Positions 1 to 64,000 of a DNA stretch of 64,000 nt are shown piece by piece. How positions within the stretch are numbered: the first letter of the stretch is position 1; every line of letters starts with the position of its first letter. A program made the translations under genes and the position numbers. The notes beneath the pieces are model-generated. The model was not told the DNA's origin. It ran no database searches and saw only the letters and a program-made list of their open reading frames with translations. Source of the stretch: Marinomonas spartinae (GTDB lineage Bacteria; Pseudomonadota; Gammaproteobacteria; Pseudomonadales; Marinomonadaceae); contig NZ_FLOB01000017.1 of assembly GCF_900089775.1 (NCBI RefSeq), positions 1 to 64,000 on the forward strand, in the 5' to 3' direction.

Positions 1-36
1 GAAGAAGAACGACGGGTATAGGGTTTGGTCATGGGT

Positions 37-75
37 TGGACTCCGTTATCGGTGATGAGATGAAAACGGAGTCCA
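37..75. other. 11-bp perfect inverted repeat
   Basis: Positions 37-47 and 65-75 are exact reverse complements (11 bp) separated by 17 bases, enough for a stable hairpin in RNA or a cruciform. No T-run follows on either strand, so it is not a typical terminator. It lies about 130 bases upstream of the possible small peptide gene at 207 and could be part of its leader or belong to a gene left of the window. Confidence 0.45.
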
Positions 76-206
76 GTTTAGAGTGCGAAAAGATGGGATG
101 AAATAACGGCGTAGAATGAACGCTTACATTGAAAAGGCGTTAGCGGTATTAATCCTAGGAAAAGGAATAGCGATAGGTTCTATATTAAAGGAGAGAGGTA
201 ATTCAA

Positions 207-293
207 ATGCTAGGCAAATGGGATGGACTCGTTGGTATGTACTGCAGCTTCATTGACTGTAAGGCTTGTTGTCCAGAATCCAGTAGAGATTAA
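207..293 (+). CDS. possible 28-residue cysteine-rich peptide
   Basis: A short open frame starting MLGKWDGLVGMYC and ending in taa encodes 28 residues. The upstream bases contain a purine-rich AAGGAGAGAGG stretch placed correctly for ribosome binding. The peptide has four cysteines (positions 13, 18, 21, 22) in its second half and no hydrophobic segment long enough to span a membrane. I do not recognise the family. The good ribosome site and the clustered cysteines are the only support; a chance frame of this length is possible. A weak hairpin (about 317-353) follows the stop and could end the transcript. Confidence 0.35.
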   Translation: MLGKWDGLVGMYCSFIDCKACCPESSRD

Positions 294-375
294 ACCATAG
301 CGCAAATTTTTCCGTTGAGCCTTGCCCTTGACTGCTTTTAGCGAGGGCTCTTACATTTGGAATTAGCTTTTGGTG

Positions 376-1476
376 TCATCTTTTTAATTGATGACCTGTA
401 TGTTTTTCTTTGAAATGAACGTTTTCTTGATCTGTATTAATCGCGCGAATTGGGTAAGGAATAACGATTCCTTCTACTTTAAAGCGTTTATGCAGTGCTT
501 TGATAAATGCTGAACGAATAAAAAACTGATGAAAATATTCGTGGGCTCTGAGCATCACAGTAAAATTGATGCTAGAGCTGTCGAAGGTGTGGAATACTAC
601 AAAGGTGTTGTAATTGTTTACTCCGTATTCATGAGATTTTAGTATTTCTCTGGCCACCTCTAGGGTAATTTCTTCTACTTTTTCTAGGTCAGAGTCATAG
701 TGTACATTGACTTCTACCGGAACGGACAACTCTCTTTGCGGATAGAAATAGTTAATAACTTTAGATTCAGACAATAAACTATTGGGCATAATAATGGTGT
801 TATTGGGTAACATTTTGATCCAAGTTGAGCGCCAGCCAATTTTTTCTACAAAACCTTGTTCCCCAGAATCCAGCTCAATGAAGTCTCCCACTCGAATCGG
901 TCTGTCCATGAGCAACTGTACACCAGAGAAGAAATTTTCTAATGTTGGTTGAAGTGCGAGAGCCACTGCCAATGAACCAATGCCTAAAGAGGCAATAAGG
1001 GGGGTGATGGAAACACCTAGAGTACTCAGTAGTATCAATATGCCAATGCCGTAAAGAAAAGAGCGACTAACACCTTTCATAATTGATTGGCTGTTGTGAA
1101 GTAGTCTGGACTTTTTACTGTAGTGAGAGATCATTCCAGTGATCATAGAATCAACAAACATGACGATGGCGAGAACCAATAAAGTTGGCAATATGTAAGT
1201 AGTCATCTTTTCTAGGCGAGAACTCATCGCAGAATTCGCGTTGAGTAATTCTTCCAATAGTAAAATGCCAAACAATAGGGCAATCAAGCTTAAAGGCCAT
1301 TTAATGGCGCGTAATAATAAGCTATCGAAATAGTAGCGGGTTTTATCACTTAGGCGAATAAGGCGAGAGAGAATAAGGTGCTTAATCGATAGTAATATAC
1401 CGACAGTGACTAATACGATGAAAACCGATATAGCCCAGTCGGGAAGAGGAAGATCTAAAGAATCAAGCTTAGCCAT
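376..1476 (-). CDS. MscS-family mechanosensitive ion channel
   Basis: An inner-membrane channel of the small-conductance mechanosensitive family, which opens on membrane tension to release osmolytes in hypo-osmotic shock. About four hydrophobic segments in the first 170 residues lead into the pore-lining helix and the conserved MscS beta domain (the segments LGIGSLAVALALQ, FFSGVQLLMDRPIRVGDFI and NNTIIMPNS). A soluble alpha/beta C-terminal domain follows. The start chosen is the ATG at 1476 (MAKLDS), which has an AGGA 8 bases upstream. An upstream TTG at 1518 would add 14 residues but has no clear ribosome site. The gene stands alone, transcribed towards the left edge. Which MscS subgroup it belongs to is not clear. 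Confidence 0.88.
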   Translation of the reverse strand: MAKLDSLDLPLPDWAISVFIVLVTVGILLSIKHLILSRLIRLSDKTRYYFDSLLLRAIKWPLSLIALLFGILLLEELLNANSAMSSRLEKMTTYILPTLLVLAIVMFVDSMITGMISHYSKKSRLLHNSQSIMKGVSRSFLYGIGILILLSTLGVSITPLIASLGIGSLAVALALQPTLENFFSGVQLLMDRPIRVGDFIELDSGEQGFVEKIGWRSTWIKMLPNNTIIMPNSLLSESKVINYFYPQRELSVPVEVNVHYDSDLEKVEEITLEVAREILKSHEYGVNNYNTFVVFHTFDSSSINFTVMLRAHEYFHQFFIRSAFIKALHKRFKVEGIVIPYPIRAINTDQENVHFKEKHTGHQLKR

Positions 1477-1592
1477 ACAACGCATCCTGCTTAGGAAAGT
1501 TAACAGGATGCTCTGCAAGATTTGTTCCTAAGTCCCTTAGAGAGGCTGTAAATGAATTTTGTTAGAAGTACATATTACAAAACGGGGCCAAT

Positions 1593-1625
1593 AAAAAGCG
1601 CTTACCTTTCGATAAGCGGTTTTTT
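1593..1625. terminator. bidirectional terminator between ettA and the MscS gene
   Basis: A 6-bp stem (CGCTTA/TAAGCG) is flanked by an A-run on the left and a T-run on the right. It lies between the end of ettA and the upstream side of the MscS gene, so in the minus direction it would end the ettA transcript. Confidence 0.6.
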
Positions 1626-1658
1626 CATTTCTGTACCAACTAATTCTATTAGATAGAA

Positions 1659-3320
1659 TTACGCGTCGATACGTTTGTATTTAATACGTGTTGGTGTTGC
1701 GTCTTTACCGGTACGAGACTTGTAGTCGGCTTCGTATTCTTGGTAGTTCCCTTCGAAGAAGACCGCTTTCGAGTCGCCTTCGTAAGCCAAGATATGGGTT
1801 GCTACACGGTCTAGGAACCAACGGTCGTGGGAAATCACAATGGCAGAGCCTGGGAAGGCGAGAAGCGCGTCTTCCAGTGCACGTAAGGTTTCGACATCAA
1901 GGTCGTTGGTCGGTTCGTCCAATAGCAAAACGTTGCCGCCTTCTTTCAAAAGTTTGGCAAGGTGCAAACGGTTACGCTCACCACCGGATAGGTGTTTGAC
2001 CAGTTTTTGTTGGTCAGAGCCTTTGAAGTTAAAACGGCCGATATAAGCACGGGAAGGTACTTTCCAGCCATTTACTGTGATCATGTCTTGGCCATCGGAA
2101 ATTTCTTCGAAAACCGTTTTTTCGCCGTCTAGTTCACGCATTTGATCAACGTAAGCGAGTTGAACGGTTTCACCAATGGTCACGGTACCTGAGTCGGGTT
2201 GCTCAAGACCAGCAATCATTTTGAAGAGTGTGGATTTACCCGCACCGTTACCACCGATCACACCGACGATCGCCCCTGGTGGTACAACCATATTAAAGTC
2301 TTCCACCAAAACGCGGCCATCGAACCCTTTGGAAACGTTCTCGATTTCGATAACTTTGTTACCTAGGCGTGGGCCAGGTGGAATGTACAATTCGTTGGTT
2401 TCGTTGCGTTCTTGGAACTCTTTTGAGTTCATTTCTTCGAAACGGGCCAAACGGGCTTTGGATTTGGACTGACGACCTTTGGCGTTTTGTCGAACCCACT
2501 CAAGCTCAGATTTGATGGCTTTTTGGTGAGACGCTTGTTGTTTTGCTTCGGTTTGTAGTCGAGCGTCTTTTTGTTCCAACCAAGAAGAGTAGTTGCCTTC
2601 GTATGGAATACCGTGGCCACGGTCAAGCTCAAGAATCCAGCCTGCTGCGTTATCAAGGAAGTAGCGGTCGTGGGTAATGGCGACCACGGTACCTGGGTAA
2701 TCTTTCAAGAAACGCTCTAGCCAAGCAACGGACTCGGCATCCAAATGGTTGGTCGGCTCGTCGAGCAAGATCATGTCCGGTTTGTCTAGAAGCAGACGAC
2801 ATAGGGCGACACGGCGACGTTCACCCCCGGATAAATGTTCAACGCTGGCATCCCAAGGTGGCAGACGCAGCGCATCGGCAGCGACTTCTAGCGCACGGTC
2901 TAGATTGTGGCCATCTTTTGCTGTGATCAGGTTTTCAAGCTCGGCTTGTTCAGCGGCCAGCGCGTCAAAGTCCGCATCCGGATCCGCATACGCCGCGTAC
3001 ACCTCATCGAGACGAACAAGGGCATTTTTCACGTCGGCAACGGATTCTTCCACAATGCCACGTACATCTTTCGATGGGTCCAGTTCAGGTTCTTGTGGCA
3101 AGTAGCCCACTTTTAACCCAGGCATTGGACGGGCTTCACCGTTGTATTCCTGATCAACCCCCGCCATGATGCGCAGAAGCGTCGATTTACCCGAGCCGTT
3201 AAGCCCTAAAACACCGATTTTCGCGCCGGGGAAGAAAGAGAGGGAAATGTCTTTGAGAATTTCGCGTTTGGGGGGAACAACTTTCCCTACGCGGTTCATG
3301 CTGTAAACAAACTGAGCCAT
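1659..3320 (-). CDS. ettA: energy-dependent translational throttle protein EttA
   Basis: A cytosolic ABC-F ATPase that binds the ribosomal E site and gates the first elongation step according to the ATP/ADP ratio. The 553-residue length is close to that of E. coli EttA. Two ABC domains are visible: the first has Walker A GLNGSGKST at 39-47, signature LSGGERRR and Walker B LLDEPTNHLD; the second has GGNGAGKST, LSGGERNR and LLDEPTNDLD. An inter-domain linker rich in charged residues (about 240-320) separates them. There are no membrane segments, as expected for ABC-F proteins. It is a single-gene unit with the terminator at 1593-1625 downstream. Confidence 0.96.
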   Translation of the reverse strand: MAQFVYSMNRVGKVVPPKREILKDISLSFFPGAKIGVLGLNGSGKSTLLRIMAGVDQEYNGEARPMPGLKVGYLPQEPELDPSKDVRGIVEESVADVKNALVRLDEVYAAYADPDADFDALAAEQAELENLITAKDGHNLDRALEVAADALRLPPWDASVEHLSGGERRRVALCRLLLDKPDMILLDEPTNHLDAESVAWLERFLKDYPGTVVAITHDRYFLDNAAGWILELDRGHGIPYEGNYSSWLEQKDARLQTEAKQQASHQKAIKSELEWVRQNAKGRQSKSKARLARFEEMNSKEFQERNETNELYIPPGPRLGNKVIEIENVSKGFDGRVLVEDFNMVVPPGAIVGVIGGNGAGKSTLFKMIAGLEQPDSGTVTIGETVQLAYVDQMRELDGEKTVFEEISDGQDMITVNGWKVPSRAYIGRFNFKGSDQQKLVKHLSGGERNRLHLAKLLKEGGNVLLLDEPTNDLDVETLRALEDALLAFPGSAIVISHDRWFLDRVATHILAYEGDSKAVFFEGNYQEYEADYKSRTGKDATPTRIKYKRIDA

Positions 3321-3493
3321 AAGCGAGTAGTTTCCTGATAAATGGTTTGATAGCTAGTGTAATAAACTGATTGTCTGAATAAAATGCCCACAGAGCGATT
3401 TCGTTACGCTCGGTTTGTGAGGAGTCTCAAGGCAATAAAGTTCGCTAAGAATAACATACTTCCGGTTAGTTCAGAATAACGCCCCGTTCTACC

Positions 3494-4408
3494 TTATTGG
3501 CCGCTGAGCACAATTAAAGCAGCACCAATCACGACCAAAATCGCCCCTATCCAAGCGCCGAACGCTGGACGTTGTTTGGTGGTGATCCAAAGCCCAGGCA
3601 AAATCAACACGGGGACAATGGCGGATAATGTTGTGACGATGCCAACATTGGCGTGACCAACGCCCCATACTAAGACGCTCATACCGACGACCATGCCGAT
3701 GGTTGCCAAGGCGGTAATGCCGATAAAGTCTGAGCGAGTTAATTCGGAAAAAGGTAGGCTACTGGCAGGCCTTCTATGACGATAATAAAGCCCATAAGCG
3801 AGTAGTAAAGCGATGGCGCCAGCGCTGACTCGTACCGTCGATACAGCGATTGGGTCGGCACCATCCAGCAAGGCGGGTTTGCTTAATAGAGCCCCACAGG
3901 CTTGGCCTAGGGCACCACCGAGAGCGAAGAGGACGCCAGTACTGAGTTTGCCTTTGGTTTGCTCCCATTCGTGCAGTTGTTCACGCCTTTTGCCGAATAG
4001 AATCGCGATAATGACGCCGCTGAATACTAGACCACAGGCCAACAGTTGAGTCAGTGAGAGGGCTTCGTTGAGAAAAAGCCAGCTGAGGAAAATCGACATT
4101 GGGGCATTGGTGGCAAATAATACACCCGTTCGACGCGGCCCCAGACGGTGAACGGCCGTAAATAGCATGGTATCCCCAAGGAAAATACCCAGCAGCCCAG
4201 AGAGAATCACTAATGGTGAGTGTTGCCATAAAGACGCATCAAAACGCTGGCCGAGTAGGCTAATCAGGATCAGAAGACAACTGGCAATGGTAATACGTAT
4301 TGTGTTGAAACGCATGGTACCGAAACGATGTATGAGTCTTGGAGCCATCAAACTTGAAATGGTCCAGCATAGGGCGGCAACAAGACCAGATAATTCTGCA
4401 AAAGGCAT
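3494..4408 (-). CDS. EamA/DMT-family transporter
   Basis: An inner-membrane protein of the drug/metabolite transporter superfamily, with ten predicted hydrophobic helices in two homologous EamA halves (about residues 4-140 and 155-300). The motif GDTMLFTAVHRLGP in the first half and VWGVGHANVGIVTTLSAIVPV in the second are the typical internal-repeat segments. Family members export or import metabolites; nothing here points to a substrate. It is transcribed alone, divergent from nrdR, with 270 bases between them. Confidence 0.85.
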   Translation of the reverse strand: MPFAELSGLVAALCWTISSLMAPRLIHRFGTMRFNTIRITIASCLLILISLLGQRFDASLWQHSPLVILSGLLGIFLGDTMLFTAVHRLGPRRTGVLFATNAPMSIFLSWLFLNEALSLTQLLACGLVFSGVIIAILFGKRREQLHEWEQTKGKLSTGVLFALGGALGQACGALLSKPALLDGADPIAVSTVRVSAGAIALLLAYGLYYRHRRPASSLPFSELTRSDFIGITALATIGMVVGMSVLVWGVGHANVGIVTTLSAIVPVLILPGLWITTKQRPAFGAWIGAILVVIGAALIVLSGQ

Positions 4409-4678
4409 GATAATTCCTTATGAGCGACTGGATGTTCGTTATTTAGAACAAAAGCCGATCTTTGTTAATGGCTTACAATAAAACCGACTTCCTGTTAATA
4501 AGGCTGACATTATGGCGAACGTTGTCACGGCCTATGCCATGATATAAATCACCGTCTGCTACGATGGCCAAGTGTTGATTGGTAGCTATATTAAGGTGAG
4601 ATTGGTATGATTCCGAGTATAAAATAGAGCCGTTTAATTGGTTTGTAAACTTCATTTTTTACTCATTTTGGAACCGTC

Positions 4679-5173
4679 ATGCGATGCCCGTTTTGTGGAA
4701 TGCAAGATACCAAAGTTCTTGACTCCCGCCTAGTATCTGAAGGAGCGCAAGTGCGTCGTCGTCGCACCTGTAGTCATTGTCAGGAGCGTTTCACCACGTT
4801 TGAAGTCGCCGAGCTCCAAATGCCTAAACTCATCAAAAGTGATGGCAGTCGTGAGCCTTTTGATGAGGATAAGCTGCGCAGTGGCATTCTTAAAGCAATA
4901 GAGAAGCGCCCCGTGAGCAGTGAATCGATTGAAACGGCGATCGCACGGATTAAAGAAAAAATGCAAGCAACGGGTGAGCGTGAATTGCCGTCTCGTTGGA
5001 CGGGGGAGGCGGTTATGGAAGAACTGCAGCGTCTGGATCAAGTAGCGTATGTGCGGTTTGCTTCTGTCTATCGGAGCTTTAAAGACATTAGTGAGTTTCG
5101 TGATGCCATTGATCATCTTGAAAATCGTCGAGACAGTGGGTCACTGTCTGACGTCAAACAAGAAGGGAAATAA
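4679..5173 (+). CDS. nrdR: transcriptional repressor NrdR
   Basis: An ATP/dATP-sensing repressor of ribonucleotide reductase operons. An N-terminal zinc ribbon has cysteines at 3, 6, 31 and 34, followed by the RRRRTC basic segment that contacts NrdR boxes. An ATP-cone domain covers about 49-139. The length (164 residues) is normal. It leads the classic nrdR-ribD-rib-nusB gene string, and ribD starts only 3 bases after its stop. No NrdR box was recognised near the gene itself. Confidence 0.97.
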
Positions 5174-5176
5174 GTT

Positions 5177-6364
5177 ATGATTCAGAATCATGAATACTGG
5201 ATGGCGAAAGCCATTAAACAGGCTCAAAAAGGTCTTTATTCTACCCATCCTAACCCTCGTGTTGGCTGTGTAATAGTGAAAGACGGGGAGTTACTCGGTC
5301 AGGGCTATCATGTTCGTGCGGGAGAAGGTCATGCTGAGGTGAATGCCTTAGCCGATGCGAAGAGCCGAGGGAATCAAGATATCACGGGTGCCACCGCCTA
5401 TGTGACACTTGAGCCTTGCAGTCATCACGGAAAAACACCACCTTGTGCCGACGCACTAATTAAAGCGGGCATCTCCTGTTTGGTTTATGGGATGCAGGAC
5501 CCAAACCCAGAAGTGTCGGGCAATGGTTTGAAGCGTATCGCCAAAGCCGGTATTGAAGTGGTTGGCCCAATTTTAAAAGCACAATGTGAAGCCTTGAATC
5601 CTGGTTTTATCAAGCGGATGCGCGAAGGGTTGCCTTTTATTCGGGTGAAGCTTGCCATGAGTGTGGATGGTCGGACTGCGATGGAGTCCGGTGAAAGTCA
5701 ATGGATTACGGGACCAAATGCGCGTCAAGATGTACAGCGTTTACGGGCTCAAAGCGATGCGGTTGTGACTGGGATAGGCTCTGTTTTGGCGGATAATCCA
5801 AGTATGACAGTGCGCATTGACCATAACGATCAACCTGTAGACGCTAAAACGGTGCGTCAACCATTGCGTGTGGTAATGGATACGGCTTTATCTATTTTAC
5901 CGGACGCCAAGATTCTTTTTCCCACACAGCAAGCCTGTGTATTTTGCGTGGAAGAAGAAGTGGAATCCGAGCACTTGGATCTCTTACAAGAGCGGGGCGT
6001 GAGGGTACGCTTTGCGAATCGTGGCGAGGATGGTCGATTGGATTTGTTGACCACCATGGAACAATTGGCTGATGATGGCATTAACGAAGTACTCGTTGAA
6101 ACCGGAGCGGAACTTGCTGGGGGCTTTTTACAGGCAGGCTTGGTGGATGAAATTGTCGTGTATATGGCTCCTAAGTTACTCGGTTCAAGCGCACGTCCAA
6201 TGTTCCAATTGCCTTTGGATACCATGGCGGAAGCTTTGGATCTGGAACTTAAATCGGTACGCCAAGTTGGCCAAGATGTGCGCTTGGTCTATGTGCCACA
6301 ATACCTTGAATACGATGATGGGCTGTTGGACATTGATGAATGGGGCGTGGCGCAAGACGCTTAA
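5177..6364 (+). CDS. ribD: bifunctional pyrimidine deaminase/reductase RibD
   Basis: Carries out two consecutive steps of riboflavin synthesis, deamination of the GTP-derived pyrimidine and then reduction of its ribosyl side chain. The N-terminal cytidine-deaminase-like domain shows the zinc site HAE at 52-54 with C81 and C90 (PCSHHGKTPPC). The C-terminal reductase domain begins near residue 150 (RVKLAMSVDGRTA). It is 395 residues, somewhat longer than E. coli RibD because of an acidic C-terminal tail. The next gene is ribB(X), not ribE, which usually lies between them. Confidence 0.96.
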   Translation: MIQNHEYWMAKAIKQAQKGLYSTHPNPRVGCVIVKDGELLGQGYHVRAGEGHAEVNALADAKSRGNQDITGATAYVTLEPCSHHGKTPPCADALIKAGISCLVYGMQDPNPEVSGNGLKRIAKAGIEVVGPILKAQCEALNPGFIKRMREGLPFIRVKLAMSVDGRTAMESGESQWITGPNARQDVQRLRAQSDAVVTGIGSVLADNPSMTVRIDHNDQPVDAKTVRQPLRVVMDTALSILPDAKILFPTQQACVFCVEEEVESEHLDLLQERGVRVRFANRGEDGRLDLLTTMEQLADDGINEVLVETGAELAGGFLQAGLVDEIVVYMAPKLLGSSARPMFQLPLDTMAEALDLELKSVRQVGQDVRLVYVPQYLEYDDGLLDIDEWGVAQDA

Positions 6365-6412
6365 CCTGCGAACAAACGATAGCTTGTCCTAACAATAAGA
6401 AGTGAGATTACG

Positions 6413-7555
6413 ATGGCGTTAAACAGTGTAGAAGAAATTTTAGCCGATATCCGTCAAGGTAAAATGGTCATCTTGATGGATGACGAGGATCGAGAAAACG
6501 AAGGGGACATAATCGTCGCTGCCGAGTGCATTACGCCAGAGATTATCAACTTTATGGCAGTCCATGCCCGTGGCTTGATTTGCCTAACGTTAACGCCTGA
6601 GCGTTGTAAGCAATTAAATCTCCCTTTGATGGTCAACGACAATGGTACGGTGTATTCCACCAATTTCACGCTGTCTATCGAAGCGGCTGAAGGGGTAACC
6701 ACTGGTATTTCGGCAGCCGATCGTGCACTGACGGTAAAACGTGCCGTAATGGCGAATGCCAAACCTTCCGATATCGTTCAGCCAGGTCATGTTTTCCCAT
6801 TGATGGCTCGTGCGGGCGGGGTATTAAGTCGAGCGGGTCATACAGAAGCCGGATGTGATTTAGCGCGTATGGCAGGCTACGAAGGGGCCTCTGTGATCGT
6901 GGAAATCATTAATGACGATGGCACTATGGCAAGAAGACCAGATTTAGAGAAGTTTGCCGAGAAACATGGCTTAAAAATTGGTACAATCGCTGACCTGATC
7001 CATTATCGCACGTTAAATGAGACCACCGTAGAACGTGAAAGCGAGAGCGTGGTACAAACGGAAGCGGGCGAGTTCAACTTAATTACTTATCGCGATACCG
7101 TTCAAGGGCTTTCTCACCTTGCGTTTGTGAAGGGTGAGATTGCTGCGGATGAACCGACGTTAGTGCGTGTGCATGTGGCGGATCCAGCACGTGATTTTGC
7201 TGGCATTATTGGTGAATCGGATGAGCCGCGTTGGTCCATGAGTAAGGCATTGGATTATATCGGGCACGCTGGCAAAGGTGTGGTTGTCTTAGTGGACACC
7301 CATGACAAACCGATGGATTTAGCGAGTAGCTTTGCCACATCGATTCATCCACCCGCGGGTAAAGGACCGGATCAAAGTGGTTCCGGTACGTATTTGACGG
7401 TTGGGACTGGATCACAAATTTTGCGCGACCTTGGTATTCGTAAAATGCGCTTACTAAGCTCGCCTAAAAAGTTCTCCGTGACAGGGTTTGACCTTGAAGC
7501 AGTAGAGTTTATTCCTTACGCGGGGGCGCCTGACGCAACCGTTAAGCAAGATTAG
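6413..7555 (+). CDS. ribB: 3,4-dihydroxy-2-butanone 4-phosphate synthase with degenerate RibA-like half (RibBX type)
   Basis: Makes the four-carbon riboflavin precursor from ribulose 5-phosphate. The N-terminal RibB domain (1 to about 200) is intact, with the acidic EDRENEGD loop at 25-32 and the SRAGHTEAG motif. The C-terminal 175 residues have the length and fold position of GTP cyclohydrolase II but contain no cysteines, so the zinc site needed for that reaction is missing. Such RibBX hybrids are known in Proteobacteria and lack cyclohydrolase activity. A separate ribA must therefore exist outside the window. It is co-transcribed with ribD (48-base gap) and ribH (13-base gap). Confidence 0.93.
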
Positions 7556-7568
7556 AAGAGAGGTTGTC

Positions 7569-8045
7569 ATGAAGGATATTACGACTTACGAAGGGCATTT
7601 TTCAGCGCCTGGTGCGAAATTTGCGCTCGTAGTTGGCCGTTTTAACAGCTATGTTGTTGAAAGCTTGTTAGATGGTGCGGTTGATACTTTGATTCGTCAT
7701 GGTATTCGAAAAGAAGATTTGACGATTGTTCGTGCCCCTGGTGCCTTTGAAATTCCGGTGATCGTTAAGAAAGTAGCGGATCAAGGTAAGTATGATGGCA
7801 TCATTGCATTAGGTGCGGTCATTCGAGGTGGTACGCCGCATTTTGAGTATGTGGCAGGTGAATGTGTGAGTGGCCTTAGCCACGTTGCATTACAATATGG
7901 TATTCCGGTGTCGTTTGGCGTGTTAACCGTCGACACCATTGAGCAGGCGATTGAGCGTGCGGGCACGAAAGCGGGCAACAAGGGGGCAGAGGCGGCAATC
8001 TCTGCTCTTGAGACCGTGGCTGTCCTACGCAGTCTGGATAACTGA
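7569..8045 (+). CDS. ribH: 6,7-dimethyl-8-ribityllumazine synthase
   Basis: Condenses the RibD product (after dephosphorylation) with the RibB product to form lumazine, the substrate of riboflavin synthase. The 158-residue length and the motifs [10 protein letters not shown] and [15 protein letters not shown] (with the catalytic histidine) identify it. It lies in the rib operon between ribB(X) and nusB, 8 bases before nusB. Confidence 0.97.
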
Positions 8046-8053
8046 GGCAAAAA

Positions 8054-8560
8054 ATGAGCGAAGTGGAAACAACCAACGACCAAAACCCAGCACCGAAACG
8101 TAAGGATAAAAAACCTTCACGTTCTCAGATGCGCAGTGCGTCTCGTGGTTTGGCATTACAAGCGGTCTACCAATGGCAGATGAATCAATCCTCTGTTAGT
8201 GAGATCGAAACGCAATTCACCTTGGATCAAGACATGAGTGCTTGTGACAAATTGTATTTTCGTGAATTGCTGCAGGGCGTCACCAGCCGTGCAAAAAAAC
8301 TGGATGGCTTGTTCGAAGAGTTACTGGATCGTCCTTTGAGCGAACTTGATCCCATTGAATTGGCCGTGTTACGCCTTGGTGCGTTTGAATTGTCTGAGCG
8401 TTTGGATGTTCCCTATCGCGTCGCGATCAACGAAGGCGTGGAATTGGCAAAAGGTTTTGGCGCAACTGAGAGCCACAAATACGTCAATGGCATTCTGGAT
8501 AAGCTGGCACAGCGTCTCCGCCGTGAAGAAATCGCTGCTCGTCGACAAGCCAATAAGTAG
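8054..8560 (+). CDS. nusB: transcription antitermination factor NusB
   Basis: An RNA-binding component of the rRNA antitermination complex, which pairs with ribosomal protein S10 at boxA. The all-helical core starts at about residue 25 (SRGLALQAVYQW) and shows the family segment ELDPIELAVLRLGAFEL and the C-terminal AINEGVELAKGFG and YVNGILDKLA blocks. The lysine-rich N-terminal extension of about 20 residues is somewhat longer than in E. coli. It is the last gene of the rib string; a strong terminator follows, and thiL, its usual next neighbour, has been displaced by 10 kb. Confidence 0.96.
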   Translation: MSEVETTNDQNPAPKRKDKKPSRSQMRSASRGLALQAVYQWQMNQSSVSEIETQFTLDQDMSACDKLYFRELLQGVTSRAKKLDGLFEELLDRPLSELDPIELAVLRLGAFELSERLDVPYRVAINEGVELAKGFGATESHKYVNGILDKLAQRLRREEIAARRQANK

Positions 8561-8610
8561 TTGCTAAACAATGATCTAACGCTCACCGAAAGCGTTATTA
8601 ACGGATCGCT

Positions 8611-8647
8611 AAAAAACCATTATTCGTTAACGAATAATGGTTTTTTT
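8611..8647. terminator. strong terminator after nusB
   Basis: Perfect inverted repeat ACCATTATTCG/CGAATAATGGT, with a TTAA centre, flanked by an A-run and a T7 run. It ends the nrdR-rib-nusB transcript and marks the left edge of the segment inserted before thiL. Confidence 0.9.
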
Positions 8648-8781
8648 ATGTCAGCTGTTCGTCCTTTCTCTAACCCAGTCAAGTTAAACAAAATATTACG
8701 TATCAACACCAAAACCCCATAAGCATTCCGCCAGCTTTTGACTAACCTGAAAGAAAGTAGGTAACCACAGTGAGAAAGCGT

Positions 8782-9339
8782 ATGAGAGGAAGTGTTTTTA
8801 CCAACTTCCAAGAAATGGTGGAAGCGCAATTTGGAATGGCATGCTGGGAAACCTTGCTGGCAAATTGTGACTTGCCCAGCGGCGGTATTTATACCGCATC
8901 TGAAAACTATGATGACCAAGAGATTCTGTCTCTGGTGGTGGCTTTGTCCGATGAAACCAATATTCCGGTGAATCAACTCGTCGAAGCATTTGGTCGTTAT
9001 TTGTATAAAGGTTTAATGCACAGCTTGCCACCTTCAATGAGAGATTATCCGGATCTTTGGACGCTGTTAGAGGCGGTGGATTCTGTGATTCACGTGGAAG
9101 TACATAAGCTCTACCCTGATGCGGTGACACCTAAATTAATTGTTCAAGAGAAGTTTGATACAGGCGTGAAGCTATATTATCAGTCGCCTCGTAAAATGTG
9201 TTTATTAGCCATTGGCTTGGTGCATCAGGCGGCGGAAAGTTTTGGAATGTCTGTTTCCATAACACATGAATGTTGTATGCATGAAGGGGCAGATCACTGT
9301 CTATTGCTGGTCGAGCAAGAACAGGTCAAGCAAGACTAA
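8782..9339 (+). CDS. hnoX: H-NOX heme nitric-oxide sensor protein
   Basis: A cytosolic heme protein that senses NO and controls an adjacent histidine kinase. From the start used here (MRGSVF) the proximal heme ligand is H104, and the heme-propionate motif YxSxR is Y133-S135-R137; both have the spacing seen in characterised H-NOX proteins. C140, H162, C165 and C173 match the zinc/redox cysteine site known in Shewanella H-NOX, offset by one residue. The position equivalent to the oxygen-binding distal tyrosine of Thermoanaerobacter H-NOX is leucine, so NO rather than oxygen is the probable ligand. The start was chosen by family alignment; a GTG 12 bases earlier is possible. The kinase gene starts 18 bases after the stop. 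Confidence 0.93.
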   Translation: MRGSVFTNFQEMVEAQFGMACWETLLANCDLPSGGIYTASENYDDQEILSLVVALSDETNIPVNQLVEAFGRYLYKGLMHSLPPSMRDYPDLWTLLEAVDSVIHVEVHKLYPDAVTPKLIVQEKFDTGVKLYYQSPRKMCLLAIGLVHQAAESFGMSVSITHECCMHEGADHCLLLVEQEQVKQD

Positions 9340-9357
9340 ATTTTCAGGGGGGCGATC

Positions 9358-10869
9358 ATGGATTATGAAGCGGCTTTTTTACGTGAACGCACCGCTCGCA
9401 AAAGAGCTGAGAGTATCCTCGAGGACAAAAGTCGAGAACTCCATTTGGCCAATCAATCTTTGAATGACAATGTGGAATCCCTGGAACTGGCTCTGCGAGA
9501 AAATAAGTTTCTTATTCACATTGGCCGTTATGGCCTTGAAAAACCGCGATTACGGGACTTTTTGCCAACGATAGTGAAGGATATGTTGCGCTTGAGTGAA
9601 GTGACATTTGCTGTGTACTTTCATTTTCCCTTTGATCCTAGTCAAGCGGATTTTCGTTCTGATTTACTGCGTAATGAAGAAAATTTAAGTATGGGAAATG
9701 CTTCTATTGCTCGCTCCGACTTAGATTTGTTGGCCTGTGAGATTGAGGAGAAGGTTAGAGAGTCAAGAAGAACGCATTTTCAAACGGTAGCGGTGACGAT
9801 TGATAACGTCGCCATCGATACGGCAGTGGCTCTGCCCATTATCAGCTTGGACTATCTTAGTGGCATCATCATTTTGTTTAGCCAAGGGTTAACATCAAGA
9901 CAGCAAAAAGAAATCGAAATGTTCCGCGTTGGTATAAAGCAGCTGGCGATTATGATGGAACACCGTTATCAAGAAGATAAATTGTTGGCGAGCTATGAAA
10001 ACGTCAAAGTTGCCAATGAAGCGCTGAAAGAGACCCAAAAAAAGTTAGTGCAATCGGAAAAAATGGCTACCGTTGGTCAGTTATCAGCAGGTATTGCACA
10101 CGAAATTAATAATCCGATGGGATTTATTAAAAGCAATATGGGGGCCTTGAGTGGGTATGTTGATGATTTTGTTGAGTATGTGACAGCGGTAAAGTCATTG
10201 GTGGATCAGGCCTTGTTAAGAGGTGACTCGCTAAGTGAATCGGCTAAAGTGTTGGATACCCTGTGGCGGGATATTGATATGGAGTTTTTGTTGGAGGATA
10301 GTAAGAGCTTACTCGAAGAGTCCCAACACGGTGTGAAAAGAATTCTGGATATTGTGGGTGGGTTAAAGCGTTTTTCGCGGCAATCGGATCATCAAAAAGA
10401 GCAGTGCGATATTGTTAGCATCATTGATGAAGCCTTAAACATGGCCCATAACGAGCTTAAATATAAGGGAAAAGTCATCAAAAAAATGGAAACTGTTCAA
10501 CCTGTGATGGGGAAAAGTGGCGAATTGTTACAGGTATTTTTAAACCTGTTCGTGAACGCTTCTCATGCGATGGATGAACAGGGTAAGTTGACGGTGAGTG
10601 TTGAGGATAAGGAGAACGGTGTACAGATCAACGTCGCCGATAATGGCAGTGGCATTGACCCCAAACACTTGGACTCTATTTTTAACCCTTTCTTTACAAC
10701 GAAAGAAGTGGGGGTAGGGACAGGGTTGGGCTTGTCTATTTCTTATGGAATTGTTGAAGCGCATAACGGCACAATCGATGTGACGAGCGAACTAGGTGTG
10801 GGGACAGTGTTTAGTATTTGGCTGCCTTACCTGAATAGCGGCGCAGCGACCTCTGAAGAGGGAGAGTGA
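9358..10869 (+). CDS. hnoK: H-NOX-associated sensor histidine kinase (HnoK-like)
   Basis: A soluble kinase with no membrane segments. It has an N-terminal coiled coil (about 1-50), a sensory GAF-like region (about 60-205), then a dimerisation domain with phospho-accepting H248 in GIAHEINNPMGF, and an HATPase domain with N box NLFVNASHAM, G1 DNGSGID, F box FFTTK and G2 GTGLGLSI. H-NOX proteins in their NO-bound state inhibit such kinases. The order H-NOX, kinase, regulator matches the NO-sensing operons of Shewanella and Vibrio. The kinase stop is 3 bases before the response regulator start, so the genes are translationally close. Confidence 0.9.
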   Translation: MDYEAAFLRERTARKRAESILEDKSRELHLANQSLNDNVESLELALRENKFLIHIGRYGLEKPRLRDFLPTIVKDMLRLSEVTFAVYFHFPFDPSQADFRSDLLRNEENLSMGNASIARSDLDLLACEIEEKVRESRRTHFQTVAVTIDNVAIDTAVALPIISLDYLSGIIILFSQGLTSRQQKEIEMFRVGIKQLAIMMEHRYQEDKLLASYENVKVANEALKETQKKLVQSEKMATVGQLSAGIAHEINNPMGFIKSNMGALSGYVDDFVEYVTAVKSLVDQALLRGDSLSESAKVLDTLWRDIDMEFLLEDSKSLLEESQHGVKRILDIVGGLKRFSRQSDHQKEQCDIVSIIDEALNMAHNELKYKGKVIKKMETVQPVMGKSGELLQVFLNLFVNASHAMDEQGKLTVSVEDKENGVQINVADNGSGIDPKHLDSIFNPFFTTKEVGVGTGLGLSISYGIVEAHNGTIDVTSELGVGTVFSIWLPYLNSGAATSEEGE

Positions 10870-10871
10870 AG

Positions 10872-12197
10872 ATGACAAATACAATGATTGATCAGACTCA
10901 TGTGGTAGAGGCTCCTGGTATATTACTTGTCGATGACGAGGCAAATGTGTTGTCATCCTTGCGTCGCCTCTTTCGTAAATTGAATTGCACCATATACATT
11001 GCCAATAGTGGTCAAGAAGGGCTGGATATTCTCAAAGAGAGCGCTATTGATGTGATCATTAGTGACGCACGTATGCCTGATATGGCTGGTCCTGAATTTC
11101 TGGCGATTGCCGCCGAAACTTACCCAGAAACAACTCGTATTCTTCTTACCGGTTATGCTGATATGGATGCGATTGTGGATGCGGTGAATCGAGGAAAAGT
11201 ATCCCACTATGTTGAAAAGCCTTGGGATGACGAGCGCTTAATTGCTTTGGTAGAAAGTGCGCTGACAAACACCCAACTAAAGAAACAAAATGCACAATTA
11301 CAATGTGTCGTGCAAGAGCAAAATAAAAAACTTAAAGCGCTGAATGACTCTTTAGAAGCGACCGTGAAGGAACGCTCCTCCAAAATTATTCAAATTAATG
11401 AAAACTTAAAAGAAAACTACCGTAATGTCATTGATTTGTTCGCTGGGTTGCTGGACATGCGTCAGCCTAAATCTGAGATACATGTGCCTGATATTGTATC
11501 ATTGGTAAGAGATATGGGCACTCGTTTGCAGATGACTGAGAAAGAAGTGGATGTTCTACAAGGCGCGGCCAAAATGCGCTATATCGGTCAAGTGTGTTTG
11601 TCTGATGAGATTCTGAAAATTCCATACGAGGAATTAACACCCGAGCAAAAGGAAGAATACGAACAGTATCCTATGATGGGCAGTACCTTATTAACCTGTG
11701 TTCGGCAACTATGGCCGATGGCTGAAGTTATTCTTCAGCATAAAGAATACTTAAATGGTAAAGGCTTTCCTAATGGGGACTGGGAAAAGTTTATATCGAG
11801 GAGTGCGCAAATATTAACAGTAGCGAACGACTACATAGAATTGATGAATGGTCGGATGCTAGCAGAGCCTTTAACTCATGTTGAAGCATTGCGTTATTTA
11901 AGTGCTCGAGTGGGTGAAAATTACGCAACAGATATTGTCGAAACCCTGAAAGTAGTGTTGTCGACTTATCAATTAGAAGAACCCATCAATGACCAGCGAA
12001 TCTGGTCGCAACAGTTGGTTCCTGGCATGGTGTTATCGAGAAACCTAGAAAACCATAAAGGGGCTTTTTTGCTGTCTAAAGGACATGTGCTGACTGCACA
12101 CATCATTGAAAAACTGGTTGAATTGGAGCAACAATCTAAGGCTGAATTTAAGTTTTTTGTGATTGTTCCAGAGGGAGTGACCATTCCAGAAAAGTAG
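10872..12197 (+). CDS. response regulator with degenerate HD-GYP domain (HnoD-like)
   Basis: The receiver domain (about 12-130) has the DDE acidic cluster, phospho-acceptor D65 (ISDARMPD) and the KPW lysine. A coiled coil (about 135-175) links it to an HD-GYP-type domain. There, the HD pair of the family motif HDIGK is replaced by RY (AAKMRYIGQVCLSDEIL) and the HHE/GYP motif reads QHKE and GKGFP, so cyclic-di-GMP hydrolysis is unlikely. A C-terminal domain of about 90 residues follows. In Shewanella, a degenerate protein (HnoD) tunes an active HD-GYP partner (HnoB); no active partner is visible here. The start was placed at the ATG at 10872, 7 bases after GGAG. Confidence 0.86.
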   Translation: MTNTMIDQTHVVEAPGILLVDDEANVLSSLRRLFRKLNCTIYIANSGQEGLDILKESAIDVIISDARMPDMAGPEFLAIAAETYPETTRILLTGYADMDAIVDAVNRGKVSHYVEKPWDDERLIALVESALTNTQLKKQNAQLQCVVQEQNKKLKALNDSLEATVKERSSKIIQINENLKENYRNVIDLFAGLLDMRQPKSEIHVPDIVSLVRDMGTRLQMTEKEVDVLQGAAKMRYIGQVCLSDEILKIPYEELTPEQKEEYEQYPMMGSTLLTCVRQLWPMAEVILQHKEYLNGKGFPNGDWEKFISRSAQILTVANDYIELMNGRMLAEPLTHVEALRYLSARVGENYATDIVETLKVVLSTYQLEEPINDQRIWSQQLVPGMVLSRNLENHKGAFLLSKGHVLTAHIIEKLVELEQQSKAEFKFFVIVPEGVTIPEK

Positions 12198-12220
12198 GGG
12201 CTGCGCCCCTTCTTTCTTTC
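12196..12220 (+). terminator. terminator after the H-NOX operon
   Basis: The stem AGGGGC/GCCCCT with a 3-base loop is followed by a T-rich tail. It overlaps the last codon of the regulator gene. Confidence 0.75.
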
Positions 12221-12221
12221 G

Positions 12222-12575
12222 GACAGCCACATGGATAGTTATCAAGTATATTAGGTTTTATTCCATTACCCTTCTAGTAGTAGGCACCATTAAAAATATT
12301 TTTGTAGCCAAATAAAGTGTTTAATTTTATCTGCTAATCTTTTTTCTATCTTATTGATTCCTCTATAAAAAATATCAAAACAATTTTTTATATAACCTAT
12401 TTCGCTTTTTAACTTCTCTTTTTAATTATGGTGTAATTTTTTTGTCGTTTTTTTGTCATTATAAAAAACTAGTATGACCAAGCAGTCAGGATTGATAAGT
12501 GTTTTTTATTTTTTTGCAGTCTAAATTTTTAGTGCTGTATAGATTTTTATTGTCATTTTAATGGTGTTTTAAATT
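12222..12575. other. AT-rich spacer before the TonB system
   Basis: About 350 bases with no convincing gene. The composition turns sharply AT-rich with many T-runs and stays so through the following genes. No Fur box and no clear sigma-70 promoter pair was found, although a promoter for exbD should lie here. Confidence 0.5.
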
Positions 12576-12986
12576 ATGCGAAGTTGGAACGAGCCCACTA
12601 AGAAGCGTCTTCATATTGAAATTATTCCAATGATTGATGTGATGATGTTTTTATTGGTTTTTTTTATTTTGATTAGCTTGAACGTTATACCTGCATTGGG
12701 AATTAAAACATCTCTTCCTGAATCAGGCCACGCTCAAGTATTAAAGCCTCAAAATAACGCTATTATCACCTTAGGCAAAAATGACAGATTGCAGTTAGAT
12801 GGGAAAGATATATCGAAAATCAAAATTCTTGATAGTTTAAAACAGCTAAAAGAGAAAAATAAAAATTTAGTGATTATTATTCGATGCGATAAAGGAATCG
12901 ACGTCCAGCGCTTAGTGTCGATAATGGATTTGCTAAAAGGCAGTGGCTTTAAATCCATTTCTATCGCAACAAAAAATAAAAACTAA
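12576..12986 (+). CDS. exbD: ExbD-type TonB energising protein
   Basis: An inner-membrane component of the proton-driven ExbB-ExbD motor that energises TonB. A single N-terminal transmembrane helix carries the essential aspartate at D21 (PMIDVMMFLLVFF), and a periplasmic domain follows (about 45-136). The 136-residue length is normal. Codon use is AT-rich and unlike the upstream operon. It is the first gene of an exbD-tonB-receptor-exbB string, an unusual order, since exbB usually precedes exbD. Confidence 0.9.
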   Translation: MRSWNEPTKKRLHIEIIPMIDVMMFLLVFFILISLNVIPALGIKTSLPESGHAQVLKPQNNAIITLGKNDRLQLDGKDISKIKILDSLKQLKEKNKNLVIIIRCDKGIDVQRLVSIMDLLKGSGFKSISIATKNKN

Positions 12987-12999
12987 TAAGAACGACAAT

Positions 13000-14013
13000 A
13001 TGTTTTTTATATATAAAAATCGTTATTTTCTGGCATGTTTGCCAGTTTTTATAGTGTTAGGTTTTTGTCTATATTTGATACAGCAACCTTCATTAGACAT
13101 AAAACAAAAATATGACCTATCAACTGTTAATGTCGCCCTTGTGAATGCTGCTTATGCTAATACTTCAAGCTCAGCTCCTAACCCTGTTGAAACTCCTCAG
13201 CCAAAGGTAATAGAAACGCCACCACCTCAGCCTGTTGAGCCGCCAGAAAAGAAGATAGAAGAAACGCCAAAGCCGGTTGAGAAGCCAAAACCAAAACCGG
13301 TTGAGAAGCCAAAACCAAAACCGGTTGAGAAGCCAAAACCAAAACCGGTTGAGAAGCCAAAACCAAAACCGGTTGAGAAACCAAAGCCAAAGCCGGTTGA
13401 GAAACCAAAGCCAAAGCCGGTTGAGAAGCCAAAACCAAAACCGGTTGAGAAACCAAAGCCAAAACCGGTTGAGAAACCAAAGCCAAAACCGGTTGAGAAA
13501 CTAAAGCCAAAGCCGGTTAAGAAGCCAAAACCAAAACCGGTTAAAGCATCTCCAAAAATTAAAAATATAAAAACAGATAAAAATAAAGTGGCTAATAATG
13601 AAAAATCGTTAATGAAAACTCGATCTGATAAAAAAATATCAGGGAAAGTAGGCTCTGAAGTGATTTCTAAAGAAAAAGGCATGCATGCCTCTTCAAATCA
13701 ATCACCTTCGTTAGAGGCTGAATATATACAAAACATACGTTCAGAATTGGAAAACTATAAGCAATATCCAAGAGGGAGAGCGGCCTCATTACAACGACCA
13801 CAAGGAAGTGTTGTTGTATGGCTTAAAGTAGATAGAGCGGGAAATATTATAGATCGAGGGATAGAAAAAAAATCTCGTAGTATGTTGCTTAATAGAGCAG
13901 CTTATCAAAGTCTAAGACGGATAGAACATGTGGCGCCTTTTCCAAAAGGTAGTTTTGATGGACATAACTATTATCGATTTACAGCGACATTTGTATATAC
14001 GGTTGGTCAATAA
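13000..14013 (+). CDS. tonB: TonB protein with long Pro-Lys repeat
   Basis: Spans the periplasm to pass energy from ExbBD to an outer-membrane receptor. It has a cytoplasmic N-terminus and a membrane anchor (about 8-28). A proline-rich region follows, containing eleven copies of the 8-residue unit EKPKPKPV or near variants (about 94-181). Next comes a basic linker, then a C-terminal TonB domain (about 240-337) with QYPRGRAASLQRPQGSVVV. Start: the ATG at 13000 just after exbD; an in-frame GTG at 12943 inside exbD is less likely. The repeat should bridge a wide periplasm. It probably serves the receptor encoded next. Confidence 0.92.
   Translation: MFFIYKNRYFLACLPVFIVLGFCLYLIQQPSLDIKQKYDLSTVNVALVNAAYANTSSSAPNPVETPQPKVIETPPPQPVEPPEKKIEETPKPVEKPKPKPVEKPKPKPVEKPKPKPVEKPKPKPVEKPKPKPVEKPKPKPVEKPKPKPVEKPKPKPVEKPKPKPVEKLKPKPVKKPKPKPVKASPKIKNIKTDKNKVANNEKSLMKTRSDKKISGKVGSEVISKEKGMHASSNQSPSLEAEYIQNIRSELENYKQYPRGRAASLQRPQGSVVVWLKVDRAGNIIDRGIEKKSRSMLLNRAAYQSLRRIEHVAPFPKGSFDGHNYYRFTATFVYTVGQ
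13279..13542 (+). repeat. eleven tandem 24-bp units inside tonB
   Basis: Eleven consecutive 24-base units, each encoding E/K-K-P/L-K-P-K-P-V, run without interruption. They differ mainly at third positions (aag/aaa, cca/ccg, gcc/acc patterns), so the array has diverged somewhat since it expanded. Unit number could vary between strains by slippage while keeping the frame, because 24 is a multiple of 3. It is coding sequence, not a CRISPR array. Confidence 0.95.
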
Positions 14014-14064
14014 GGTATCAATGAGTTGACGATCCGTTCATAAATTATTAAGAGGAGTTAATTA

Positions 14065-16362
14065 ATGAACAATGGTAGGTTTTTCCTAGGACTAATGGGC
14101 GTTGGCTTAATTGGTAGCGTATCCAGCTATGTATTCGCTAGTGACTCAGTCGATGTCGGCACAGTGAGTGTGGAAGGACAAGCGAAGGACAGCGGACAAA
14201 TGGTCCAGGAAGACGCTGCCAAAGCTCGTTCTACCGTCACAAAGGAAGCATTGAATAAACAGGCGTCGACAGAAAATGGCATTGATAAATTAAAATATAC
14301 ACCTGGTATGTCTGTTATCAGTAATGATGATACGGGTCTTAGTGGTTTTCAATTCACTATGCGAGGCATGGATGCAAGCCAAATAGGAGTGACAATGGAT
14401 GGTATTCCTATTAATGACTCAGGCAATTATAAGGTATATCCTAACTTGTTAGGTGACCCTGAAAATCTGGAGGAAGTTTTTGTTACTCAAGGTACGTCAG
14501 ACAGCGATGCTCCCCATATAGGATCTAGTGGTGGCAATATAGGATTGGTTTCTGTAAGACCAACGAAAGATTCAGGGGCTTTTGTTAAACAGATTTTCGG
14601 CAGTCATAACTTAAAGAAAACATTTGTACGTTTCAATACTGGTAATATTGGTGGTTTTGAAAACTATTTATCTCTGTCTCACGCCACCTCGGAAAAATGG
14701 AAAGGTCCTGGTGATATAAAAGCAGATAAAATAGAGCTTAACTCTCTTTGGAGAGGAGATGATGGAAATAGCGTTAATGCTATTATTAAATGGCATAGGC
14801 AAGAAGGTATTGAATATGGAACACCAACATTATCTCAATATCATGCCAACCACAAAGTCGACCTTCCTGATAGAATAGAAACTAAAACTAAAAATGGCTC
14901 TCGATATATTTCAGGTAGCTATTATAAGCAAGCTCAGAACCCGTTTGAAAATATCACCTCTTCCGTTACTGGACGGTTTCATATTAGTGACTCTTTGCTT
15001 TTTACCGTTTCTCCCTATTTCTATGTGGCAAATGGTGGAGGGGCGTCAGCATTTATTCAGAATCTAAACAGTGGTTCTAATAAAGGTGGCATATATGATC
15101 TTAGTAATCTAAAAACTTCAAATCAATATAAAGAAGATGGCGTATTGACATCAGGTAGCTACTATCGCCCCTCTTGGACTGAAACCTGGCGCCCAGGTAT
15201 TACGACAAAATTCGATTGGGCTTCCAGTATGGTCAATAATATTGAAGTGGGCTACTGGTATGAACGAGCAAGACAACGTCAAAGTAAGCCTTATATTCCT
15301 CTGAATAGTGATGGTAGTCCATCAGATATATGGGCTAATTTCGATAACCCTAATCAAGTGAAAGATGCGAATGGTAGAACCGTTCAAGGGCGCCAGTATA
15401 TTACGATTACGCCAGCGCAAAAGATTTTCTTAAATGATACTTGGAATGCCACCGATAATTTGACTTTATTTGGAGGCGTAAATTATACCCATGTTAAGCG
15501 CGAAGGTAATAATAAAGGAAGCTTGTTTGATCAACCTAAAAAAGTGTCGGCCACCTATTCCCATGTGTTACCGAATGCAAGTGTTAAATATCAAGTGAAT
15601 AATAATAATTCGGTTTTTTATAATGTATCTGAAAATATGCGTACACCACAAAATTATGCTCTTTATAATGCTGGTGATTCTATTAGTACAAAACCAGAGC
15701 TAAGTTGGAATAATGAGTTAGGCTGGCGTTATCAATCAGATGCTATCAACTACAGTGCTACACTCTATCATTTAGCCTTTACGAATAGACAACTTTCTAC
15801 TAAAAACAGTGATAACCAATATGTTATGAAAAATATTGGTAAAGTGGTCAACTCGGGAATAGAACTTGAGCTTAGTGGGCTGCTTCCTCAGAACTTTAAT
15901 TATTATGCTTCTTATACTTATACAAAGTCTGAGCAAAAAAATGATATATCCTCTAATGGCGTGACTTTGCCAACAAAAGGTAATCAAGTTGCTGGGGTAC
16001 CAAAGCACATACTTAACCTTATGTTAGGATATGATAATGGTGTCTATTATGGGTCACTAGCTGAGCATATTGTAGGGAAACAATACGGCGATATGACAAA
16101 CGAACAGTCTATTCCTGGTTACGGTATTCTTGATCTTTCGCTAGGCTATCGTATTCCATATGTATCTACGACAATAAAAAAACCAACAGTGCGTTTATCT
16201 GTCAATAACTTGCTCAATAAAGACTACCTTTCTGGTGTTGATTCGAACTCTTTCTCTTCAAAAAAACATACAAGTAATGGTAATACCTATAAAGCAAAAA
16301 GTCCTCAGTATTTAGTGGGGGAGGAGCGTTTTTTTGAGGTTTCACTAGAAGCTAGTTTTTAA
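14065..16362 (+). CDS. TonB-dependent outer-membrane receptor
   Basis: A 765-residue outer-membrane receptor. The signal peptide spans about 1-25 (ending SSYVFA), with a TonB-box-like stretch VDVGTVSVEG just after it. A plug domain covers about 50-165 (the segments KLKYTPGMSVIS, MRGMDASQIGVTMDGIPIND and GSSGGNIGLVSVRP). A 22-strand-type barrel ends in phenylalanine (FEVSLEASF). The ribosome site AGAGGAG is 7 bases before the ATG. It lies between tonB and exbB and so probably uses this dedicated TonB system. The ligand is unknown: an iron chelate or heme is common for the family, but no Fur box is present and a link to the neighbouring microcin-like peptide is possible. Confidence 0.92.
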   Translation: MNNGRFFLGLMGVGLIGSVSSYVFASDSVDVGTVSVEGQAKDSGQMVQEDAAKARSTVTKEALNKQASTENGIDKLKYTPGMSVISNDDTGLSGFQFTMRGMDASQIGVTMDGIPINDSGNYKVYPNLLGDPENLEEVFVTQGTSDSDAPHIGSSGGNIGLVSVRPTKDSGAFVKQIFGSHNLKKTFVRFNTGNIGGFENYLSLSHATSEKWKGPGDIKADKIELNSLWRGDDGNSVNAIIKWHRQEGIEYGTPTLSQYHANHKVDLPDRIETKTKNGSRYISGSYYKQAQNPFENITSSVTGRFHISDSLLFTVSPYFYVANGGGASAFIQNLNSGSNKGGIYDLSNLKTSNQYKEDGVLTSGSYYRPSWTETWRPGITTKFDWASSMVNNIEVGYWYERARQRQSKPYIPLNSDGSPSDIWANFDNPNQVKDANGRTVQGRQYITITPAQKIFLNDTWNATDNLTLFGGVNYTHVKREGNNKGSLFDQPKKVSATYSHVLPNASVKYQVNNNNSVFYNVSENMRTPQNYALYNAGDSISTKPELSWNNELGWRYQSDAINYSATLYHLAFTNRQLSTKNSDNQYVMKNIGKVVNSGIELELSGLLPQNFNYYASYTYTKSEQKNDISSNGVTLPTKGNQVAGVPKHILNLMLGYDNGVYYGSLAEHIVGKQYGDMTNEQSIPGYGILDLSLGYRIPYVSTTIKKPTVRLSVNNLLNKDYLSGVDSNSFSSKKHTSNGNTYKAKSPQYLVGEERFFEVSLEASF

Positions 16363-16418
16363 TTTAGTCTAAGAGAAATTGTTTTCAAATCAAATTTTTA
16401 TTGTTAATAGGGTTTTTC

Positions 16419-17027
16419 ATGAATATAGATATGAATTTTATACATGACGCAACATTTTACATCATGTATTTTGCTTCCATTGTTGGTGTTTTTGTTATTG
16501 TTGAGAGAAGTATTTATTTTTCGTTTACCTTGCGTCAGTCTCGTAAGCTTGAAAAAGTATTAAAACAGCGGATTCGCCAATTTGATGATATTCCGGAGAC
16601 AGTTCGAAGTAAGAATTGTTTACCTCTTGCTCTACTGAAAGAGTTTTTTGAAGGGGTTGGCGAAGTCAGTTCCCATAATGAATTGGAAGATTTAAGCCAA
16701 GCAATCTATATCTCAATGAGAGGGCTGCTCGTCAAACGTCTGTGGATTTTAGAAGCTATCGTTGCCGGGGCTCCATTGCTTGGTTTGTTGGGCACTATTT
16801 TTGGTATTATTGATACATTCAAAGCGTTGGCGGAGTCTGGAGTATCTGACCCTAGTTTGGTGTCTAAGAGTATTGGTTCGGCTTTATATGCGACGGCGTT
16901 AGGTATTGGTATTGCCGTTGTGGGCCTTACTTTTAACCATCGTCTTCAGGATCGCCTTGAGCTGATTAATGATCACTTAAAAATACTGTTACTTCGTGCT
17001 GGTTTAGATATTAAGGAGCAAAAATAG
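16419..17027 (+). CDS. exbB: ExbB-type (MotA/TolQ/ExbB) proton channel protein
   Basis: Forms the pentameric proton channel around ExbD. It has three membrane helices: one near the N-terminus and two in the C-terminal half, with the family motif GAPLLGLLGTIFGIIDTFKAL, and a cytoplasmic loop between helices 1 and 2. It is 202 residues from the ATG at 16419; an in-frame TTG 18 bases earlier is possible. It lies after the receptor gene instead of beside exbD. An AT-rich hairpin (about 17042-17062) lies just downstream. Confidence 0.88.
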   Translation: MNIDMNFIHDATFYIMYFASIVGVFVIVERSIYFSFTLRQSRKLEKVLKQRIRQFDDIPETVRSKNCLPLALLKEFFEGVGEVSSHNELEDLSQAIYISMRGLLVKRLWILEAIVAGAPLLGLLGTIFGIIDTFKALAESGVSDPSLVSKSIGSALYATALGIGIAVVGLTFNHRLQDRLELINDHLKILLLRAGLDIKEQK

Positions 17028-17185
17028 CCTCAAAAGGGGTGATAAATTATTCACAATTTATTTTACTATGATTTCTCTGGTTTCTATAAGGTTTTATATT
17101 TTTATAAAATATCACTGTCATGGATGACTATTAGACTTTCTATTGCGGGTACAAAACTTATCTACGTTTAGGAGGAACTTAGTTC

Positions 17186-17404
17186 ATGTTATTAAATAAT
17201 CATTCTCAAATTTTACCTCTCTCAAATGACGAAATAAATGCAGTTTCTGGTGCTGGTGCTGGTGAATCAACTTCTCAGGGTGCTGCTGCGGGTGCTGTTG
17301 CGGGCTTTGTCGAAGGTGGGCCAGTTGGAGCTGCAATTGGAGCCGTTGTGGGAGGAGGTATAGGCTATGCGGGTTATGAGATTGGCGAATGGTTGGATTC
17401 ATAA
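17186..17404 (+). CDS. microcin/bacteriocin-like precursor with double-glycine-type leader
   Basis: A 72-residue precursor. Its N-terminal leader LPLSNDEINAVSGA (about 10-23) fits the leader pattern cut and exported by C39-peptidase ABC transporters: hydrophobic and acidic positions, then V-S-G-A. Cleavage after A23 would release a 49-residue peptide rich in Gly and Ala with GxxxG-type spacing (GAAAGAVAG, GAAIGAVVGG) that could insert in membranes, ending EWLDS. The ribosome site AGGAGG is strong. The next gene encodes a small membrane protein, a typical immunity arrangement, and an ABC-exporter remnant lies downstream. There is no serine-rich tail as in siderophore-linked class IIb microcins. 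Activity is inferred, not shown. Confidence 0.7.
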   Translation: MLLNNHSQILPLSNDEINAVSGAGAGESTSQGAAAGAVAGFVEGGPVGAAIGAVVGGGIGYAGYEIGEWLDS

Positions 17405-17461
17405 ATAATTAGCCAAGAAAGTGCAGAGCTATTTATGGAAAATATAATGAGGTTTTGTGTG

Positions 17462-17752
17462 ATGTTAAAGTTTTTCGAGAGGTTTTTGGTTTTTCTAGGC
17501 GAGAACCGTATAGTTATTTATACAGGGCTTATACTTCCATCTCTATTTTTTATTATCTTTTCAGTGAAAATCCCCGAGTTTTTTTTATTAATATGGTATG
17601 TTTTTTTAGGAATGGTTGCAGCTGCTAGGTATCGCAATAAAAAAGATAATATAGGATGGTCAATCTATCCTATTTTTATAATATCAATAATTATATTATA
17701 CAAAGTAAGTTATTTTTTGGGAGAGTGGGCGGATAAATTAATTCATCATTAA
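17462..17752 (+). CDS. small membrane protein, candidate immunity protein
   Basis: A 96-residue protein with about three hydrophobic helices (about 17-36, 42-58 and 69-86) and a basic loop AARYRNKKDN. The start was set at the ATG at 17462, nine bases after GAGG; the frame could begin at 17435. It lies 57 bases after the microcin-like precursor gene, on the same strand and in the same AT-rich composition. Small multi-helix membrane proteins next to bacteriocin genes usually protect the producer. There is no recognisable family motif, so the immunity role rests on position alone. Confidence 0.55.
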   Translation: MLKFFERFLVFLGENRIVIYTGLILPSLFFIIFSVKIPEFFLLIWYVFLGMVAAARYRNKKDNIGWSIYPIFIISIIILYKVSYFLGEWADKLIHH

Positions 17753-17872
17753 ATTTTTTTGTTTTTTTTACCTGAACTAAAACAGGAAAATAATTCGCTA
17801 TTTTGGAGTTTTCTATAGTAGTGGGGAACTTTATTTTTGCTCATCATAGATCTCTAAAGAAAAGGTAAATTT

Positions 17873-17995
17873 TTGATTTTTAGGAGAGGGGTTATTGCAA
17901 GAAATAATATTTTTCCAATAGAGTATGTTTTTCTATTTGGCTCCTTCGTTAATGCTAGCTTCAAACCTTATTCTGATATTGATGTTGTCAATTAG
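17873..17995 (+). pseudogene. remnant of a minimal nucleotidyltransferase
   Basis: A 40-codon open stretch contains VFLFGSFVNASFKPYSDIDVV, which is the polymerase-beta-type nucleotidyltransferase signature (G-S, then ten residues, then D-x-D). It stops at a TAG right after the motif, while intact MntA-like proteins continue for another 60 or more residues. It is therefore a fragment. It may have begun with the TTG at 17873. Such proteins often pair with HEPN toxins; no partner is visible. Confidence 0.5.
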
Positions 17996-18111
17996 GTGTC
18001 ACACGAGTGGTGATTGCTCATAGACAAGAGCCTATTCAGTTAGCAGAAAAAATATTTGATGTGGCTAATGCTAATATCCATCAAGTGGTGACTCAGCCAA
18101 TAACAATTTAA
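17986..18111 (+). pseudogene. C-terminal remnant of a bacteriocin-type ABC exporter
   Basis: In the frame of codon 17998, the translation LGVTRVVIAHRQEPIQLAEK matches the H-loop region and end of CvaB/LagD-type peptidase ABC exporters, whose C-termini read like TRIIIAHRPETI. About 41 codons remain before the TAA. Everything upstream (C39 peptidase, membrane domain, Walker motifs) is gone. Its position after the microcin-like precursor supports the idea that the locus once carried its own exporter, now deleted. Confidence 0.55.
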
Positions 18112-18310
18112 AAGTACCATTCTTAGAAGTCTGACTCCACTCTGTTTTTTTCTGAAAGCCAACAATATAGATTACTGCTCAATATGTAATCTGGACATAG
18201 GGTGAAGAGTAATTGAAAAGGTGTTTCTTATTAGACGATACCTTCTTTATTTTTATAAAAATCCCTGGTCGATGCCCTGTGTTGTTCACTTAAGAAGAGA
18301 GTGTTGATAT

Positions 18311-18421
18311 CTACAGCTTAGCGGCTTTTTGAGATTTTAACCGTTTGAGGTGTTGCTGTCTTCTCGAGCGTCTTTCCAAAAAACACCATTCTCTGGGAGT
18401 GTACTTTGGTGATAAATTTCT
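18311..18421 (-). pseudogene. possible decayed gene tail
   Basis: On the minus strand, 36 codons are open and end in TAG, giving a strongly basic tail (KYTPREWCFLERRSRRQQHL, then lysine-rich). The frame is closed by a stop just upstream. It looks more protein-like than chance but I do not recognise it. The rest of 18112-18589 shows no gene. Confidence 0.2.
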
Positions 18422-18589
18422 TCAATAAACGTTAACGTCACAAATCAGGGACGATCCGTTATCATGTGATTGGTCCTGTTTTGTCTCTGACATCCATCCC
18501 ACAATCTAGTATCCTTCTGCTTTCAAATTACACTTGCCAAACATCAGGATGATGATCTGGTCGGTTATGTCAGTAGTAAGGATAGGTTT

Positions 18590-19540
18590 TTGAAAGAATT
18601 CGAGTTGATCAAACATATCTTCCAAGCCTCGATGATGGCGAATACGCGTGGTCGTGAGGATATTTTGCTGGGGATTGGGGACGATTGTGCTCAGGTACAG
18701 GTGCCAGCAGGGCAAAGTCTAGTGTTTTCCATGGATACCTTGGTGGAAGGGCGACATTTTCCTTTTGATGCGGATCCTGTGGATATTGGTTATCGAGCGG
18801 TGGCAACCTGTGTGAGCGACTTGGCTGCTATGGGGGCAAAGCCCGCTTTTTTTACCTTGGGACTGACGATTCCAGAGTCGGATCCCCAGTGGTTAGCAGG
18901 GTTAGCCCAAGGGATGGCGGAGTTGGCCGAACCAATAGGGCTGATTCTAGTGGGCGGAGATACCACTAAAGGGCCGTTAACCCTCACCTTGCAAGTACAT
19001 GGATACGTGGAGGCTGATCAAGTACCATTACGAGCTAATGCCAAAGTCGGTGACGATATCTACATCACTGGTTTATTGGGCGATGCCGCTGCCGCTGTTC
19101 CAATCGTGACTGGAGAGCTGCATGTGACCAGTGAACGATTTGATTATTTTTATGAGCGCTTTTGGCGGCCTCAACCTCGCTTAATTGCTGGTATGGCGCT
19201 TAAACGTGTTGTGCATTCCATGATGGATATTTCCGATGGCTTAGCACAAGATATTCAGCATATTTTAACGGCTTCCAACGTGGGAGCGCATTTGGAAGCA
19301 AACGCTTTGCCAATTTCGTCAGAGTTAGTGGCGTGGCAACCCGAGTCGGCGTTATCATTAGCCTTAACAGGTGGTGATGATTATGAGTTGTGTTTTACTG
19401 CCCCATCAAGCGCTGCCCAAGACATTCAACTGATCATTCAAACGTTGCATCTACCCTGTGTGAAAGTTGGGACTATTGTTGAGTCTGGCTTTACCATTAA
19501 CGGATACGATGGCGATCTTGGTGGTTGGCAGCATTTTTAA
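18590..19540 (+). CDS. thiL: thiamine-monophosphate kinase
   Basis: Phosphorylates thiamine monophosphate to the active cofactor thiamine diphosphate. The 316-residue length and motifs identify it: LLGIGDDCA, FSMDTLVEGRHF, CVSDLAAMGAKP, GGDTTKGP, MDISDGLAQD and LTGGDDYELCF. The start is a TTG with AAGGA 7 bases upstream. In relatives it follows nusB directly; here the 10-kb insertion separates them. pgpA follows. Confidence 0.96.
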   Translation: MKEFELIKHIFQASMMANTRGREDILLGIGDDCAQVQVPAGQSLVFSMDTLVEGRHFPFDADPVDIGYRAVATCVSDLAAMGAKPAFFTLGLTIPESDPQWLAGLAQGMAELAEPIGLILVGGDTTKGPLTLTLQVHGYVEADQVPLRANAKVGDDIYITGLLGDAAAAVPIVTGELHVTSERFDYFYERFWRPQPRLIAGMALKRVVHSMMDISDGLAQDIQHILTASNVGAHLEANALPISSELVAWQPESALSLALTGGDDYELCFTAPSSAAQDIQLIIQTLHLPCVKVGTIVESGFTINGYDGDLGGWQHF

Positions 19541-19602
19541 TAGGGCATTGGCGCGTGTAAAAGCTGTGCAAAGCTCTCGACGATAATTAACGGACATTAT
19601 TC

Positions 19603-20085
19603 ATGACACATCCTGTTCCTGCGTCGATTTGGCGTAATCCTATTCATTTTCTTGCCTTTGGCTTAGGATCGGGGGCTGCCCCTAAAGCTCCGGGTACGTT
19701 TGGTACTTTAGCGGCGATTATTCCTTTCTTTTTTATCTGGCAGTATTTGTCTGATATTCAGTATTTTTTTATGTTGGTTGCGGCTTCTTTATTGGGTATT
19801 TTTCTGTGCCATAAAACGGCCAAAGACCTAGGAGTACACGATCATTCTGGTATTGTATGGGATGAGTTTGTTGGCTTTTGGATTACCATGTGGTTAGCGC
19901 CAACGGGCTGGCTGTATATTGCCGTGGGGTTTGTGTTATTCCGCTTATTTGATATTTTGAAACCTTGGCCGATTTCTTGGTTTGATAAAAATGTTCATGG
20001 CGGTTTTGGTATTATGATTGACGATATTCTCGCCGGTGTTGCTGCGTTTGCGGTGATGCAGCTATTAGCGCACTTTGTTTGGTAA
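19603..20085 (+). CDS. pgpA: phosphatidylglycerophosphatase A
   Basis: Dephosphorylates phosphatidylglycerol phosphate in the inner membrane. The 160 residues contain three to four hydrophobic segments and the family motifs GSGAAPKAPGTFGTL, DEFVGFW and the C-terminal DDILAG acidic motif. It follows thiL after 62 bases, in the usual thiL-pgpA order. Confidence 0.95.
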   Translation: MTHPVPASIWRNPIHFLAFGLGSGAAPKAPGTFGTLAAIIPFFFIWQYLSDIQYFFMLVAASLLGIFLCHKTAKDLGVHDHSGIVWDEFVGFWITMWLAPTGWLYIAVGFVLFRLFDILKPWPISWFDKNVHGGFGIMIDDILAGVAAFAVMQLLAHFVW

Positions 20086-20210
20086 ATGCTCTTTGGTTGT
20101 CGGCTGTTTGGCAAAAGTACATAGATGTTTTTATAAGCATGTCGATTTAATAAGAGCATCCTTGTTTTTGTGGTGTGATCATTGTCTTTTTCGTTGAAAT
20201 AAAGGGTGTT

Positions 20211-21026
20211 ATGACGCAGGAATTGGATCATCAACAGGCTTTTCAGGTGCATTGCTTAGCCCAAATGGGGGTGATGACTTGGCTGCCAGACAATCAGGTG
20301 GCACCGGGAACGGTTTTTTATCCCGCTAATCCTTGGCCGATGGATCAAGCGTTTGAGCCGGTTGCTAAGGCTCCGATTCTTGAAGGGCAGACGCAAGGCT
20401 TTGGCGTGGTTGAAACGCCGCCGAAGGTAGTGGCACCTGAAGCGAAAGAGCAATCTGTTGCCAATTTGCGTGAGCAGCTTAATGCTGGCCCCGATATTAT
20501 TGTCGAAGATCTGCAGCCAATCGAAGAATATGCCGTCGACATTGATGTCCCCGTAGAAGACGTTGAGCCGACTAAGCGTAAGATCATGCGTCTTGAACTG
20601 CGTGCGTTTGCTCTGGCTAATCAGTTGCTAATTTTGACAGAGGTGCCAACGGCGTTCACTCAGCAGGAAGACATTGAGCGCTTAGCATTGAAAATGGGCC
20701 AAGCACTTTTAAAACAGCCGATTGAAGAGTGGTCAAGCAGTGCCTTATCGTGGCCTGGTGGTCTTAGAAATCCATACTTTGTAACGCGTCAAGATTGGTT
20801 GCTGGGTGCGTTAGAAGGCTTTGTACAGCGTGTTAGTAAGTCCTTCCTATCACCGCCTAAAATAGTATTGGCTGGTGCTAGTATTAGCGAGCTATTTAAT
20901 GAACTACCAAGTGAGAGTCCATTAAACGCCTTCCCAGTTGCTCGTATTGTCAGCCTACCTGAGCTATTTCGTATTCCTGAGTTGCGCAAAGAAGCATGGC
21001 AAATCATGCAAACAGCCCTTTTCTAA
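20211..21026 (+). CDS. unassigned protein in the holD position (candidate DNA polymerase III psi-like)
   Basis: A soluble 271-residue protein. An N-terminal segment starts MTQELDHQQAFQVHCLAQMG. A low-complexity acidic and proline-containing middle covers about 75-135. A C-terminal domain (about 135-271) contains LELRAFALANQLLILTEVP and SWPGGLRNPYFVTRQ. In E. coli, holD (psi subunit) lies directly upstream of rimI, and psi also begins with a short peptide that binds SSB and chi. The position and the short N-terminal helix-like segment suggest a diverged psi-like role, but no diagnostic motif is visible. The start is the ATG at 20211 with AAGGG upstream; a GTG at 20175 is less likely. Confidence 0.6.
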   Translation: MTQELDHQQAFQVHCLAQMGVMTWLPDNQVAPGTVFYPANPWPMDQAFEPVAKAPILEGQTQGFGVVETPPKVVAPEAKEQSVANLREQLNAGPDIIVEDLQPIEEYAVDIDVPVEDVEPTKRKIMRLELRAFALANQLLILTEVPTAFTQQEDIERLALKMGQALLKQPIEEWSSSALSWPGGLRNPYFVTRQDWLLGALEGFVQRVSKSFLSPPKIVLAGASISELFNELPSESPLNAFPVARIVSLPELFRIPELRKEAWQIMQTALF

Positions 21027-21061
21027 TAATTTATCCATGCGCCATGATTTGGAGTGTGTAA

Positions 21062-21577
21062 ATGACCCATCTAGTTAACTTACAGCAGCATCGTATTCGT
21101 TCCGCCTCAATAAACGACCTAGAGGCGATTGTGTCCCTTGATATGGATTCTAATCCACATCCTTGGGGGGAGAATCTGATCAAAGACGCCTTGGCGACTC
21201 GCCAAAACTGGGTCATTGAAAGTTGTGATGAGCAGGGTAGTATAAACATTTCTGCTTGGCTGACGGCGTCCATGTTATTTGAGCAATCTGAACTTGAGCT
21301 CATTGTGGTTGATCGTTTTTTTCGTCGACAAGGCTTAGCAAGAAAATTGATGACACATTGGTTCGACGCTATCAAGCGGCAAAATATGGGCAGAGAACAG
21401 CCTGTCAGTGAGTGTTTACTTGAGGTGCGGGAATCGAACTTAGGCGCGATTACCCTATATAAATCGCTTGGCTTTGAATTGATGGGACGGCGTAAAAACT
21501 ACTATCAAAGTGAGCAGGGTAATGAAGCGGCGCTGTTATTTAATCTAACCATTTCATATCAAGGAGAAAGACCATGA
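21062..21577 (+). CDS. rimI: ribosomal protein S18-alanine N-acetyltransferase RimI
   Basis: A GNAT acetyltransferase that acetylates the N-terminal alanine of ribosomal protein S18. The acetyl-CoA loop is RRQGLA, followed by the RimI-specific LEVRESNLGAITLYKSLGF and RRKNYY motifs. The 171 residues are slightly longer than in E. coli (148). Its stop overlaps the start of the next gene by 4 bases (ATGA), so the two are probably coupled. Confidence 0.9.
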   Translation: MTHLVNLQQHRIRSASINDLEAIVSLDMDSNPHPWGENLIKDALATRQNWVIESCDEQGSINISAWLTASMLFEQSELELIVVDRFFRRQGLARKLMTHWFDAIKRQNMGREQPVSECLLEVRESNLGAITLYKSLGFELMGRRKNYYQSEQGNEAALLFNLTISYQGERP

Positions 21578-22125
21578 GTAACGTATTAGTTCCCATTGCC
21601 AATGGCAGTGAAGATATTGAAGCCATTACCATTATTGATGTACTACGCCGTGGTGGTGTCGAGGTGACAGTAGCCAGTATAGAAGAGGCTAAGCAAGTGA
21701 CAATGGCGTTTGGGAGTAAGCTAGAAGCGGACGTGCTATTGACCGATGTGGCGGACAAACAATACGATGCTATTGTTCTGCCTGGCGGAATGCCTGGGGC
21801 AGAGCATCTACGTGACTGTGAGCTTTTGATCGATATGTTGGAAAAACACGATATTCAGGATGCGCTACTCTGCGCCATTTGTGCCTCACCAGCACTAGTA
21901 TTTGGTACCCATGGTTTTGTGGTTGATAAACAGGCTACTTGCTACCCTAGTTTTGAAAAAGGGTTAACGGGTGCGGAATATGTTTCTGATCAGCCTGTGG
22001 TGATGGATGGCAATATTATTACCAGTCAAGGCCCAGCAACAGCTATGGCGTTTGCCCTTGGCGTATTGGCGAATCTTGAAGGCTACGAAGCCACACAAAA
22101 GGTTGCCGATGGGTTGTTGTGCTAG
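21574..22125 (+). CDS. yajL: DJ-1/PfpI family protein, YajL-like
   Basis: Belongs to the DJ-1 superfamily (protein/nucleotide deglycase or redox chaperone). E16 and the nucleophile C103 (LLCAICASPA) are conserved, with the flavodoxin-like order expected. The 183-residue length is near that of YajL (196). It overlaps rimI by 4 bases. Whether it acts as a deglycase is debated for the family, so the exact role is open. Confidence 0.88.
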   Translation: MSNVLVPIANGSEDIEAITIIDVLRRGGVEVTVASIEEAKQVTMAFGSKLEADVLLTDVADKQYDAIVLPGGMPGAEHLRDCELLIDMLEKHDIQDALLCAICASPALVFGTHGFVVDKQATCYPSFEKGLTGAEYVSDQPVVMDGNIITSQGPATAMAFALGVLANLEGYEATQKVADGLLC

Positions 22126-22225
22126 TCGTAGGTCGTACCTGAAATTAATCTTGACCAAAAAGTCAAGAGTGAATTTGCTTTAATCGTGAGTTTTTACCTA
22201 TTTTTGACGCTATTGAGTGGACGCC

Positions 22226-22354
22226 ATGGGTGTATCAGAGTAGAATTGGGCAGATTTTTTGAACGCGAGTTCTATTGATATTTGATCAATAGATGAACGG
22301 CAAAAACGCAATTTCTTAAAAGCGAGATGAGCCGCCGGTTTATCTCGCTTTTTT
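22226..22354 (+). promoter_or_regulatory. probable carAB leader with two hairpins
   Basis: Upstream of carA lie a 5-codon ATG frame (22226-22243), a perfect 8-bp inverted repeat CTATTGAT/ATCAATAG (22272-22292), and an 11-bp terminator-like hairpin AAAAGCGAGAT/ATCTCGCTTTT with a T tail (22318-22354). The last ends only 33 bases before the carA start. A terminator placed inside the leader suggests transcription attenuation of carAB, in keeping with pyrimidine or arginine control known in other bacteria. It could instead end transcription from upstream. Confidence 0.5.
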
Positions 22355-22386
22355 GCAACCTGATAGGCTCTAAATGGGAGGTTCCT

Positions 22387-23517
22387 TTGGCAACATCAGC
22401 GATTCTGGCTCTGGAAGATGGCACAATTTTTAAAGGGGTGTCGATCGGAGCAGATGGCTCCTCAACCGCCGAAGTAGTATTTAACACTTCGATGACTGGT
22501 TATCAAGAAATTCTTACTGATCCTTCCTATGCTCGACAAATGGTCACTCTGACCTATCCCCACATTGGCAACACTGGCGTTAACTCTGAAGATGAAGAAT
22601 CCAAACAAGTATGGTGTGAGGGGTTAATTATCCGTGACTTACCATTACTGGCAAGCAGTTGGCGTAAAGAGGAAGACTTAGATGTTTACCTAAAACGCAA
22701 AGGGGTAGTCGGTATCGCCGACATTGATACACGTAAACTCACGCGTATTTTGCGAGAAAAAGGTGCGCAAGCGGGTTGTATCATGGCAGGAGAAGATCTT
22801 GATGAAGAGGCGGCGATTGCTGCTGCGCGAGCTTTCCCTGGCCTAAAAGGTATGGACCTTGCGAAAGAGGTGACCTCAGAAGCCTCTTACCAGTGGACAG
22901 AGTCTACTTGGGATCTGGTAAACGGTCACACCATTCCAGCGTCTTTTGACTTCCATGTTGTTGCTTATGATTTTGGCGTGAAGACAAACATTTTGCGCAT
23001 GTTGGTCGAACGTGGCTGCCGTTTGACGGTCGTGCCAGCGAAAACGCCAGCAAGTGATGTACTTGCGCTTAATCCAGATGGGGTTTTCCTTTCCAATGGT
23101 CCGGGTGATCCAGAACCATGTGATTACGCGATCCAAGCTATCAAAGACATCTTGGAGACTGAAATTCCTGTGTTTGGTATCTGTCTTGGACACCAGTTGT
23201 TGGCCCTTGCTAGCGGTGCAACTACTAAGAAAATGAAGTTCGGTCACCATGGGGCTAACCACCCAGTTCAAGACATCAAAAAAGGCACTGTGATGATTAC
23301 CAGCCAAAACCACGGTTTTGCGGTGGACGAAGACACGCTGCCTGCGAATCTTGAAGCGACTCACAAATCCTTGTTCGACGGTTCTTTGCAAGGTATTGCG
23401 CGAACAGATAAAAAGGCGTTTAGCTTCCAAGGTCACCCAGAAGCGAGCCCAGGGCCACACGACGTTGCGCCACTGTTCGATCAGTTTATCGAAAACATCA
23501 AAGCCACCAAAGCCTGA
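22387..23517 (+). CDS. carA: carbamoyl-phosphate synthase small subunit
   Basis: The glutamine amidotransferase subunit that supplies ammonia to CarB for arginine and pyrimidine synthesis. The N-terminal CPSase domain starts [14 protein letters not shown]; the class I amidotransferase domain has the nucleophile cysteine in [13 protein letters not shown] and the His/Glu pair in [11 protein letters not shown]. The start chosen is the TTG at 22387, 5 bases after GGGAGG, giving 376 residues like other CarA proteins. An in-frame ATG at 22327 would add 20 residues that do not resemble the family. carB follows after 15 bases. Confidence 0.95.
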
Positions 23518-23532
23518 GCAGGAACGAATACT

Positions 23533-26500
23533 ATGCCAAAGCGTACTGACATAAAAAGCGTCTTAATTTTAGGTGCAGGCCCTATTGTCATCGGTCAAGC
23601 CTGTGAATTTGACTACTCCGGTGCTCAAGCGTGTAAAGCACTTCGTGAAGAAGGCTTCCGCGTTATTCTGGTGAACTCTAACCCAGCGACCATTATGACC
23701 GACCCTGTCATGGCCGATGCCACTTACATTGAGCCGATTGAGTGGCAAACTGTTGAGAAGATTATTGAGAAAGAGCGCCCAGATGCGGTGTTACCAACTA
23801 TGGGTGGGCAAACCGCTCTGAACTGTGCGCTGGATCTTGAACGCCACGGTGTATTAGAAAAATACAACTGCGAAATGATCGGTGCCACAGCGGATGCCAT
23901 CGACAAAGCCGAAGATCGTCACCGTTTTGACGAAGCAATGAAAGCGATTGGTTTGGAATGTCCTCGTGCTGGCATTGCACACAACATGGAAGAAGCTCTG
24001 AAAGTGCAAGCGGAAGTGGGCTTCCCTTGTATTATCCGTCCTTCTTTCACCATGGGCGGAAGCGGTGGCGGTATTGCTTACAACATGGAAGAGTTCGACG
24101 AAATTTGTACTCGTGGTTTGGATCTATCCCCAACCAATGAACTATTGATCGATGAATCTTTGATCGGTTGGAAAGAGTACGAGATGGAAGTGGTTCGTGA
24201 TAAGAACGACAACTGTATCATCGTTTGTGCCATCGAAAACTTCGACGCCATGGGGGTACACACAGGTGACTCGATCACCGTCGCCCCAGCGCAAACCCTG
24301 ACTGACAAAGAATACCAAATCATGCGTAATGCCTCGTTGGCCGTATTGCGTGAAATCGGTGTCGAAACCGGTGGTTCCAACGTTCAGTTTGGTATGGATC
24401 CGAAGACAGGCCGCTTGGTGGTCATCGAAATGAACCCTCGTGTGTCGCGTTCTTCTGCATTGGCGTCAAAAGCGACGGGTTTTCCTATTGCAAAAATCGC
24501 GGCGAAATTAGCCATCGGCTACACATTGGATGAATTGAAAAACGACATCACAGGTGGGCAAACACCAGCCAGCTTCGAGCCTGCGATTGACTACGTTGTA
24601 ACGAAAATTCCGCGTTTCACGTTCGAGAAATTTCCGCAAGCGAATGACCGCCTGACGACGCAAATGAAGTCAGTCGGTGAAGTAATGGCGATTGGCCGTA
24701 ACTTCCAAGAGTCACTACAAAAAGCGTTGCGTGGCCTAGAAACTGGCTCGGATGGCTTTAATCCCCAGTTGGATTTCAGTGAAGAAAACAGTAAAGAAAA
24801 ACTGGCGTTTGAACTGCAATCTCCCGGCTCTGAGCGTATTTGGTACATTGGCGATGCGTTCCGTTCAGGCATGTCTGTTGATGATGTCTATCAAGTTACG
24901 GGTATCGACCCTTGGTTCTTGGTGCAAATTGAAGATTTGATCAAAGAAGAAGCGGCCTTGGCAGACAAAGGTCTGGCTGACATGACCTACGATGTGTTGC
25001 GTCGTCTAAAACGCAAAGGCTTCTCTGACGCACGTCTTGCAAGCTTGCTGAGTGTGACAGAAAAATCCATGCGCGAGCGTCGCTATTTGATGAAGGTTCA
25101 CCCCGTCTACAAGCGTGTGGATACTTGTGCGGCAGAATTTGCGACCAATACCGCGTATATGTACTCCACTTATGAAGACGAGTGTGAAGCGGCCCCGACT
25201 GATCGTGAAAAAGTGATTATCCTAGGGGGCGGTCCAAATCGTATCGGCCAAGGTATTGAGTTTGACTACTGCTGTGTTCACGCGGCACTAGGATTACGTG
25301 AAGACGGTTACGAAACCATCATGGTGAACTGTAACCCAGAAACAGTATCGACGGATTATGATACCTCTGATCGTTTGTATTTCGAGCCAGTCACGCTAGA
25401 AGATGTGCTAGAAATTGTCCGCACGGAAAAACCCACAGGAGTGATTGTGCAGTTTGGTGGACAAACGCCACTGAAAATTGCCCGCGCGCTGCAGAACGAA
25501 GGGGTGCCTATCATCGGTACGACACCTGAGTCGATTGACCGTGCCGAAGACCGTGAGCGTTTCCAAAGCATGATTCAGCGCCTAGGTTACAAACAGCCTC
25601 ATAATGCGACAGTGCGCAGTGTTGAGCAGGCGGCGGCAAAAGCCGCCGACATCGGTTACCCGCTTGTGGTCCGTCCATCTTATGTACTAGGTGGTCGTGC
25701 GATGGAAATCGTCTACAACGAAAAAGAATTGATGCGCTATATGACCAGTGCGGTAAAAGTCTCCAACGACAGCCCTGTGTTACTGGATCACTTCCTAAAT
25801 GCGGCGATTGAGATCGATATTGACTGCATCTGTGATGGTCATCAAGTGGTAATCGGCGGCATCATGCAGCATATTGAGCAAGCTGGCGTCCACTCTGGTG
25901 ACTCGGCCTGTTCTTTGCCACCTTACTCACTGCCTAGCGATGTTCAAGATCAAATCCGTGAAATGATCAAAAACATGGCCCTTGAGCTGGGTGTGGTTGG
26001 TTTGATGAACACGCAGCTTGCGGTTCAAGATGGCGAAATTTATGTGATCGAAGTGAACCCTCGTGCCTCACGTACCGTGCCTTTCGTTTCTAAGTGTATC
26101 GGTCGTTCTTTAGCACAAGTGGCCGCCTTGGTTATGGCTGGTAAGACACTAGCAGAGCTTGGTTTTACTGAAGAAATCATTCCTGCCTACTACAGTGTGA
26201 AAGAAGCCGTTTTCCCATTCAATAAGTTCCAAGGTGTCGATCCGATTCTTGGACCTGAAATGAAGTCAACGGGTGAAGTGATGGGCGTGGGTGATACCTT
26301 CGCCGAAGCCTTCGGCAAAGCGGCATTAGGCGGTGGTACGGTGTTACCGACGTCTGGTCGTGCCTTTATCAGTGTCCGTGATATGGACAAAGATGGGGCC
26401 GTGGAGGTGGCGCGTCGTTTGCTTGAGCAAGGCTTTAATTTAGTGGCAACAGAAGGGACGGCGAAACACTTAACGGCCCATGGTGTGCCCGTTGATAAAG

Positions 26501-26748
26501 TCAACAAGGTCAACGAGGGTCGTCCGCATATTGTTGATATGCTGAAAAACGGTGAAATTGACTACATCATTAATACCACTGCCGGAACGCAAGCCATTGC
26601 GGACTCTTCTGTGATTCGCCGTACAGCATTACTGCGCAAGGTTTGTTACACTACGACATTGGCCGGTGCTGAAGCGACAAGTATGGCGATCAGCTTGAAA
26701 GGTGAAACCAAAGTTAGAAGATTGCAAGATTTGCACTTGGGGAAATAA
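23533..26748 (+). CDS. carB: carbamoyl-phosphate synthase large subunit
   Basis: Makes carbamoyl phosphate from bicarbonate, ammonia and two ATP. The 1071-residue length is standard. Two homologous ATP-grasp halves are visible (starting at [20 protein letters not shown] and [20 protein letters not shown]), followed by a C-terminal allosteric MGS-like domain (about 935-1071). Its TAA overlaps the greA ATG by one base, so greA is probably co-transcribed. Confidence 0.98.
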
Positions 26749-27224
26749 TGAAAAAAGTACCAATGACGGTGGAAGGAGAGGCTCGTCTCCGCCAAGAGCT
26801 TAACCACCTTAAATCCGTAGTTCGTCCTCGCGTGATTGCTGATATTGCAGAAGCACGTGAACATGGCGATTTAAAAGAAAATGCAGAATATCACGCTGCG
26901 CGTGAAGAACAAGGCTTTACAGAAGGTCGTATTAAAGAGATCGAAGGGAAATTAGCGGACTCACAAGTGATTGATGTCAAAGCGATGCCAGCGACTGGTA
27001 AAGTGGTTTTTGGCACAACGGTGACCTTGTTCAATGTAGATACCGAAGACACTGTTACCTATCAAATTGTGGGTGACGATGAGGCAGACGTGAAATTGAA
27101 GAAAATTTCTTATGCGTCTCCGATCGCAAAAGCCATTATTGGGAAAGAAGAGGGTGACGAAGTCACTGTCAAAATCCCAAGTGGTGAAGCAGTGTATGAA
27201 ATTGAGAAAGTCGAATACATTTAA
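26748..27224 (+). CDS. greA: transcription elongation factor GreA
   Basis: Rescues backtracked RNA polymerase by stimulating transcript cleavage. The 158 residues comprise an N-terminal coiled coil with the acidic tip ([18 protein letters not shown]) and a C-terminal FKBP-like globular domain. The start overlaps carB by one base. A strong terminator follows. Confidence 0.97.
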
Positions 27225-27260
27225 TCTTCGCTATTCTCTAGAAAATCAAAAAAAGAAATC

Positions 27261-27295
27261 AAAAAACCACGAGGCTTATGCCTCGTGGTTTTTTT
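27261..27295. terminator. strong terminator after greA
   Basis: Stem ACCACGAGGC/GCCTCGTGGT with a 4-base loop, an A6 run before it and a T7 run after it. It ends the carAB-greA transcript. The following roughly 170 bases hold no gene. Confidence 0.92.
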
Positions 27296-27467
27296 GTTTA
27301 AAGGACTTAGATCAGGTTATATAGAATTGTGCTTTTCTCTCATGAACCTTTAGATCTTAATTCATAACACTGTTTTTGGATTGTTGCCTACTGCAATGTG
27401 ATTTTTCTCGATGGGGAAGGAGGGAATGCGTTGTGATCGTGAGGAGAGGCGTTTGTGTCATAACATC

Positions 27468-27500
27468 AAAAGCAGAGTGCCTTGTGCCGGCTCCGCTTTT
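27468..27500 (-). terminator. terminator after the iclR gene
   Basis: Inverted repeat AAAAGCAGAG/CTCCGCTTTT with one G-U pair and a 13-base loop, placed just after the iclR stop in the minus direction. Confidence 0.65.
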
Positions 27501-27539
27501 GGTGTGTGATTCGTTTTTTTAGCGTTTTTTTAGCGTTTT

Positions 27540-28301
27540 TTAGGTGTTATCCGTCTCTTGCTCGTTGTCTAAGTGGGCGCCTTTTTCGATGCGTGCAGTG
27601 GCCTGCTGAAGACGTTCAACCACCGCTTCAAAGCGAAATAACTCGAATGCACTGGTGGTACCCACAAAGGCGATGCTGCCGATAATGTCATCGTTTTCAA
27701 GATTGAGAATGGGAGCGGCAATCCCTGTTAGGCCAAGATTTAGCTCATCGTGAGTCACGCAAAAGCCGTCTTTGCGGATTTTTTTCGTTTCCGAATTAAA
27801 CTCTTTCCAGGTGAGATTATAGTCGTCACTTGGCTCAATCTGCTCATCATAGATTTTTTTCAAGCGGTTGGTTTTTTGGAAGGCTACCAGCACTTTAGAT
27901 TGGGCGCCTTTAAAAATCGGCAAAGGACGACCTCGGCCAAAGGTGAAACCATACTTCTTAATATCGGATTCGATATGGGTGTTGATGATGTGACCATCGT
28001 AAAACACACTCATGTAGACGGTGAGTCCGGTGTTTTTCGATAGATCAGCCATCACTTCGCGTCCATGGGAGATGAGCGGATCATGCTGGCGCATCATCCA
28101 ATCTAGTTCGATGATTCTGGGGCCCAGAGTATAGCTTGTATCAATACGGGTTAATAAGCCGGCATCACACAGCTCTCGTACATAGCGATAGGCGGTAGCA
28201 CGGGAAAGAGACAGTTTTTTCGCAATGTCGTCCACATTGATGATGAGAGAGCCTGGCCCAAAAATATTGAGGACGTTTAACATTTTATTGAGACTGGACA
28301 C
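27540..28301 (-). CDS. IclR-family transcriptional regulator
   Basis: A 253-residue regulator with an N-terminal winged helix-turn-helix (about 4-62, including VDDIAKKLSLSRATAYRYV) and a C-terminal GAF-like effector domain (about 75-245). The start is a GTG with AAGGGG about 6 bases upstream. It is divergent from the aldehyde dehydrogenase gene at 28747 and close to the catabolic operon, so it is the likely local regulator. The 445-base gap to 28747 contains the repeated motif listed separately. The effector is probably the pathway substrate or an intermediate. Confidence 0.9.
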   Translation of the reverse strand: MSSLNKMLNVLNIFGPGSLIINVDDIAKKLSLSRATAYRYVRELCDAGLLTRIDTSYTLGPRIIELDWMMRQHDPLISHGREVMADLSKNTGLTVYMSVFYDGHIINTHIESDIKKYGFTFGRGRPLPIFKGAQSKVLVAFQKTNRLKKIYDEQIEPSDDYNLTWKEFNSETKKIRKDGFCVTHDELNLGLTGIAAPILNLENDDIIGSIAFVGTTSAFELFRFEAVVERLQQATARIEKGAHLDNEQETDNT

Positions 28302-28505
28302 ATAAACCCCTTAGTTATCGATAAGTGTGTAGATTATAGGTTCGAAAGCACTATTTAACCAAGTGTTTGAAGAAAACGGCTTAAATACCTTGTTTTCATT
28401 TTATTTTTTTATATGGTGAGACTTTTGTATTTTTTTATGTTGTTAGTATGACACTTAATTTGTGATTAAAAAATGCCTCTATTCTCATATGCAGGACAAT
28501 GAAGG

Positions 28506-28544
28506 AAAGTGTATTTTGGAGAAGGATCCATTAAAGTGTATTTT
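28506..28544. promoter_or_regulatory. direct repeat, candidate IclR-type operator
   Basis: AAAGTGTATTTT occurs at 28506-28517 and again at 28533-28544, 27 bases apart start to start. A one-mismatch copy (AAAGCGTATTTT) lies at 30348-30359 just before the promoter of the next operon. AATCTTACATT is also shared by both regions (28602-28612 and 30319-30329). A possible -35 TTTACA (28575) and -10 TAATAA (28597) lie downstream of the repeat. Shared motifs at two promoters suggest common control; assignment to the IclR protein is inference. Confidence 0.5.
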
Positions 28545-28746
28545 CTCTATTTGAGAAAAAAGTGAAAAATATCGTTTACATTGGTGTTTTTATATGTAAT
28601 AAATCTTACATTGTGTTTTTTGGTGTCGTGTCTTGGCGGAATTACTTAGAGTGGTTTTAATACGCTGATGGCGCTACTGGGGTAATTTATTGTCCATGCC
28701 GTGTTTTAGAACTGTACTAAGCATCGCAAGTAGGTGGAGGTAAGCA

Positions 28747-30159
28747 ATGAGTCGTCATTTTAAATTTCTGATCAATGGGGAATGGGTAGAAGGGAATAAT
28801 GCTCCTTTCAATGTTATCAACCCCGCCACACTGGATGTTGTGGCAACCTGTGCAAATGGGGATAAATCCCAATTAGAGGAAGCTGTCCAAGCGGCACAAG
28901 CCGCCTTTAAAAGCTGGTCGGTGTCCAGTCATGAGGAGCGTAAAAGCGCTTTAAACAAAGCGGGTGACGAATTAGAGGAGCGTGCTCGCGAAGTTGCTGA
29001 ATTGATTGTTGCTGAGCAAGGTAAACCATTACCGCTTGCTATGGGTGAGGTAGAGGCGGGGGTCGCTTGGTTGCGCTATGCCGCTTCTCAAGACATTCCC
29101 GTGGAAGTGGCAGAAGAGACCGACACTAAGCGTATTGAGATACACCGTAAACCCCTTGGTGTGGTGGCTTCTATTACACCTTGGAACTGGCCTTTAATGA
29201 TTGCTATTTGGCACATCATTCCTGCTATAAGGGCAGGTAATACGGTAGTCAACAAGCCGTCTGGCTTAACACCTCTAAGTACCATTAAACTGGTGGAAAT
29301 TATCAATAATCATTTGCCAAAAGGGGTGATCAATATCATCACGGGTGAGCGTGGTATTGGTAGTGGTATTACCTCTCACCCACAGATTAATAAAATTGTC
29401 TTCACAGGGTCCACAGAAACGGGCCAGTCGGTGATGCGCAATGCGGCCGATAATTTGAAGCGTCTGACCCTTGAGTTAGGCGGTAATGATGCGGCCATCG
29501 TATTAAAGGGCACGGATGTAGCGAAAGTCGCTCCCGATATTTTTGCGGCCGCTTTCTTGAACATGGGACAAACCTGTGGGGCGATCAAACGTCTTTATGT
29601 GCACGAGTCTATTTATGATGATATGTGTGCTGCTCTGGTTGCCATTGCCAATGAGCAAGTAGTTGGTAATGGTATGGACGAAGGTGTGAACTTTGGTCCC
29701 GTACAAAATAAAGATCAACTTCAGATTATTGTGGATTATGTGGAAGATGCCCGTAAAGGTGGGGCGACCATATTAACGGGCGGCCAGCCACTTGAGGGTG
29801 CTGGTTATTTCTATCCGCCAACACTGGTCGCTGATATTGCTAATGATGCTTTGTTGGTGAAAGAAGAGCAGTTTGGTCCAGCGTTGCCTATCGTCAAGTA
29901 CTCTGATGTGAATGATGCGATAGATATGGCCAATGGTGTAGATGTGGGTCTGGATGGTTCGGTTTGGGGGCCTGATACAGCAGAGGCGACGGCGCTGGCT
30001 TCTCGTTTAGAGTGTGGTACGACGTTCGTCAATACTCACGCTAAAATTCAGCCAAATATTCCCATGGGCGGCTGTAAAATGTCGGGTTTTGGGGTGGAGT
30101 TTGGTGAAGAGGGGCTACTGGAGTTCACTTCGCTTCAGGTCGTGCATATTAATAAATAA
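28747..30159 (+). CDS. NAD(P)-dependent aldehyde dehydrogenase
   Basis: A 470-residue member of the ALDH superfamily, oxidising an aldehyde to its acid. Catalytic C277 lies in MGQTCGAI, the general-base glutamate in LTLELGGND, and the cofactor-binding FTGSTETG segment is present. The motif TPWNWPLM (usually PWNFP) is typical of one ALDH branch. The gene is divergent from iclR and is ended by its own terminator at 30208, so it forms a separate unit from the operon that follows. The substrate is unknown, probably an intermediate of the adjacent pathway. Confidence 0.92.
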   Translation: MSRHFKFLINGEWVEGNNAPFNVINPATLDVVATCANGDKSQLEEAVQAAQAAFKSWSVSSHEERKSALNKAGDELEERAREVAELIVAEQGKPLPLAMGEVEAGVAWLRYAASQDIPVEVAEETDTKRIEIHRKPLGVVASITPWNWPLMIAIWHIIPAIRAGNTVVNKPSGLTPLSTIKLVEIINNHLPKGVINIITGERGIGSGITSHPQINKIVFTGSTETGQSVMRNAADNLKRLTLELGGNDAAIVLKGTDVAKVAPDIFAAAFLNMGQTCGAIKRLYVHESIYDDMCAALVAIANEQVVGNGMDEGVNFGPVQNKDQLQIIVDYVEDARKGGATILTGGQPLEGAGYFYPPTLVADIANDALLVKEEQFGPALPIVKYSDVNDAIDMANGVDVGLDGSVWGPDTAEATALASRLECGTTFVNTHAKIQPNIPMGGCKMSGFGVEFGEEGLLEFTSLQVVHINK

Positions 30160-30207
30160 TTGTTTTTTCTTTAGACATATTTGTCTTAGAGATTTCCTTC
30201 CATTTTG

Positions 30208-30245
30208 ACAGCGTGAGCGGTTTATCTGCTTACGCTGTTTTTTTT
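30208..30245 (+). terminator. terminator after the first aldehyde dehydrogenase gene
   Basis: Stem ACAGCGTGAGC/GCTTACGCTGT (one G-U pair) followed by a T8 run. It separates the single gene from the next operon. Confidence 0.88.
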
Positions 30246-30347
30246 GCTGCATGTATGCTTTTTCGTATTTTGAGAATGATGATAGAAAAATAAAAATGCC
30301 GGGCAAAAATATCATAAAAATCTTACATTTGACTGTTTTTATCAAAT

Positions 30348-30393
30348 AAAGCGTATTTTATTTATTGACATGGTGTTATTGTTTCGCATAATG
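30348..30393 (+). promoter_or_regulatory. strong sigma-70-like promoter with candidate operator
   Basis: TTGACA at 30365-30370 is followed after 16 bases by CATAAT (30387-30392), a near-consensus pair. The motif AAAGCGTATTTT (30348-30359), shared with the 28.5-kb promoter, lies just before the -35. The start codon of the first operon gene is at 30424, leaving a leader of about 25 bases with AGAGG. Confidence 0.65.
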
Positions 30394-30423
30394 TGAGAAT
30401 AAGTTAAATAAAGAGGTTCTTCT

Positions 30424-31965
30424 ATGAATGGTGCAGAAGCAATTGTTAAGGCGGCAGTCGACTCAGGTGTAGAGTACTGTTTCGCAAATCCAGGAACCAC
30501 GGAAATGCCGTTTGTGGCGGCAATGGACAGTGAGCCAAAATTTCGTCCTGTTCTCAGTATGTTCGAAGGCGTATGTACTGGCGCGGCGGATGGCTATGGT
30601 CGAGTATCGGGCCGTCCTGCCTTGACGCTGACCCATTTGGGCCCTGGTTTTGCTAATGGCATTGCCAACTTGCATAACGCGCGCCGTGCCAACAGCCCGA
30701 TTGTTAACTTGGTGGGGGATCACGCATCTTGGCATGTGAATTATGATCCACCGTTGGCGAGCGATATTGAATCTCTAGCACGTCCGGTTTCTGCATTTTT
30801 CCGTACCTCTAAATCCGTTGATCGTTTGGTCGAGGATTTTGCGGCGGCTATGCGAGCCGCTTGGCAACCTTCTGGGGCAATTTCAACTCTTGTTCTGCCG
30901 ATGGATTTACAAGCCAAAGCGTTAACAGAAGGTATGCCTAAGGTTTCTATTCTGCCTCCGAAGCGCCACTTTAAAGCGGATTATGTTGAAGCTGTAGCTG
31001 AGCGTATTAAAGCCGGTAAACGTCTGGTTTTTATTGTGGGTGATAATGGTTTGGATGAAAAAGGCCTAACCGCTGCCGGCCGAATTGGTCAGCTGCCAGG
31101 CATCAAAATGTTTGCTGAAACCTTTCCACGTATTTCTCACCGTGGGGGTGGTTTGCCAGACCTTGACCGTTTGCCTTACTTCCCTGAAAAAGCCATTGCT
31201 GAATTAGAGCAGTACGATGAAGTGGTTTGTGCCGGAGTGGTTGAGCCGATTGCCTATTTTGGTTATGAAGGGATGCCTTCGCGTTTGGCAGAGACGGATC
31301 GTTTGGTGACGCTGGCGGATGTGGGTGATGACGTGTCAGGCGCTATGGAAGCCCTCGCGGAATTGCTTAATGCCCCAGCCCATAAAGATTTAGAAGGCAC
31401 CATTGAATTGCCTGCGGCAAATAAGGCTTTAACCCCACAATCTATCGGAAAAATAGTTTCCAGTGCCTTACCGGACAATTGCATTGTGTCGGTTGAAGGT
31501 GGCACCTGTGGTTATCCATTTTTCACCGAATCTGCCTTGGCGGCGCGTCATCGCGTATTAACCAATACGGGTGGTGCCATTGGACAAGGAATTCCAGCGG
31601 GCTTCGGCGCCGCCTTGGCTGAACCGGGTAATACCGTTGTCTGTTTGCAATCGGATGGCAGTGCCCAGTACACCATTCAAGCCTTGTGGAGCATCGCGCG
31701 GGAGAATCTGCCTGTGGTGATTCTGATTGCCGCGAATCATAAATACAACATTCTCCAAAATGAATTACGTCGCTATGGCGTGACCGAATTTGGTGAAAAT
31801 TCCTTGGCGTTGACGGAATTGGATAGGCCTCGAGTGGATTGGCAAGCCTTGTCAAAAGCTTATGGTGTGGATTCTGTTTGTGTCACCAATAACGCAGAGC
31901 TAATGCGTGAATTTAAAGCGGCGTGTGATGCAAAAGCCCCACGCTTAATTGAAATGTCTTTGTGA
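30424..31965 (+). CDS. thiamine-diphosphate-dependent enzyme, benzoylformate-decarboxylase/acetolactate-synthase-like
   Basis: A 513-residue ThDP enzyme of the pyruvate decarboxylase/acetolactate synthase superfamily. Catalytic E48 is in SMFEGVCTGAADGYGR. The ThDP/magnesium motif begins with D411 in QSDGSAQYTIQALW and ends with NHKYN about 26 residues later. Proteins of this subgroup are often annotated as acetolactate synthase large subunits, but the compact size and lack of the FAD-type middle domain motifs suggest a 2-oxo-acid decarboxylase such as MdlC. It is the first gene of the operon, followed 8 bases later by an aldehyde dehydrogenase, a natural partner for a decarboxylase that releases an aldehyde. 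Confidence 0.85.
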   Translation: MNGAEAIVKAAVDSGVEYCFANPGTTEMPFVAAMDSEPKFRPVLSMFEGVCTGAADGYGRVSGRPALTLTHLGPGFANGIANLHNARRANSPIVNLVGDHASWHVNYDPPLASDIESLARPVSAFFRTSKSVDRLVEDFAAAMRAAWQPSGAISTLVLPMDLQAKALTEGMPKVSILPPKRHFKADYVEAVAERIKAGKRLVFIVGDNGLDEKGLTAAGRIGQLPGIKMFAETFPRISHRGGGLPDLDRLPYFPEKAIAELEQYDEVVCAGVVEPIAYFGYEGMPSRLAETDRLVTLADVGDDVSGAMEALAELLNAPAHKDLEGTIELPAANKALTPQSIGKIVSSALPDNCIVSVEGGTCGYPFFTESALAARHRVLTNTGGAIGQGIPAGFGAALAEPGNTVVCLQSDGSAQYTIQALWSIARENLPVVILIAANHKYNILQNELRRYGVTEFGENSLALTELDRPRVDWQALSKAYGVDSVCVTNNAELMREFKAACDAKAPRLIEMSL

Positions 31966-31973
31966 GGTTGATC

Positions 31974-33467
31974 ATGACTACCATGGAACTGTTTCCAGAA
32001 GTACAAGGCTTTCTTGCCGAACAAAAACGTTTGTTTATTGGCGGCGAGTGGGTTGAGCCTGCTGCAGGTGAATATTTTAATGTTGAGAATCCAGCGACGA
32101 CACTCAATATCGCCAGTGTCTCCAAAGCCACTGCTGCGGATGTGGATCACGCGGTTCAAGCGGCTCGCCAAGCGTTAGAGGGAGAGTGGCAGCATGTGTC
32201 TCCGGCTCAGCGCACCAAATTGATGTTGCGGTTAGCGGATTTAATCGAAGAAGACGCGGAAAACCTCGGGCAAATTATCTCGCTAGAAAATGGCAAGCCC
32301 TATAGCAACGCGAAAAATGGCGAAGTGGTGGTCACGGCAAACGTTATTCGTTACTTTGCTGGCTGGCCTTCGAAAATTGAAGGCAGCACCATTCCTGTGT
32401 CGCCGCGTACAGGCGAACGCATGCTCAACTACACAGTGAAAGAACCTGTGGGTGTGTGCGCACTGATTGTACCATGGAATTTTCCTCTTTCTATGTGTGC
32501 TTGGAAACTAGGGCCAGCGTTAGCAACTGGCTGTACCTCTATTTTGAAACCAGCGGAACAAACCCCTTTATCAGCCTTACGTTTGGCGTATCTGATCGAA
32601 AAAGCCGGTATTCCCCGTGGTGTGGTGAACGTATTAACGGGCTTTGGTGAGGGGGCTGGTGCGCCATTAGCGGCTCACCCTGGCGTCGATAAAATTGCCT
32701 TTACTGGTTCGACCGGTGTAGGGCGTCTGATTGCGCAAAGTGCGGTCAGTAATATGAAAAAAGTTTCTCTCGAGTTGGGTGGCAAATCTCCCAATATCAT
32801 CTTACCTGATGCTGACATTATCAAAGCGGCAAAGGGGGCCGCCGACGGTATTTTTTATAACCAAGGCCAAGTGTGTACCGCTGCTTCTCGTCTGTATGTC
32901 CATGAAAGTGTGCTTGATCAAACGCTGGAAGAATTACGCAAACACGCGGCGGCTCATGTGGTTGGGCCAGGTTTGAATGAGCAAACTACCATGGGCCCCT
33001 TAGTTTCCTCCGCACAGTTCGATGTCGTCAAAGGTTACGTGGACAGTGCCGTGTCAGAAGGGGCTGAGCTGATTTGTGGTGGTGGTAAACCAAGCGAGCT
33101 AGGTGATGGCTATTTTATGTCGCCAACAGTCTTTTTGGATAAACAAGAGCAAGCTCGTGTGGCGCGAGAAGAAATTTTTGGCCCTGTGGTCACGGTCATG
33201 AGTTGGTCGGATGTGGATGAGTTGGTGCATCGCGCCAATGATACGCCTTTTGGTTTGGCGGCAGGTCTTTGGACTAATGATCTGACTCAGGCGCACACCA
33301 TTGCCAGTCGCATTAAAGCCGGCTCTGTATGGATTAACTGTTGGAATGTGGTGGATCCTGCGTCGCCATTTGGTGGTTATAAACAATCAGGCTGGGGACG
33401 TGAAATGGGCAAAAATGTCATTGATGCCTATACCGAAACGAAGAGCGTTTTTGTCAATTTAGGTTAA
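31974..33467 (+). CDS. NAD(P)-dependent aldehyde dehydrogenase
   Basis: A 497-residue aldehyde dehydrogenase with catalytic C301 (NQGQVCTAAS), the glutamate motif SLELGGKSPN, the cofactor motif FTGSTGVG and VPWNFPL, resembling betaine-aldehyde or phenylacetaldehyde-type dehydrogenases. The start is the ATG at 31974 with GAGG 6 bases upstream. It directly follows the ThDP enzyme, whose product aldehyde it may oxidise. This is the second of three aldehyde dehydrogenases in the region. Confidence 0.92.
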   Translation: MTTMELFPEVQGFLAEQKRLFIGGEWVEPAAGEYFNVENPATTLNIASVSKATAADVDHAVQAARQALEGEWQHVSPAQRTKLMLRLADLIEEDAENLGQIISLENGKPYSNAKNGEVVVTANVIRYFAGWPSKIEGSTIPVSPRTGERMLNYTVKEPVGVCALIVPWNFPLSMCAWKLGPALATGCTSILKPAEQTPLSALRLAYLIEKAGIPRGVVNVLTGFGEGAGAPLAAHPGVDKIAFTGSTGVGRLIAQSAVSNMKKVSLELGGKSPNIILPDADIIKAAKGAADGIFYNQGQVCTAASRLYVHESVLDQTLEELRKHAAAHVVGPGLNEQTTMGPLVSSAQFDVVKGYVDSAVSEGAELICGGGKPSELGDGYFMSPTVFLDKQEQARVAREEIFGPVVTVMSWSDVDELVHRANDTPFGLAAGLWTNDLTQAHTIASRIKAGSVWINCWNVVDPASPFGGYKQSGWGREMGKNVIDAYTETKSVFVNLG

Positions 33468-33488
33468 TAGAAAGTAGAGGATTCGATT

Positions 33489-34283
33489 ATGGATTTAGAA
33501 ATTAAAAATAAAGTTGCCATTGTAACCGGTGGTGGTATGGGCATCGGTAAAGATGTTGCCAGATTTTTAGCGGAAGAAGGTTGTGATGTGGTGATTTGTT
33601 CGCGCACCATGTCTGTACTGGAAAAAACCGCAGCGGAAATTTCCGAAGCAACGGGTCGTCGTGTTCTGCCTGTTGCCTGTGACACTACGGATATGGATTC
33701 CGTCGAAAATATGGTGGCGGTGGCGGCCAAAGAATTTGGCCGCGTAGATATTTTGGTTAATGGTGCGGCAGCGCCTTCTGGGGTGGTTCGTAACTCTATT
33801 GAGTTTGCGAATGATCACGAATTGTTGGGGGATTTAGATACTAAAGTCATTGGCTATTTCCGCTGTGCCAAAGCTGTCACCCCTTATATGAAGAAGCAAG
33901 GCTTTGGTCGCATTATCAACATTGGTGGCTTAACGGGCCGCAGTAGTAAAGTCATGTCTGGTATGCGTAACCTTGCCATCGTTCATATGACAAAAAACTT
34001 GTCGGATCAGCTGGGCCCTCATGGTATTACGTGCAACATTATTCATCCCGGCGTGGTAGATACCCCTCATATTCAAGAGTTGTATGAGCGTGAAGGTAAG
34101 ATCCAAAACAAAACACCACAAGAAGTGGAACAAGGTTACATTGATGTAACGCCAATCCGCCGTACCTTAGCACCCGTTGAAATCGCGTATTTGATTGCTT
34201 TTTTAGCGTCACCAAAAGCGGCTGCCGTCACTGGCGAGTCGATTGGTATTGATGGTGGACTAACTCGCGGCATTTTCCTTTAG
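33489..34283 (+). CDS. SDR-fold protein lacking the usual catalytic residues
   Basis: A 264-residue protein with the short-chain dehydrogenase fold: the nucleotide motif TGGGMGIG (13-20), NGAA near 92 and the C-terminal IGIDGGLTRG are all present. The active-site region is altered. The serine position is in INIGGLTG (G146-G147), and the YxxxK pair is replaced by S157 and N161 (SGMRN). NAD(P) binding looks possible, but normal dehydrogenase chemistry does not. It may catalyse another reaction on a nucleotide scaffold or be structural. It lies in the operon, 9 bases before the next gene. Confidence 0.85.
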   Translation: MDLEIKNKVAIVTGGGMGIGKDVARFLAEEGCDVVICSRTMSVLEKTAAEISEATGRRVLPVACDTTDMDSVENMVAVAAKEFGRVDILVNGAAAPSGVVRNSIEFANDHELLGDLDTKVIGYFRCAKAVTPYMKKQGFGRIINIGGLTGRSSKVMSGMRNLAIVHMTKNLSDQLGPHGITCNIIHPGVVDTPHIQELYEREGKIQNKTPQEVEQGYIDVTPIRRTLAPVEIAYLIAFLASPKAAAVTGESIGIDGGLTRGIFL

Positions 34284-34291
34284 GAGGTAGT

Positions 34292-35326
34292 ATGAGTGGC
34301 ACAATTTTAGTATCAACCGTTGGCCAAGGTGTGGTGAAAAGTGCCGACAATGGCCAAACATGGCATCGTCTTGGTTTAGGCCAGGACATTGAGTTTGACG
34401 CGATTACCCGTTCTCTGGATGTAGATCCCGCGAATCCAAGTACCTTATACATTGGTACGGACACTGGCCTATGTGTCAGTAAAGATGCGGGCACTAAATG
34501 GACGCGCATTGATTCCCCTTTTAATGGTGAAACCGTGTGGAAAGTGGCGGTCGATCCGAATGACTCAAAACGTATTTTTGTCGGTACTGGTGCGCCGTCC
34601 CGCGCGGTGCTATGGCGTACCAAAGACGCAGGGGAAACATGGGACCGAGCTCCGGTGGAGATTCCAGAGTTTTGCGCTGGTGTGAGCAAGCCTCGTTTAT
34701 TGGCGTTTGCTTTTGACCCAACCGATTCGAATAAAGTTTGGTTTGGTTTAGAAGAAGGCGGCTTGTTCAAGAGTGAAGATGGTGGTGATTCTTGGGAGCG
34801 TATTGATGATCGCTTGCTTTGGGATTTCAACTCCGATATTCACACCATTCAAGTGCTTCCCAACAAAGGTAAAAAGGTAGTGGTAGCGGTGTGTGTGAAT
34901 GCCGTGTATCGCAGCTTTGATGATGGTGAAACATGGGAAGGTGTTATCGCGAAGGAAGCCTTTGGTTTGTACTACGCCCGTGCGACGGCTGTGCCGATGG
35001 GGACAGAAAGTACGATTTATTTAAGTGTATCAGATGGCACGCCTGGTACGACCAGCCAAATTTATGTTTCCCATGATGCCGCTGCAACATGGCAGCTACT
35101 CCCTCTTCCATCACAGCCTAACTCATGTGTTTGGGGGATTCATGTGAACCCTGAAAATCCTGATCAAGTGGTGGCTGGCACCAAGTACGGTCATTTATTT
35201 ACCAGCGAGAAAGCGGGATTGTCTTGGAAAAAAGAATGGCGTGAATTCAGTGAAATTTCCGATGTGCTTTGGACGCCAGTTGAAGCCGTTATTAAGGCCG
35301 CTCATACCTCTGTAATCAATAAATAG
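34292..35326 (+). CDS. Asp-box (BNR/sialidase-type) beta-propeller protein
   Basis: A 344-residue protein with about seven spaced Asp-box motifs (S/T-x-D-x-G-x-T/S-W), for example SADNGQTW, SKDAGTKW, TKDAGETW, SEDGGDSW and SFDDGETW. This predicts a beta-propeller. Such proteins are often labelled glycosyl hydrolases or YCF48-like, but no sialidase active site is evident. There is no signal peptide, so it should be cytosolic. The position inside a catabolic operon suggests a lactonase- or isomerase-like role, or a scaffold; this is speculation. Confidence 0.75.
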   Translation: MSGTILVSTVGQGVVKSADNGQTWHRLGLGQDIEFDAITRSLDVDPANPSTLYIGTDTGLCVSKDAGTKWTRIDSPFNGETVWKVAVDPNDSKRIFVGTGAPSRAVLWRTKDAGETWDRAPVEIPEFCAGVSKPRLLAFAFDPTDSNKVWFGLEEGGLFKSEDGGDSWERIDDRLLWDFNSDIHTIQVLPNKGKKVVVAVCVNAVYRSFDDGETWEGVIAKEAFGLYYARATAVPMGTESTIYLSVSDGTPGTTSQIYVSHDAAATWQLLPLPSQPNSCVWGIHVNPENPDQVVAGTKYGHLFTSEKAGLSWKKEWREFSEISDVLWTPVEAVIKAAHTSVINK

Positions 35327-35357
35327 TGGTGTGATCGCATCAAAATAGGTGATGAAT

Positions 35358-35816
35358 ATGAAGGTGAAAATCAATCGTACCCATATCTCTTTATTTGTTT
35401 CCGATCCCAATGCCTCCGCTGACTGGTATGCGGATGTGTTGTCGATGGAGAAAAACGCTCGTAATGGTGACGAGTGGGTGATGATGAGCTTTGGTGATAA
35501 GCATCATGATATTGCTTTGATTAAAGCGCCAGAAGGGGCAAGCAAAGGCATCATTGGTCTTCAGCATTATGGCATGGAGATCGATGGTGACTTGACCACC
35601 TTACGCCGCTTGTATGGCATGTTATTGACAAAAAAGGTTCCGATTGTCAAAACCACGGATCATGAAGTGGGGATTGGGCTGTATTTTGAAGACCCAGATG
35701 GCAACCGCTTAGAGTTTTTCTTGGAAACAGAACACGATGATGAGCTTGGTAAATACCGTTTTAAGCATGCTCATGCACCGAGTCGTCCGATCACACTCGA
35801 ACCTATTTTTGACTGA
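35358..35816 (+). CDS. VOC-family protein, possible extradiol dioxygenase or isomerase
   Basis: A 152-residue protein of the vicinal oxygen chelate fold with two beta-alpha-beta-beta-beta units. Candidate metal ligands are the histidine of RTHISLFVSD, a histidine in GLQHYGME and the glutamate of GNRLEFFLE, matching the two-His-one-Glu pattern. Members include ring-cleaving dioxygenases, glyoxalases and lyases. In this operon, beside a hydroxylase, a hydrolase and a hydratase, ring cleavage would fit. The start was set at the ATG at 35358 with AGG 8 bases upstream. Confidence 0.8.
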   Translation: MKVKINRTHISLFVSDPNASADWYADVLSMEKNARNGDEWVMMSFGDKHHDIALIKAPEGASKGIIGLQHYGMEIDGDLTTLRRLYGMLLTKKVPIVKTTDHEVGIGLYFEDPDGNRLEFFLETEHDDELGKYRFKHAHAPSRPITLEPIFD

Positions 35817-35864
35817 TGACTTTTGATCAATGTGCTGTTTACCAATGTACTAAGGATTCAAACC

Positions 35865-36467
35865 ATGAAAGAAGCAAACTTTAGCTCATACCATATTCGT
35901 AAATGGTTTTACCATTACGAAGAAACACTGGCCAATGAAACTGGCAAATTGGCCGATGGTGAGCCAGTGAAAAAATACGTCATTGCGGCCGCCATTCATA
36001 ACCCACTGGCGAATACTTATTCTGAAGACTTATCTGTGCTGGTGGAAAACTCTCCTGAATTAGGGAAAGAGTTTGGTCGCCGTATCAATGAGATTGCCGG
36101 CGATAATGAGATCATTAGTTACGGTAAAGCGGTATTTGTTGGTGCCTTTGGCGAATACGAACACGGTAATGCCTTTTTGACCAACCCTGCGGCCGATCCG
36201 GTTCGTGTTGCTGTTGGTGGTGGGAAATCTTGGGTGCCTTCAACCGGTAAAGTGGGTGCGCCAGGTGCGACTATTGATGTGCCTTTGGCTCATAAAGACG
36301 CTCTCTACGTGCGTTCTCATTATGACTCTATCGCCGTGTCTTTTAACGATGCACCTCGTAATGATGAAATTTTGATTATTTGGTCTTTTGCGACTCGTGG
36401 TCGCTTGCATGCACGTTTAGGTGGTTTACAAGCCAAAGATGTTAAAGGAGAAAATGGCCTCGTTTAG
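35865..36467 (+). CDS. AA_synth (amino acid synthesis) family protein
   Basis: A 200-residue protein recognisable as the family named amino acid synthesis (PF06684) from its overall pattern, such as AAIHNPLANTYSEDLSVLVE, YGKAVFVGAFGEYEHGNAFL and VGGGKSWVPSTGKVGAPG. The biochemical role of the family is not established. These proteins recur in catabolic operons. The start at 35865 has AAGGA 8 bases upstream; the frame extends upstream without a ribosome site. Confidence 0.75.
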   Translation: MKEANFSSYHIRKWFYHYEETLANETGKLADGEPVKKYVIAAAIHNPLANTYSEDLSVLVENSPELGKEFGRRINEIAGDNEIISYGKAVFVGAFGEYEHGNAFLTNPAADPVRVAVGGGKSWVPSTGKVGAPGATIDVPLAHKDALYVRSHYDSIAVSFNDAPRNDEILIIWSFATRGRLHARLGGLQAKDVKGENGLV

Positions 36468-36508
36468 AGGTCATTTTTTATAGCGGCCATTTTATAGAGG
36501 TCATAGCC

Positions 36509-37351
36509 ATGACAATGTCGAGTAGCAGCCATTTTTTCACCAGCGATGGGCTTAACCTACATTACCTGCAATGGGGCAGTGGCAAGGTGCCTGTGGTTAT
36601 GCTGCATGGGCTAAGAGGTTTTGCACAAACATGGCAAGACCTAGTGGATGCAATGGGTAATGAGTTTACTTTTTTCGCTTTGGATCAACGGGGGCGCGGT
36701 GACAGTGATTGGGGGCCGACCGAGGATTATAAAGCCGATACTTACGTACAGGATTTAGCGCGTTTTGTGGACCATTTAGGCTTAGAGCATTTTGTTTTGA
36801 TCGGTCATTCATTAGGTGGCCAAAACGCGGCTGAGTTTGCACGTTTGTATCCAGAGCGTGTCATGGCGATGGTAATAGAAGACATTGGTCCAGGCTCCTC
36901 CAAGCAAGGTGAAGGGGCAGAACGTATTCGTCGAGAAATGCGTAATACGCCGTTAAGTTTCGACTCTTGGCAAGCGGCCAAAGATTTTTGGACCCACTCT
37001 CGCCCGAATTTAACTGAGCGGGCATTACAGGCACGTTTGACCTACTCGTTCCGTGAAGTGGACGGAAAAGTGACGTGGAAACACGATCAGCAGGGTATTG
37101 CTGAGGCGCGTTTGACCATTGAACCGATGGATCTCTGGCCCGCGTTTCGTGCTATTTCTTGTCCTACGTTATTGATTAAAGGCGGTGATTCGGACTTTTT
37201 GCCTAGCCAAACCGTGGCAGACATTACAGCGTCCAGTGACTTTGTGCAGGCCATTCAAATTGATCATGCCAGCCATTATGTTCACGATGATCAACCCGAA
37301 AAATTTAATGAAGCGGTTGTCCGTTTCATGCAAGCGGTTCTTACAGATTAG
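36509..37351 (+). CDS. alpha/beta hydrolase
   Basis: A 280-residue serine hydrolase with nucleophile S101 in the elbow GHSLGG, oxyanion-region motif HGLRGFAQTW, an acid in GGDSDFLP and the catalytic histidine in HASHYVHDDQP. In aromatic pathways this fold hydrolyses meta-cleavage products or enol-lactones, which fits the neighbouring hydroxylase and hydratase. The substrate is not identifiable. The ribosome site GAGG is 8 bases upstream. Confidence 0.87.
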   Translation: MTMSSSSHFFTSDGLNLHYLQWGSGKVPVVMLHGLRGFAQTWQDLVDAMGNEFTFFALDQRGRGDSDWGPTEDYKADTYVQDLARFVDHLGLEHFVLIGHSLGGQNAAEFARLYPERVMAMVIEDIGPGSSKQGEGAERIRREMRNTPLSFDSWQAAKDFWTHSRPNLTERALQARLTYSFREVDGKVTWKHDQQGIAEARLTIEPMDLWPAFRAISCPTLLIKGGDSDFLPSQTVADITASSDFVQAIQIDHASHYVHDDQPEKFNEAVVRFMQAVLTD

Positions 37352-37363
37352 AGGTCTTTATTG

Positions 37364-38977
37364 ATGAAAACACAAAAAGCAGATGTCGTAATTGTTGGCG
37401 GTGGGCCAAATGGGGTCACTTTAGCTAATTATATGGGCTTATATAATATCAATACGGTGTTGATTGAGGCTTCAGAAGAAATTCTGCCATACCCAAGAGC
37501 GGTGGGGATGGATGATGAAGCTTTGCGTGTTTTACAAGGTGTTGGGCTGGCTGATACGGCGGTAAAGGATATGATCAGTAATGTGCCGCTGCGCTACTAT
37601 AACTCCCGTGGAGTGTGCTTTGCAGAAGTGAAACCCAAATCCGCCCAGTATGGTTGGCCAATGCGTAACATGTTTATGCAGCAGCTACTGGAAGTAACCT
37701 TGCGCAATGGCCTAAAGCGCTTTGATACGGTGGACTTGCGCTTAGGTCATGAAATGACTCGCATCCATGAAGATAACGATAAAGTGGTATTACACGTTAC
37801 TGATTCATCAGGCGAAGAATATTGTCTGGAAGCGGGTTATGTTATCGCTGCTGATGGTGGACGCTCAGAGGTTCGTAAACAGTTGGATGTGGGTTTTACT
37901 GGTTTAACTCATCCCGCTAAATGGGTGGTAGTGGATGCGGCGAATGACACACTGGATGCGCCTTTTACCGCTTTGCATGGTGATCCTGTTAGACCCTTTG
38001 TGTGTATCTATTTACCTTACCAGTATCGCCGCTGGGAATTCATGTTATTCCCCCATGAGAAAGAAGAAGACATTTGCCAAGAAGACGTGATCCGCGGTCT
38101 GATTCGTCGTCATATTGGCGATAAAGTGGATAATTTGGATATCGTCCGTATTCGTGCTTATACCCATAACTCCCGTGTCGCCGATAATTTTGTTAAAGGC
38201 CGCGTCCTATTGTGTGGTGATGCTGCCCATATCACGCCTCCTTGGGCTGGTCAGGGTCTTAACTCGGGTATTCGTGATGTAGTGAACATTGGCTGGAAAG
38301 TCGCCGCAGTGGTGAAAGGCTTGGCTTCCCCCAGTATTCTACAAACCTACGATGATGAACGTCGTGGACATGCGACTGACTTGGTTGGTTTGGCCGACAA
38401 CATGGGCGCGGTATTGGGCATGACGAATCCGATTATGGCGGGCATTCGTGACTGGATATTCAAAGCAACGGATTCAGTGGACAGCTTGCGTGAGCACTTG
38501 GTCGAGTTCAAATTCAAACCCAAAGCACACATTGTTAAAGGCATCGTGTATCACGAAAGTGACGAAGTCTACGAAGACAGCTTAGTCGGAAAACTCTTTA
38601 TCCAGCCGAATATCGAAACGGCGGAAGGCAACAAAGAGAAGTTGGATACGGTATTAGGGGATTGGTTTTCCATCGTCGGTTATCGCACGAATCCGACGGA
38701 CTTTATGTCGGAGGAAAATAAAGCCTTTTGGAACAAGATGCAGACCCAATATGTGCAAGTCAATCCTTCGCGTAGTGGGTTTAGTCATGATGATCGTTTG
38801 ACGGCATCAGGTTGTACTAGCATTGAAGATTTAGAAAACAGCTTGGCTGATTGGTTTAGTCAAGCACGGGATAAAATCGTGATCATTCGTCCAGACCGTT
38901 TTGTAGCGGCCTTAACCTCTCCAAGACGTCTCAATGAAGTGTTAGATGCCTTGCGTGTCCAGCTTACAGGCAAATAA
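37364..38977 (+). CDS. FAD-dependent aromatic hydroxylase, MhpA-like
   Basis: A 537-residue class A flavoprotein monooxygenase. It has an N-terminal FAD motif (VIVGGGPNGVTLA), the DG-type motif AADGGRSEVRKQL near 165, and the second FAD motif GDAAHITPPWAGQGLNSGIRD near 285. A thioredoxin-like C-terminal domain follows. It resembles 3-(3-hydroxyphenyl)propionate hydroxylase MhpA, which ortho-hydroxylates a phenol with NADH and oxygen. It is followed by an MhpD-like hydratase. The actual aromatic substrate is unknown. Confidence 0.9.
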   Translation: MKTQKADVVIVGGGPNGVTLANYMGLYNINTVLIEASEEILPYPRAVGMDDEALRVLQGVGLADTAVKDMISNVPLRYYNSRGVCFAEVKPKSAQYGWPMRNMFMQQLLEVTLRNGLKRFDTVDLRLGHEMTRIHEDNDKVVLHVTDSSGEEYCLEAGYVIAADGGRSEVRKQLDVGFTGLTHPAKWVVVDAANDTLDAPFTALHGDPVRPFVCIYLPYQYRRWEFMLFPHEKEEDICQEDVIRGLIRRHIGDKVDNLDIVRIRAYTHNSRVADNFVKGRVLLCGDAAHITPPWAGQGLNSGIRDVVNIGWKVAAVVKGLASPSILQTYDDERRGHATDLVGLADNMGAVLGMTNPIMAGIRDWIFKATDSVDSLREHLVEFKFKPKAHIVKGIVYHESDEVYEDSLVGKLFIQPNIETAEGNKEKLDTVLGDWFSIVGYRTNPTDFMSEENKAFWNKMQTQYVQVNPSRSGFSHDDRLTASGCTSIEDLENSLADWFSQARDKIVIIRPDRFVAALTSPRRLNEVLDALRVQLTGK

Positions 38978-39010
38978 TCGCGACCTGTTAACTCGAAGTA
39001 GGAGAGTCTT

Positions 39011-39772
39011 GTGTTAGAAGAACAAGTTGCTAGGGCATTGATGGAAGCGCGTCGTGAATGTACTGCTATCCCTTTGATAGACTCGCTTTCCATGGAAAAT
39101 GTTGCCTTTGGTTATCAGGTGCAAAAAGCCTTGATTGACCTAAACCAACAAGTGGGCAATAAGTTAATAGGTTGGAAAGTGGCGCTGTCTAGCCAGCCAG
39201 CTCTAGACCGTTTTGCCTTACAGGAGCCGATTTATGCCCCCCTATTTGTCGACAATATTCTGTCTGGTGAATTAGTTCAGGGGCAAGTTATTGCTCCTAA
39301 AATTGAATCTGAAATTTTATTTGTTTTAGGGGAAAACCTCGTTGGGAGTGATGTGTCTGACGACGAGATATTGGCGGCTATTGCGTGGATGGCGCCCGCT
39401 ATTGAGGTCGCTGATTGTCGCCTCCAAGGTTGGAAATTCGATATTAGCCATTTTGTGTCTGATAACGCTGCGGCAGGCTTTTATCAAGTTGGTCAACTGG
39501 TTCCGTTTGATACTAATACGCTTGAAAAGTCAGATTGTGCTTGTCGGCTAGAGACAGAGAATACAAGTGACGTGGGGTCTGCGGAGAATGTCTTGGGCGG
39601 CCCTCTTGGTTCTGTGGTACGCATGATACGCGGTATATTAGCTATTTTTGGTGAAGTAAAAATCGGACAGCAATTTTTGAGTGGTTCCCTGACTAAACCT
39701 GTCGATATGATCCCAGGACAGACCTATCGTCTCCAGCTACTTGGTCAGACGGTGACACTTCAATATAAGTAA
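39011..39772 (+). CDS. 2-keto-4-pentenoate hydratase-like protein, MhpD family
   Basis: A 253-residue protein of the fumarylacetoacetate-hydrolase-like hydratase/decarboxylase family. The segments GWKVALSS, EPIYAPLFVDNIL, KIESEILFVLGE and AIEVADCRLQGW match the MhpD/DmpE pattern, including the ESEI metal site. It hydrates the dienol formed after ring cleavage and hydrolysis. The start is GTG with AGGAGAG upstream. No MhpE aldolase or MhpF dehydrogenase follows, so the lower pathway must differ or be elsewhere. Confidence 0.87.
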   Translation: MLEEQVARALMEARRECTAIPLIDSLSMENVAFGYQVQKALIDLNQQVGNKLIGWKVALSSQPALDRFALQEPIYAPLFVDNILSGELVQGQVIAPKIESEILFVLGENLVGSDVSDDEILAAIAWMAPAIEVADCRLQGWKFDISHFVSDNAAAGFYQVGQLVPFDTNTLEKSDCACRLETENTSDVGSAENVLGGPLGSVVRMIRGILAIFGEVKIGQQFLSGSLTKPVDMIPGQTYRLQLLGQTVTLQYK

Positions 39773-39787
39773 CTTATAGGTAATGTT

Positions 39788-40186
39788 ATGACGGATAAAT
39801 TTGATAAAGGCCTTGCTACTCGTAAGGCGGTACTGGGGGAAGACTACGTTAATAACTCGATCAATAATGCCACCCATTTTACACGCCCGCTTCAGAAGTT
39901 GGTCACGGAATATTGCTGGGGGGATGTTTGGCAACGGGAAGGCTTAGCTAAGCGCGAGCGTAGTCTAATTAACTTGGCGATGATCTCGGCTCTGAATCGT
40001 CCCCATGAATTGGCCTTGCATGTGCGTGGTGCGGTGAACAATGGTGTCACCGTCGCAGAGATTCGTGAAATCTTATTGCAGGTAGCAATTTACTGTGGTG
40101 TACCAGCATCGATTGACGCTTTTCGAACAGCGGGAGCCGTATTAAAAGAAATGGGCTTAGATTTAGATGCACCAGACCTAGCCTAA
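39788..40186 (+). CDS. carboxymuconolactone decarboxylase family protein
   Basis: A 132-residue small helical protein of the CMD/AhpD-like family. It contains KRERSLINLAMISALNR, HELALHVRGAVNNG and LLQVAIYCGVPASIDAFR, as in PcaC-type gamma-carboxymuconolactone decarboxylases. It lacks a CxxC pair, so an AhpD-type peroxidase role is unlikely. It may decarboxylate a lactone intermediate. Confidence 0.88.
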   Translation: MTDKFDKGLATRKAVLGEDYVNNSINNATHFTRPLQKLVTEYCWGDVWQREGLAKRERSLINLAMISALNRPHELALHVRGAVNNGVTVAEIREILLQVAIYCGVPASIDAFRTAGAVLKEMGLDLDAPDLA

Positions 40187-40271
40187 GCCTAAGCCACATC
40201 TAACGATATGGCTTTCTTCTTTGTGGTTAAAACGATAACCGTCATTAAAACTATAAAAAGAGACCAAGACC

Positions 40272-41702
40272 ATGCTGAAATCCAGTTACCCGTTTTATTT
40301 GGCAAACGAAGCTGTGCATGCCAACACGGATTTGTCAGTCCACAATAAGTATTCTAACGAAGTAGCGACGAAAGTAGCGATGGCCAGTGTGGCAGATATT
40401 GATAAAGCCATTGCAGCGGCAGATGAGGCAAAAGACGCCATGAAAGCTCTGCCTGCGTATCAACGCCAAGCCATCTTGCAACATTGCATCATGCGTTTTA
40501 AAGAGCGTTTTGAAGAATTGGCTTACGCGCTTTGTATTGAAGCCGGTAAACCGATTAAAGACTCTCGCGGAGAAGTCACACGATTGATCGATACGTTCCA
40601 AATCGCGGCAGAAGAAGCCACGCGTATTTATGGTGAAGTGATGCCGATGGATATTTCTGCCCGTGCTGCGGATTACCAAGGAATGTGGAAGCGTGTTCCT
40701 ATTGGCCCATGTTCGTTTATTTCACCGTTCAATTTTCCTTTAAATCTAGCCGCTCATAAAATCGCGCCAGCCATTGCTGCAGGTTGTCCTTTTGTGCTCA
40801 AACCAGCCAGTTTAACGCCGGTTAGTGCCTTGATTGTTGGTGAAATTTTAGCTGAAACCGACTTGCCAAAAGGCGCTTTTTCGATTCTTCCTTGCCATCG
40901 TCAAGGGGCTGACTTATTTACCACCGACGAACGTTTGAAACTGCTGAGTTTTACTGGTTCGCCCGATGTGGGCTGGGCATTGAAAGCCAAGGCAGGTAAA
41001 AAGCCTGTTGTGCTGGAACTGGGGGGAAACGCGGCTTGTATTGTCGATGAAGGTACAGACCTTGATGATGCGGTGCAACGTATTGTATTTGGTGCCTATT
41101 ATCAATCGGGCCAAAGTTGTATTAGTGTGCAGCGCATTATTGCGCATGAGTCTCTTTATGATGATCTAAAACAGCGCCTAACTTCTGTTGTCAAAGAGTT
41201 GGTATCGGGTGATCCATTGGATGAAAATACCTTTATCGGTCCGATGATTAGCGAAAAAGAAGCACAGCGTTTGCATGCTTGGATCGAAGAAGCCGTTGTT
41301 GGTGGGGCCAGCGTTCTGGCAGGTGGTCAGCGTAATGGGGCCATGTTGGAGGCTACGTTGATGGAAAACGTTGAGCCTGATATGTCGGTGTCTTGCCAAG
41401 AAGTGTTTGGCCCTGTGGCGATATTGTCGTCGTTCCGTGATTTTGATACGGCATTAGCTGAGGTAAATAATTCCGTGTTTGGTTTGCAAGCTGGCATTTT
41501 CACAAAGGACATTTATAAAGCCTATAAAGCGTGGGATGTACTTGATGTGGGCGGTGTCGTAATTGGCGATGTGCCTTCATGGCGAGTGGATCATATGCCC
41601 TATGGTGGCGTAAAAGACAGTGGCTTGGGCCGTGAGGGAGTTCGCTTTGCGATAGAAGACATGACGGAAATGAAGCTGATGGTTTTGCGTAGTATTTCGT
41701 GA
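40272..41702 (+). CDS. NAD(P)-dependent aldehyde dehydrogenase
   Basis: The third aldehyde dehydrogenase of the region, 476 residues. It has catalytic C283 (QSGQSCISVQR), LELGGNAACIV, FTGSPDVG and the SPFNFPLN motif. It resembles the branch containing phosphonoacetaldehyde and lactaldehyde dehydrogenases. It is the last gene of the operon, after an 85-base gap that is longer than the other gaps and holds no clear terminator. Confidence 0.9.
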   Translation: MLKSSYPFYLANEAVHANTDLSVHNKYSNEVATKVAMASVADIDKAIAAADEAKDAMKALPAYQRQAILQHCIMRFKERFEELAYALCIEAGKPIKDSRGEVTRLIDTFQIAAEEATRIYGEVMPMDISARAADYQGMWKRVPIGPCSFISPFNFPLNLAAHKIAPAIAAGCPFVLKPASLTPVSALIVGEILAETDLPKGAFSILPCHRQGADLFTTDERLKLLSFTGSPDVGWALKAKAGKKPVVLELGGNAACIVDEGTDLDDAVQRIVFGAYYQSGQSCISVQRIIAHESLYDDLKQRLTSVVKELVSGDPLDENTFIGPMISEKEAQRLHAWIEEAVVGGASVLAGGQRNGAMLEATLMENVEPDMSVSCQEVFGPVAILSSFRDFDTALAEVNNSVFGLQAGIFTKDIYKAYKAWDVLDVGGVVIGDVPSWRVDHMPYGGVKDSGLGREGVRFAIEDMTEMKLMVLRSIS

Positions 41703-41774
41703 TGTTGAGGCTTTTTATTAGCTTAAGCACAAAGCTTATCTGAATAATATTCATAATAGAAGCAGAGAGGGTAG

Positions 41775-41815
41775 GGTAGTATGAATCGGTCATATTGGAT
41801 TTCGTCATACTATCC
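41775..41815. other. inverted repeat after the catabolic operon
   Basis: TAGTATGA (41777-41784) and TCATACTA (41805-41812) are exact complements, extended by GG/CC with one bulge. No T-run follows, so it is a weak terminator candidate at best, or an operator. Confidence 0.3.
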
Positions 41816-41942
41816 ATACATATCGAGTCGCTGTTCTAATGTAGAAACTGAAATGATCTTTCGTGAATATTTATAGGATGACTTAATTTGCTTGAGACGA
41901 GAAGTGGCTAAACAGTGTTGTCTGCGGCAGGACATGACATCA

Positions 41943-42842
41943 TCATTGCGCCACTTTTTCATTAGGATGGTTTGCCATCAGTTGACGCGTTTGTTCAATA
42001 ATCCAATCTGTCAGTTTAGAGGTGGGACTTTCGATAAGTGTGACAATGCCGACTTCAATAAAACGATCAGATAATACGTCGTTTTTAGCGATTTTTATTT
42101 GCTGAGAAAACCACTGCGCGCTGGCAATGTGCTCAGGTACAATGGACCACCCTTGATTCTGCGTAACCAACTCACAAATTAAATAATAGCTATCTATATC
42201 CCAATGATCTGGGCTTAAAGCCTGTTCCCGATTTTCTCCTGAGCGATTACATAACACGAATTGTCGGTATTGTTGTAATTGCGCCAAGCTCAGAGTGTCT
42301 TCTTTGGCCAATGGGTGCTGATTGCCAACAATAAGTACTTTTTTTAAATAACCAAGCAGGCGTAGCTGTAACTTAGGAGGTAATACATGATTACTGATCA
42401 TTAGGCCAATATCGGCATTACGTTGGGCTATGGCGACAGCGATATCATCTTGGGAACCATTGGTTATGACCAAGTGAGTGTTAGGAAAGGTATCGCCGAA
42501 TTGAGAAAAAATAGTATGAATTGTTTCTAAGGGAAGTGCTTCGTCAATGGCAATACGTAATGAAATCGGTTCCTGACCCGCAGCGGTTAAAGCTCGTGAC
42601 TCCAAGCGTAGACATTGGTTCATAATGGCTTGAGCCTCGGGCAGCATTTCTTTCCCCAGAGGGGTAAGAACGGGGAATTTGGAGCGTCGATCAAATAGAT
42701 CGAAGCCTAAATCAAGTTCTAAATTCGAAATCGCACTGCTGATACGTGATTGTGCTTTGTTAAGCCTTCTTGCGGCGGCAGAAAAAGAGCCTAATTCGGC
42801 GGCGGTTACAAAAGCGAGAAGCTGATCAAGGGTCCAGTTCAT
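41943..42842 (-). CDS. LysR-family transcriptional regulator
   Basis: A 299-residue regulator with an N-terminal winged helix (about 4-62; LLAFVTAAELGSFSAAARRL) and a periplasmic-binding-protein-like effector domain (about 88-290). The start is the ATG at 42842 with GGAG 6 bases upstream. It is divergent from the MATE exporter (123 bases between them), so it probably regulates that gene; it is convergent with the catabolic operon. The effector is unknown. Confidence 0.9.
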   Translation of the reverse strand: MNWTLDQLLAFVTAAELGSFSAAARRLNKAQSRISSAISNLELDLGFDLFDRRSKFPVLTPLGKEMLPEAQAIMNQCLRLESRALTAAGQEPISLRIAIDEALPLETIHTIFSQFGDTFPNTHLVITNGSQDDIAVAIAQRNADIGLMISNHVLPPKLQLRLLGYLKKVLIVGNQHPLAKEDTLSLAQLQQYRQFVLCNRSGENREQALSPDHWDIDSYYLICELVTQNQGWSIVPEHIASAQWFSQQIKIAKNDVLSDRFIEVGIVTLIESPTSKLTDWIIEQTRQLMANHPNEKVAQ

Positions 42843-42965
42843 TTGGTTCTCCAAAACTAACTTGTTGAGTCTGTGACCAATCTATCCTATAAGCGGATGG
42901 TAGCCAACTTTCTTGTATCTCAATTTGTCATATCATTCTCTCTTTTACACCACCGGAGAGGCATA

Positions 42966-44348
42966 ATGCAAACCGTGACACCCACTCAACCACCTAAATC
43001 GGTCGCTCAGGCCTTTTGGCGATTTGCTATTCCTTCTATTGTCGCCATGTTGGTGAGTGGGTTATACCAAATTATTGATGGTTTCTTTGTCGGGCGCTAT
43101 GTCGGCAGTGAAGGATTAGCAGGAATCAATATGGCGATTCCATTATTGGGTCTAATAATGGGATTTGGCCTTCTTATCGGTATGGGCGGTGGCAGTGTGC
43201 TGTCCCTATATCGTGGTGAGCAGAATCTTCCTGGGACACAATCAACGTTGATGACATCCTTATTTTTAGTCGTCGGGGTTGGTGTATTTGCTTCTTTGGT
43301 GTTTACGACTTTTGGAAAAAGTGGCCTGCTGTTACAAGGGGCGACAGGGAACACCCTGATGCTAAGCTGGCAGTATGTTGAGATCATGTCCTATGGCGCA
43401 TTAATTTCCATTGGTGCCAGTGCTATGCCTATGTTAGTACGAAATGATGATAGTCCGAACATGGCGACTCTCTTTATTGTGGTCGGGGCACTGTTGAATA
43501 TTGTCTTGGATTATATCTTTTTGGGGATGTTAGGAATGGGGTTAAAAGGGGCGGCAGTGGCAACCTTGATCGCTCAGCTTGCTACCTGCATTTTGTGCTT
43601 ACGATATTTTACTTCGTCTAAAGCAAAAACCGTTTTATCCCTGAATCAGTTTGATAAACTCATCGCTAAAAGGATTATGCAGCTTGGCGCGTCGAACTTG
43701 GTAATGTTTATTTATATGAGTTTTATTATCGCTTTGCATAATCGGTTATTTATGACTTATGGTGACACGATGCAATTGGCCGCGTTCGCCATTGTTGGAT
43801 ATTTAGCCAGTTGCTATTACTTTTTTGCCGAAGGCTTGGTTAGTGGCCTGCAGCCACCAGTGAGTTATTACCTTGGTGCGAAGCAGTACCAACGTATTAT
43901 CGACACCGTTAAGTTAGCATTTTCTGTTACCGTTGGTTCGGGGATTGTTGTAGTTATTGTGCTGAATCTCTTCCCTGAATTCTTCACCCGCTTTTTTGCT
44001 AGTGCTAATGAGGCTTTGGTTGAAGCCACCAAGGTGGGTATCCGTTTGCATCTGATTGCGTTATTTTTAGATGGCTTCTTGTTTATGGCGTCTATTTATT
44101 TTGTTGCAGTGGGCAAAAGCGGCCAGGCATTGTTTGTATCCATAGGTAACATGGTGGTTCAGATTCCATTTTTGTTTATCTTACCAAGGCTTTTTGGTAT
44201 TGAGGGAGTGTGGTTGGCGGTACCGTTATCAAATATAGCCTTTACTGCTGTTGTGTTGCCTATGTTATTAATAAACTTAAAAGGATTGATGAAACAGTAT
44301 CGTATTGAGAGTGTCCAAGTGGTAAATAAAGACTTTGTTAAGCTGTAA
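42966..44348 (+). CDS. MATE-family multidrug/metabolite exporter
   Basis: A 460-residue inner-membrane protein with about twelve hydrophobic helices in two halves, typical of cation-coupled MATE exporters (FAIPSIVAMLVSGLYQIIDGFFVG and LGASNLVMFIYMSF mark the starts of the two halves). The start is the ATG at 42966, after GGAGAGG; the frame extends upstream without a ribosome site. It is divergent from the LysR gene. The substrate is unknown. Confidence 0.9.
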   Translation: MQTVTPTQPPKSVAQAFWRFAIPSIVAMLVSGLYQIIDGFFVGRYVGSEGLAGINMAIPLLGLIMGFGLLIGMGGGSVLSLYRGEQNLPGTQSTLMTSLFLVVGVGVFASLVFTTFGKSGLLLQGATGNTLMLSWQYVEIMSYGALISIGASAMPMLVRNDDSPNMATLFIVVGALLNIVLDYIFLGMLGMGLKGAAVATLIAQLATCILCLRYFTSSKAKTVLSLNQFDKLIAKRIMQLGASNLVMFIYMSFIIALHNRLFMTYGDTMQLAAFAIVGYLASCYYFFAEGLVSGLQPPVSYYLGAKQYQRIIDTVKLAFSVTVGSGIVVVIVLNLFPEFFTRFFASANEALVEATKVGIRLHLIALFLDGFLFMASIYFVAVGKSGQALFVSIGNMVVQIPFLFILPRLFGIEGVWLAVPLSNIAFTAVVLPMLLINLKGLMKQYRIESVQVVNKDFVKL

Positions 44349-44384
44349 GATGATTGGGATGAATATGTTTCATGGAAAAGAGAG

Positions 44385-44419
44385 AACAATGGCCTGAAAG
44401 GGAAAAACAGACCATTGTT
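44385..44419 (-). terminator. possible terminator between the MATE and porin genes
   Basis: AACAATGG/CCATTGTT inverted repeat with a 19-base loop between two convergent genes. In the minus direction a pyrimidine-rich tail follows. Weak. Confidence 0.35.
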
Positions 44420-44454
44420 TCCAGTTGCTCTTGCAGATAGGAAATTATGTCGTC

Positions 44455-45762
44455 TTAAAACGGCATAATGGCGATGACTTGAGAATACACATTAGTGTTA
44501 TCATTGCCTTGTTTGCTGGTGTTGGATTTCGGCTTGTAGAAACCAACCAAAGGAGAAATGATCAGATGATCGTTGACCGCCCATTGCATCCAGAGATCGA
44601 CCTCTTTTGCATTGTTTTTTCCTGTATCATTTTGGGTTTTTGAAAAGTCAAAATACAAGGCACCGACACTGATTTTGTCTGTTGGGGTCGCTGACAGCTG
44701 AACAGATTGAATATCGGAATCGATGGTGTTTCCTGATGGGCCTGCATAGTTAGCAGCCACTTCACCTTGGAACCAAGTGCCATAACCACGGCTGCTGAAT
44801 CCATAGAAGAGAGGATCATACCCTTCCCCGTATCGAGTAAAGCGGTAGTGAAGGCTTGGAGACCAAGCAATCTGATCAAAGGTCCAGCCAACTTCGGCAT
44901 ACCATGCCTTCGCATTTTTGGAATGATCCCCTTGCGTTTGTTTGACGTATTGCGCAGATAAGAATAATGGTTTTATGCCCGCGTCTCCTTGATAACGTAC
45001 GCTCATGGTTTTTTGCCCATCGCGTTTGTTTAAACCAAAGAAGTTTGCTTCTTTTTGATCAACACTTAGCCCTTTATTGAATAAAAAGCCGACTACGCCA
45101 TATTTATTGTGGTTTTCGATATTGATCCCCGCCATCTCAGTGCTGGCCTGTGCTTCATTGTTCGATTTGAGCCAGTAAATATCAGAGCGCCAGCCTTTAT
45201 CGCCACCTAAGCGCAGGATCGCGGTATTATGAAAGGATTTTCGTGCTGCCAGCCAGAAAGCGCCCCCACGGTTAGGGTGTACTCCAGTTCCAGCTGCTGG
45301 ACCATTTAGGCCTTTGCCCAAATTTAAAGCATCATTGTTGATGATGAAGCCATTACCAACGACAAATCCCTGTCTACCAGTAGAGAATTCAATATTTTTT
45401 GTACGATAACCGATGAATAAATCTTCGAGATTGGTTTTGCGTTCACTGCCTGTTGTTGCGCCAGAAGCATCACCATCGCCCCAAGTGCCAGAAGATATCG
45501 CATTAATCGTACTGAAAAAGGTACCATTGGCCGCTTTTTGATCGCCAGACAGACCAAATTTAATAAAACCTTCTTGCCATGAGGGAGACTTATGTGGGTT
45601 ACCGTATGTCTCTTGACTGTGAAATGCTCCTACATCGGCTTCGCCATTGAAAGATAAATGTTGATTGTCTTTATCTATGAGGGTATAGGCATGGCCTAGT
45701 AATGGTGCTCCTAGCAGAACGGTACAGATGCCTAACTTACTTATCTTAAATAGTGGTGTCAT
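44455..45762 (-). CDS. outer-membrane porin-like beta-barrel protein
   Basis: A 435-residue protein with a signal peptide (about 1-25, ending LLGHA). Alternating-hydrophobicity strands run throughout, and it ends in phenylalanine (VIAIMPF), the usual outer-membrane barrel terminus. The overall form resembles OprD-type or alginate-export-type specific channels (GRQGFVVGNGFIINNDALNL). A role in uptake of the aromatic or acidic substrate of the nearby catabolic operon is possible but not shown. It is a single gene convergent with the MATE exporter. Confidence 0.75.
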   Translation of the reverse strand: MTPLFKISKLGICTVLLGAPLLGHAYTLIDKDNQHLSFNGEADVGAFHSQETYGNPHKSPSWQEGFIKFGLSGDQKAANGTFFSTINAISSGTWGDGDASGATTGSERKTNLEDLFIGYRTKNIEFSTGRQGFVVGNGFIINNDALNLGKGLNGPAAGTGVHPNRGGAFWLAARKSFHNTAILRLGGDKGWRSDIYWLKSNNEAQASTEMAGINIENHNKYGVVGFLFNKGLSVDQKEANFFGLNKRDGQKTMSVRYQGDAGIKPLFLSAQYVKQTQGDHSKNAKAWYAEVGWTFDQIAWSPSLHYRFTRYGEGYDPLFYGFSSRGYGTWFQGEVAANYAGPSGNTIDSDIQSVQLSATPTDKISVGALYFDFSKTQNDTGKNNAKEVDLWMQWAVNDHLIISPLVGFYKPKSNTSKQGNDNTNVYSQVIAIMPF

Positions 45763-45970
45763 GTTTTTGCTCTCATTCTTTTGGTTTTTTCAGAAACATG
45801 TAATGCACAGCTAAGAACATAGTAAAAAATGACTACGGATTCAATTTATTATCACATTATGACAATGAAAAGTATGAAATGTGCCATTTTTTGTTATTTT
45901 TGATCTGTTTTCCAAGTGGTGAAAATGGAGGGAGTGGTTCATTCGTTCGATGTGGCTAATGGAAAGCTTT

Positions 45971-46960
45971 CTATAGCAGAGGATGATGAGGAGGGCTTAG
46001 GTTGTGTTTCCATATTTCAGAGCATAGGTGTTTACCTGCTACCGCGAGGGCAAAGATTGCTTGGCTTGAAATGATGGCGAGTAACATACCTTCAGGAAAC
46101 GGTAGAAAAGCTCGATAGGTGATACATAAAAAGCCAATGCACATGACATAGAGACAGCGTTGAAGGAGGCTCAATCTTGATGTAAAGAGGTCTGATGTCA
46201 TAAAAATCAATCCAAAGATAAAGCCACCCATGAGAATAAATGATAAATAGCTATTTAGTGGTAGACCGATTTCTTGATGGAAGAGCGCATAGCTTATCGC
46301 GCTGGCAATCAAACCAACGAGGATGGGGAGTATTTTTATTAATTTTAAAGACCTTAACAGTACACAAGAAAGGCATAGACCTAGCTTAGAGGTCTCTCCG
46401 ATGCTGCCTTGCCATTGTCCTAAAAAGAGTTGCTTGAGTGACAAAGAGGAATGGGGGGTAAGGTCAAAGTGGTGAGTCAGGGCGAGTTTCAATAATGGGG
46501 TCGCAGAGGAGATACCGTCAATATCTGGATGGTATTGGCTGTAATGGATCATTGGCAAGTGGATGATGAATAGAACAAGCCTTGAAGCAATAGCGCCATT
46601 TAAATAAAACAAATAGTGTTGATGTTTAATCTTCACGGTAGAAATAAGATTGCCTATCAAAAAACAGACAAAAACATCTAAGTAGGCAATATGATAGGGC
46701 ACTATACAAAGAAAAATAATGCCACTAAAAATAATGTCTCGGGTGGATTTTATGGTCAACTTAGCTGTAACTTTTTCAATATAAAAGTAATAGATCAGAT
46801 AAAACAGTCCACCTGCTAGCGCAATGGCGGCACACTTACCAACAAAAAATATGAGTACCCGATCATCCTGGCCTGTTGGTTGGTAAGTAAGCATTTGATT
46901 GATAAGACCTAAAACCATCACAGGCACAATTGCGATGATAAATTTCGTTATGATTTTCAT
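45971..46960 (-). CDS. NqrB/RnfD-like membrane protein of the iron uptake operon
   Basis: A hydrophobic protein of about 329 residues with eight to ten membrane helices. Segments such as RDIIFSGIIFLCIVPYHIAY and SYLSFILMGGFIFGLIFMTSD resemble the NqrB/RnfD family of membrane redox subunits. It is the last gene of the operon with cupredoxin, FTR1 permease and P19 genes. In the FtrABCD systems the fourth protein is a membrane polyferredoxin (FtrD); here this protein takes that place. The start is uncertain: ATG at 46960, or TTG at 46978, neither with a clear ribosome site. Confidence 0.7.
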   Translation of the reverse strand: MKIITKFIIAIVPVMVLGLINQMLTYQPTGQDDRVLIFFVGKCAAIALAGGLFYLIYYFYIEKVTAKLTIKSTRDIIFSGIIFLCIVPYHIAYLDVFVCFLIGNLISTVKIKHQHYLFYLNGAIASRLVLFIIHLPMIHYSQYHPDIDGISSATPLLKLALTHHFDLTPHSSLSLKQLFLGQWQGSIGETSKLGLCLSCVLLRSLKLIKILPILVGLIASAISYALFHQEIGLPLNSYLSFILMGGFIFGLIFMTSDLFTSRLSLLQRCLYVMCIGFLCITYRAFLPFPEGMLLAIISSQAIFALAVAGKHLCSEIWKHNLSPPHHPLL

Positions 46961-47003
46961 AGGGGAAAGAAAGCGCAACAGGTGTTGCGCTATGTATGGC
47001 CTG

Positions 47004-47546
47004 TTATGCGTGTGGGTATTTGAATTTAAAGGTTAGCTCAAACGGTTTGAACCAAGCAGGTACCCCTGTTGCTTTATCAATATGACGCAAAAACCCTTTT
47101 TCATCCGGTGCGGTATATTTCAAATGAACCACATAGGTTCCTTTGCCTGGTAATTTCACCGAATGGGCGTAATGAGGGCCATCTGCAGCGGTCATTGGAA
47201 GCATTTGGCCAAACTTCATAAAATGGGTGTCACCGACTTTCGTCACCACGTAATCCACACTCACATAAGGAATCCATGCGCCATTCGGAAAGCCCCATTT
47301 ATTGTCTTGAGTGGCATGCACGTCTGACTCTAAGTGGATAACATTTTTGCCCATTACCATGGATGTCGGGGAGGGCTGTGTCTTGATGTTCAATAAATAA
47401 GATGAGGCAATCTCCATTCCATCTTTATGAACTGGGCCTCCGACAGGGTATTCACGTGCACTGGCGTATTGGCTGATTAGGGCTGCGCTACAGCAAATAG
47501 CCGTTAAAGATAGGACTTTTTTGATATTGTTACTCGTGACTTGCAT
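47004..47546 (-). CDS. P19/Tpd-type periplasmic iron-binding protein (FtrA-like)
   Basis: A 180-residue exported protein with a signal peptide (1 to about 30, ending YASA) and a mature start REYPVGG. The P19 family segments EIASSYLLNIKTQP, HLESDVHATQDNKWGF and FMKFGQMLPMTAADGPHYA contain the conserved Met, Asp and His copper/iron ligands. P19 proteins deliver ferrous iron to the FTR1 permease. The start overlaps the FTR1 gene end by 17 bases, with AAGGA upstream. Confidence 0.92.
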   Translation of the reverse strand: MQVTSNNIKKVLSLTAICCSAALISQYASAREYPVGGPVHKDGMEIASSYLLNIKTQPSPTSMVMGKNVIHLESDVHATQDNKWGFPNGAWIPYVSVDYVVTKVGDTHFMKFGQMLPMTAADGPHYAHSVKLPGKGTYVVHLKYTAPDEKGFLRHIDKATGVPAWFKPFELTFKFKYPHA

Positions 47547-48369
47547 ATTGTTTTTCCTTATTTGCGTAATAGGTGTGTTTAAGCCGATATGTTGTGAAAG
47601 AAATCACCAATAAAACGGCACACCAAGTTACTAGTTGAATCCCCATAGGGGTTGCTGTATAGCCAATAACGGAATGGGCTAATACACCAGCCCAACTATT
47701 ACTGGATAATAAAAATGAGCTGTTCCAAATTTGCGAGCCCCACTGTGGGAGGAAGCCAATATTGGCAAGAATGCCAACCGCTTGGCTCGAGAGGCCTGCA
47801 GCGATGACGGATAAAATAATGTTGCTGGAAGAGAAAATATGACGCAGAGGGATCATAACGATGCCTCGATATAAAGTATAAGTCACCAGTATGCCTAGTA
47901 AGACACCGGACAGACCGCCAATGAGCATACTATTCTCCGTTAGACTGGAAGATAAGAAGAGACTGTACAGGAACAGCACTACTTCTGACCCTTCACGTAA
48001 CACGGCAATGGCGATAACAATGGTGATGGCGAAGCCGCCTTTACCATCGAGCAATAGGCTTTTAACATGTTGGCGGTTTTTTTCCGCCATCTCTCTGCCC
48101 TTGACAGACATCCATATCGTTTGCCAAGCCAACATCAAAGTTGCGGTCAATAAAATAACGGCGGTAAATATCTCTTGCCCATAACCAGACAGTGATGATT
48201 CGACTAAGCTGGTGAATTTAGCTAGCATGATGGCGCCAATCAGGCCAATAACGATGCCGCTTATCACTTGTGCACGAATAGCTAATCCTTTACAAGCTGC
48301 GCTGACGATCGAAATAATCAATCCCGCTTCAAGCACTTCTCTAAAGACAATTAATAAAACAGCAATCAT
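47530..48369 (-). CDS. FTR1-family iron permease
   Basis: A 279-residue inner-membrane permease with about seven helices. Both iron-coordinating RExxE motifs are present: REVLE near residue 10 (VFREVLEAGLI) and REGSE near 125 (VLREGSEVVLF). It imports iron, generally supplied as Fe(II) and oxidised on the way. It lies 12 bases after the cupredoxin gene in a Fur-controlled operon. Confidence 0.95.
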   Translation of the reverse strand: MIAVLLIVFREVLEAGLIISIVSAACKGLAIRAQVISGIVIGLIGAIMLAKFTSLVESSLSGYGQEIFTAVILLTATLMLAWQTIWMSVKGREMAEKNRQHVKSLLLDGKGGFAITIVIAIAVLREGSEVVLFLYSLFLSSSLTENSMLIGGLSGVLLGILVTYTLYRGIVMIPLRHIFSSSNIILSVIAAGLSSQAVGILANIGFLPQWGSQIWNSSFLLSSNSWAGVLAHSVIGYTATPMGIQLVTWCAVLLVISFTTYRLKHTYYANKEKQYASHE

Positions 48370-48381
48370 AGCGAAGAATCC

Positions 48382-48714
48382 TTATGGTTTTTTAACGATT
48401 ACCGTGCCGGTCACGTGGTCGCTATAGTCGTTGAAGAAGGTATATTTCCCTGCTTTCAATGGACCCGTAAAAACCGAAATATCGCCATTTGGCACTGCGA
48501 TCTTTTCGAACTTCATGTCATAGCTTTCTAATTCTGCAACCTGTTGTGTTTTATTAACGAGTTTTATTTGAATACGTTTATTAGCTGGGACAGTAAGCTG
48601 TTTAGGAGAAAAGCCTGTTGGAGTCAGTGTCAGCTGAAGTACCAAACGTTCCGCATAAGCAGGAAGACAAGCACTTGAAAACAGTATGGCTAAAAGCAAA
48701 TTACGTAATGGCAT
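48382..48714 (-). CDS. periplasmic cupredoxin-domain protein (FtrB-like)
   Basis: A 110-residue exported protein with a signal peptide (MPLRNLLLAILFSSACLPAYA) and a cupredoxin fold. The expected copper-ligand region near the C-terminus reads AGKYTFFNDYSDHVTGTVIV, with one histidine and no cysteine, as in EfeO/FtrB cupredoxins. It is thought to oxidise Fe(II) for the permease. It is the first gene of the operon. The start at 48714 makes the signal peptide N-terminal, whereas the frame runs on upstream through the Fur box. Confidence 0.88.
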   Translation of the reverse strand: MPLRNLLLAILFSSACLPAYAERLVLQLTLTPTGFSPKQLTVPANKRIQIKLVNKTQQVAELESYDMKFEKIAVPNGDISVFTGPLKAGKYTFFNDYSDHVTGTVIVKKP

Positions 48715-48765
48715 GGGGCGTTTCTCTTTAGACGGAAAGTAAAAAATAAAAGCGCAATAAATATT

Positions 48766-48784
48766 GATAATTGTTATCATTATC
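48766..48784. promoter_or_regulatory. Fur box upstream of the iron uptake operon
   Basis: GATAATTGTTATCATTATC agrees at 16 of 19 positions with the classical Fur consensus. It is 52 bases upstream of the cupredoxin start codon, so the four-gene operon is probably repressed by iron-loaded Fur. Confidence 0.88.
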
Positions 48785-49022
48785 ATCTTTTTGTTTTTAT
48801 TCTTATCCTGTCGAAGCTCTATGTCAATTTATTAAAGATAGCTTCCTGCTTTTATTAGTAATATTTACACCAGAGGCTTATAGGTCAAAAAATATGCAGT
48901 AAGGATGGCTGTTGCTCTGTAGTTAAAGCATTTGTGCAAAGAGTAGGGAGGAAAGAAGTGAGTAAGTGGTTGGATCACCTCTCGATAAAAGGGGTGATCC
49001 AAGAGAGTCAAGAAAACAACCG

Positions 49023-51011
49023 CTATGCTCTAGCTAATGTAAAACGTTCCATCGTTTGTTTCATGGCCGCGCTTTGACTACTGAGCTCTTCTGCAGCAGC
49101 AGCACCTTCCACTGAGCCTGATGCATTTAACTCCACCACATCGCCAATAGACGTCATCGATTGAGTTACTTCATTCACTGCAAGGGCTTGTTCCTCACTT
49201 GCGGTTGCGATTTTAGCCACGATAGATGAGGTCTCAGTAATGCCATCAAACACGGCTTGTAAGGACTTGTCCGTGTTTTCAGCGATAGTCACGCCATTTT
49301 CTGTTTTGCTGGATGATAATTGTATTAACTTGGCGGTTTCAGCGGCAGCGCTGGTACTTCTAGAAGCTAAGCCTCGAACCTCATCCGCCACAACAGCAAA
49401 GCCTCGTCCTTGCTCGCCAGCCCTCGCGGCTTCAATGGCAGCATTTAGGGCCAGCAAGTTCGTTTGTTCTGCTATTTCATCAATCGTTTTAATAAAGCCC
49501 GCAATGCTTTCTCCTGCTTCATTAATTTCTTTCATTGCCATGACCATCTCTTTCATATGAGATTGCCCTTGTGTTACGGCTTGCTGAGCTTGCCCTGCCA
49601 GTAAATTGGCTTTTTTCGCATACTCTGCATTCTCACTGGTTTGTACCGAGAGTTGTTCCAAAGCAGCCGAAATGGTTTGTAGGTTATCTTTTTGCTGATT
49701 GGCACCTTCAGCAAGAGAATGACTAAAGGTAGAAACTTGTGAACTGCCTGCTGCGATTTGATCTCCAGCGTTTTGGATTTCCATCAGGATGGTATTGAGA
49801 TTTTTCACCATACCTTGTAATGCTTTTCCGAGACTGTCTTTGTCTGAGGCTAACATGACATTAGCCGATAAGTCTCCGTCAGCAATTTTTTGTGCCAAGA
49901 CCGCTTTTTCTTTCAGACTTTCTACCATGTTACGGATGGCCGCATATAAGCTCGCTTCTTTCTCATTGTTATTTTGTAACTCTAATTCTAAGTCTCCTTC
50001 AGCGACACTTCTAACAACTCGTGTGACGAGGGCAGGGTCACCACCTAACTGATTTGTGGTTGCTCGAGTAATAAAAAAGGCGACCGTGATACCTAATATA
50101 ATCGCCACGGCGACGATGGCCTCGATAAAATAGACCGCCAATGTATTGCTTTCTACTAAATTTGGACCAAGTTGATCTTGGGTGTTTTTGATGGACAAGT
50201 TAAGCTCTTGTGTGGCTTTAGTGACAATAGAGCCGACTGGATTTAGCTTGTCGCTAATGATGGTATTACGATCAGAAATGACTGCCACCACACGGTTAAA
50301 GGTATCTTTATAGAATGCGATATCTTGAATTATTTTATTGAGTTGTGTTTTATCGCTTGGATTTTTTAGTTCTTTATTAAGAGAAGTTAATTGAGTAATA
50401 AGGTCTTTAAATTCGCTATTGACTTTGTCGGCAGAGCTTTGATCGTTGGATTCTAAAAACTTCACCACATATAAACGTGCGAGTAGTAAACTTCTTATTG
50501 ATAACGCGATATTATAAGCGGCTTGAGTGTCGCCTTCATTTTTTACAGACAAGAGTAAACCTGTTAAGTTTTTTTCAATCTCGGGGCCTTTAATATTTAA
50601 TGTGTTTTCAACAAGCTCGGTTCTTTGTTTTTTTAAGGTAACAACGTTATCAAATCCACTGATATAACCGTCTAGAGAGGCCTTCAAGTCTCGGATCATT
50701 TTTAGATCTTGAGGTGTGGTTACGTCGGAAGTAGCCTCGTCTATGAATTGTTGGGTGCGTTTAAAGTAGTCATCAAATGCTTCTTTATCTTGAGGATTAC
50801 CTGTTAAAATAAAGTCCTTTTCCTTGGTTCGAGTCATCAGCATATTTGCCTGAATTTCGCCTACCGCGTTAGAAGCTCTTGCTAGAGAGCGGTATTCATT
50901 AAAGCCAATTGATGCGTTATTTAAAGCAAAATAGGCGGTACCACCGACCAATGCCAATAATGCAATGACAGTCGAAAATCCTAGATAGAGTTTTTGCGAG
51001 AAGCTAAGCAT
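49023..51011 (-). CDS. methyl-accepting chemotaxis protein
   Basis: A 662-residue chemoreceptor. Membrane helix 1 spans about 6-28. A long periplasmic, all-helical sensing domain (about 30-290) is of the size of helical bimodular domains. Membrane helix 2 (about 294-317) leads into HAMP and the signalling domain, with the conserved hairpin tip [20 protein letters not shown]. The start is the ATG at 51011 with AAGG 7 bases upstream; an ATG 6 bases earlier is too close to that site. There is no CheB/CheR-binding pentapeptide at the C-terminus. The ligand is unknown. A GGATCACC/GGTGATCC hairpin lies 20-50 bases downstream. Confidence 0.94.
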
Positions 51012-51196
51012 GTCCATACCTTAATATTAAGTGTTATGAAATGTTTATCTTCGCTTAAAAAAATAGACTTGCTAGAATTAATAGGAAATAAATTGTTTTT
51101 ATTTGTCATGTTATTGTAATTTAGTGATGTTTTCTTTAATTTGTTAGTAGTAGTGTTCTGATTTAATGAGTTTTTGTATTGTTATGTATAGAAAAG

Positions 51197-51228
51197 AAAA
51201 AAACACCAGGCTTGGCTGGTGTTTTTTT
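51197..51228 (-). terminator. terminator after pgi
   Basis: ACACCAG/CTGGTGT stem with flanking A- and T-runs, about 30 bases after the pgi stop. It can end transcripts in both directions. Confidence 0.85.
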
Positions 51229-51260
51229 AAAAGTTAAAGGGACTTAATGCTTCTAGAAAA

Positions 51261-52907
51261 TTAAGCTTGAGCTTTTTTAAAGGCATCGATCAGAGCTTGA
51301 GTTGACGTATCCAATACACTGTTGTCACTGTCACTAACTAGGCGATTGTAGATGTCTGTCCCCAGTACTTTACCCAGTTCAACGCCCCATTGATCGAATG
51401 AGTTAATGCCCCAGACAGTCCCTTGCACAAATGTGCGGTGTTCGTATAGGGCGATTAAGGCGCCCACGGTAGCGGGCGTCATTTTATTGGTCAGTAGGGT
51501 GTTGCTAGGGCGGTTACCTGGTATGACTTTGTGAGGCGCAACGACATCTACTTGCTCTGGGGTTGCCCCTGTGTCACGCAGCTCTTGCTTGGCTTGCTCA
51601 AGGCTCTTACCGACCATCAATGCTTGTGATTGACTTAAGCAGTTAGCAAACAGGTGCGCGTGGTGTTCACCAATGGGGTTGTGGCTGGTCAATGGCGCGA
51701 TAAAGTCCACAGGTACAAGGCGTGTACCTTGATGCAGTAGCTGGTGGTAAGCGTGCTGGCCGTTTGTTCCTGCGCCACCCCAAATGATGGGGCCTGTGTC
51801 GTTTGTTACGCCATCGCCATTCAATAGGGTCGATTTACCGTTACTTTCCATATCAAGCTGTTGGATATGGGCCGGCATGGCACGTAGGTAATGATCGTAA
51901 GGAATCAAAGCGTGAGTTTGGGCGTTGTGGAAATTGATGTACCACACGCCAAGTGCACCCATTATTACAGGGAGGTTTTTCTCAAACGGTGCTGTACGAA
52001 AATGCTCGTCCATTTGATGAGCGCCATCCAGCAACTCGTAGAAGTTGTCCATGCCAACGGCAATGGCAATGGGCAAACCAATTGCTGACCAGAGTGAGTA
52101 ACGACCACCCACCCAGTCCCACATTGGGAAGATGTTTTCTTCGGCCATACCGAAATCAACGGCTTTTTTTACATTGGAACTGACCGCAGCAAAGTGCTTA
52201 CTGACGTTATCTTGTGAGCCGCCATTGCCAAGAAACCAATCGCGCGCTGCGTTGGCGTTAGACAAGGTTTCTAAGGTACCGAAGGTTTTTGATGAAATGA
52301 CAAAAACCGTCGTCTCAGGATTAAGCCGCTTTAGTTTGCCACTGATGTCTGAGCCATCGATGTTGGCAACGAAGTGAACTGTAATGTCGTCTTTTTTGTA
52401 GGGGGTTAACGCTTCAGTTACGACTTTTGGACCAAGGTATGAGCCGCCGATACCGATTGATACGACATCTGTAATACGCTTGCCTGTATAGCCTTTCCAT
52501 TCGCCACTGTGTAATTGCTTAACAAAGGTTTCCATTTGCTTAAGGGTCGCGCGAACCTCGGCGAGTACATCGACACCATCGACTATGAGGCTCTTTTGTG
52601 CCTGACTGGCACGAAGAGCGACGTGTAAAACCGAACGATCTTCAGTGCTGTTGAGGTGCTCGCCGCTGAACATTTTTTGGATGGCGTTTTCTAGGCCAGC
52701 CTCTTTTACTAAGTCTATGAGTAGCGATAATGTCTTATCGCTAGCACGATTTTTGGCATAATCCAATGTCCAACCAGCCGCGTCAGTCGTGTACTTTATG
52801 GCTCGTTGTGGGTCGTTGGCAAACAGGGATGCTATATTAACAGAAGCCATTTCTTTCTGGTGTTCTGTTAATGCTTTCCAAGCGGTAAATTCTGTGGGTG
52901 AACGCAT
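51261..52907 (-). CDS. pgi: glucose-6-phosphate isomerase
   Basis: Interconverts glucose 6-phosphate and fructose 6-phosphate. It is 548 residues, nearly the same as E. coli Pgi. The signatures [22 protein letters not shown] (catalytic-site segment) and [12 protein letters not shown] near the C-terminus are present. The start was set at the ATG at 52907 with GGGAG upstream; the frame extends 7 codons more. It is the last gene of the pcnB-folK-panB-panC-pgi string. Confidence 0.97.
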
Positions 52908-52934
52908 TACAATCTCCCTTGGTCTCAAAGTGAA

Positions 52935-53786
52935 TTAGGCCAGTTCTACACGCAAGTTATCAATCAGGCGTGCTTTGCCTAGGTATGCCGCAGTCAAAAT
53001 GACTAGGCGCTTCTCTTCTTCTGACGGTGTTTGTAAAGTATCTTGTGCGCAGATTTCAAAATAATCACGACGGAAACCAGCTGCTTCAAGCTTCTGTTGA
53101 GCTTGTTCGCAGATGTCCTCGCGACTCGCACGGTTTGCTATTAGCGCATCTTTTGCCCACAACAGGGTTTGATAAATTGTGGGGGCAATGCGTCTTTCTT
53201 CTTCTGTGAGGTAGCCGTTACGCGAACTCATGGCAAGGCCATCTTCATTGCGCGCGGTATCGACGCCAATAATGCGCACGTTAGAGCTTAGGTCGCGCAC
53301 CATGTCCTCAATGACTTTTAATTGTTGAAAGTCTTTGTTACCAAATATGGCACAGTCTGGCTGAACAATATTAAATAATTTCGTTACGACGGTGGAAACA
53401 CCAATAAAATGTCCTGGGCGGGATGCACCACAAAGAATATCGGAAATGCCGACGACTTCAATTTGAGTTTGGCTGCGTTTGCCATCTGGGTACATCTCTA
53501 ATGCATCTGGGGCAAACAGATAATGACAGCCATTGGCTTCAAGAACGCGTTTGTCTTCTTCTAAGGTCTTTGGGTAGCGTTCTAAATCGCTTTGATCCGA
53601 AAACTGCATAGGATTAACAAAGATGGAAGAGACAATGATGTCCCCTTCTTCTTTTGCCTTGCGAATCAGTGACATGTGACCGTCATGCAGGTTGCCCATG
53701 GTTGGGACAAACGCGATACTTTTGTCTTTCAGGCGTTCTATTTTGAGTGCAGCGCGAAGCTCGGCAACCGTATGGAATGTTTTCAT
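52935..53786 (-). CDS. panC: pantothenate synthetase
   Basis: Joins pantoate and beta-alanine with ATP to form pantothenate. The 283-residue length and the nucleotidylyl-transferase motif MGNLHDGHMSLI and FVNPMQF are as expected. It overlaps panB by 4 bases, so translation is coupled. Confidence 0.97.
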   Translation of the reverse strand: MKTFHTVAELRAALKIERLKDKSIAFVPTMGNLHDGHMSLIRKAKEEGDIIVSSIFVNPMQFSDQSDLERYPKTLEEDKRVLEANGCHYLFAPDALEMYPDGKRSQTQIEVVGISDILCGASRPGHFIGVSTVVTKLFNIVQPDCAIFGNKDFQQLKVIEDMVRDLSSNVRIIGVDTARNEDGLAMSSRNGYLTEEERRIAPTIYQTLLWAKDALIANRASREDICEQAQQKLEAAGFRRDYFEICAQDTLQTPSEEEKRLVILTAAYLGKARLIDNLRVELA

Positions 53787-54610
53787 GATTTAAATCCGTG
53801 CTCAGGTCCTGGAAAAGTAACGTCTTTGACTTCTTGTACGAAGGCTTCAAAGGCTTGTGTCACATTGCGACCGTTGATTAAAAAGTTTTTTACGAATTTT
53901 GGTGTATGGCCTAAATTGACGCCAAGCATATCGTGCATGACTAAGACTTGGCCATCAGTATGGTGTCCAGCGCCAATGCCAATAGTAGGCACTGGGACGG
54001 TTTCAGTTAGCGCTTTGCCTAGCTCAGTTGGAATACATTCATAAACAAATAGGTCGGCTCCCGCTTCCACTAAAGCCAAAGAATCGGCTAACAAAAGGTC
54101 TGCGGCTTCTTGGCCTTTGCCTTGCACTCGGTAACCACCAAACTTATGTACAGACTGAGGGGTGAGGCCTAAATGTGCGCAGACAGGAATGCCCCGTTGG
54201 CTCAACAGTTGTATGGTTTCTGCTAACCAGCTGCCGCCTTCTAGTTTGACCATATGCGCGCCCGCTTGCATCAGCTTGGCGGCGTTATCCAAGGCTTGTT
54301 TAGGGTCGCTGTAACTCATAAAAGGCATGTCGGTGATAATGAGCGCATTAGTGTTACCGCGCTTAACTGCTGCTGTGTGATAGCACATGTCTTCGATGGT
54401 GACGGGTAAGGTGCTATCTTGACCTTGTACAACCATGCCAAGGGAATCCCCTATCAAAATGGTTTCCACGCCAGCAGCGTTCATCACATTGGTAAATGAG
54501 GCGTCATAGCATGTTAGGCAGGTGATTTTCTCTTTATCCGCTTTCATTTTTTTAAGCGTCGATAAGGTGACAGGCTTAGTAAGCTTTTTTTGAGAGTTAT
54601 CTGAGTACAT
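53783..54610 (-). CDS. panB: 3-methyl-2-oxobutanoate hydroxymethyltransferase
   Basis: The first committed step of pantothenate synthesis, forming ketopantoate from 2-oxoisovalerate and methylene-tetrahydrofolate. The 275 residues include GDSLGMVVQGQDSTLPV (magnesium and substrate site), AHMVKLEGG and GHTPKFVKNF. It sits 3 bases after folK. Confidence 0.97.
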   Translation of the reverse strand: MYSDNSQKKLTKPVTLSTLKKMKADKEKITCLTCYDASFTNVMNAAGVETILIGDSLGMVVQGQDSTLPVTIEDMCYHTAAVKRGNTNALIITDMPFMSYSDPKQALDNAAKLMQAGAHMVKLEGGSWLAETIQLLSQRGIPVCAHLGLTPQSVHKFGGYRVQGKGQEAADLLLADSLALVEAGADLFVYECIPTELGKALTETVPVPTIGIGAGHHTDGQVLVMHDMLGVNLGHTPKFVKNFLINGRNVTQAFEAFVQEVKDVTFPGPEHGFKS

Positions 54611-54613
54611 AGT

Positions 54614-55102
54614 CTATTCTTCTTCATCAATAGACACCAGGTCGCTGGTATCAAGTTGGTGTACATGCTCCTTAACGCTGTGTCCGTTAGCAAGGCGCAA
54701 TTCTGGGGCAAGATCCATCAGAGGACGGATGACAAACCCTCTTTCTAGCATATAAGGGTGGGGAACCGTAAGGCGAGGGAGTTGAATATGTTCGTCGCCA
54801 AATAGCAGTAAATCAAGATCTAGTGTTCTCGGACCCCAGTGGCGTTCTCGAATTCTATGGTGTGCCTGTTCTATGCTTTGTAATACATCTAACAGGGCAA
54901 TAGGTGAGAGGGCGGTATGAAAAGAGGCAACAGCATTTACATAATCGGGTTGATCTTGTGGTCCAACAGGTTTGCTGGAGTATAGTGATGAGACCCGCAG
55001 TTGTTGCAACTCAGAATGTGCTTTTAAATCCGATATGGCACTTTTTATTTGCGCCACAGGGTTTTCAAGATTGCTACCCAGTCCTATATAAGCAAGTGTC
55101 AC
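54614..55102 (-). CDS. folK: 2-amino-4-hydroxy-6-hydroxymethyldihydropteridine pyrophosphokinase
   Basis: Transfers pyrophosphate from ATP to the pterin in folate synthesis. The 162-residue HPPK fold shows AYIGLGSNLE, SSLYSSKPVG and the signature RHWGPRTLDLDLLLFGD. The start codon is GTG. It is the second gene of the pcnB string, 12 bases after pcnB. Confidence 0.95.
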   Translation of the reverse strand: MTLAYIGLGSNLENPVAQIKSAISDLKAHSELQQLRVSSLYSSKPVGPQDQPDYVNAVASFHTALSPIALLDVLQSIEQAHHRIRERHWGPRTLDLDLLLFGDEHIQLPRLTVPHPYMLERGFVIRPLMDLAPELRLANGHSVKEHVHQLDTSDLVSIDEEE

Positions 55103-55114
55103 AAAGGCTACCTC

Positions 55115-56554
55115 TTATTCGTTTGGTGCTTCTCGACGTGGCGCGTTGCTTTTTCTGCGACGGCGAGGGCGACGTTTTTTGGCCGCTTCTTTATCGTTAG
55201 AGCGAGCATCGATGCTTCTAACCAAGTCTCTTTGCTCTTGTTCATTGGCAAACTGGAAGGCTTCCCACCAAGTGCCAAGGCCACCTAAATTTGTGCCACT
55301 TAATTCACGGATTAATAAGAAATCGAAGGCGGCACGAAAGCGAGGATGTTCAAGTAGGATAAAAGCACGCTTACCATAGCGCTTAGGTAGACGGAATTGC
55401 ATGTCCCAGATTTCTCGCATGGGTGTAGAGAAGCGTCTTGGAATAGCAGTAGAAGCGACTTGGTTGTCTAAGACCATGCTAGCCGCTTGATGAAGGGCTG
55501 GCGTAGCGGGCATGCCCTGCGTTTGAAATTCTTCATGACGCAGTGCCACACTTGGCCACAGCATGATAGCGTATAAGAAATAAGGGGCGGTGGTTTTGCC
55601 ACTTTGGATACGCTTATCGGTATTTTCTAAGCCTTGCAGAATGAAGGCCATTGGATCGATATCTTCTCGTTTCCATCCACTTTGTAACAGCGCTTCCGTA
55701 TCAGGAAATAGGTACTTAAACAGGCCGTATTGTCTGAGCAAATGGAAGGTTTTAGCGCCATTACCGCTGCCAAGGAGTTTTAAAACTTCTTCAAACAGAC
55801 GAGCCGGGGGGATATGGTCTAGTAAATGCGCCATTTCTTTTATGGGGGCGGCAGTCTCTTCTTCTATTTCAAAGTCTAGTTTTCCGGCAAAGCGGATCGC
55901 ACGCAGCATACGTACGGGGTCTTCTTGATAACGCTGACGGGGATCACCAATGATGCGAATTTGTTGGTTTTCAATATCTGCCAAGCCACCACAGTAATCG
56001 TGGATACTGAAATCTTTGACGTTGTAGTACAGCGCATTGAAGGTAAAGTCGCGACGTTCTGCATCTTCTTCGATGCTGCCATAGACATTGTCACGTAGCA
56101 CAATACCATGGGCTGAGCGGGCTGAATCTTTGCCTTTTAGCGAGTCTTGAGGTTTGTTTTTTTGGAAAGTGTCATCGTCTTGAGCGCTGTTTGCTCTGAA
56201 GGTCGATACTTCTATTATCTCGCGGCCAAAGGTCACATGTACCAGTCGAAAGCGTCGTCCGATCAACCGGGAGTTCGAGAATAAAGCATTCACTTCTTCC
56301 GGTGTGGCGTTAGTGACCACATCAAAATCTTTTGGGATAACACCGATTAAATGATCGCGGATACAACCGCCAACAAGATAGGCATCAAACCCTGCTTTAT
56401 TCAAGCGATATAAGACTTTCACGGCATTGGGACTTAAGTTCTGACGAGACAGAGTATGGTCACTACGCGGAATGATAATGGGGTAAGTCTGTTCCTTTTT
56501 AGGGGTTAATAGTGAGGTGGCTTTACGTACCAGAGATTTTAATCCTGTAAGCAT
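55115..56554 (-). CDS. pcnB: poly(A) polymerase I
   Basis: Adds poly(A) tails to RNA 3' ends and promotes decay. The class II nucleotidyltransferase head reads AYLVGGCIRDHLIGVIPKDF with the catalytic DFD. The RNA-binding segment is QRYQEDPVRMLRAIRFAGKL, and a long basic tail (KKRRPRRRRKS) is typical of PcnB rather than CCA-adding enzymes. The 479-residue length is normal. It is the first gene of the string pcnB-folK-panB-panC-pgi. Confidence 0.95.
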   Translation of the reverse strand: MLTGLKSLVRKATSLLTPKKEQTYPIIIPRSDHTLSRQNLSPNAVKVLYRLNKAGFDAYLVGGCIRDHLIGVIPKDFDVVTNATPEEVNALFSNSRLIGRRFRLVHVTFGREIIEVSTFRANSAQDDDTFQKNKPQDSLKGKDSARSAHGIVLRDNVYGSIEEDAERRDFTFNALYYNVKDFSIHDYCGGLADIENQQIRIIGDPRQRYQEDPVRMLRAIRFAGKLDFEIEEETAAPIKEMAHLLDHIPPARLFEEVLKLLGSGNGAKTFHLLRQYGLFKYLFPDTEALLQSGWKREDIDPMAFILQGLENTDKRIQSGKTTAPYFLYAIMLWPSVALRHEEFQTQGMPATPALHQAASMVLDNQVASTAIPRRFSTPMREIWDMQFRLPKRYGKRAFILLEHPRFRAAFDFLLIRELSGTNLGGLGTWWEAFQFANEQEQRDLVRSIDARSNDKEAAKKRRPRRRRKSNAPRREAPNE

Positions 56555-56703
56555 TGGACAACAAATTTTTAAGTTAACAAAAACCGTATTCTACACGTGC
56601 GAGACGAAAGTTACACGGATAATAGAGTATATGGATTAAGCGAATATAGTGTAGATAGAACAGAAAGGGGAGAGACATATCGGGTAAAGCCCGAAAACAA
56701 AAT

Positions 56704-56850
56704 AATCGCTTTGGATACATGAAGATACTAGTTCCGAAAACAAAGTGGGTGCTGCTTCAGCAGTTCTACTCAGGTTTTATTTTTATTATTGCAATGTTTT
56801 CATTGCCCGAAGGCTTATATATCTAAAAAAATCAATTATCCAAAGCGATT
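56704..56850. repeat. 147-bp element bounded by 14-bp inverted repeats
   Basis: AATCGCTTTGGATA at 56704-56717 is the exact reverse complement of TATCCAAAGCGATT at 56837-56850. The enclosed segment has no supported gene and is AT-rich. The size and termini fit a miniature inverted-repeat element or an insertion-sequence remnant; a long-range hairpin with another role is possible. A smaller TCGGG/CCCGA hairpin lies just to the left, and AGCCTC/GAGGCT to the right. The rest of 56555-57106 shows no gene. Confidence 0.4.
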
Positions 56851-57106
56851 TTCCATCCATAGCCTCACGTTTTTATTTTTGTTTTGAGAGGCTACGGTAT
56901 TCTTGTTTTTTATTTTTATTATTAAGAACATACGACGACTGATTAACTTATTTTTATTCTTCGTCAATCTTCTTATCGTTGTGTTCTATATAGAGCACGA
57001 GTTGTGCCAAAAAATATAATCCATTGAATTTATTAAGTTTTATGTTTTTTCTGTACGCTTTGCTTGCAAAATTTCTATTTTTTTATGTGTAATTTGGTAT
57101 CAAGTG

Positions 57107-58555
57107 TTACTTATTTTCTGTTACTTGTCTGGGTATGCCAAGCTTTTGTCTCCTTTCCCACAGGCTTTTTCTAGATATGCCCAAAGAATGTGCAAGTTGA
57201 GTCTCGGTCATTTTATGTTGGTGCGAGAGAACAAAGTGTTTAAAGTAATCATCCAATGTTGTGCCCGTTGATGGCGTCATTGATGAACGGGCCTCCTCCT
57301 GAGCTTTTTCAATCTGCTGTGCGTGGCTGGCGGCCTGACTGGTATGTCGAGATGAAATTTTCAGGTTAGCTGCTTCGACTTTGTTGGCAGGGCTCAAGAT
57401 GACAGCGCGCTCAATGGCGTTTTCGAGTTCTCGAACATTACCTGGCCAATGATGATCGCGAATCGCTTTATCAAAGCTTTTGTTGTAAGCCAATAAGGGA
57501 CGGTTGTGCTTTTTACAGGCCTTTTCCAGTAGGTTTTTGGCGATCATGGAAATGTCATCACCGCGTTCTCTGAGGGGAGGGATGATCAGTTCCATGACGT
57601 ACAGACGGTAGTATAAATCCTCACGAAATTGTCTCCGCCGAACCATATCCATTAAGTCTCGGTGTGTTGCTGTGATCAATCTAATATCCACTTTGGTGGC
57701 TTGGACGGCACCAACACGGCGTATTTCCCCTTCCTGTAGTACGCGCAATAAGCGGGCTTGAGCCTCAAGTGGGAGCTCGCCGATCTCGTCTAGAAAGAGA
57801 GTGCCATGGTCTGCGGCGTAAATCAGGCCATCTCGGGCGCTGGAAGCCCCTGTGAATGCCCCTTTCTCATGACCAAAAAGTTCTGATTCAATAAGGTTTT
57901 CTGGTATGGCAGCACAGTTGACACTGATCAAGGGCTTGTTGTTGCGTTTACTTAAATCATGGAGGGCTTTGGCAACCAGTTCTTTACCTGTACCCGATTC
58001 GCCTCGGATTAGTACGGTAACATCCGTACTGGCGACTTTGCGTATGTCGCTGAAAAGCTCTTCCATCGGCGGGCAGCGTCCAATAATGGTGCTGTCTTCA
58101 TAGCCCAATCGCATGGATTGCTCTTCTTGTTCTGAACGTGCAAAAAGCAGTGGTGCTTCTTTGGCTAGTTTACTATCTTGGTTTCTTTCGCTTGCGATGT
58201 CGGCTTGGCTCTGGGTATTTTCCAGCGCATCGATAACGTGTTTTAACAAGGTTTCAGAATCCGTAGGAAGAGGTAGGTAATACTTGGCCCCTAATGACAT
58301 GGTTTGTACTGCGATATTCAGGCCGGGTTTTGTATCCAGTACAATCCTTGGCGGAGTGTTGTTCAGTTGCTGTGGCGTTGCCTCGGTGAGACAGTCGTTA
58401 TCCACAAGTAGAAGATCAAAGTCTTTTAGTTCATAAAATTTGTGGGCCTGTTCAAACGAGTGGCTTAGGTTGACTTGAAAACCATAGCGCGAAAGCCATT
58501 TGTCTGCTTCTTTTAGCGGCGAATGATCAGGACTTATTATCATTATGTGATGCAT
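57107..58555 (-). CDS. sigma-54-dependent regulator with degenerate receiver, in the CbrB position
   Basis: A 482-residue enhancer-binding protein. The receiver-like domain (1 to about 115) keeps an aspartate at D52 (LLLVDND), but the acidic pair is reduced (IISPDHS) and the conserved lysine of the KP motif is leucine (YYLPLPTD). The AAA+ domain (about 165-400) has Walker A GESGTGKE, the sigma-54 contact loop GAFTGA and Walker B GTLFLDEIGELP. A Fis-type helix-turn-helix lies at the C-terminus. The gene is where cbrB sits in Pseudomonas, but no cbrA sensor kinase is present. The start at 58555 has GAGG upstream. Confidence 0.88.
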   Translation of the reverse strand: MHHIMIISPDHSPLKEADKWLSRYGFQVNLSHSFEQAHKFYELKDFDLLLVDNDCLTEATPQQLNNTPPRIVLDTKPGLNIAVQTMSLGAKYYLPLPTDSETLLKHVIDALENTQSQADIASERNQDSKLAKEAPLLFARSEQEEQSMRLGYEDSTIIGRCPPMEELFSDIRKVASTDVTVLIRGESGTGKELVAKALHDLSKRNNKPLISVNCAAIPENLIESELFGHEKGAFTGASSARDGLIYAADHGTLFLDEIGELPLEAQARLLRVLQEGEIRRVGAVQATKVDIRLITATHRDLMDMVRRRQFREDLYYRLYVMELIIPPLRERGDDISMIAKNLLEKACKKHNRPLLAYNKSFDKAIRDHHWPGNVRELENAIERAVILSPANKVEAANLKISSRHTSQAASHAQQIEKAQEEARSSMTPSTGTTLDDYFKHFVLSHQHKMTETQLAHSLGISRKSLWERRQKLGIPRQVTENK

Positions 58556-58670
58556 TTTGTCACCTCTTGTAACCAGTGCAACGATTATACACACTCGATA
58601 TCCCTTGAATAGAAAAAATAAACCTATCAGGATGATAGATTTGCTGGGGTTGTAAGACGATGTATGAAGC

Positions 58671-59549
58671 TTAGAGGAAGTGAGTGTCACTGGCTTGTAA
58701 AGTCATGACACGTTGCTTGGTGAACGTATTGGGCGACCATTGGGGGATAGCTTGAATGAGTGTTTCTTGAATGTTTGTGGTGTGATCGGTTTGAATACCC
58801 AGATAGTACATAACGCGCTTTAACGTTGCCAAGTCACCATTTGGAACGGCTTTAGCGTGGTTTTGCTTGCTGATTTTTTCGCGCTGTTCATTAACGATTA
58901 AAGGAATATGGCAAAGTTTAGGGGGTGGCCAGCCGAATAAGTCGAACAGGTATAGTTGCTGAGCTGTGGTGTCTATTAAGTCCGCGCCACGGACCAAATG
59001 GGTGATACCTTGTTTGTGATCGTCGATTACTACGGCAAGCTGATACGAAAAGTAGCCGTCTTTGCGCTTGAGAATGGGGTGGTTGCCTGTTAGGTCTTGT
59101 TCAAATAGTAAGGTGCCTTGGATGGCATCGTGGCAACGATACACATCATTCTGTGTTTTTAGGCGCCAGGAATGCGGTTTGTTGGTCGTACTTTGGCAAA
59201 TGTCAGGGTGCCGGCCTTGGTGTTCAACAAGAGATTGACGGGTGCAATTGCAAGGGAAAACGTGATTATGTTGCTTAAGTTGGTCTAAGTAGTACTCGTA
59301 GATATCAGCGTGAGGGAGTTGAAAACGAACGGGTTCATCAGAGATTAGCTGATAACTGTTCAGGGTAGCAAGAATCTGCTCTGCATACTCAGGTTTGCAG
59401 CGTACGCCGTCCACATCTTCCATGCGGATGAGCCAAGTGCCATTGCGCTGTCGGGCGTCCAGATAGCTGGCGACAGCGCATAGCAAAGAGCCAAAGTGAA
59501 GCGGGCCGGTTGGCGATGGAGCAAAACGGCCTCGGTAACACTGCGACAT
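58671..59549 (-). CDS. gluQ: glutamyl-Q tRNA(Asp) synthetase
   Basis: Attaches glutamate to queuosine in the anticodon of tRNA(Asp). It is a shortened glutamyl-tRNA synthetase of 292 residues without the anticodon-binding domain. The motif RFAPSPTGPLHFGSLLCAV replaces the usual HIGH region, and REKISKQNHAK corresponds to KMSKS. The zinc-site cysteines FPCNC are present. It follows dksA after 4 bases, the conserved dksA-gluQ arrangement. Confidence 0.95.
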   Translation of the reverse strand: MSQCYRGRFAPSPTGPLHFGSLLCAVASYLDARQRNGTWLIRMEDVDGVRCKPEYAEQILATLNSYQLISDEPVRFQLPHADIYEYYLDQLKQHNHVFPCNCTRQSLVEHQGRHPDICQSTTNKPHSWRLKTQNDVYRCHDAIQGTLLFEQDLTGNHPILKRKDGYFSYQLAVVIDDHKQGITHLVRGADLIDTTAQQLYLFDLFGWPPPKLCHIPLIVNEQREKISKQNHAKAVPNGDLATLKRVMYYLGIQTDHTTNIQETLIQAIPQWSPNTFTKQRVMTLQASDTHFL

Positions 59550-59553
59550 GAGC

Positions 59554-59988
59554 TTAGCCGCCGATTTGTTTCTCTTTGATCTCGGCCAATGTTTTACAGT
59601 CGATGCATAAGGTTGCGGTTGGACGAGCCTCTAGTCGGCGAATGCCGATTTCAATGCCACATTCATCGCAGAACCCATAATCATCTTCGTTAATGCGTTC
59701 AATGGTCTGAGAGATCTTTTTGACCAACTTACGTTCACGATCTCGAGCGCGCAATTCTAAGCTAAACTCTTCTTCTTGGCTTGCTCTATCGTTAGGGTCA
59801 GCATAGTTAACCGCTTCCTCTTTGAGGTGATGTACAGTACGGTCAACCTCTTCCATTAGGCCTTGTTTCCAATTGAGCAGTATGCTTTTAAAATGCGCCA
59901 ACTGGTTCTCGTTCATGTATTCTTCACCTTCCTTAGCAACGTAAGGGGTGAATTCTTTCATTAAAGATTCCGGGTTCGTATTTGGCAT
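59554..59988 (-). CDS. dksA: RNA polymerase-binding transcription factor DksA
   Basis: Works with ppGpp at RNA polymerase to control rRNA and amino-acid promoters. The 144 residues have a long coiled coil with the acidic tip DPNDRAS (DxxDxA) and a C-terminal four-cysteine zinc finger (CDECG and CIDCK). The start is the ATG at 59988, with GAGG 8 bases upstream. It is co-transcribed with gluQ. Confidence 0.97.
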   Translation of the reverse strand: MPNTNPESLMKEFTPYVAKEGEEYMNENQLAHFKSILLNWKQGLMEEVDRTVHHLKEEAVNYADPNDRASQEEEFSLELRARDRERKLVKKISQTIERINEDDYGFCDECGIEIGIRRLEARPTATLCIDCKTLAEIKEKQIGG

Positions 59989-60150
59989 ACGCATAGCCTC
60001 ATTTCGCAGGCGACCTTGTGTGGTAACCTGTAAACTAAAAAGATTAGGTGGTTTATTTTTCGGGCGGAAACTTACCAGATAATTTTACTATTAACCACAT
60101 TTTTTGCTCAAAATTTCATGGAAATATGTAACGGAATTAGGAATACGTCA

Positions 60151-61317
60151 ATGAAGCAGGGTCAATTAGCACGTCGAGTCAGTAAAATCGCGCCTTTTCA
60201 GGTTATGGCCGTTCTCGATAAAGCCAAACAACTTCAAGCCAATGGTTACGATGTGATTCATCTTGAGGTGGGTGAGCCAGACTTTGTCGCCCCAAGTGCG
60301 GTGAGCGAAGCGGGAGTGCAAGCCATTCGGCAGGCACAAACGGGTTATACCTCGGCAACTGGGCTACCAGAACTAAAACAGGCGATTAGCCGCTATTATC
60401 ATTCTCGTTACAAGGTGTCCGTGGCTCCTGAACGAATTATTGTCACGCCCGGTGCGTCAGGTGCTTTGCTATTAATGGCGTCTTTAATGGTAAACGAGGG
60501 GGAAGAGGTGATCATGCCGGACCCTTGTTATCCCTGCAATCGTCATTTTTTACTGCAAGCTGGAGGGCGAGCGAAACTGATAGAAACCTCACCAGACAAC
60601 GAATTTAAAATTGATCTGGATGGACTAGCACAATATTGGTCAGCGACGACCGCTGGTTTGTGGTTGGCTTCGCCTGCTAATCCAACAGGTGCTGTATTGA
60701 GTCGGGCCTATGTAGAGCAAGCTTGGCAGGCGGTGAAGGATCTGGGGGGACACCTGTTGGTCGACGAGATTTATCAGGGACTTGTTTATGATGGCGACGA
60801 TTTCACGGCGTTATCGGTGGATGATAATCTCTTCGTCATCAATAGCTTTTCTAAGTATTTTGCCATGACAGGGTGGCGATTAGGTTGGATAGTGGTGCCG
60901 GAGTGGGCGATTGAAGGGGCGATAAAGTTAGCGCAAAATCTTTTTATTTGTGCCCCCGCCATGTCGCAATATGCCGCTTTGCATGCTTTTGATGAAGGGG
61001 TGTTGACGGAATGTGAGGCGCGTCGAGAGCGATTAAATCAGCGTCGACTGGCGTTGTTAAAAGGTCTGGAACGCATTGGTCTACCTGTTGTTACGCCAGC
61101 TCAGGGCGCATTTTATGTGTTTGTTGATGTGTCTTCGGTCACCTCAGATGCGATGACGTGGTGTTTACAGCTTTTAGAACAAGAATATGTGGCATTAACA
61201 CCGGGAGCCGATTTTGGTATAGCGAATGCGCACCAATATGTGCGCTTTGCTTACACTTGTGAGGAAGAAAGATTGGTAGAAGCCATCGCTAGGATTGAAC
61301 GTTTCATGCAATCCTAG
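60151..61317 (+). CDS. pyridoxal-phosphate aminotransferase, class I/II
   Basis: A 388-residue fold-type I aminotransferase. The PLP lysine is in SFSKYFAMTGWRLGW, and the conserved ASPANPTG, VDEIYQGL and C-terminal RFAYT arginine motifs are present. The start is the ATG at 60151 with AGGA 8 bases upstream; the frame extends to 60118. It is divergent from dksA and convergent with lptG. The substrate is probably an aromatic or aspartate-type amino acid but cannot be fixed from sequence. Confidence 0.9.
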   Translation: MKQGQLARRVSKIAPFQVMAVLDKAKQLQANGYDVIHLEVGEPDFVAPSAVSEAGVQAIRQAQTGYTSATGLPELKQAISRYYHSRYKVSVAPERIIVTPGASGALLLMASLMVNEGEEVIMPDPCYPCNRHFLLQAGGRAKLIETSPDNEFKIDLDGLAQYWSATTAGLWLASPANPTGAVLSRAYVEQAWQAVKDLGGHLLVDEIYQGLVYDGDDFTALSVDDNLFVINSFSKYFAMTGWRLGWIVVPEWAIEGAIKLAQNLFICAPAMSQYAALHAFDEGVLTECEARRERLNQRRLALLKGLERIGLPVVTPAQGAFYVFVDVSSVTSDAMTWCLQLLEQEYVALTPGADFGIANAHQYVRFAYTCEEERLVEAIARIERFMQS

Positions 61318-61360
61318 CCATTTGATTGGGCCTAGTCGTGGAGGGACTTAACCCTTTTTA

Positions 61361-62422
61361 TTAACCTTTGCGTCGCATTAAATAGAGTGCAGCCAGAGTG
61401 CAAAGCACAATTGGAATGCTGACACCGATGGCTGGTGGGAAGTGGGCGGCTACGCTCATTTGTCCAAAGAGGTTTAAACCGTTTTGGAAGGCCAGTCCAA
61501 TCATTACCCCTGAGAAAATCCGCCCTCCCATAGTGGATGAGCGCAATGGACCAAATACGCTGGATAAGGCAACCAGTACTAGGGCAAGTGAGCCCAATGG
61601 CCTTAGTGCTTTTTGCCAGAACTCCAAGGCATACTGGGAGGCATCTTGATGTTGTGTTTCTAAGTAGTCTTTATAGTTTGATAGCTGTGAGAGCGACAAC
61701 GAATCAGGATCCTGTGAGGCCAAGAATAAGTGCTCAGGTTTAATGCTGACGCTCCAGTCCATGGTTTTAAAGCGCTTGGCTTCGGTATGATCCGGGAAGA
61801 ACAGCGTTTCGCGGACATTGTTTAGTATCCATTCATCGCCCTTTTTGTGAGTGGCTGTATCCGCTCGGATGACCCGTTTCAACTTTTCATTATCGGGGGT
61901 GTAGACGATAATGCCATACAGTTTTCCGGTGTTATCGGCCGCGTTAATGTAGACGAATTTCTTATCAGCCTTAAGCCATACCCCACCTGTTAGTGCAAAG
62001 TTAGTGTCTTGTTGGTCTCGAATCTGTTCAATTAAGTTAGCTTTTTGTTCGGCAACAGGCGCAACGTATTCAGAAATGGCTAAGCCGATTAATGACACTA
62101 ATAATATAGGCTGACAAGCCGCTAACCCTATACGCCAGATAGGTAAGCCAGCGGCACGCATAACGGTAAGCTCTGATGTGGAAGCCAGTGTGCCGAGTCC
62201 CATGAGCGTGCCAATCAAGGAGGCGATAGGAATGTATTCAGCAAGCTTGCCTGGCAGACGAAAGAGCAGCACTTGTAGCAGAGCAGAAATAGGGTAATGG
62301 TCATCAACCTGTTTAATCTTATCGATAAAGGTCAGGGCGTAATCTAACCCAAGTAGTACAAATATAACGATTAAAAAGGCCCATAGAACGCTACTGGCAA
62401 TGTATCTGTCTATCTTATTCAT
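61361..62422 (-). CDS. lptG: LPS export permease LptG
   Basis: An inner-membrane subunit of the LptB2FGC transporter that extracts lipopolysaccharide for delivery to the outer membrane. The 353 residues comprise six membrane helices (three at each end) around a periplasmic jellyroll domain (about 130-265). Its start overlaps lptF by 4 bases, in the conserved lptF-lptG order. Confidence 0.94.
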   Translation of the reverse strand: MNKIDRYIASSVLWAFLIVIFVLLGLDYALTFIDKIKQVDDHYPISALLQVLLFRLPGKLAEYIPIASLIGTLMGLGTLASTSELTVMRAAGLPIWRIGLAACQPILLVSLIGLAISEYVAPVAEQKANLIEQIRDQQDTNFALTGGVWLKADKKFVYINAADNTGKLYGIIVYTPDNEKLKRVIRADTATHKKGDEWILNNVRETLFFPDHTEAKRFKTMDWSVSIKPEHLFLASQDPDSLSLSQLSNYKDYLETQHQDASQYALEFWQKALRPLGSLALVLVALSSVFGPLRSSTMGGRIFSGVMIGLAFQNGLNLFGQMSVAAHFPPAIGVSIPIVLCTLAALYLMRRKG

Positions 62423-63558
62423 GAAGTTGGCTCGTTTGTGCCTGAGTTGCTTTGGTTAGATTTCGGTAGTCTAGCCTTACGGCGAAAAAATACTTGGTTA
62501 TATTGAAGAAAGAGGCCAGCGGCAATCAGTATAAATATGCCATGTATCCACCATAACCCATACTCAATGGGTATGGAGCCTTTTTTGAGAGCCGTACGCC
62601 CCCAAATGAGAAGGGCGATGTAGAAAATCATTAAAAGGATCGCTGGCATCATTTTGAAAAAACGTCCTTGTCGTGGGTTCACTTGGCTAAGTGATAACCC
62701 GATGATGGCAAGAATAGGAATCATGATGACGAGCGAAATGCGCCATTGAAGCTCGGCTACGTCTGTGGGAATCGAACTTTTTAGTAAGTATAAAGTGCTG
62801 CGTGTTTCAGGGTCGGTAATAGGTCTAGGAGCGTTTTGCTTTAGTCGCATGGCATAGGTGTCGAACTTGGTGACGCGGTAATTGGCGGTACCAGGTATAC
62901 CCTCATATCGGGTGCCATTTTTAAAGACAAGGTAATCTAACCCTTTGTTGCTTTTCATTTTTATTTCTTCTGCGTAGTCGGCCATCAGCACTGTGGGTAT
63001 ATTGAGGTTATTTTTGCGCGTTAAGCTGGATAGAAATATCTGGTTCATCCAGCCTTCCTTTTTGGTAATGCTGTCAATATAGGTGGTGCGTTGTCCTGAG
63101 CCTTGAAAACGTCCAGGTTGGAGAAAGTCAAAAGCAGATAGTTGGTCTTGCTCTTGAGAAGCTTTTTCTGAATTGTATTCACTGGTCGGTGCAATCCAAA
63201 AGTTCAGTGCAGCACTCATTAGGCCAACAATCAAGGCAATGCCTAGGGTGTATGATGCCAATTTGAGCTTGCTTATCCCACAGGAAAACAATACTGACAT
63301 TTCATTTTCTATATATAACCGGCCAAATGCCAATAGCAGAGACAGGAAAAAGGCTAATGGCAAAATCATTTGTATAAAGCTAGGTGTGTGGTAGCCAAGT
63401 ATGATAAATAAGAATTTGAAGGTCATCTTGCCATCCGTCGTACGACTTAAGTAGTTGACGAATTGGCCGCTCAGGATGACGATAAGCAAAATGAATGTCA
63501 CGCCAGCAGTTGACATCAACACTTCTTTCGCCAAGTATCTAAATAATCTCAAGGTCAC
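62419..63558 (-). CDS. lptF: LPS export permease LptF
   Basis: The partner permease of LptG, 379 residues, also with six helices and a periplasmic jellyroll domain (about 125-260). The N-terminal LFRYLAKEVLMSTAGVTFIL is typical of LptF. It is transcribed divergently from pepA, the usual arrangement in gammaproteobacteria; the 118-base gap must carry both promoters. Confidence 0.94.
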   Translation of the reverse strand: MTLRLFRYLAKEVLMSTAGVTFILLIVILSGQFVNYLSRTTDGKMTFKFLFIILGYHTPSFIQMILPLAFFLSLLLAFGRLYIENEMSVLFSCGISKLKLASYTLGIALIVGLMSAALNFWIAPTSEYNSEKASQEQDQLSAFDFLQPGRFQGSGQRTTYIDSITKKEGWMNQIFLSSLTRKNNLNIPTVLMADYAEEIKMKSNKGLDYLVFKNGTRYEGIPGTANYRVTKFDTYAMRLKQNAPRPITDPETRSTLYLLKSSIPTDVAELQWRISLVIMIPILAIIGLSLSQVNPRQGRFFKMMPAILLMIFYIALLIWGRTALKKGSIPIEYGLWWIHGIFILIAAGLFLQYNQVFFRRKARLPKSNQSNSGTNEPTS

Positions 63559-63676
63559 CTCAGTTGGGTAATGCTTTCTTTATGCAGAGTTGAATACAAA
63601 TTAAAGGCCCCCATTATCTCGTGCTAAGAAGAAGATTATCCAGTTTTTTTTGCAAAGTTATTTTAAGGAATCTTTC

Positions 63677-64000
63677 ATGAATACGGTTTTATTCGATCGC
63701 TTGTCTAATGTTCAAGCGGATTTGTTGGTAACTTTCGTTCCTAGCGAAGGCGAATTACCAGAATCAAGCGCTTGGATTGATGCGAACTCTGACGGTCAAC
63801 TCACATCACTACGTGAAAGTGGTGTTTTCAAAGGCAGCTTGGCGCAGACATTGTTGTTACCAAGTGTATCCGCTGATTTTTCCCAAGCGGTTTTATTGGT
63901 GGGCGTGGGCAAAAGTACACAATTAAGTGATATGCAGGCACGCAAAGTCGTGGCCGCTGTTGCGTCACAAATCAAGTCTTTGCCTTATGCGACAGTCGCG
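63677..64000 (+). CDS. pepA: leucyl aminopeptidase, N-terminal part (runs off the window)
   Basis: 108 codons of the N-terminal macro-like domain of PepA are present, from ATG with AAGGA 8 bases upstream to the window edge. The translation starts MNTVLFDRLSNVQADLLVTF and includes VLLVGVGKS, typical of the non-catalytic regulatory domain. The catalytic zinc domain lies beyond position 64000. Divergence from lptF supports the assignment. Confidence 0.88.
   Translation, partial: MNTVLFDRLSNVQADLLVTFVPSEGELPESSAWIDANSDGQLTSLRESGVFKGSLAQTLLLPSVSADFSQAVLLVGVGKSTQLSDMQARKVVAAVASQIKSLPYATVA

Follow-up and report, generated by a model that had tools for sequence, protein, structure and literature searches.

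Class II microcins are recognized, as set out in two accounts (PMC11494933, PMC9746304), by a leader with a GG or GA site and hydrophobic residues at positions -4, -7 and -12, by a C39 exporter encoded nearby, and by small immunity proteins that are often membrane-bound. Known members contain 12–26% glycine and usually have leaders of 15–18 amino acids, according to the first of these (PMC11494933). The second describes microcin immunity proteins as nearby, 51–216 amino acids in length, and tending to be transmembrane (PMC9746304). It also reports that 81.9% of microcin hits in E. coli assemblies are accompanied by a C39 exporter within that assembly (PMC9746304), and since the share is 81.9%, some of the assemblies with a microcin either lack such an exporter or are drafts.

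The locus considered in this study consists of a gene for a microcin-like precursor and, right behind it, a gene for a small membrane protein, both within what I will call the window, the whole stretch of 64,000 nucleotides that was analyzed. No published account of the locus was found in literature searches. The reading that I favor, and consider reasonably likely, is that the pair is what remains of a class II (microcin V-like) locus: a precursor and a probable inner-membrane immunity protein whose exporter has been lost. If this is true, then a class II microcin-type locus outside the Enterobacterales is in decay, the precursor and the candidate immunity gene having been kept and the exporter not. 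As to its kind the locus is unremarkable, yet it exemplifies clearly a microcin-like locus in decay.

The precursor and the gene behind it

The precursor gene (17186..17404, + strand) begins with ATG and encodes 72 amino acids. Its ribosome binding site, AGGAGG, recognized by its sequence, lies at 17170..17175 (+ strand), separated from the start by a spacer of 10 nt. The leader takes up residues 1–23 and ends in VSGA; its C-terminal end, LSNDEINAVSGA, is of the double-glycine type with a GA site, relative to which V occupies position -4, I position -7 and L position -12. Residues 24–72 form a core of 49 amino acids, 51% of them Gly or Ala, with a calculated pI of 4.05. Glycine accounts for 16 of the 72 residues (22%), 15 of the 16 lying within the core, and the precursor contains no cysteine. 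The GA site and the three hydrophobic positions thus agree with the class II leader, and the glycine content falls within the known range (22% as compared to 12–26%), while the leader, at 23 amino acids, is longer than the usual 15–18. The sequence-only reading, made before any database was searched, had described a 72-residue product with a C39-type leader, a Gly/Ala-rich mature part and a strong ribosome site, all of which is borne out.

ORFs of 35–160 amino acids were scanned with a regular expression of my own for the leader followed by a Gly/Ala tail. It matched once in the window and five times in four C39 clusters of the same genus (L050, L053–L055), and it found nothing in three other C39-bearing loci (L056–L058) or in L003. 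The background was provided by other fetched loci, 501,683 bases that overlap one another in part, with the additional requirement that the tail be 15 residues or longer, and after the removal of 18 entries (the window, copies of its own locus, and the loci of the four clusters; L056–L058 were kept). None of the 3260 background ORFs matched. Scans for promoters and terminators gave results close to the means of shuffled sequences. A search for Fur boxes with a consensus sequence reached at best 12/19 before exbD and 11/19 before the precursor, and 79 places across the window score at least 12.

None of the library models reaches its own cut-off with the precursor. The Pfam model MccV, which requires 27 bits, reaches 20.9 (E=5.4e-4), and Bacteriocin_IIc, which requires 27.1, reaches 19.7 (E=8.2e-4); both span leader and core. 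About the same score as that of MccV is attained by models of glycine zippers, Gly-zipper_Omp from Pfam (E=1.6e-3) and PdsO from NCBIfam (E=8.6e-4), and all that NCBIfam offers are weak matches of the glycine-zipper/OmpA-like kind.

No close homologue of the precursor was found among 94 relatives and 369 genomes of the class, and there were no matches at all to plasmids. The relatives gave 19 matches at E≤0.1 and the class genomes 52 at E≤0.01, the precursor itself being counted in each (leaving 18 and 51). Most of the distant matches look like unrelated glycine zippers, and many are glycine zippers inside larger proteins. Thirty-eight non-self loci were translated, 14 from the search of the relatives and 24 from the search of the class genomes, and in none does an ORF at the precursor match show the leader motif; seven of the 38 have no start-to-stop ORF in frame, including L007 from genome G047, whose leader was seen otherwise. 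Two candidates from the same genus, in G037 and G004, were discarded as glycine-zipper ORFs without a leader. The same fate befell six matches in viral contigs: none of their frames has a leader, and while one measures 108 amino acids between stops, the other five are long (574–1844 amino acids).

The sequence-only reading had named the lack, in any genome, of homologues beside C39 exporters as part of what would refute it, and a weak one does occur. G047, of the same genus, possesses a relative of the precursor (E=3.7e-4) that is a double-glycine peptide within a C39-exporter cluster. This peptide scores 27.9 bits with Bacteriocin_IIc, above the cut-off, making G047 the only one of 48 genus genomes to do so. 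The same genome-wide search found no match in the host genome at E≤0.05 and thus missed the precursor.

The alternative to be taken most seriously, although I judge it unlikely, is that the 72-residue protein is a small glycine-zipper membrane protein, with an N-terminal part that looks like a double-glycine leader only by coincidence. It can call on the weak matches to Gly-zipper_Omp and PdsO, on the glycine zippers in larger proteins that make up many of the distant matches, and on the failure of the genome-wide Bacteriocin_IIc search to find the precursor, which last result led me to lower slightly my estimate of the favored reading and to raise slightly that of this one. A chance resemblance does not sit well with the lack of any leader and Gly/Ala tail in the 3260 background ORFs, with the exporter relic 590 nt downstream (described below), or with the presence of the G047 relative in a C39 cluster.

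The second gene (17435..17752, + strand) begins 30 nt past the stop of the precursor and encodes a membrane protein of 105 amino acids, considered a candidate immunity protein on grounds of position, size and hydropathy. Its start codon is uncertain, because the ribosome site looks weak by eye. Hydropathy peaks at about residues 23–67 and 71–99, and isolated windows that begin at 4 and 17 also stand out, so that there would be room for two or three membrane helices. A small multi-helix membrane protein directly after the precursor is just what had been claimed from the sequence. The protein has no credible homologue among the 94 relatives, the 369 class genomes, plasmids or viral contigs: five matches to the relatives (E≤0.1) and 17 to the class genomes (E≤0.05) include the protein itself, the others are weak and several contain stops, and plasmids and viral contigs gave no match whatever. 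A frame in G005 was rejected as a relative, as the match lies antisense within a large ORF and looks like chance. Because the protein has no relatives, its assignment to immunity is by position only.

What is left of the exporter

Downstream of the pair lie two gene fragments. The first (17867..17992, + strand) is the relic of an MNT-type nucleotidyltransferase, its N-terminal part only, recognized by Pfam model NTP_transf_2 (22.7 bits, cut-off 21) and by the NCBIfam model of the MntA antitoxin, the latter below its cut-off (E=1.9e-4). It may stem from a former toxin-antitoxin gene. The piece ends two bases upstream of the second fragment (17995..18108, + strand), 38 codons that lie 590 nt downstream of the precursor and that I assign, by similarity to five C39 exporters, by shuffling and by plasmid annotations, to an ABC exporter with a C39 peptidase, namely to its ATPase end at the C-terminus.

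The best match of this relic is to the C-terminal end of the C39 exporter of G052 (44% over 25 amino acids, E=1.2e-5), and it matches the C39 exporters of G047, G046, G038 and G025 at 41% over 29 amino acids (E from 1.0e-4 to 1.9e-4). All five of the C39 exporters tried are thus matched, as compared to no match at E≤1 with the LapB-type exporter of the host. Dinucleotide shuffles of the relic, run against the exporters of G052 and G047, never reached 27.7 bits in 500 trials, the best scores being 25.0 and 22.3, respectively. Against the 94 genomes there are six matches at E≤0.1 including the relic itself; those in G052, G038 and G046 are C39 exporters, and the two remaining are in G055 and G008. 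Plasmid records matched weakly (77 of them, with E up to 10), and 13 among the best 15 of the 77 are annotated "peptidase domain-containing ABC transporter". The relic finds no match in Pfam or PDB, and an NCBIfam model of peptide-export ABC proteins matches it at E=0.0095.

Nothing more of a C39 exporter (PCAT) is present near the precursor. The interpretation of the pair in the sequence-only reading survives as to a precursor plus a candidate immunity gene but had missed that only the 38-codon relic of the exporter remains. A comparison of two presumed membrane fusion proteins, from L054 and L056, with the region 17753–18590 gave nothing at E≤1.

The rest of the host genome contains one C39 domain found with PF03412 at E≤0.001, in a LapB-type ABC protein (L003, 6847–9180). 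Aligned with three C39 exporters, the domain has P, Q and R in place of Cys, His and Asp, and it scores above the Pfam cut-off despite the replaced catalytic triad. The neighbors of the protein are presumably GGDEF/EAL-type, LapG-like and HlyD-like genes, the HlyD-like gene adjoining the exporter. No C39 exporter with a catalytic triad was found in the host assembly, which is in 40 contigs with a listed completeness of 99.98%. Nearly all genomes of the genus have a comparable weak match to PF03412, and in four the best score exceeds 120 bits. A LapB-type C39 domain without the triad is thus a trap for automatic exporter calls. The relic at 17995–18108 and the status of the triad-less LapB-type domain as the sole C39 match are newly recognized here.

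The precursor is probably an orphan, neither matured nor secreted, because the exporter beside it is a 38-codon relic and the sole C39 domain of the host lacks the triad. The opposite possibility is an active microcin system, in which processing and secretion of the precursor are carried out by some other exporter of the cell, which may have escaped recognition as a C39 protein. Both ORFs are open, the ribosome site of the precursor is strong, the genome is in 40 contigs, and the figure of 81.9% leaves some microcin-bearing E. coli assemblies that lack a C39 exporter or are drafts (PMC9746304), all of which speaks for an active system. In view of the single C39 domain found with PF03412, LapB-type and without a triad, and of the completeness of 99.98%, I regard this possibility as quite doubtful.

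If the pair is indeed a remnant, then the intact ancestor would have acted in the manner of microcin V: a C39 exporter would have cut the precursor after GA and exported the core, which would have entered kin cells and damaged their membrane, the membrane protein shielding the producer. The step of cutting and export would be missing in the present host, and the 105-residue protein may go on shielding the cell from this microcin when others produce it. Bacteriocin ecology leads one to expect such resistant non-producers. The loss of the exporter may have occurred either before or after the arrival of the block in which the pair resides.

The inserted block and its TonB system

A block of about 6.2 kb (12191..18369), upstream of thiL, has the pair at its end; the limits of the block were drawn from a blastn comparison with G005 and from composition. 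The block is A+T-rich, with a GC content of 0.362 as compared to 0.446 for the window. G005, which by its thiL (96%) is nearest among the 47 other genomes of the genus, has 107 bp where the block stands, between the same flanking genes, and the identity of the DNA, about 90% up to 12190, resumes at about 91% from 18370. Because the gap between nusB and thiL in five other loci of the genus is filled by 0.6 to 5.4 kb of differing DNA, the site appears to be variable in the genus; in the window the variable region extends over 8560–18590. A kinase/response-regulator set (8770–12197) is found in the window and in G005 and has no blastn alignment in those five loci. No repeat was found within the left end of the insertion, one imperfect 26-nt pair occurs inside 17000–18600, away from the end, and a comparison of left with right end yielded a 19-nt match (E=0.05) along with some shorter matches, all of them away from the borders.

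The precursor is preceded in the block by four genes on the + strand: ExbD (12576..12986; Pfam ExbD, 2.2e-29), TonB with PKPKPVEK repeats (12943..14013; Pfam TonB_2, 1.6e-6, and TonB_C, 4e-6), a TonB-dependent receptor of 765 amino acids (14065..16362; Pfam barrel, 8e-48, and plug, 5e-14) and ExbB (16401..17027; Pfam MotA_ExbB, 2.8e-21). The proline-rich spacer of TonB (13270–13510 of the window) is made of tandem KPKPVEKP-type repeats. The receptor scores 151.5 bits with an NCBIfam siderophore-receptor model, below the cut-off of 223.5, and no counterpart in the remaining 47 genomes of the genus reaches E≤1e-60. A single locus with a homologous receptor (54%) was detected in Pseudomonas sp. 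GV071, and a search of 390 genomes of the order, scoring two candidates per genome, gave two besides the host at E≤1e-90, both from one genus. In all three homologous blocks, with receptor identities of 48–54%, the order ExbD-TonB-receptor-ExbB is kept.

The precursor was not found in the three homologous blocks by either the leader scan or tblastn, and when the four C39 clusters of the genus were compared with ExbD, TonB, the receptor and ExbB, none of these was found at E≤0.01 over the 8–15 kb examined, the stretch from G047 ending at the end of its contig. With no microcin found at the blocks elsewhere and no block found at the clusters, the TonB genes look like a separate passenger unit, a result that is suggestive, not conclusive, the cases being few and partly related. 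The functional link between receptor and peptide, which the sequence-only reading had proposed in the form of uptake or recognition, was set aside on this two-sided pattern of co-occurrence. It is very improbable that the inserted block is a mobile cassette in which a microcin plus immunity gene has been joined to a dedicated TonB-ExbBD-receptor system, such that the cell recognizes or scavenges the peptide of rivals and has kept immunity after dropping the cost of secretion. Least credible of all is a single functional unit, made up of the TonB genes and the microcin, that serves peptide uptake or recognition, an idea encouraged by their adjacency on one strand of the same insertion and by the killing of cells by microcin V via the outer-membrane receptor Cir (PMC12511343) but opposed by the three blocks (two of one genus) with no microcin found and by the four clusters with no block in the DNA examined. 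A TonB receptor block that adjoins a microcin need not be the uptake route of the peptide.

The two TonB-type blocks for which family results were obtained have neighbors of some interest: that of L096 (7679–13765) adjoins a 5'-nucleotidase, and that of L107 (2248–11365) adjoins genes for phospholipase D and PhoD, hinting that the receptor may serve organic phosphate compounds. A gene in L107 with a product of 605 amino acids encodes an M20 peptidase and not a 5'-nucleotidase.

C39 clusters of the genus and described microcins

The closest comparison within the genus is with the clusters of G047, G046, G038 and G025 (L050, L053–L055), which, like the host locus, combine double-glycine, Gly-rich peptides with C39 exporter sequence. 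In the clusters the exporter is open over 694 amino acids and keeps the triad, whereas in the host locus it is a relic. The clusters (that of L050 extends over 1–7957) also carry a JmjC/cupin-like gene, tested with Pfam in G047 (L050), and what appears, from a motif, to be an M16-like peptidase gene, and the TonB/receptor block was not found in them. One of the peptide ORFs of L050 seems to shift frame close to the end of the contig.

Among described systems, the host locus most calls to mind the microcin V/colicin V family (class IIa; PF17508, MccV). It shares with that family a GA leader of the double-glycine type, hydrophobic residues at -4, -7 and -12, a Gly-rich core, an adjoining small membrane protein and the trace of a C39 exporter downstream. 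It differs in that the precursor falls below the Pfam cut-off, has a leader of 23 amino acids and lacks cysteines, and in that the exporter is a relic and no gene for a fusion protein was found beside it. The Mcc17978 locus of Acinetobacter baumannii is likewise a class II microcin locus outside the Enterobacterales, and, as described, differs from the host locus in that protection is by a cupin-like protein and the transport genes are present (PMC10333792). The layout of the four genus clusters recalls that of the Mcc17978 locus as there described (PMC10333792).
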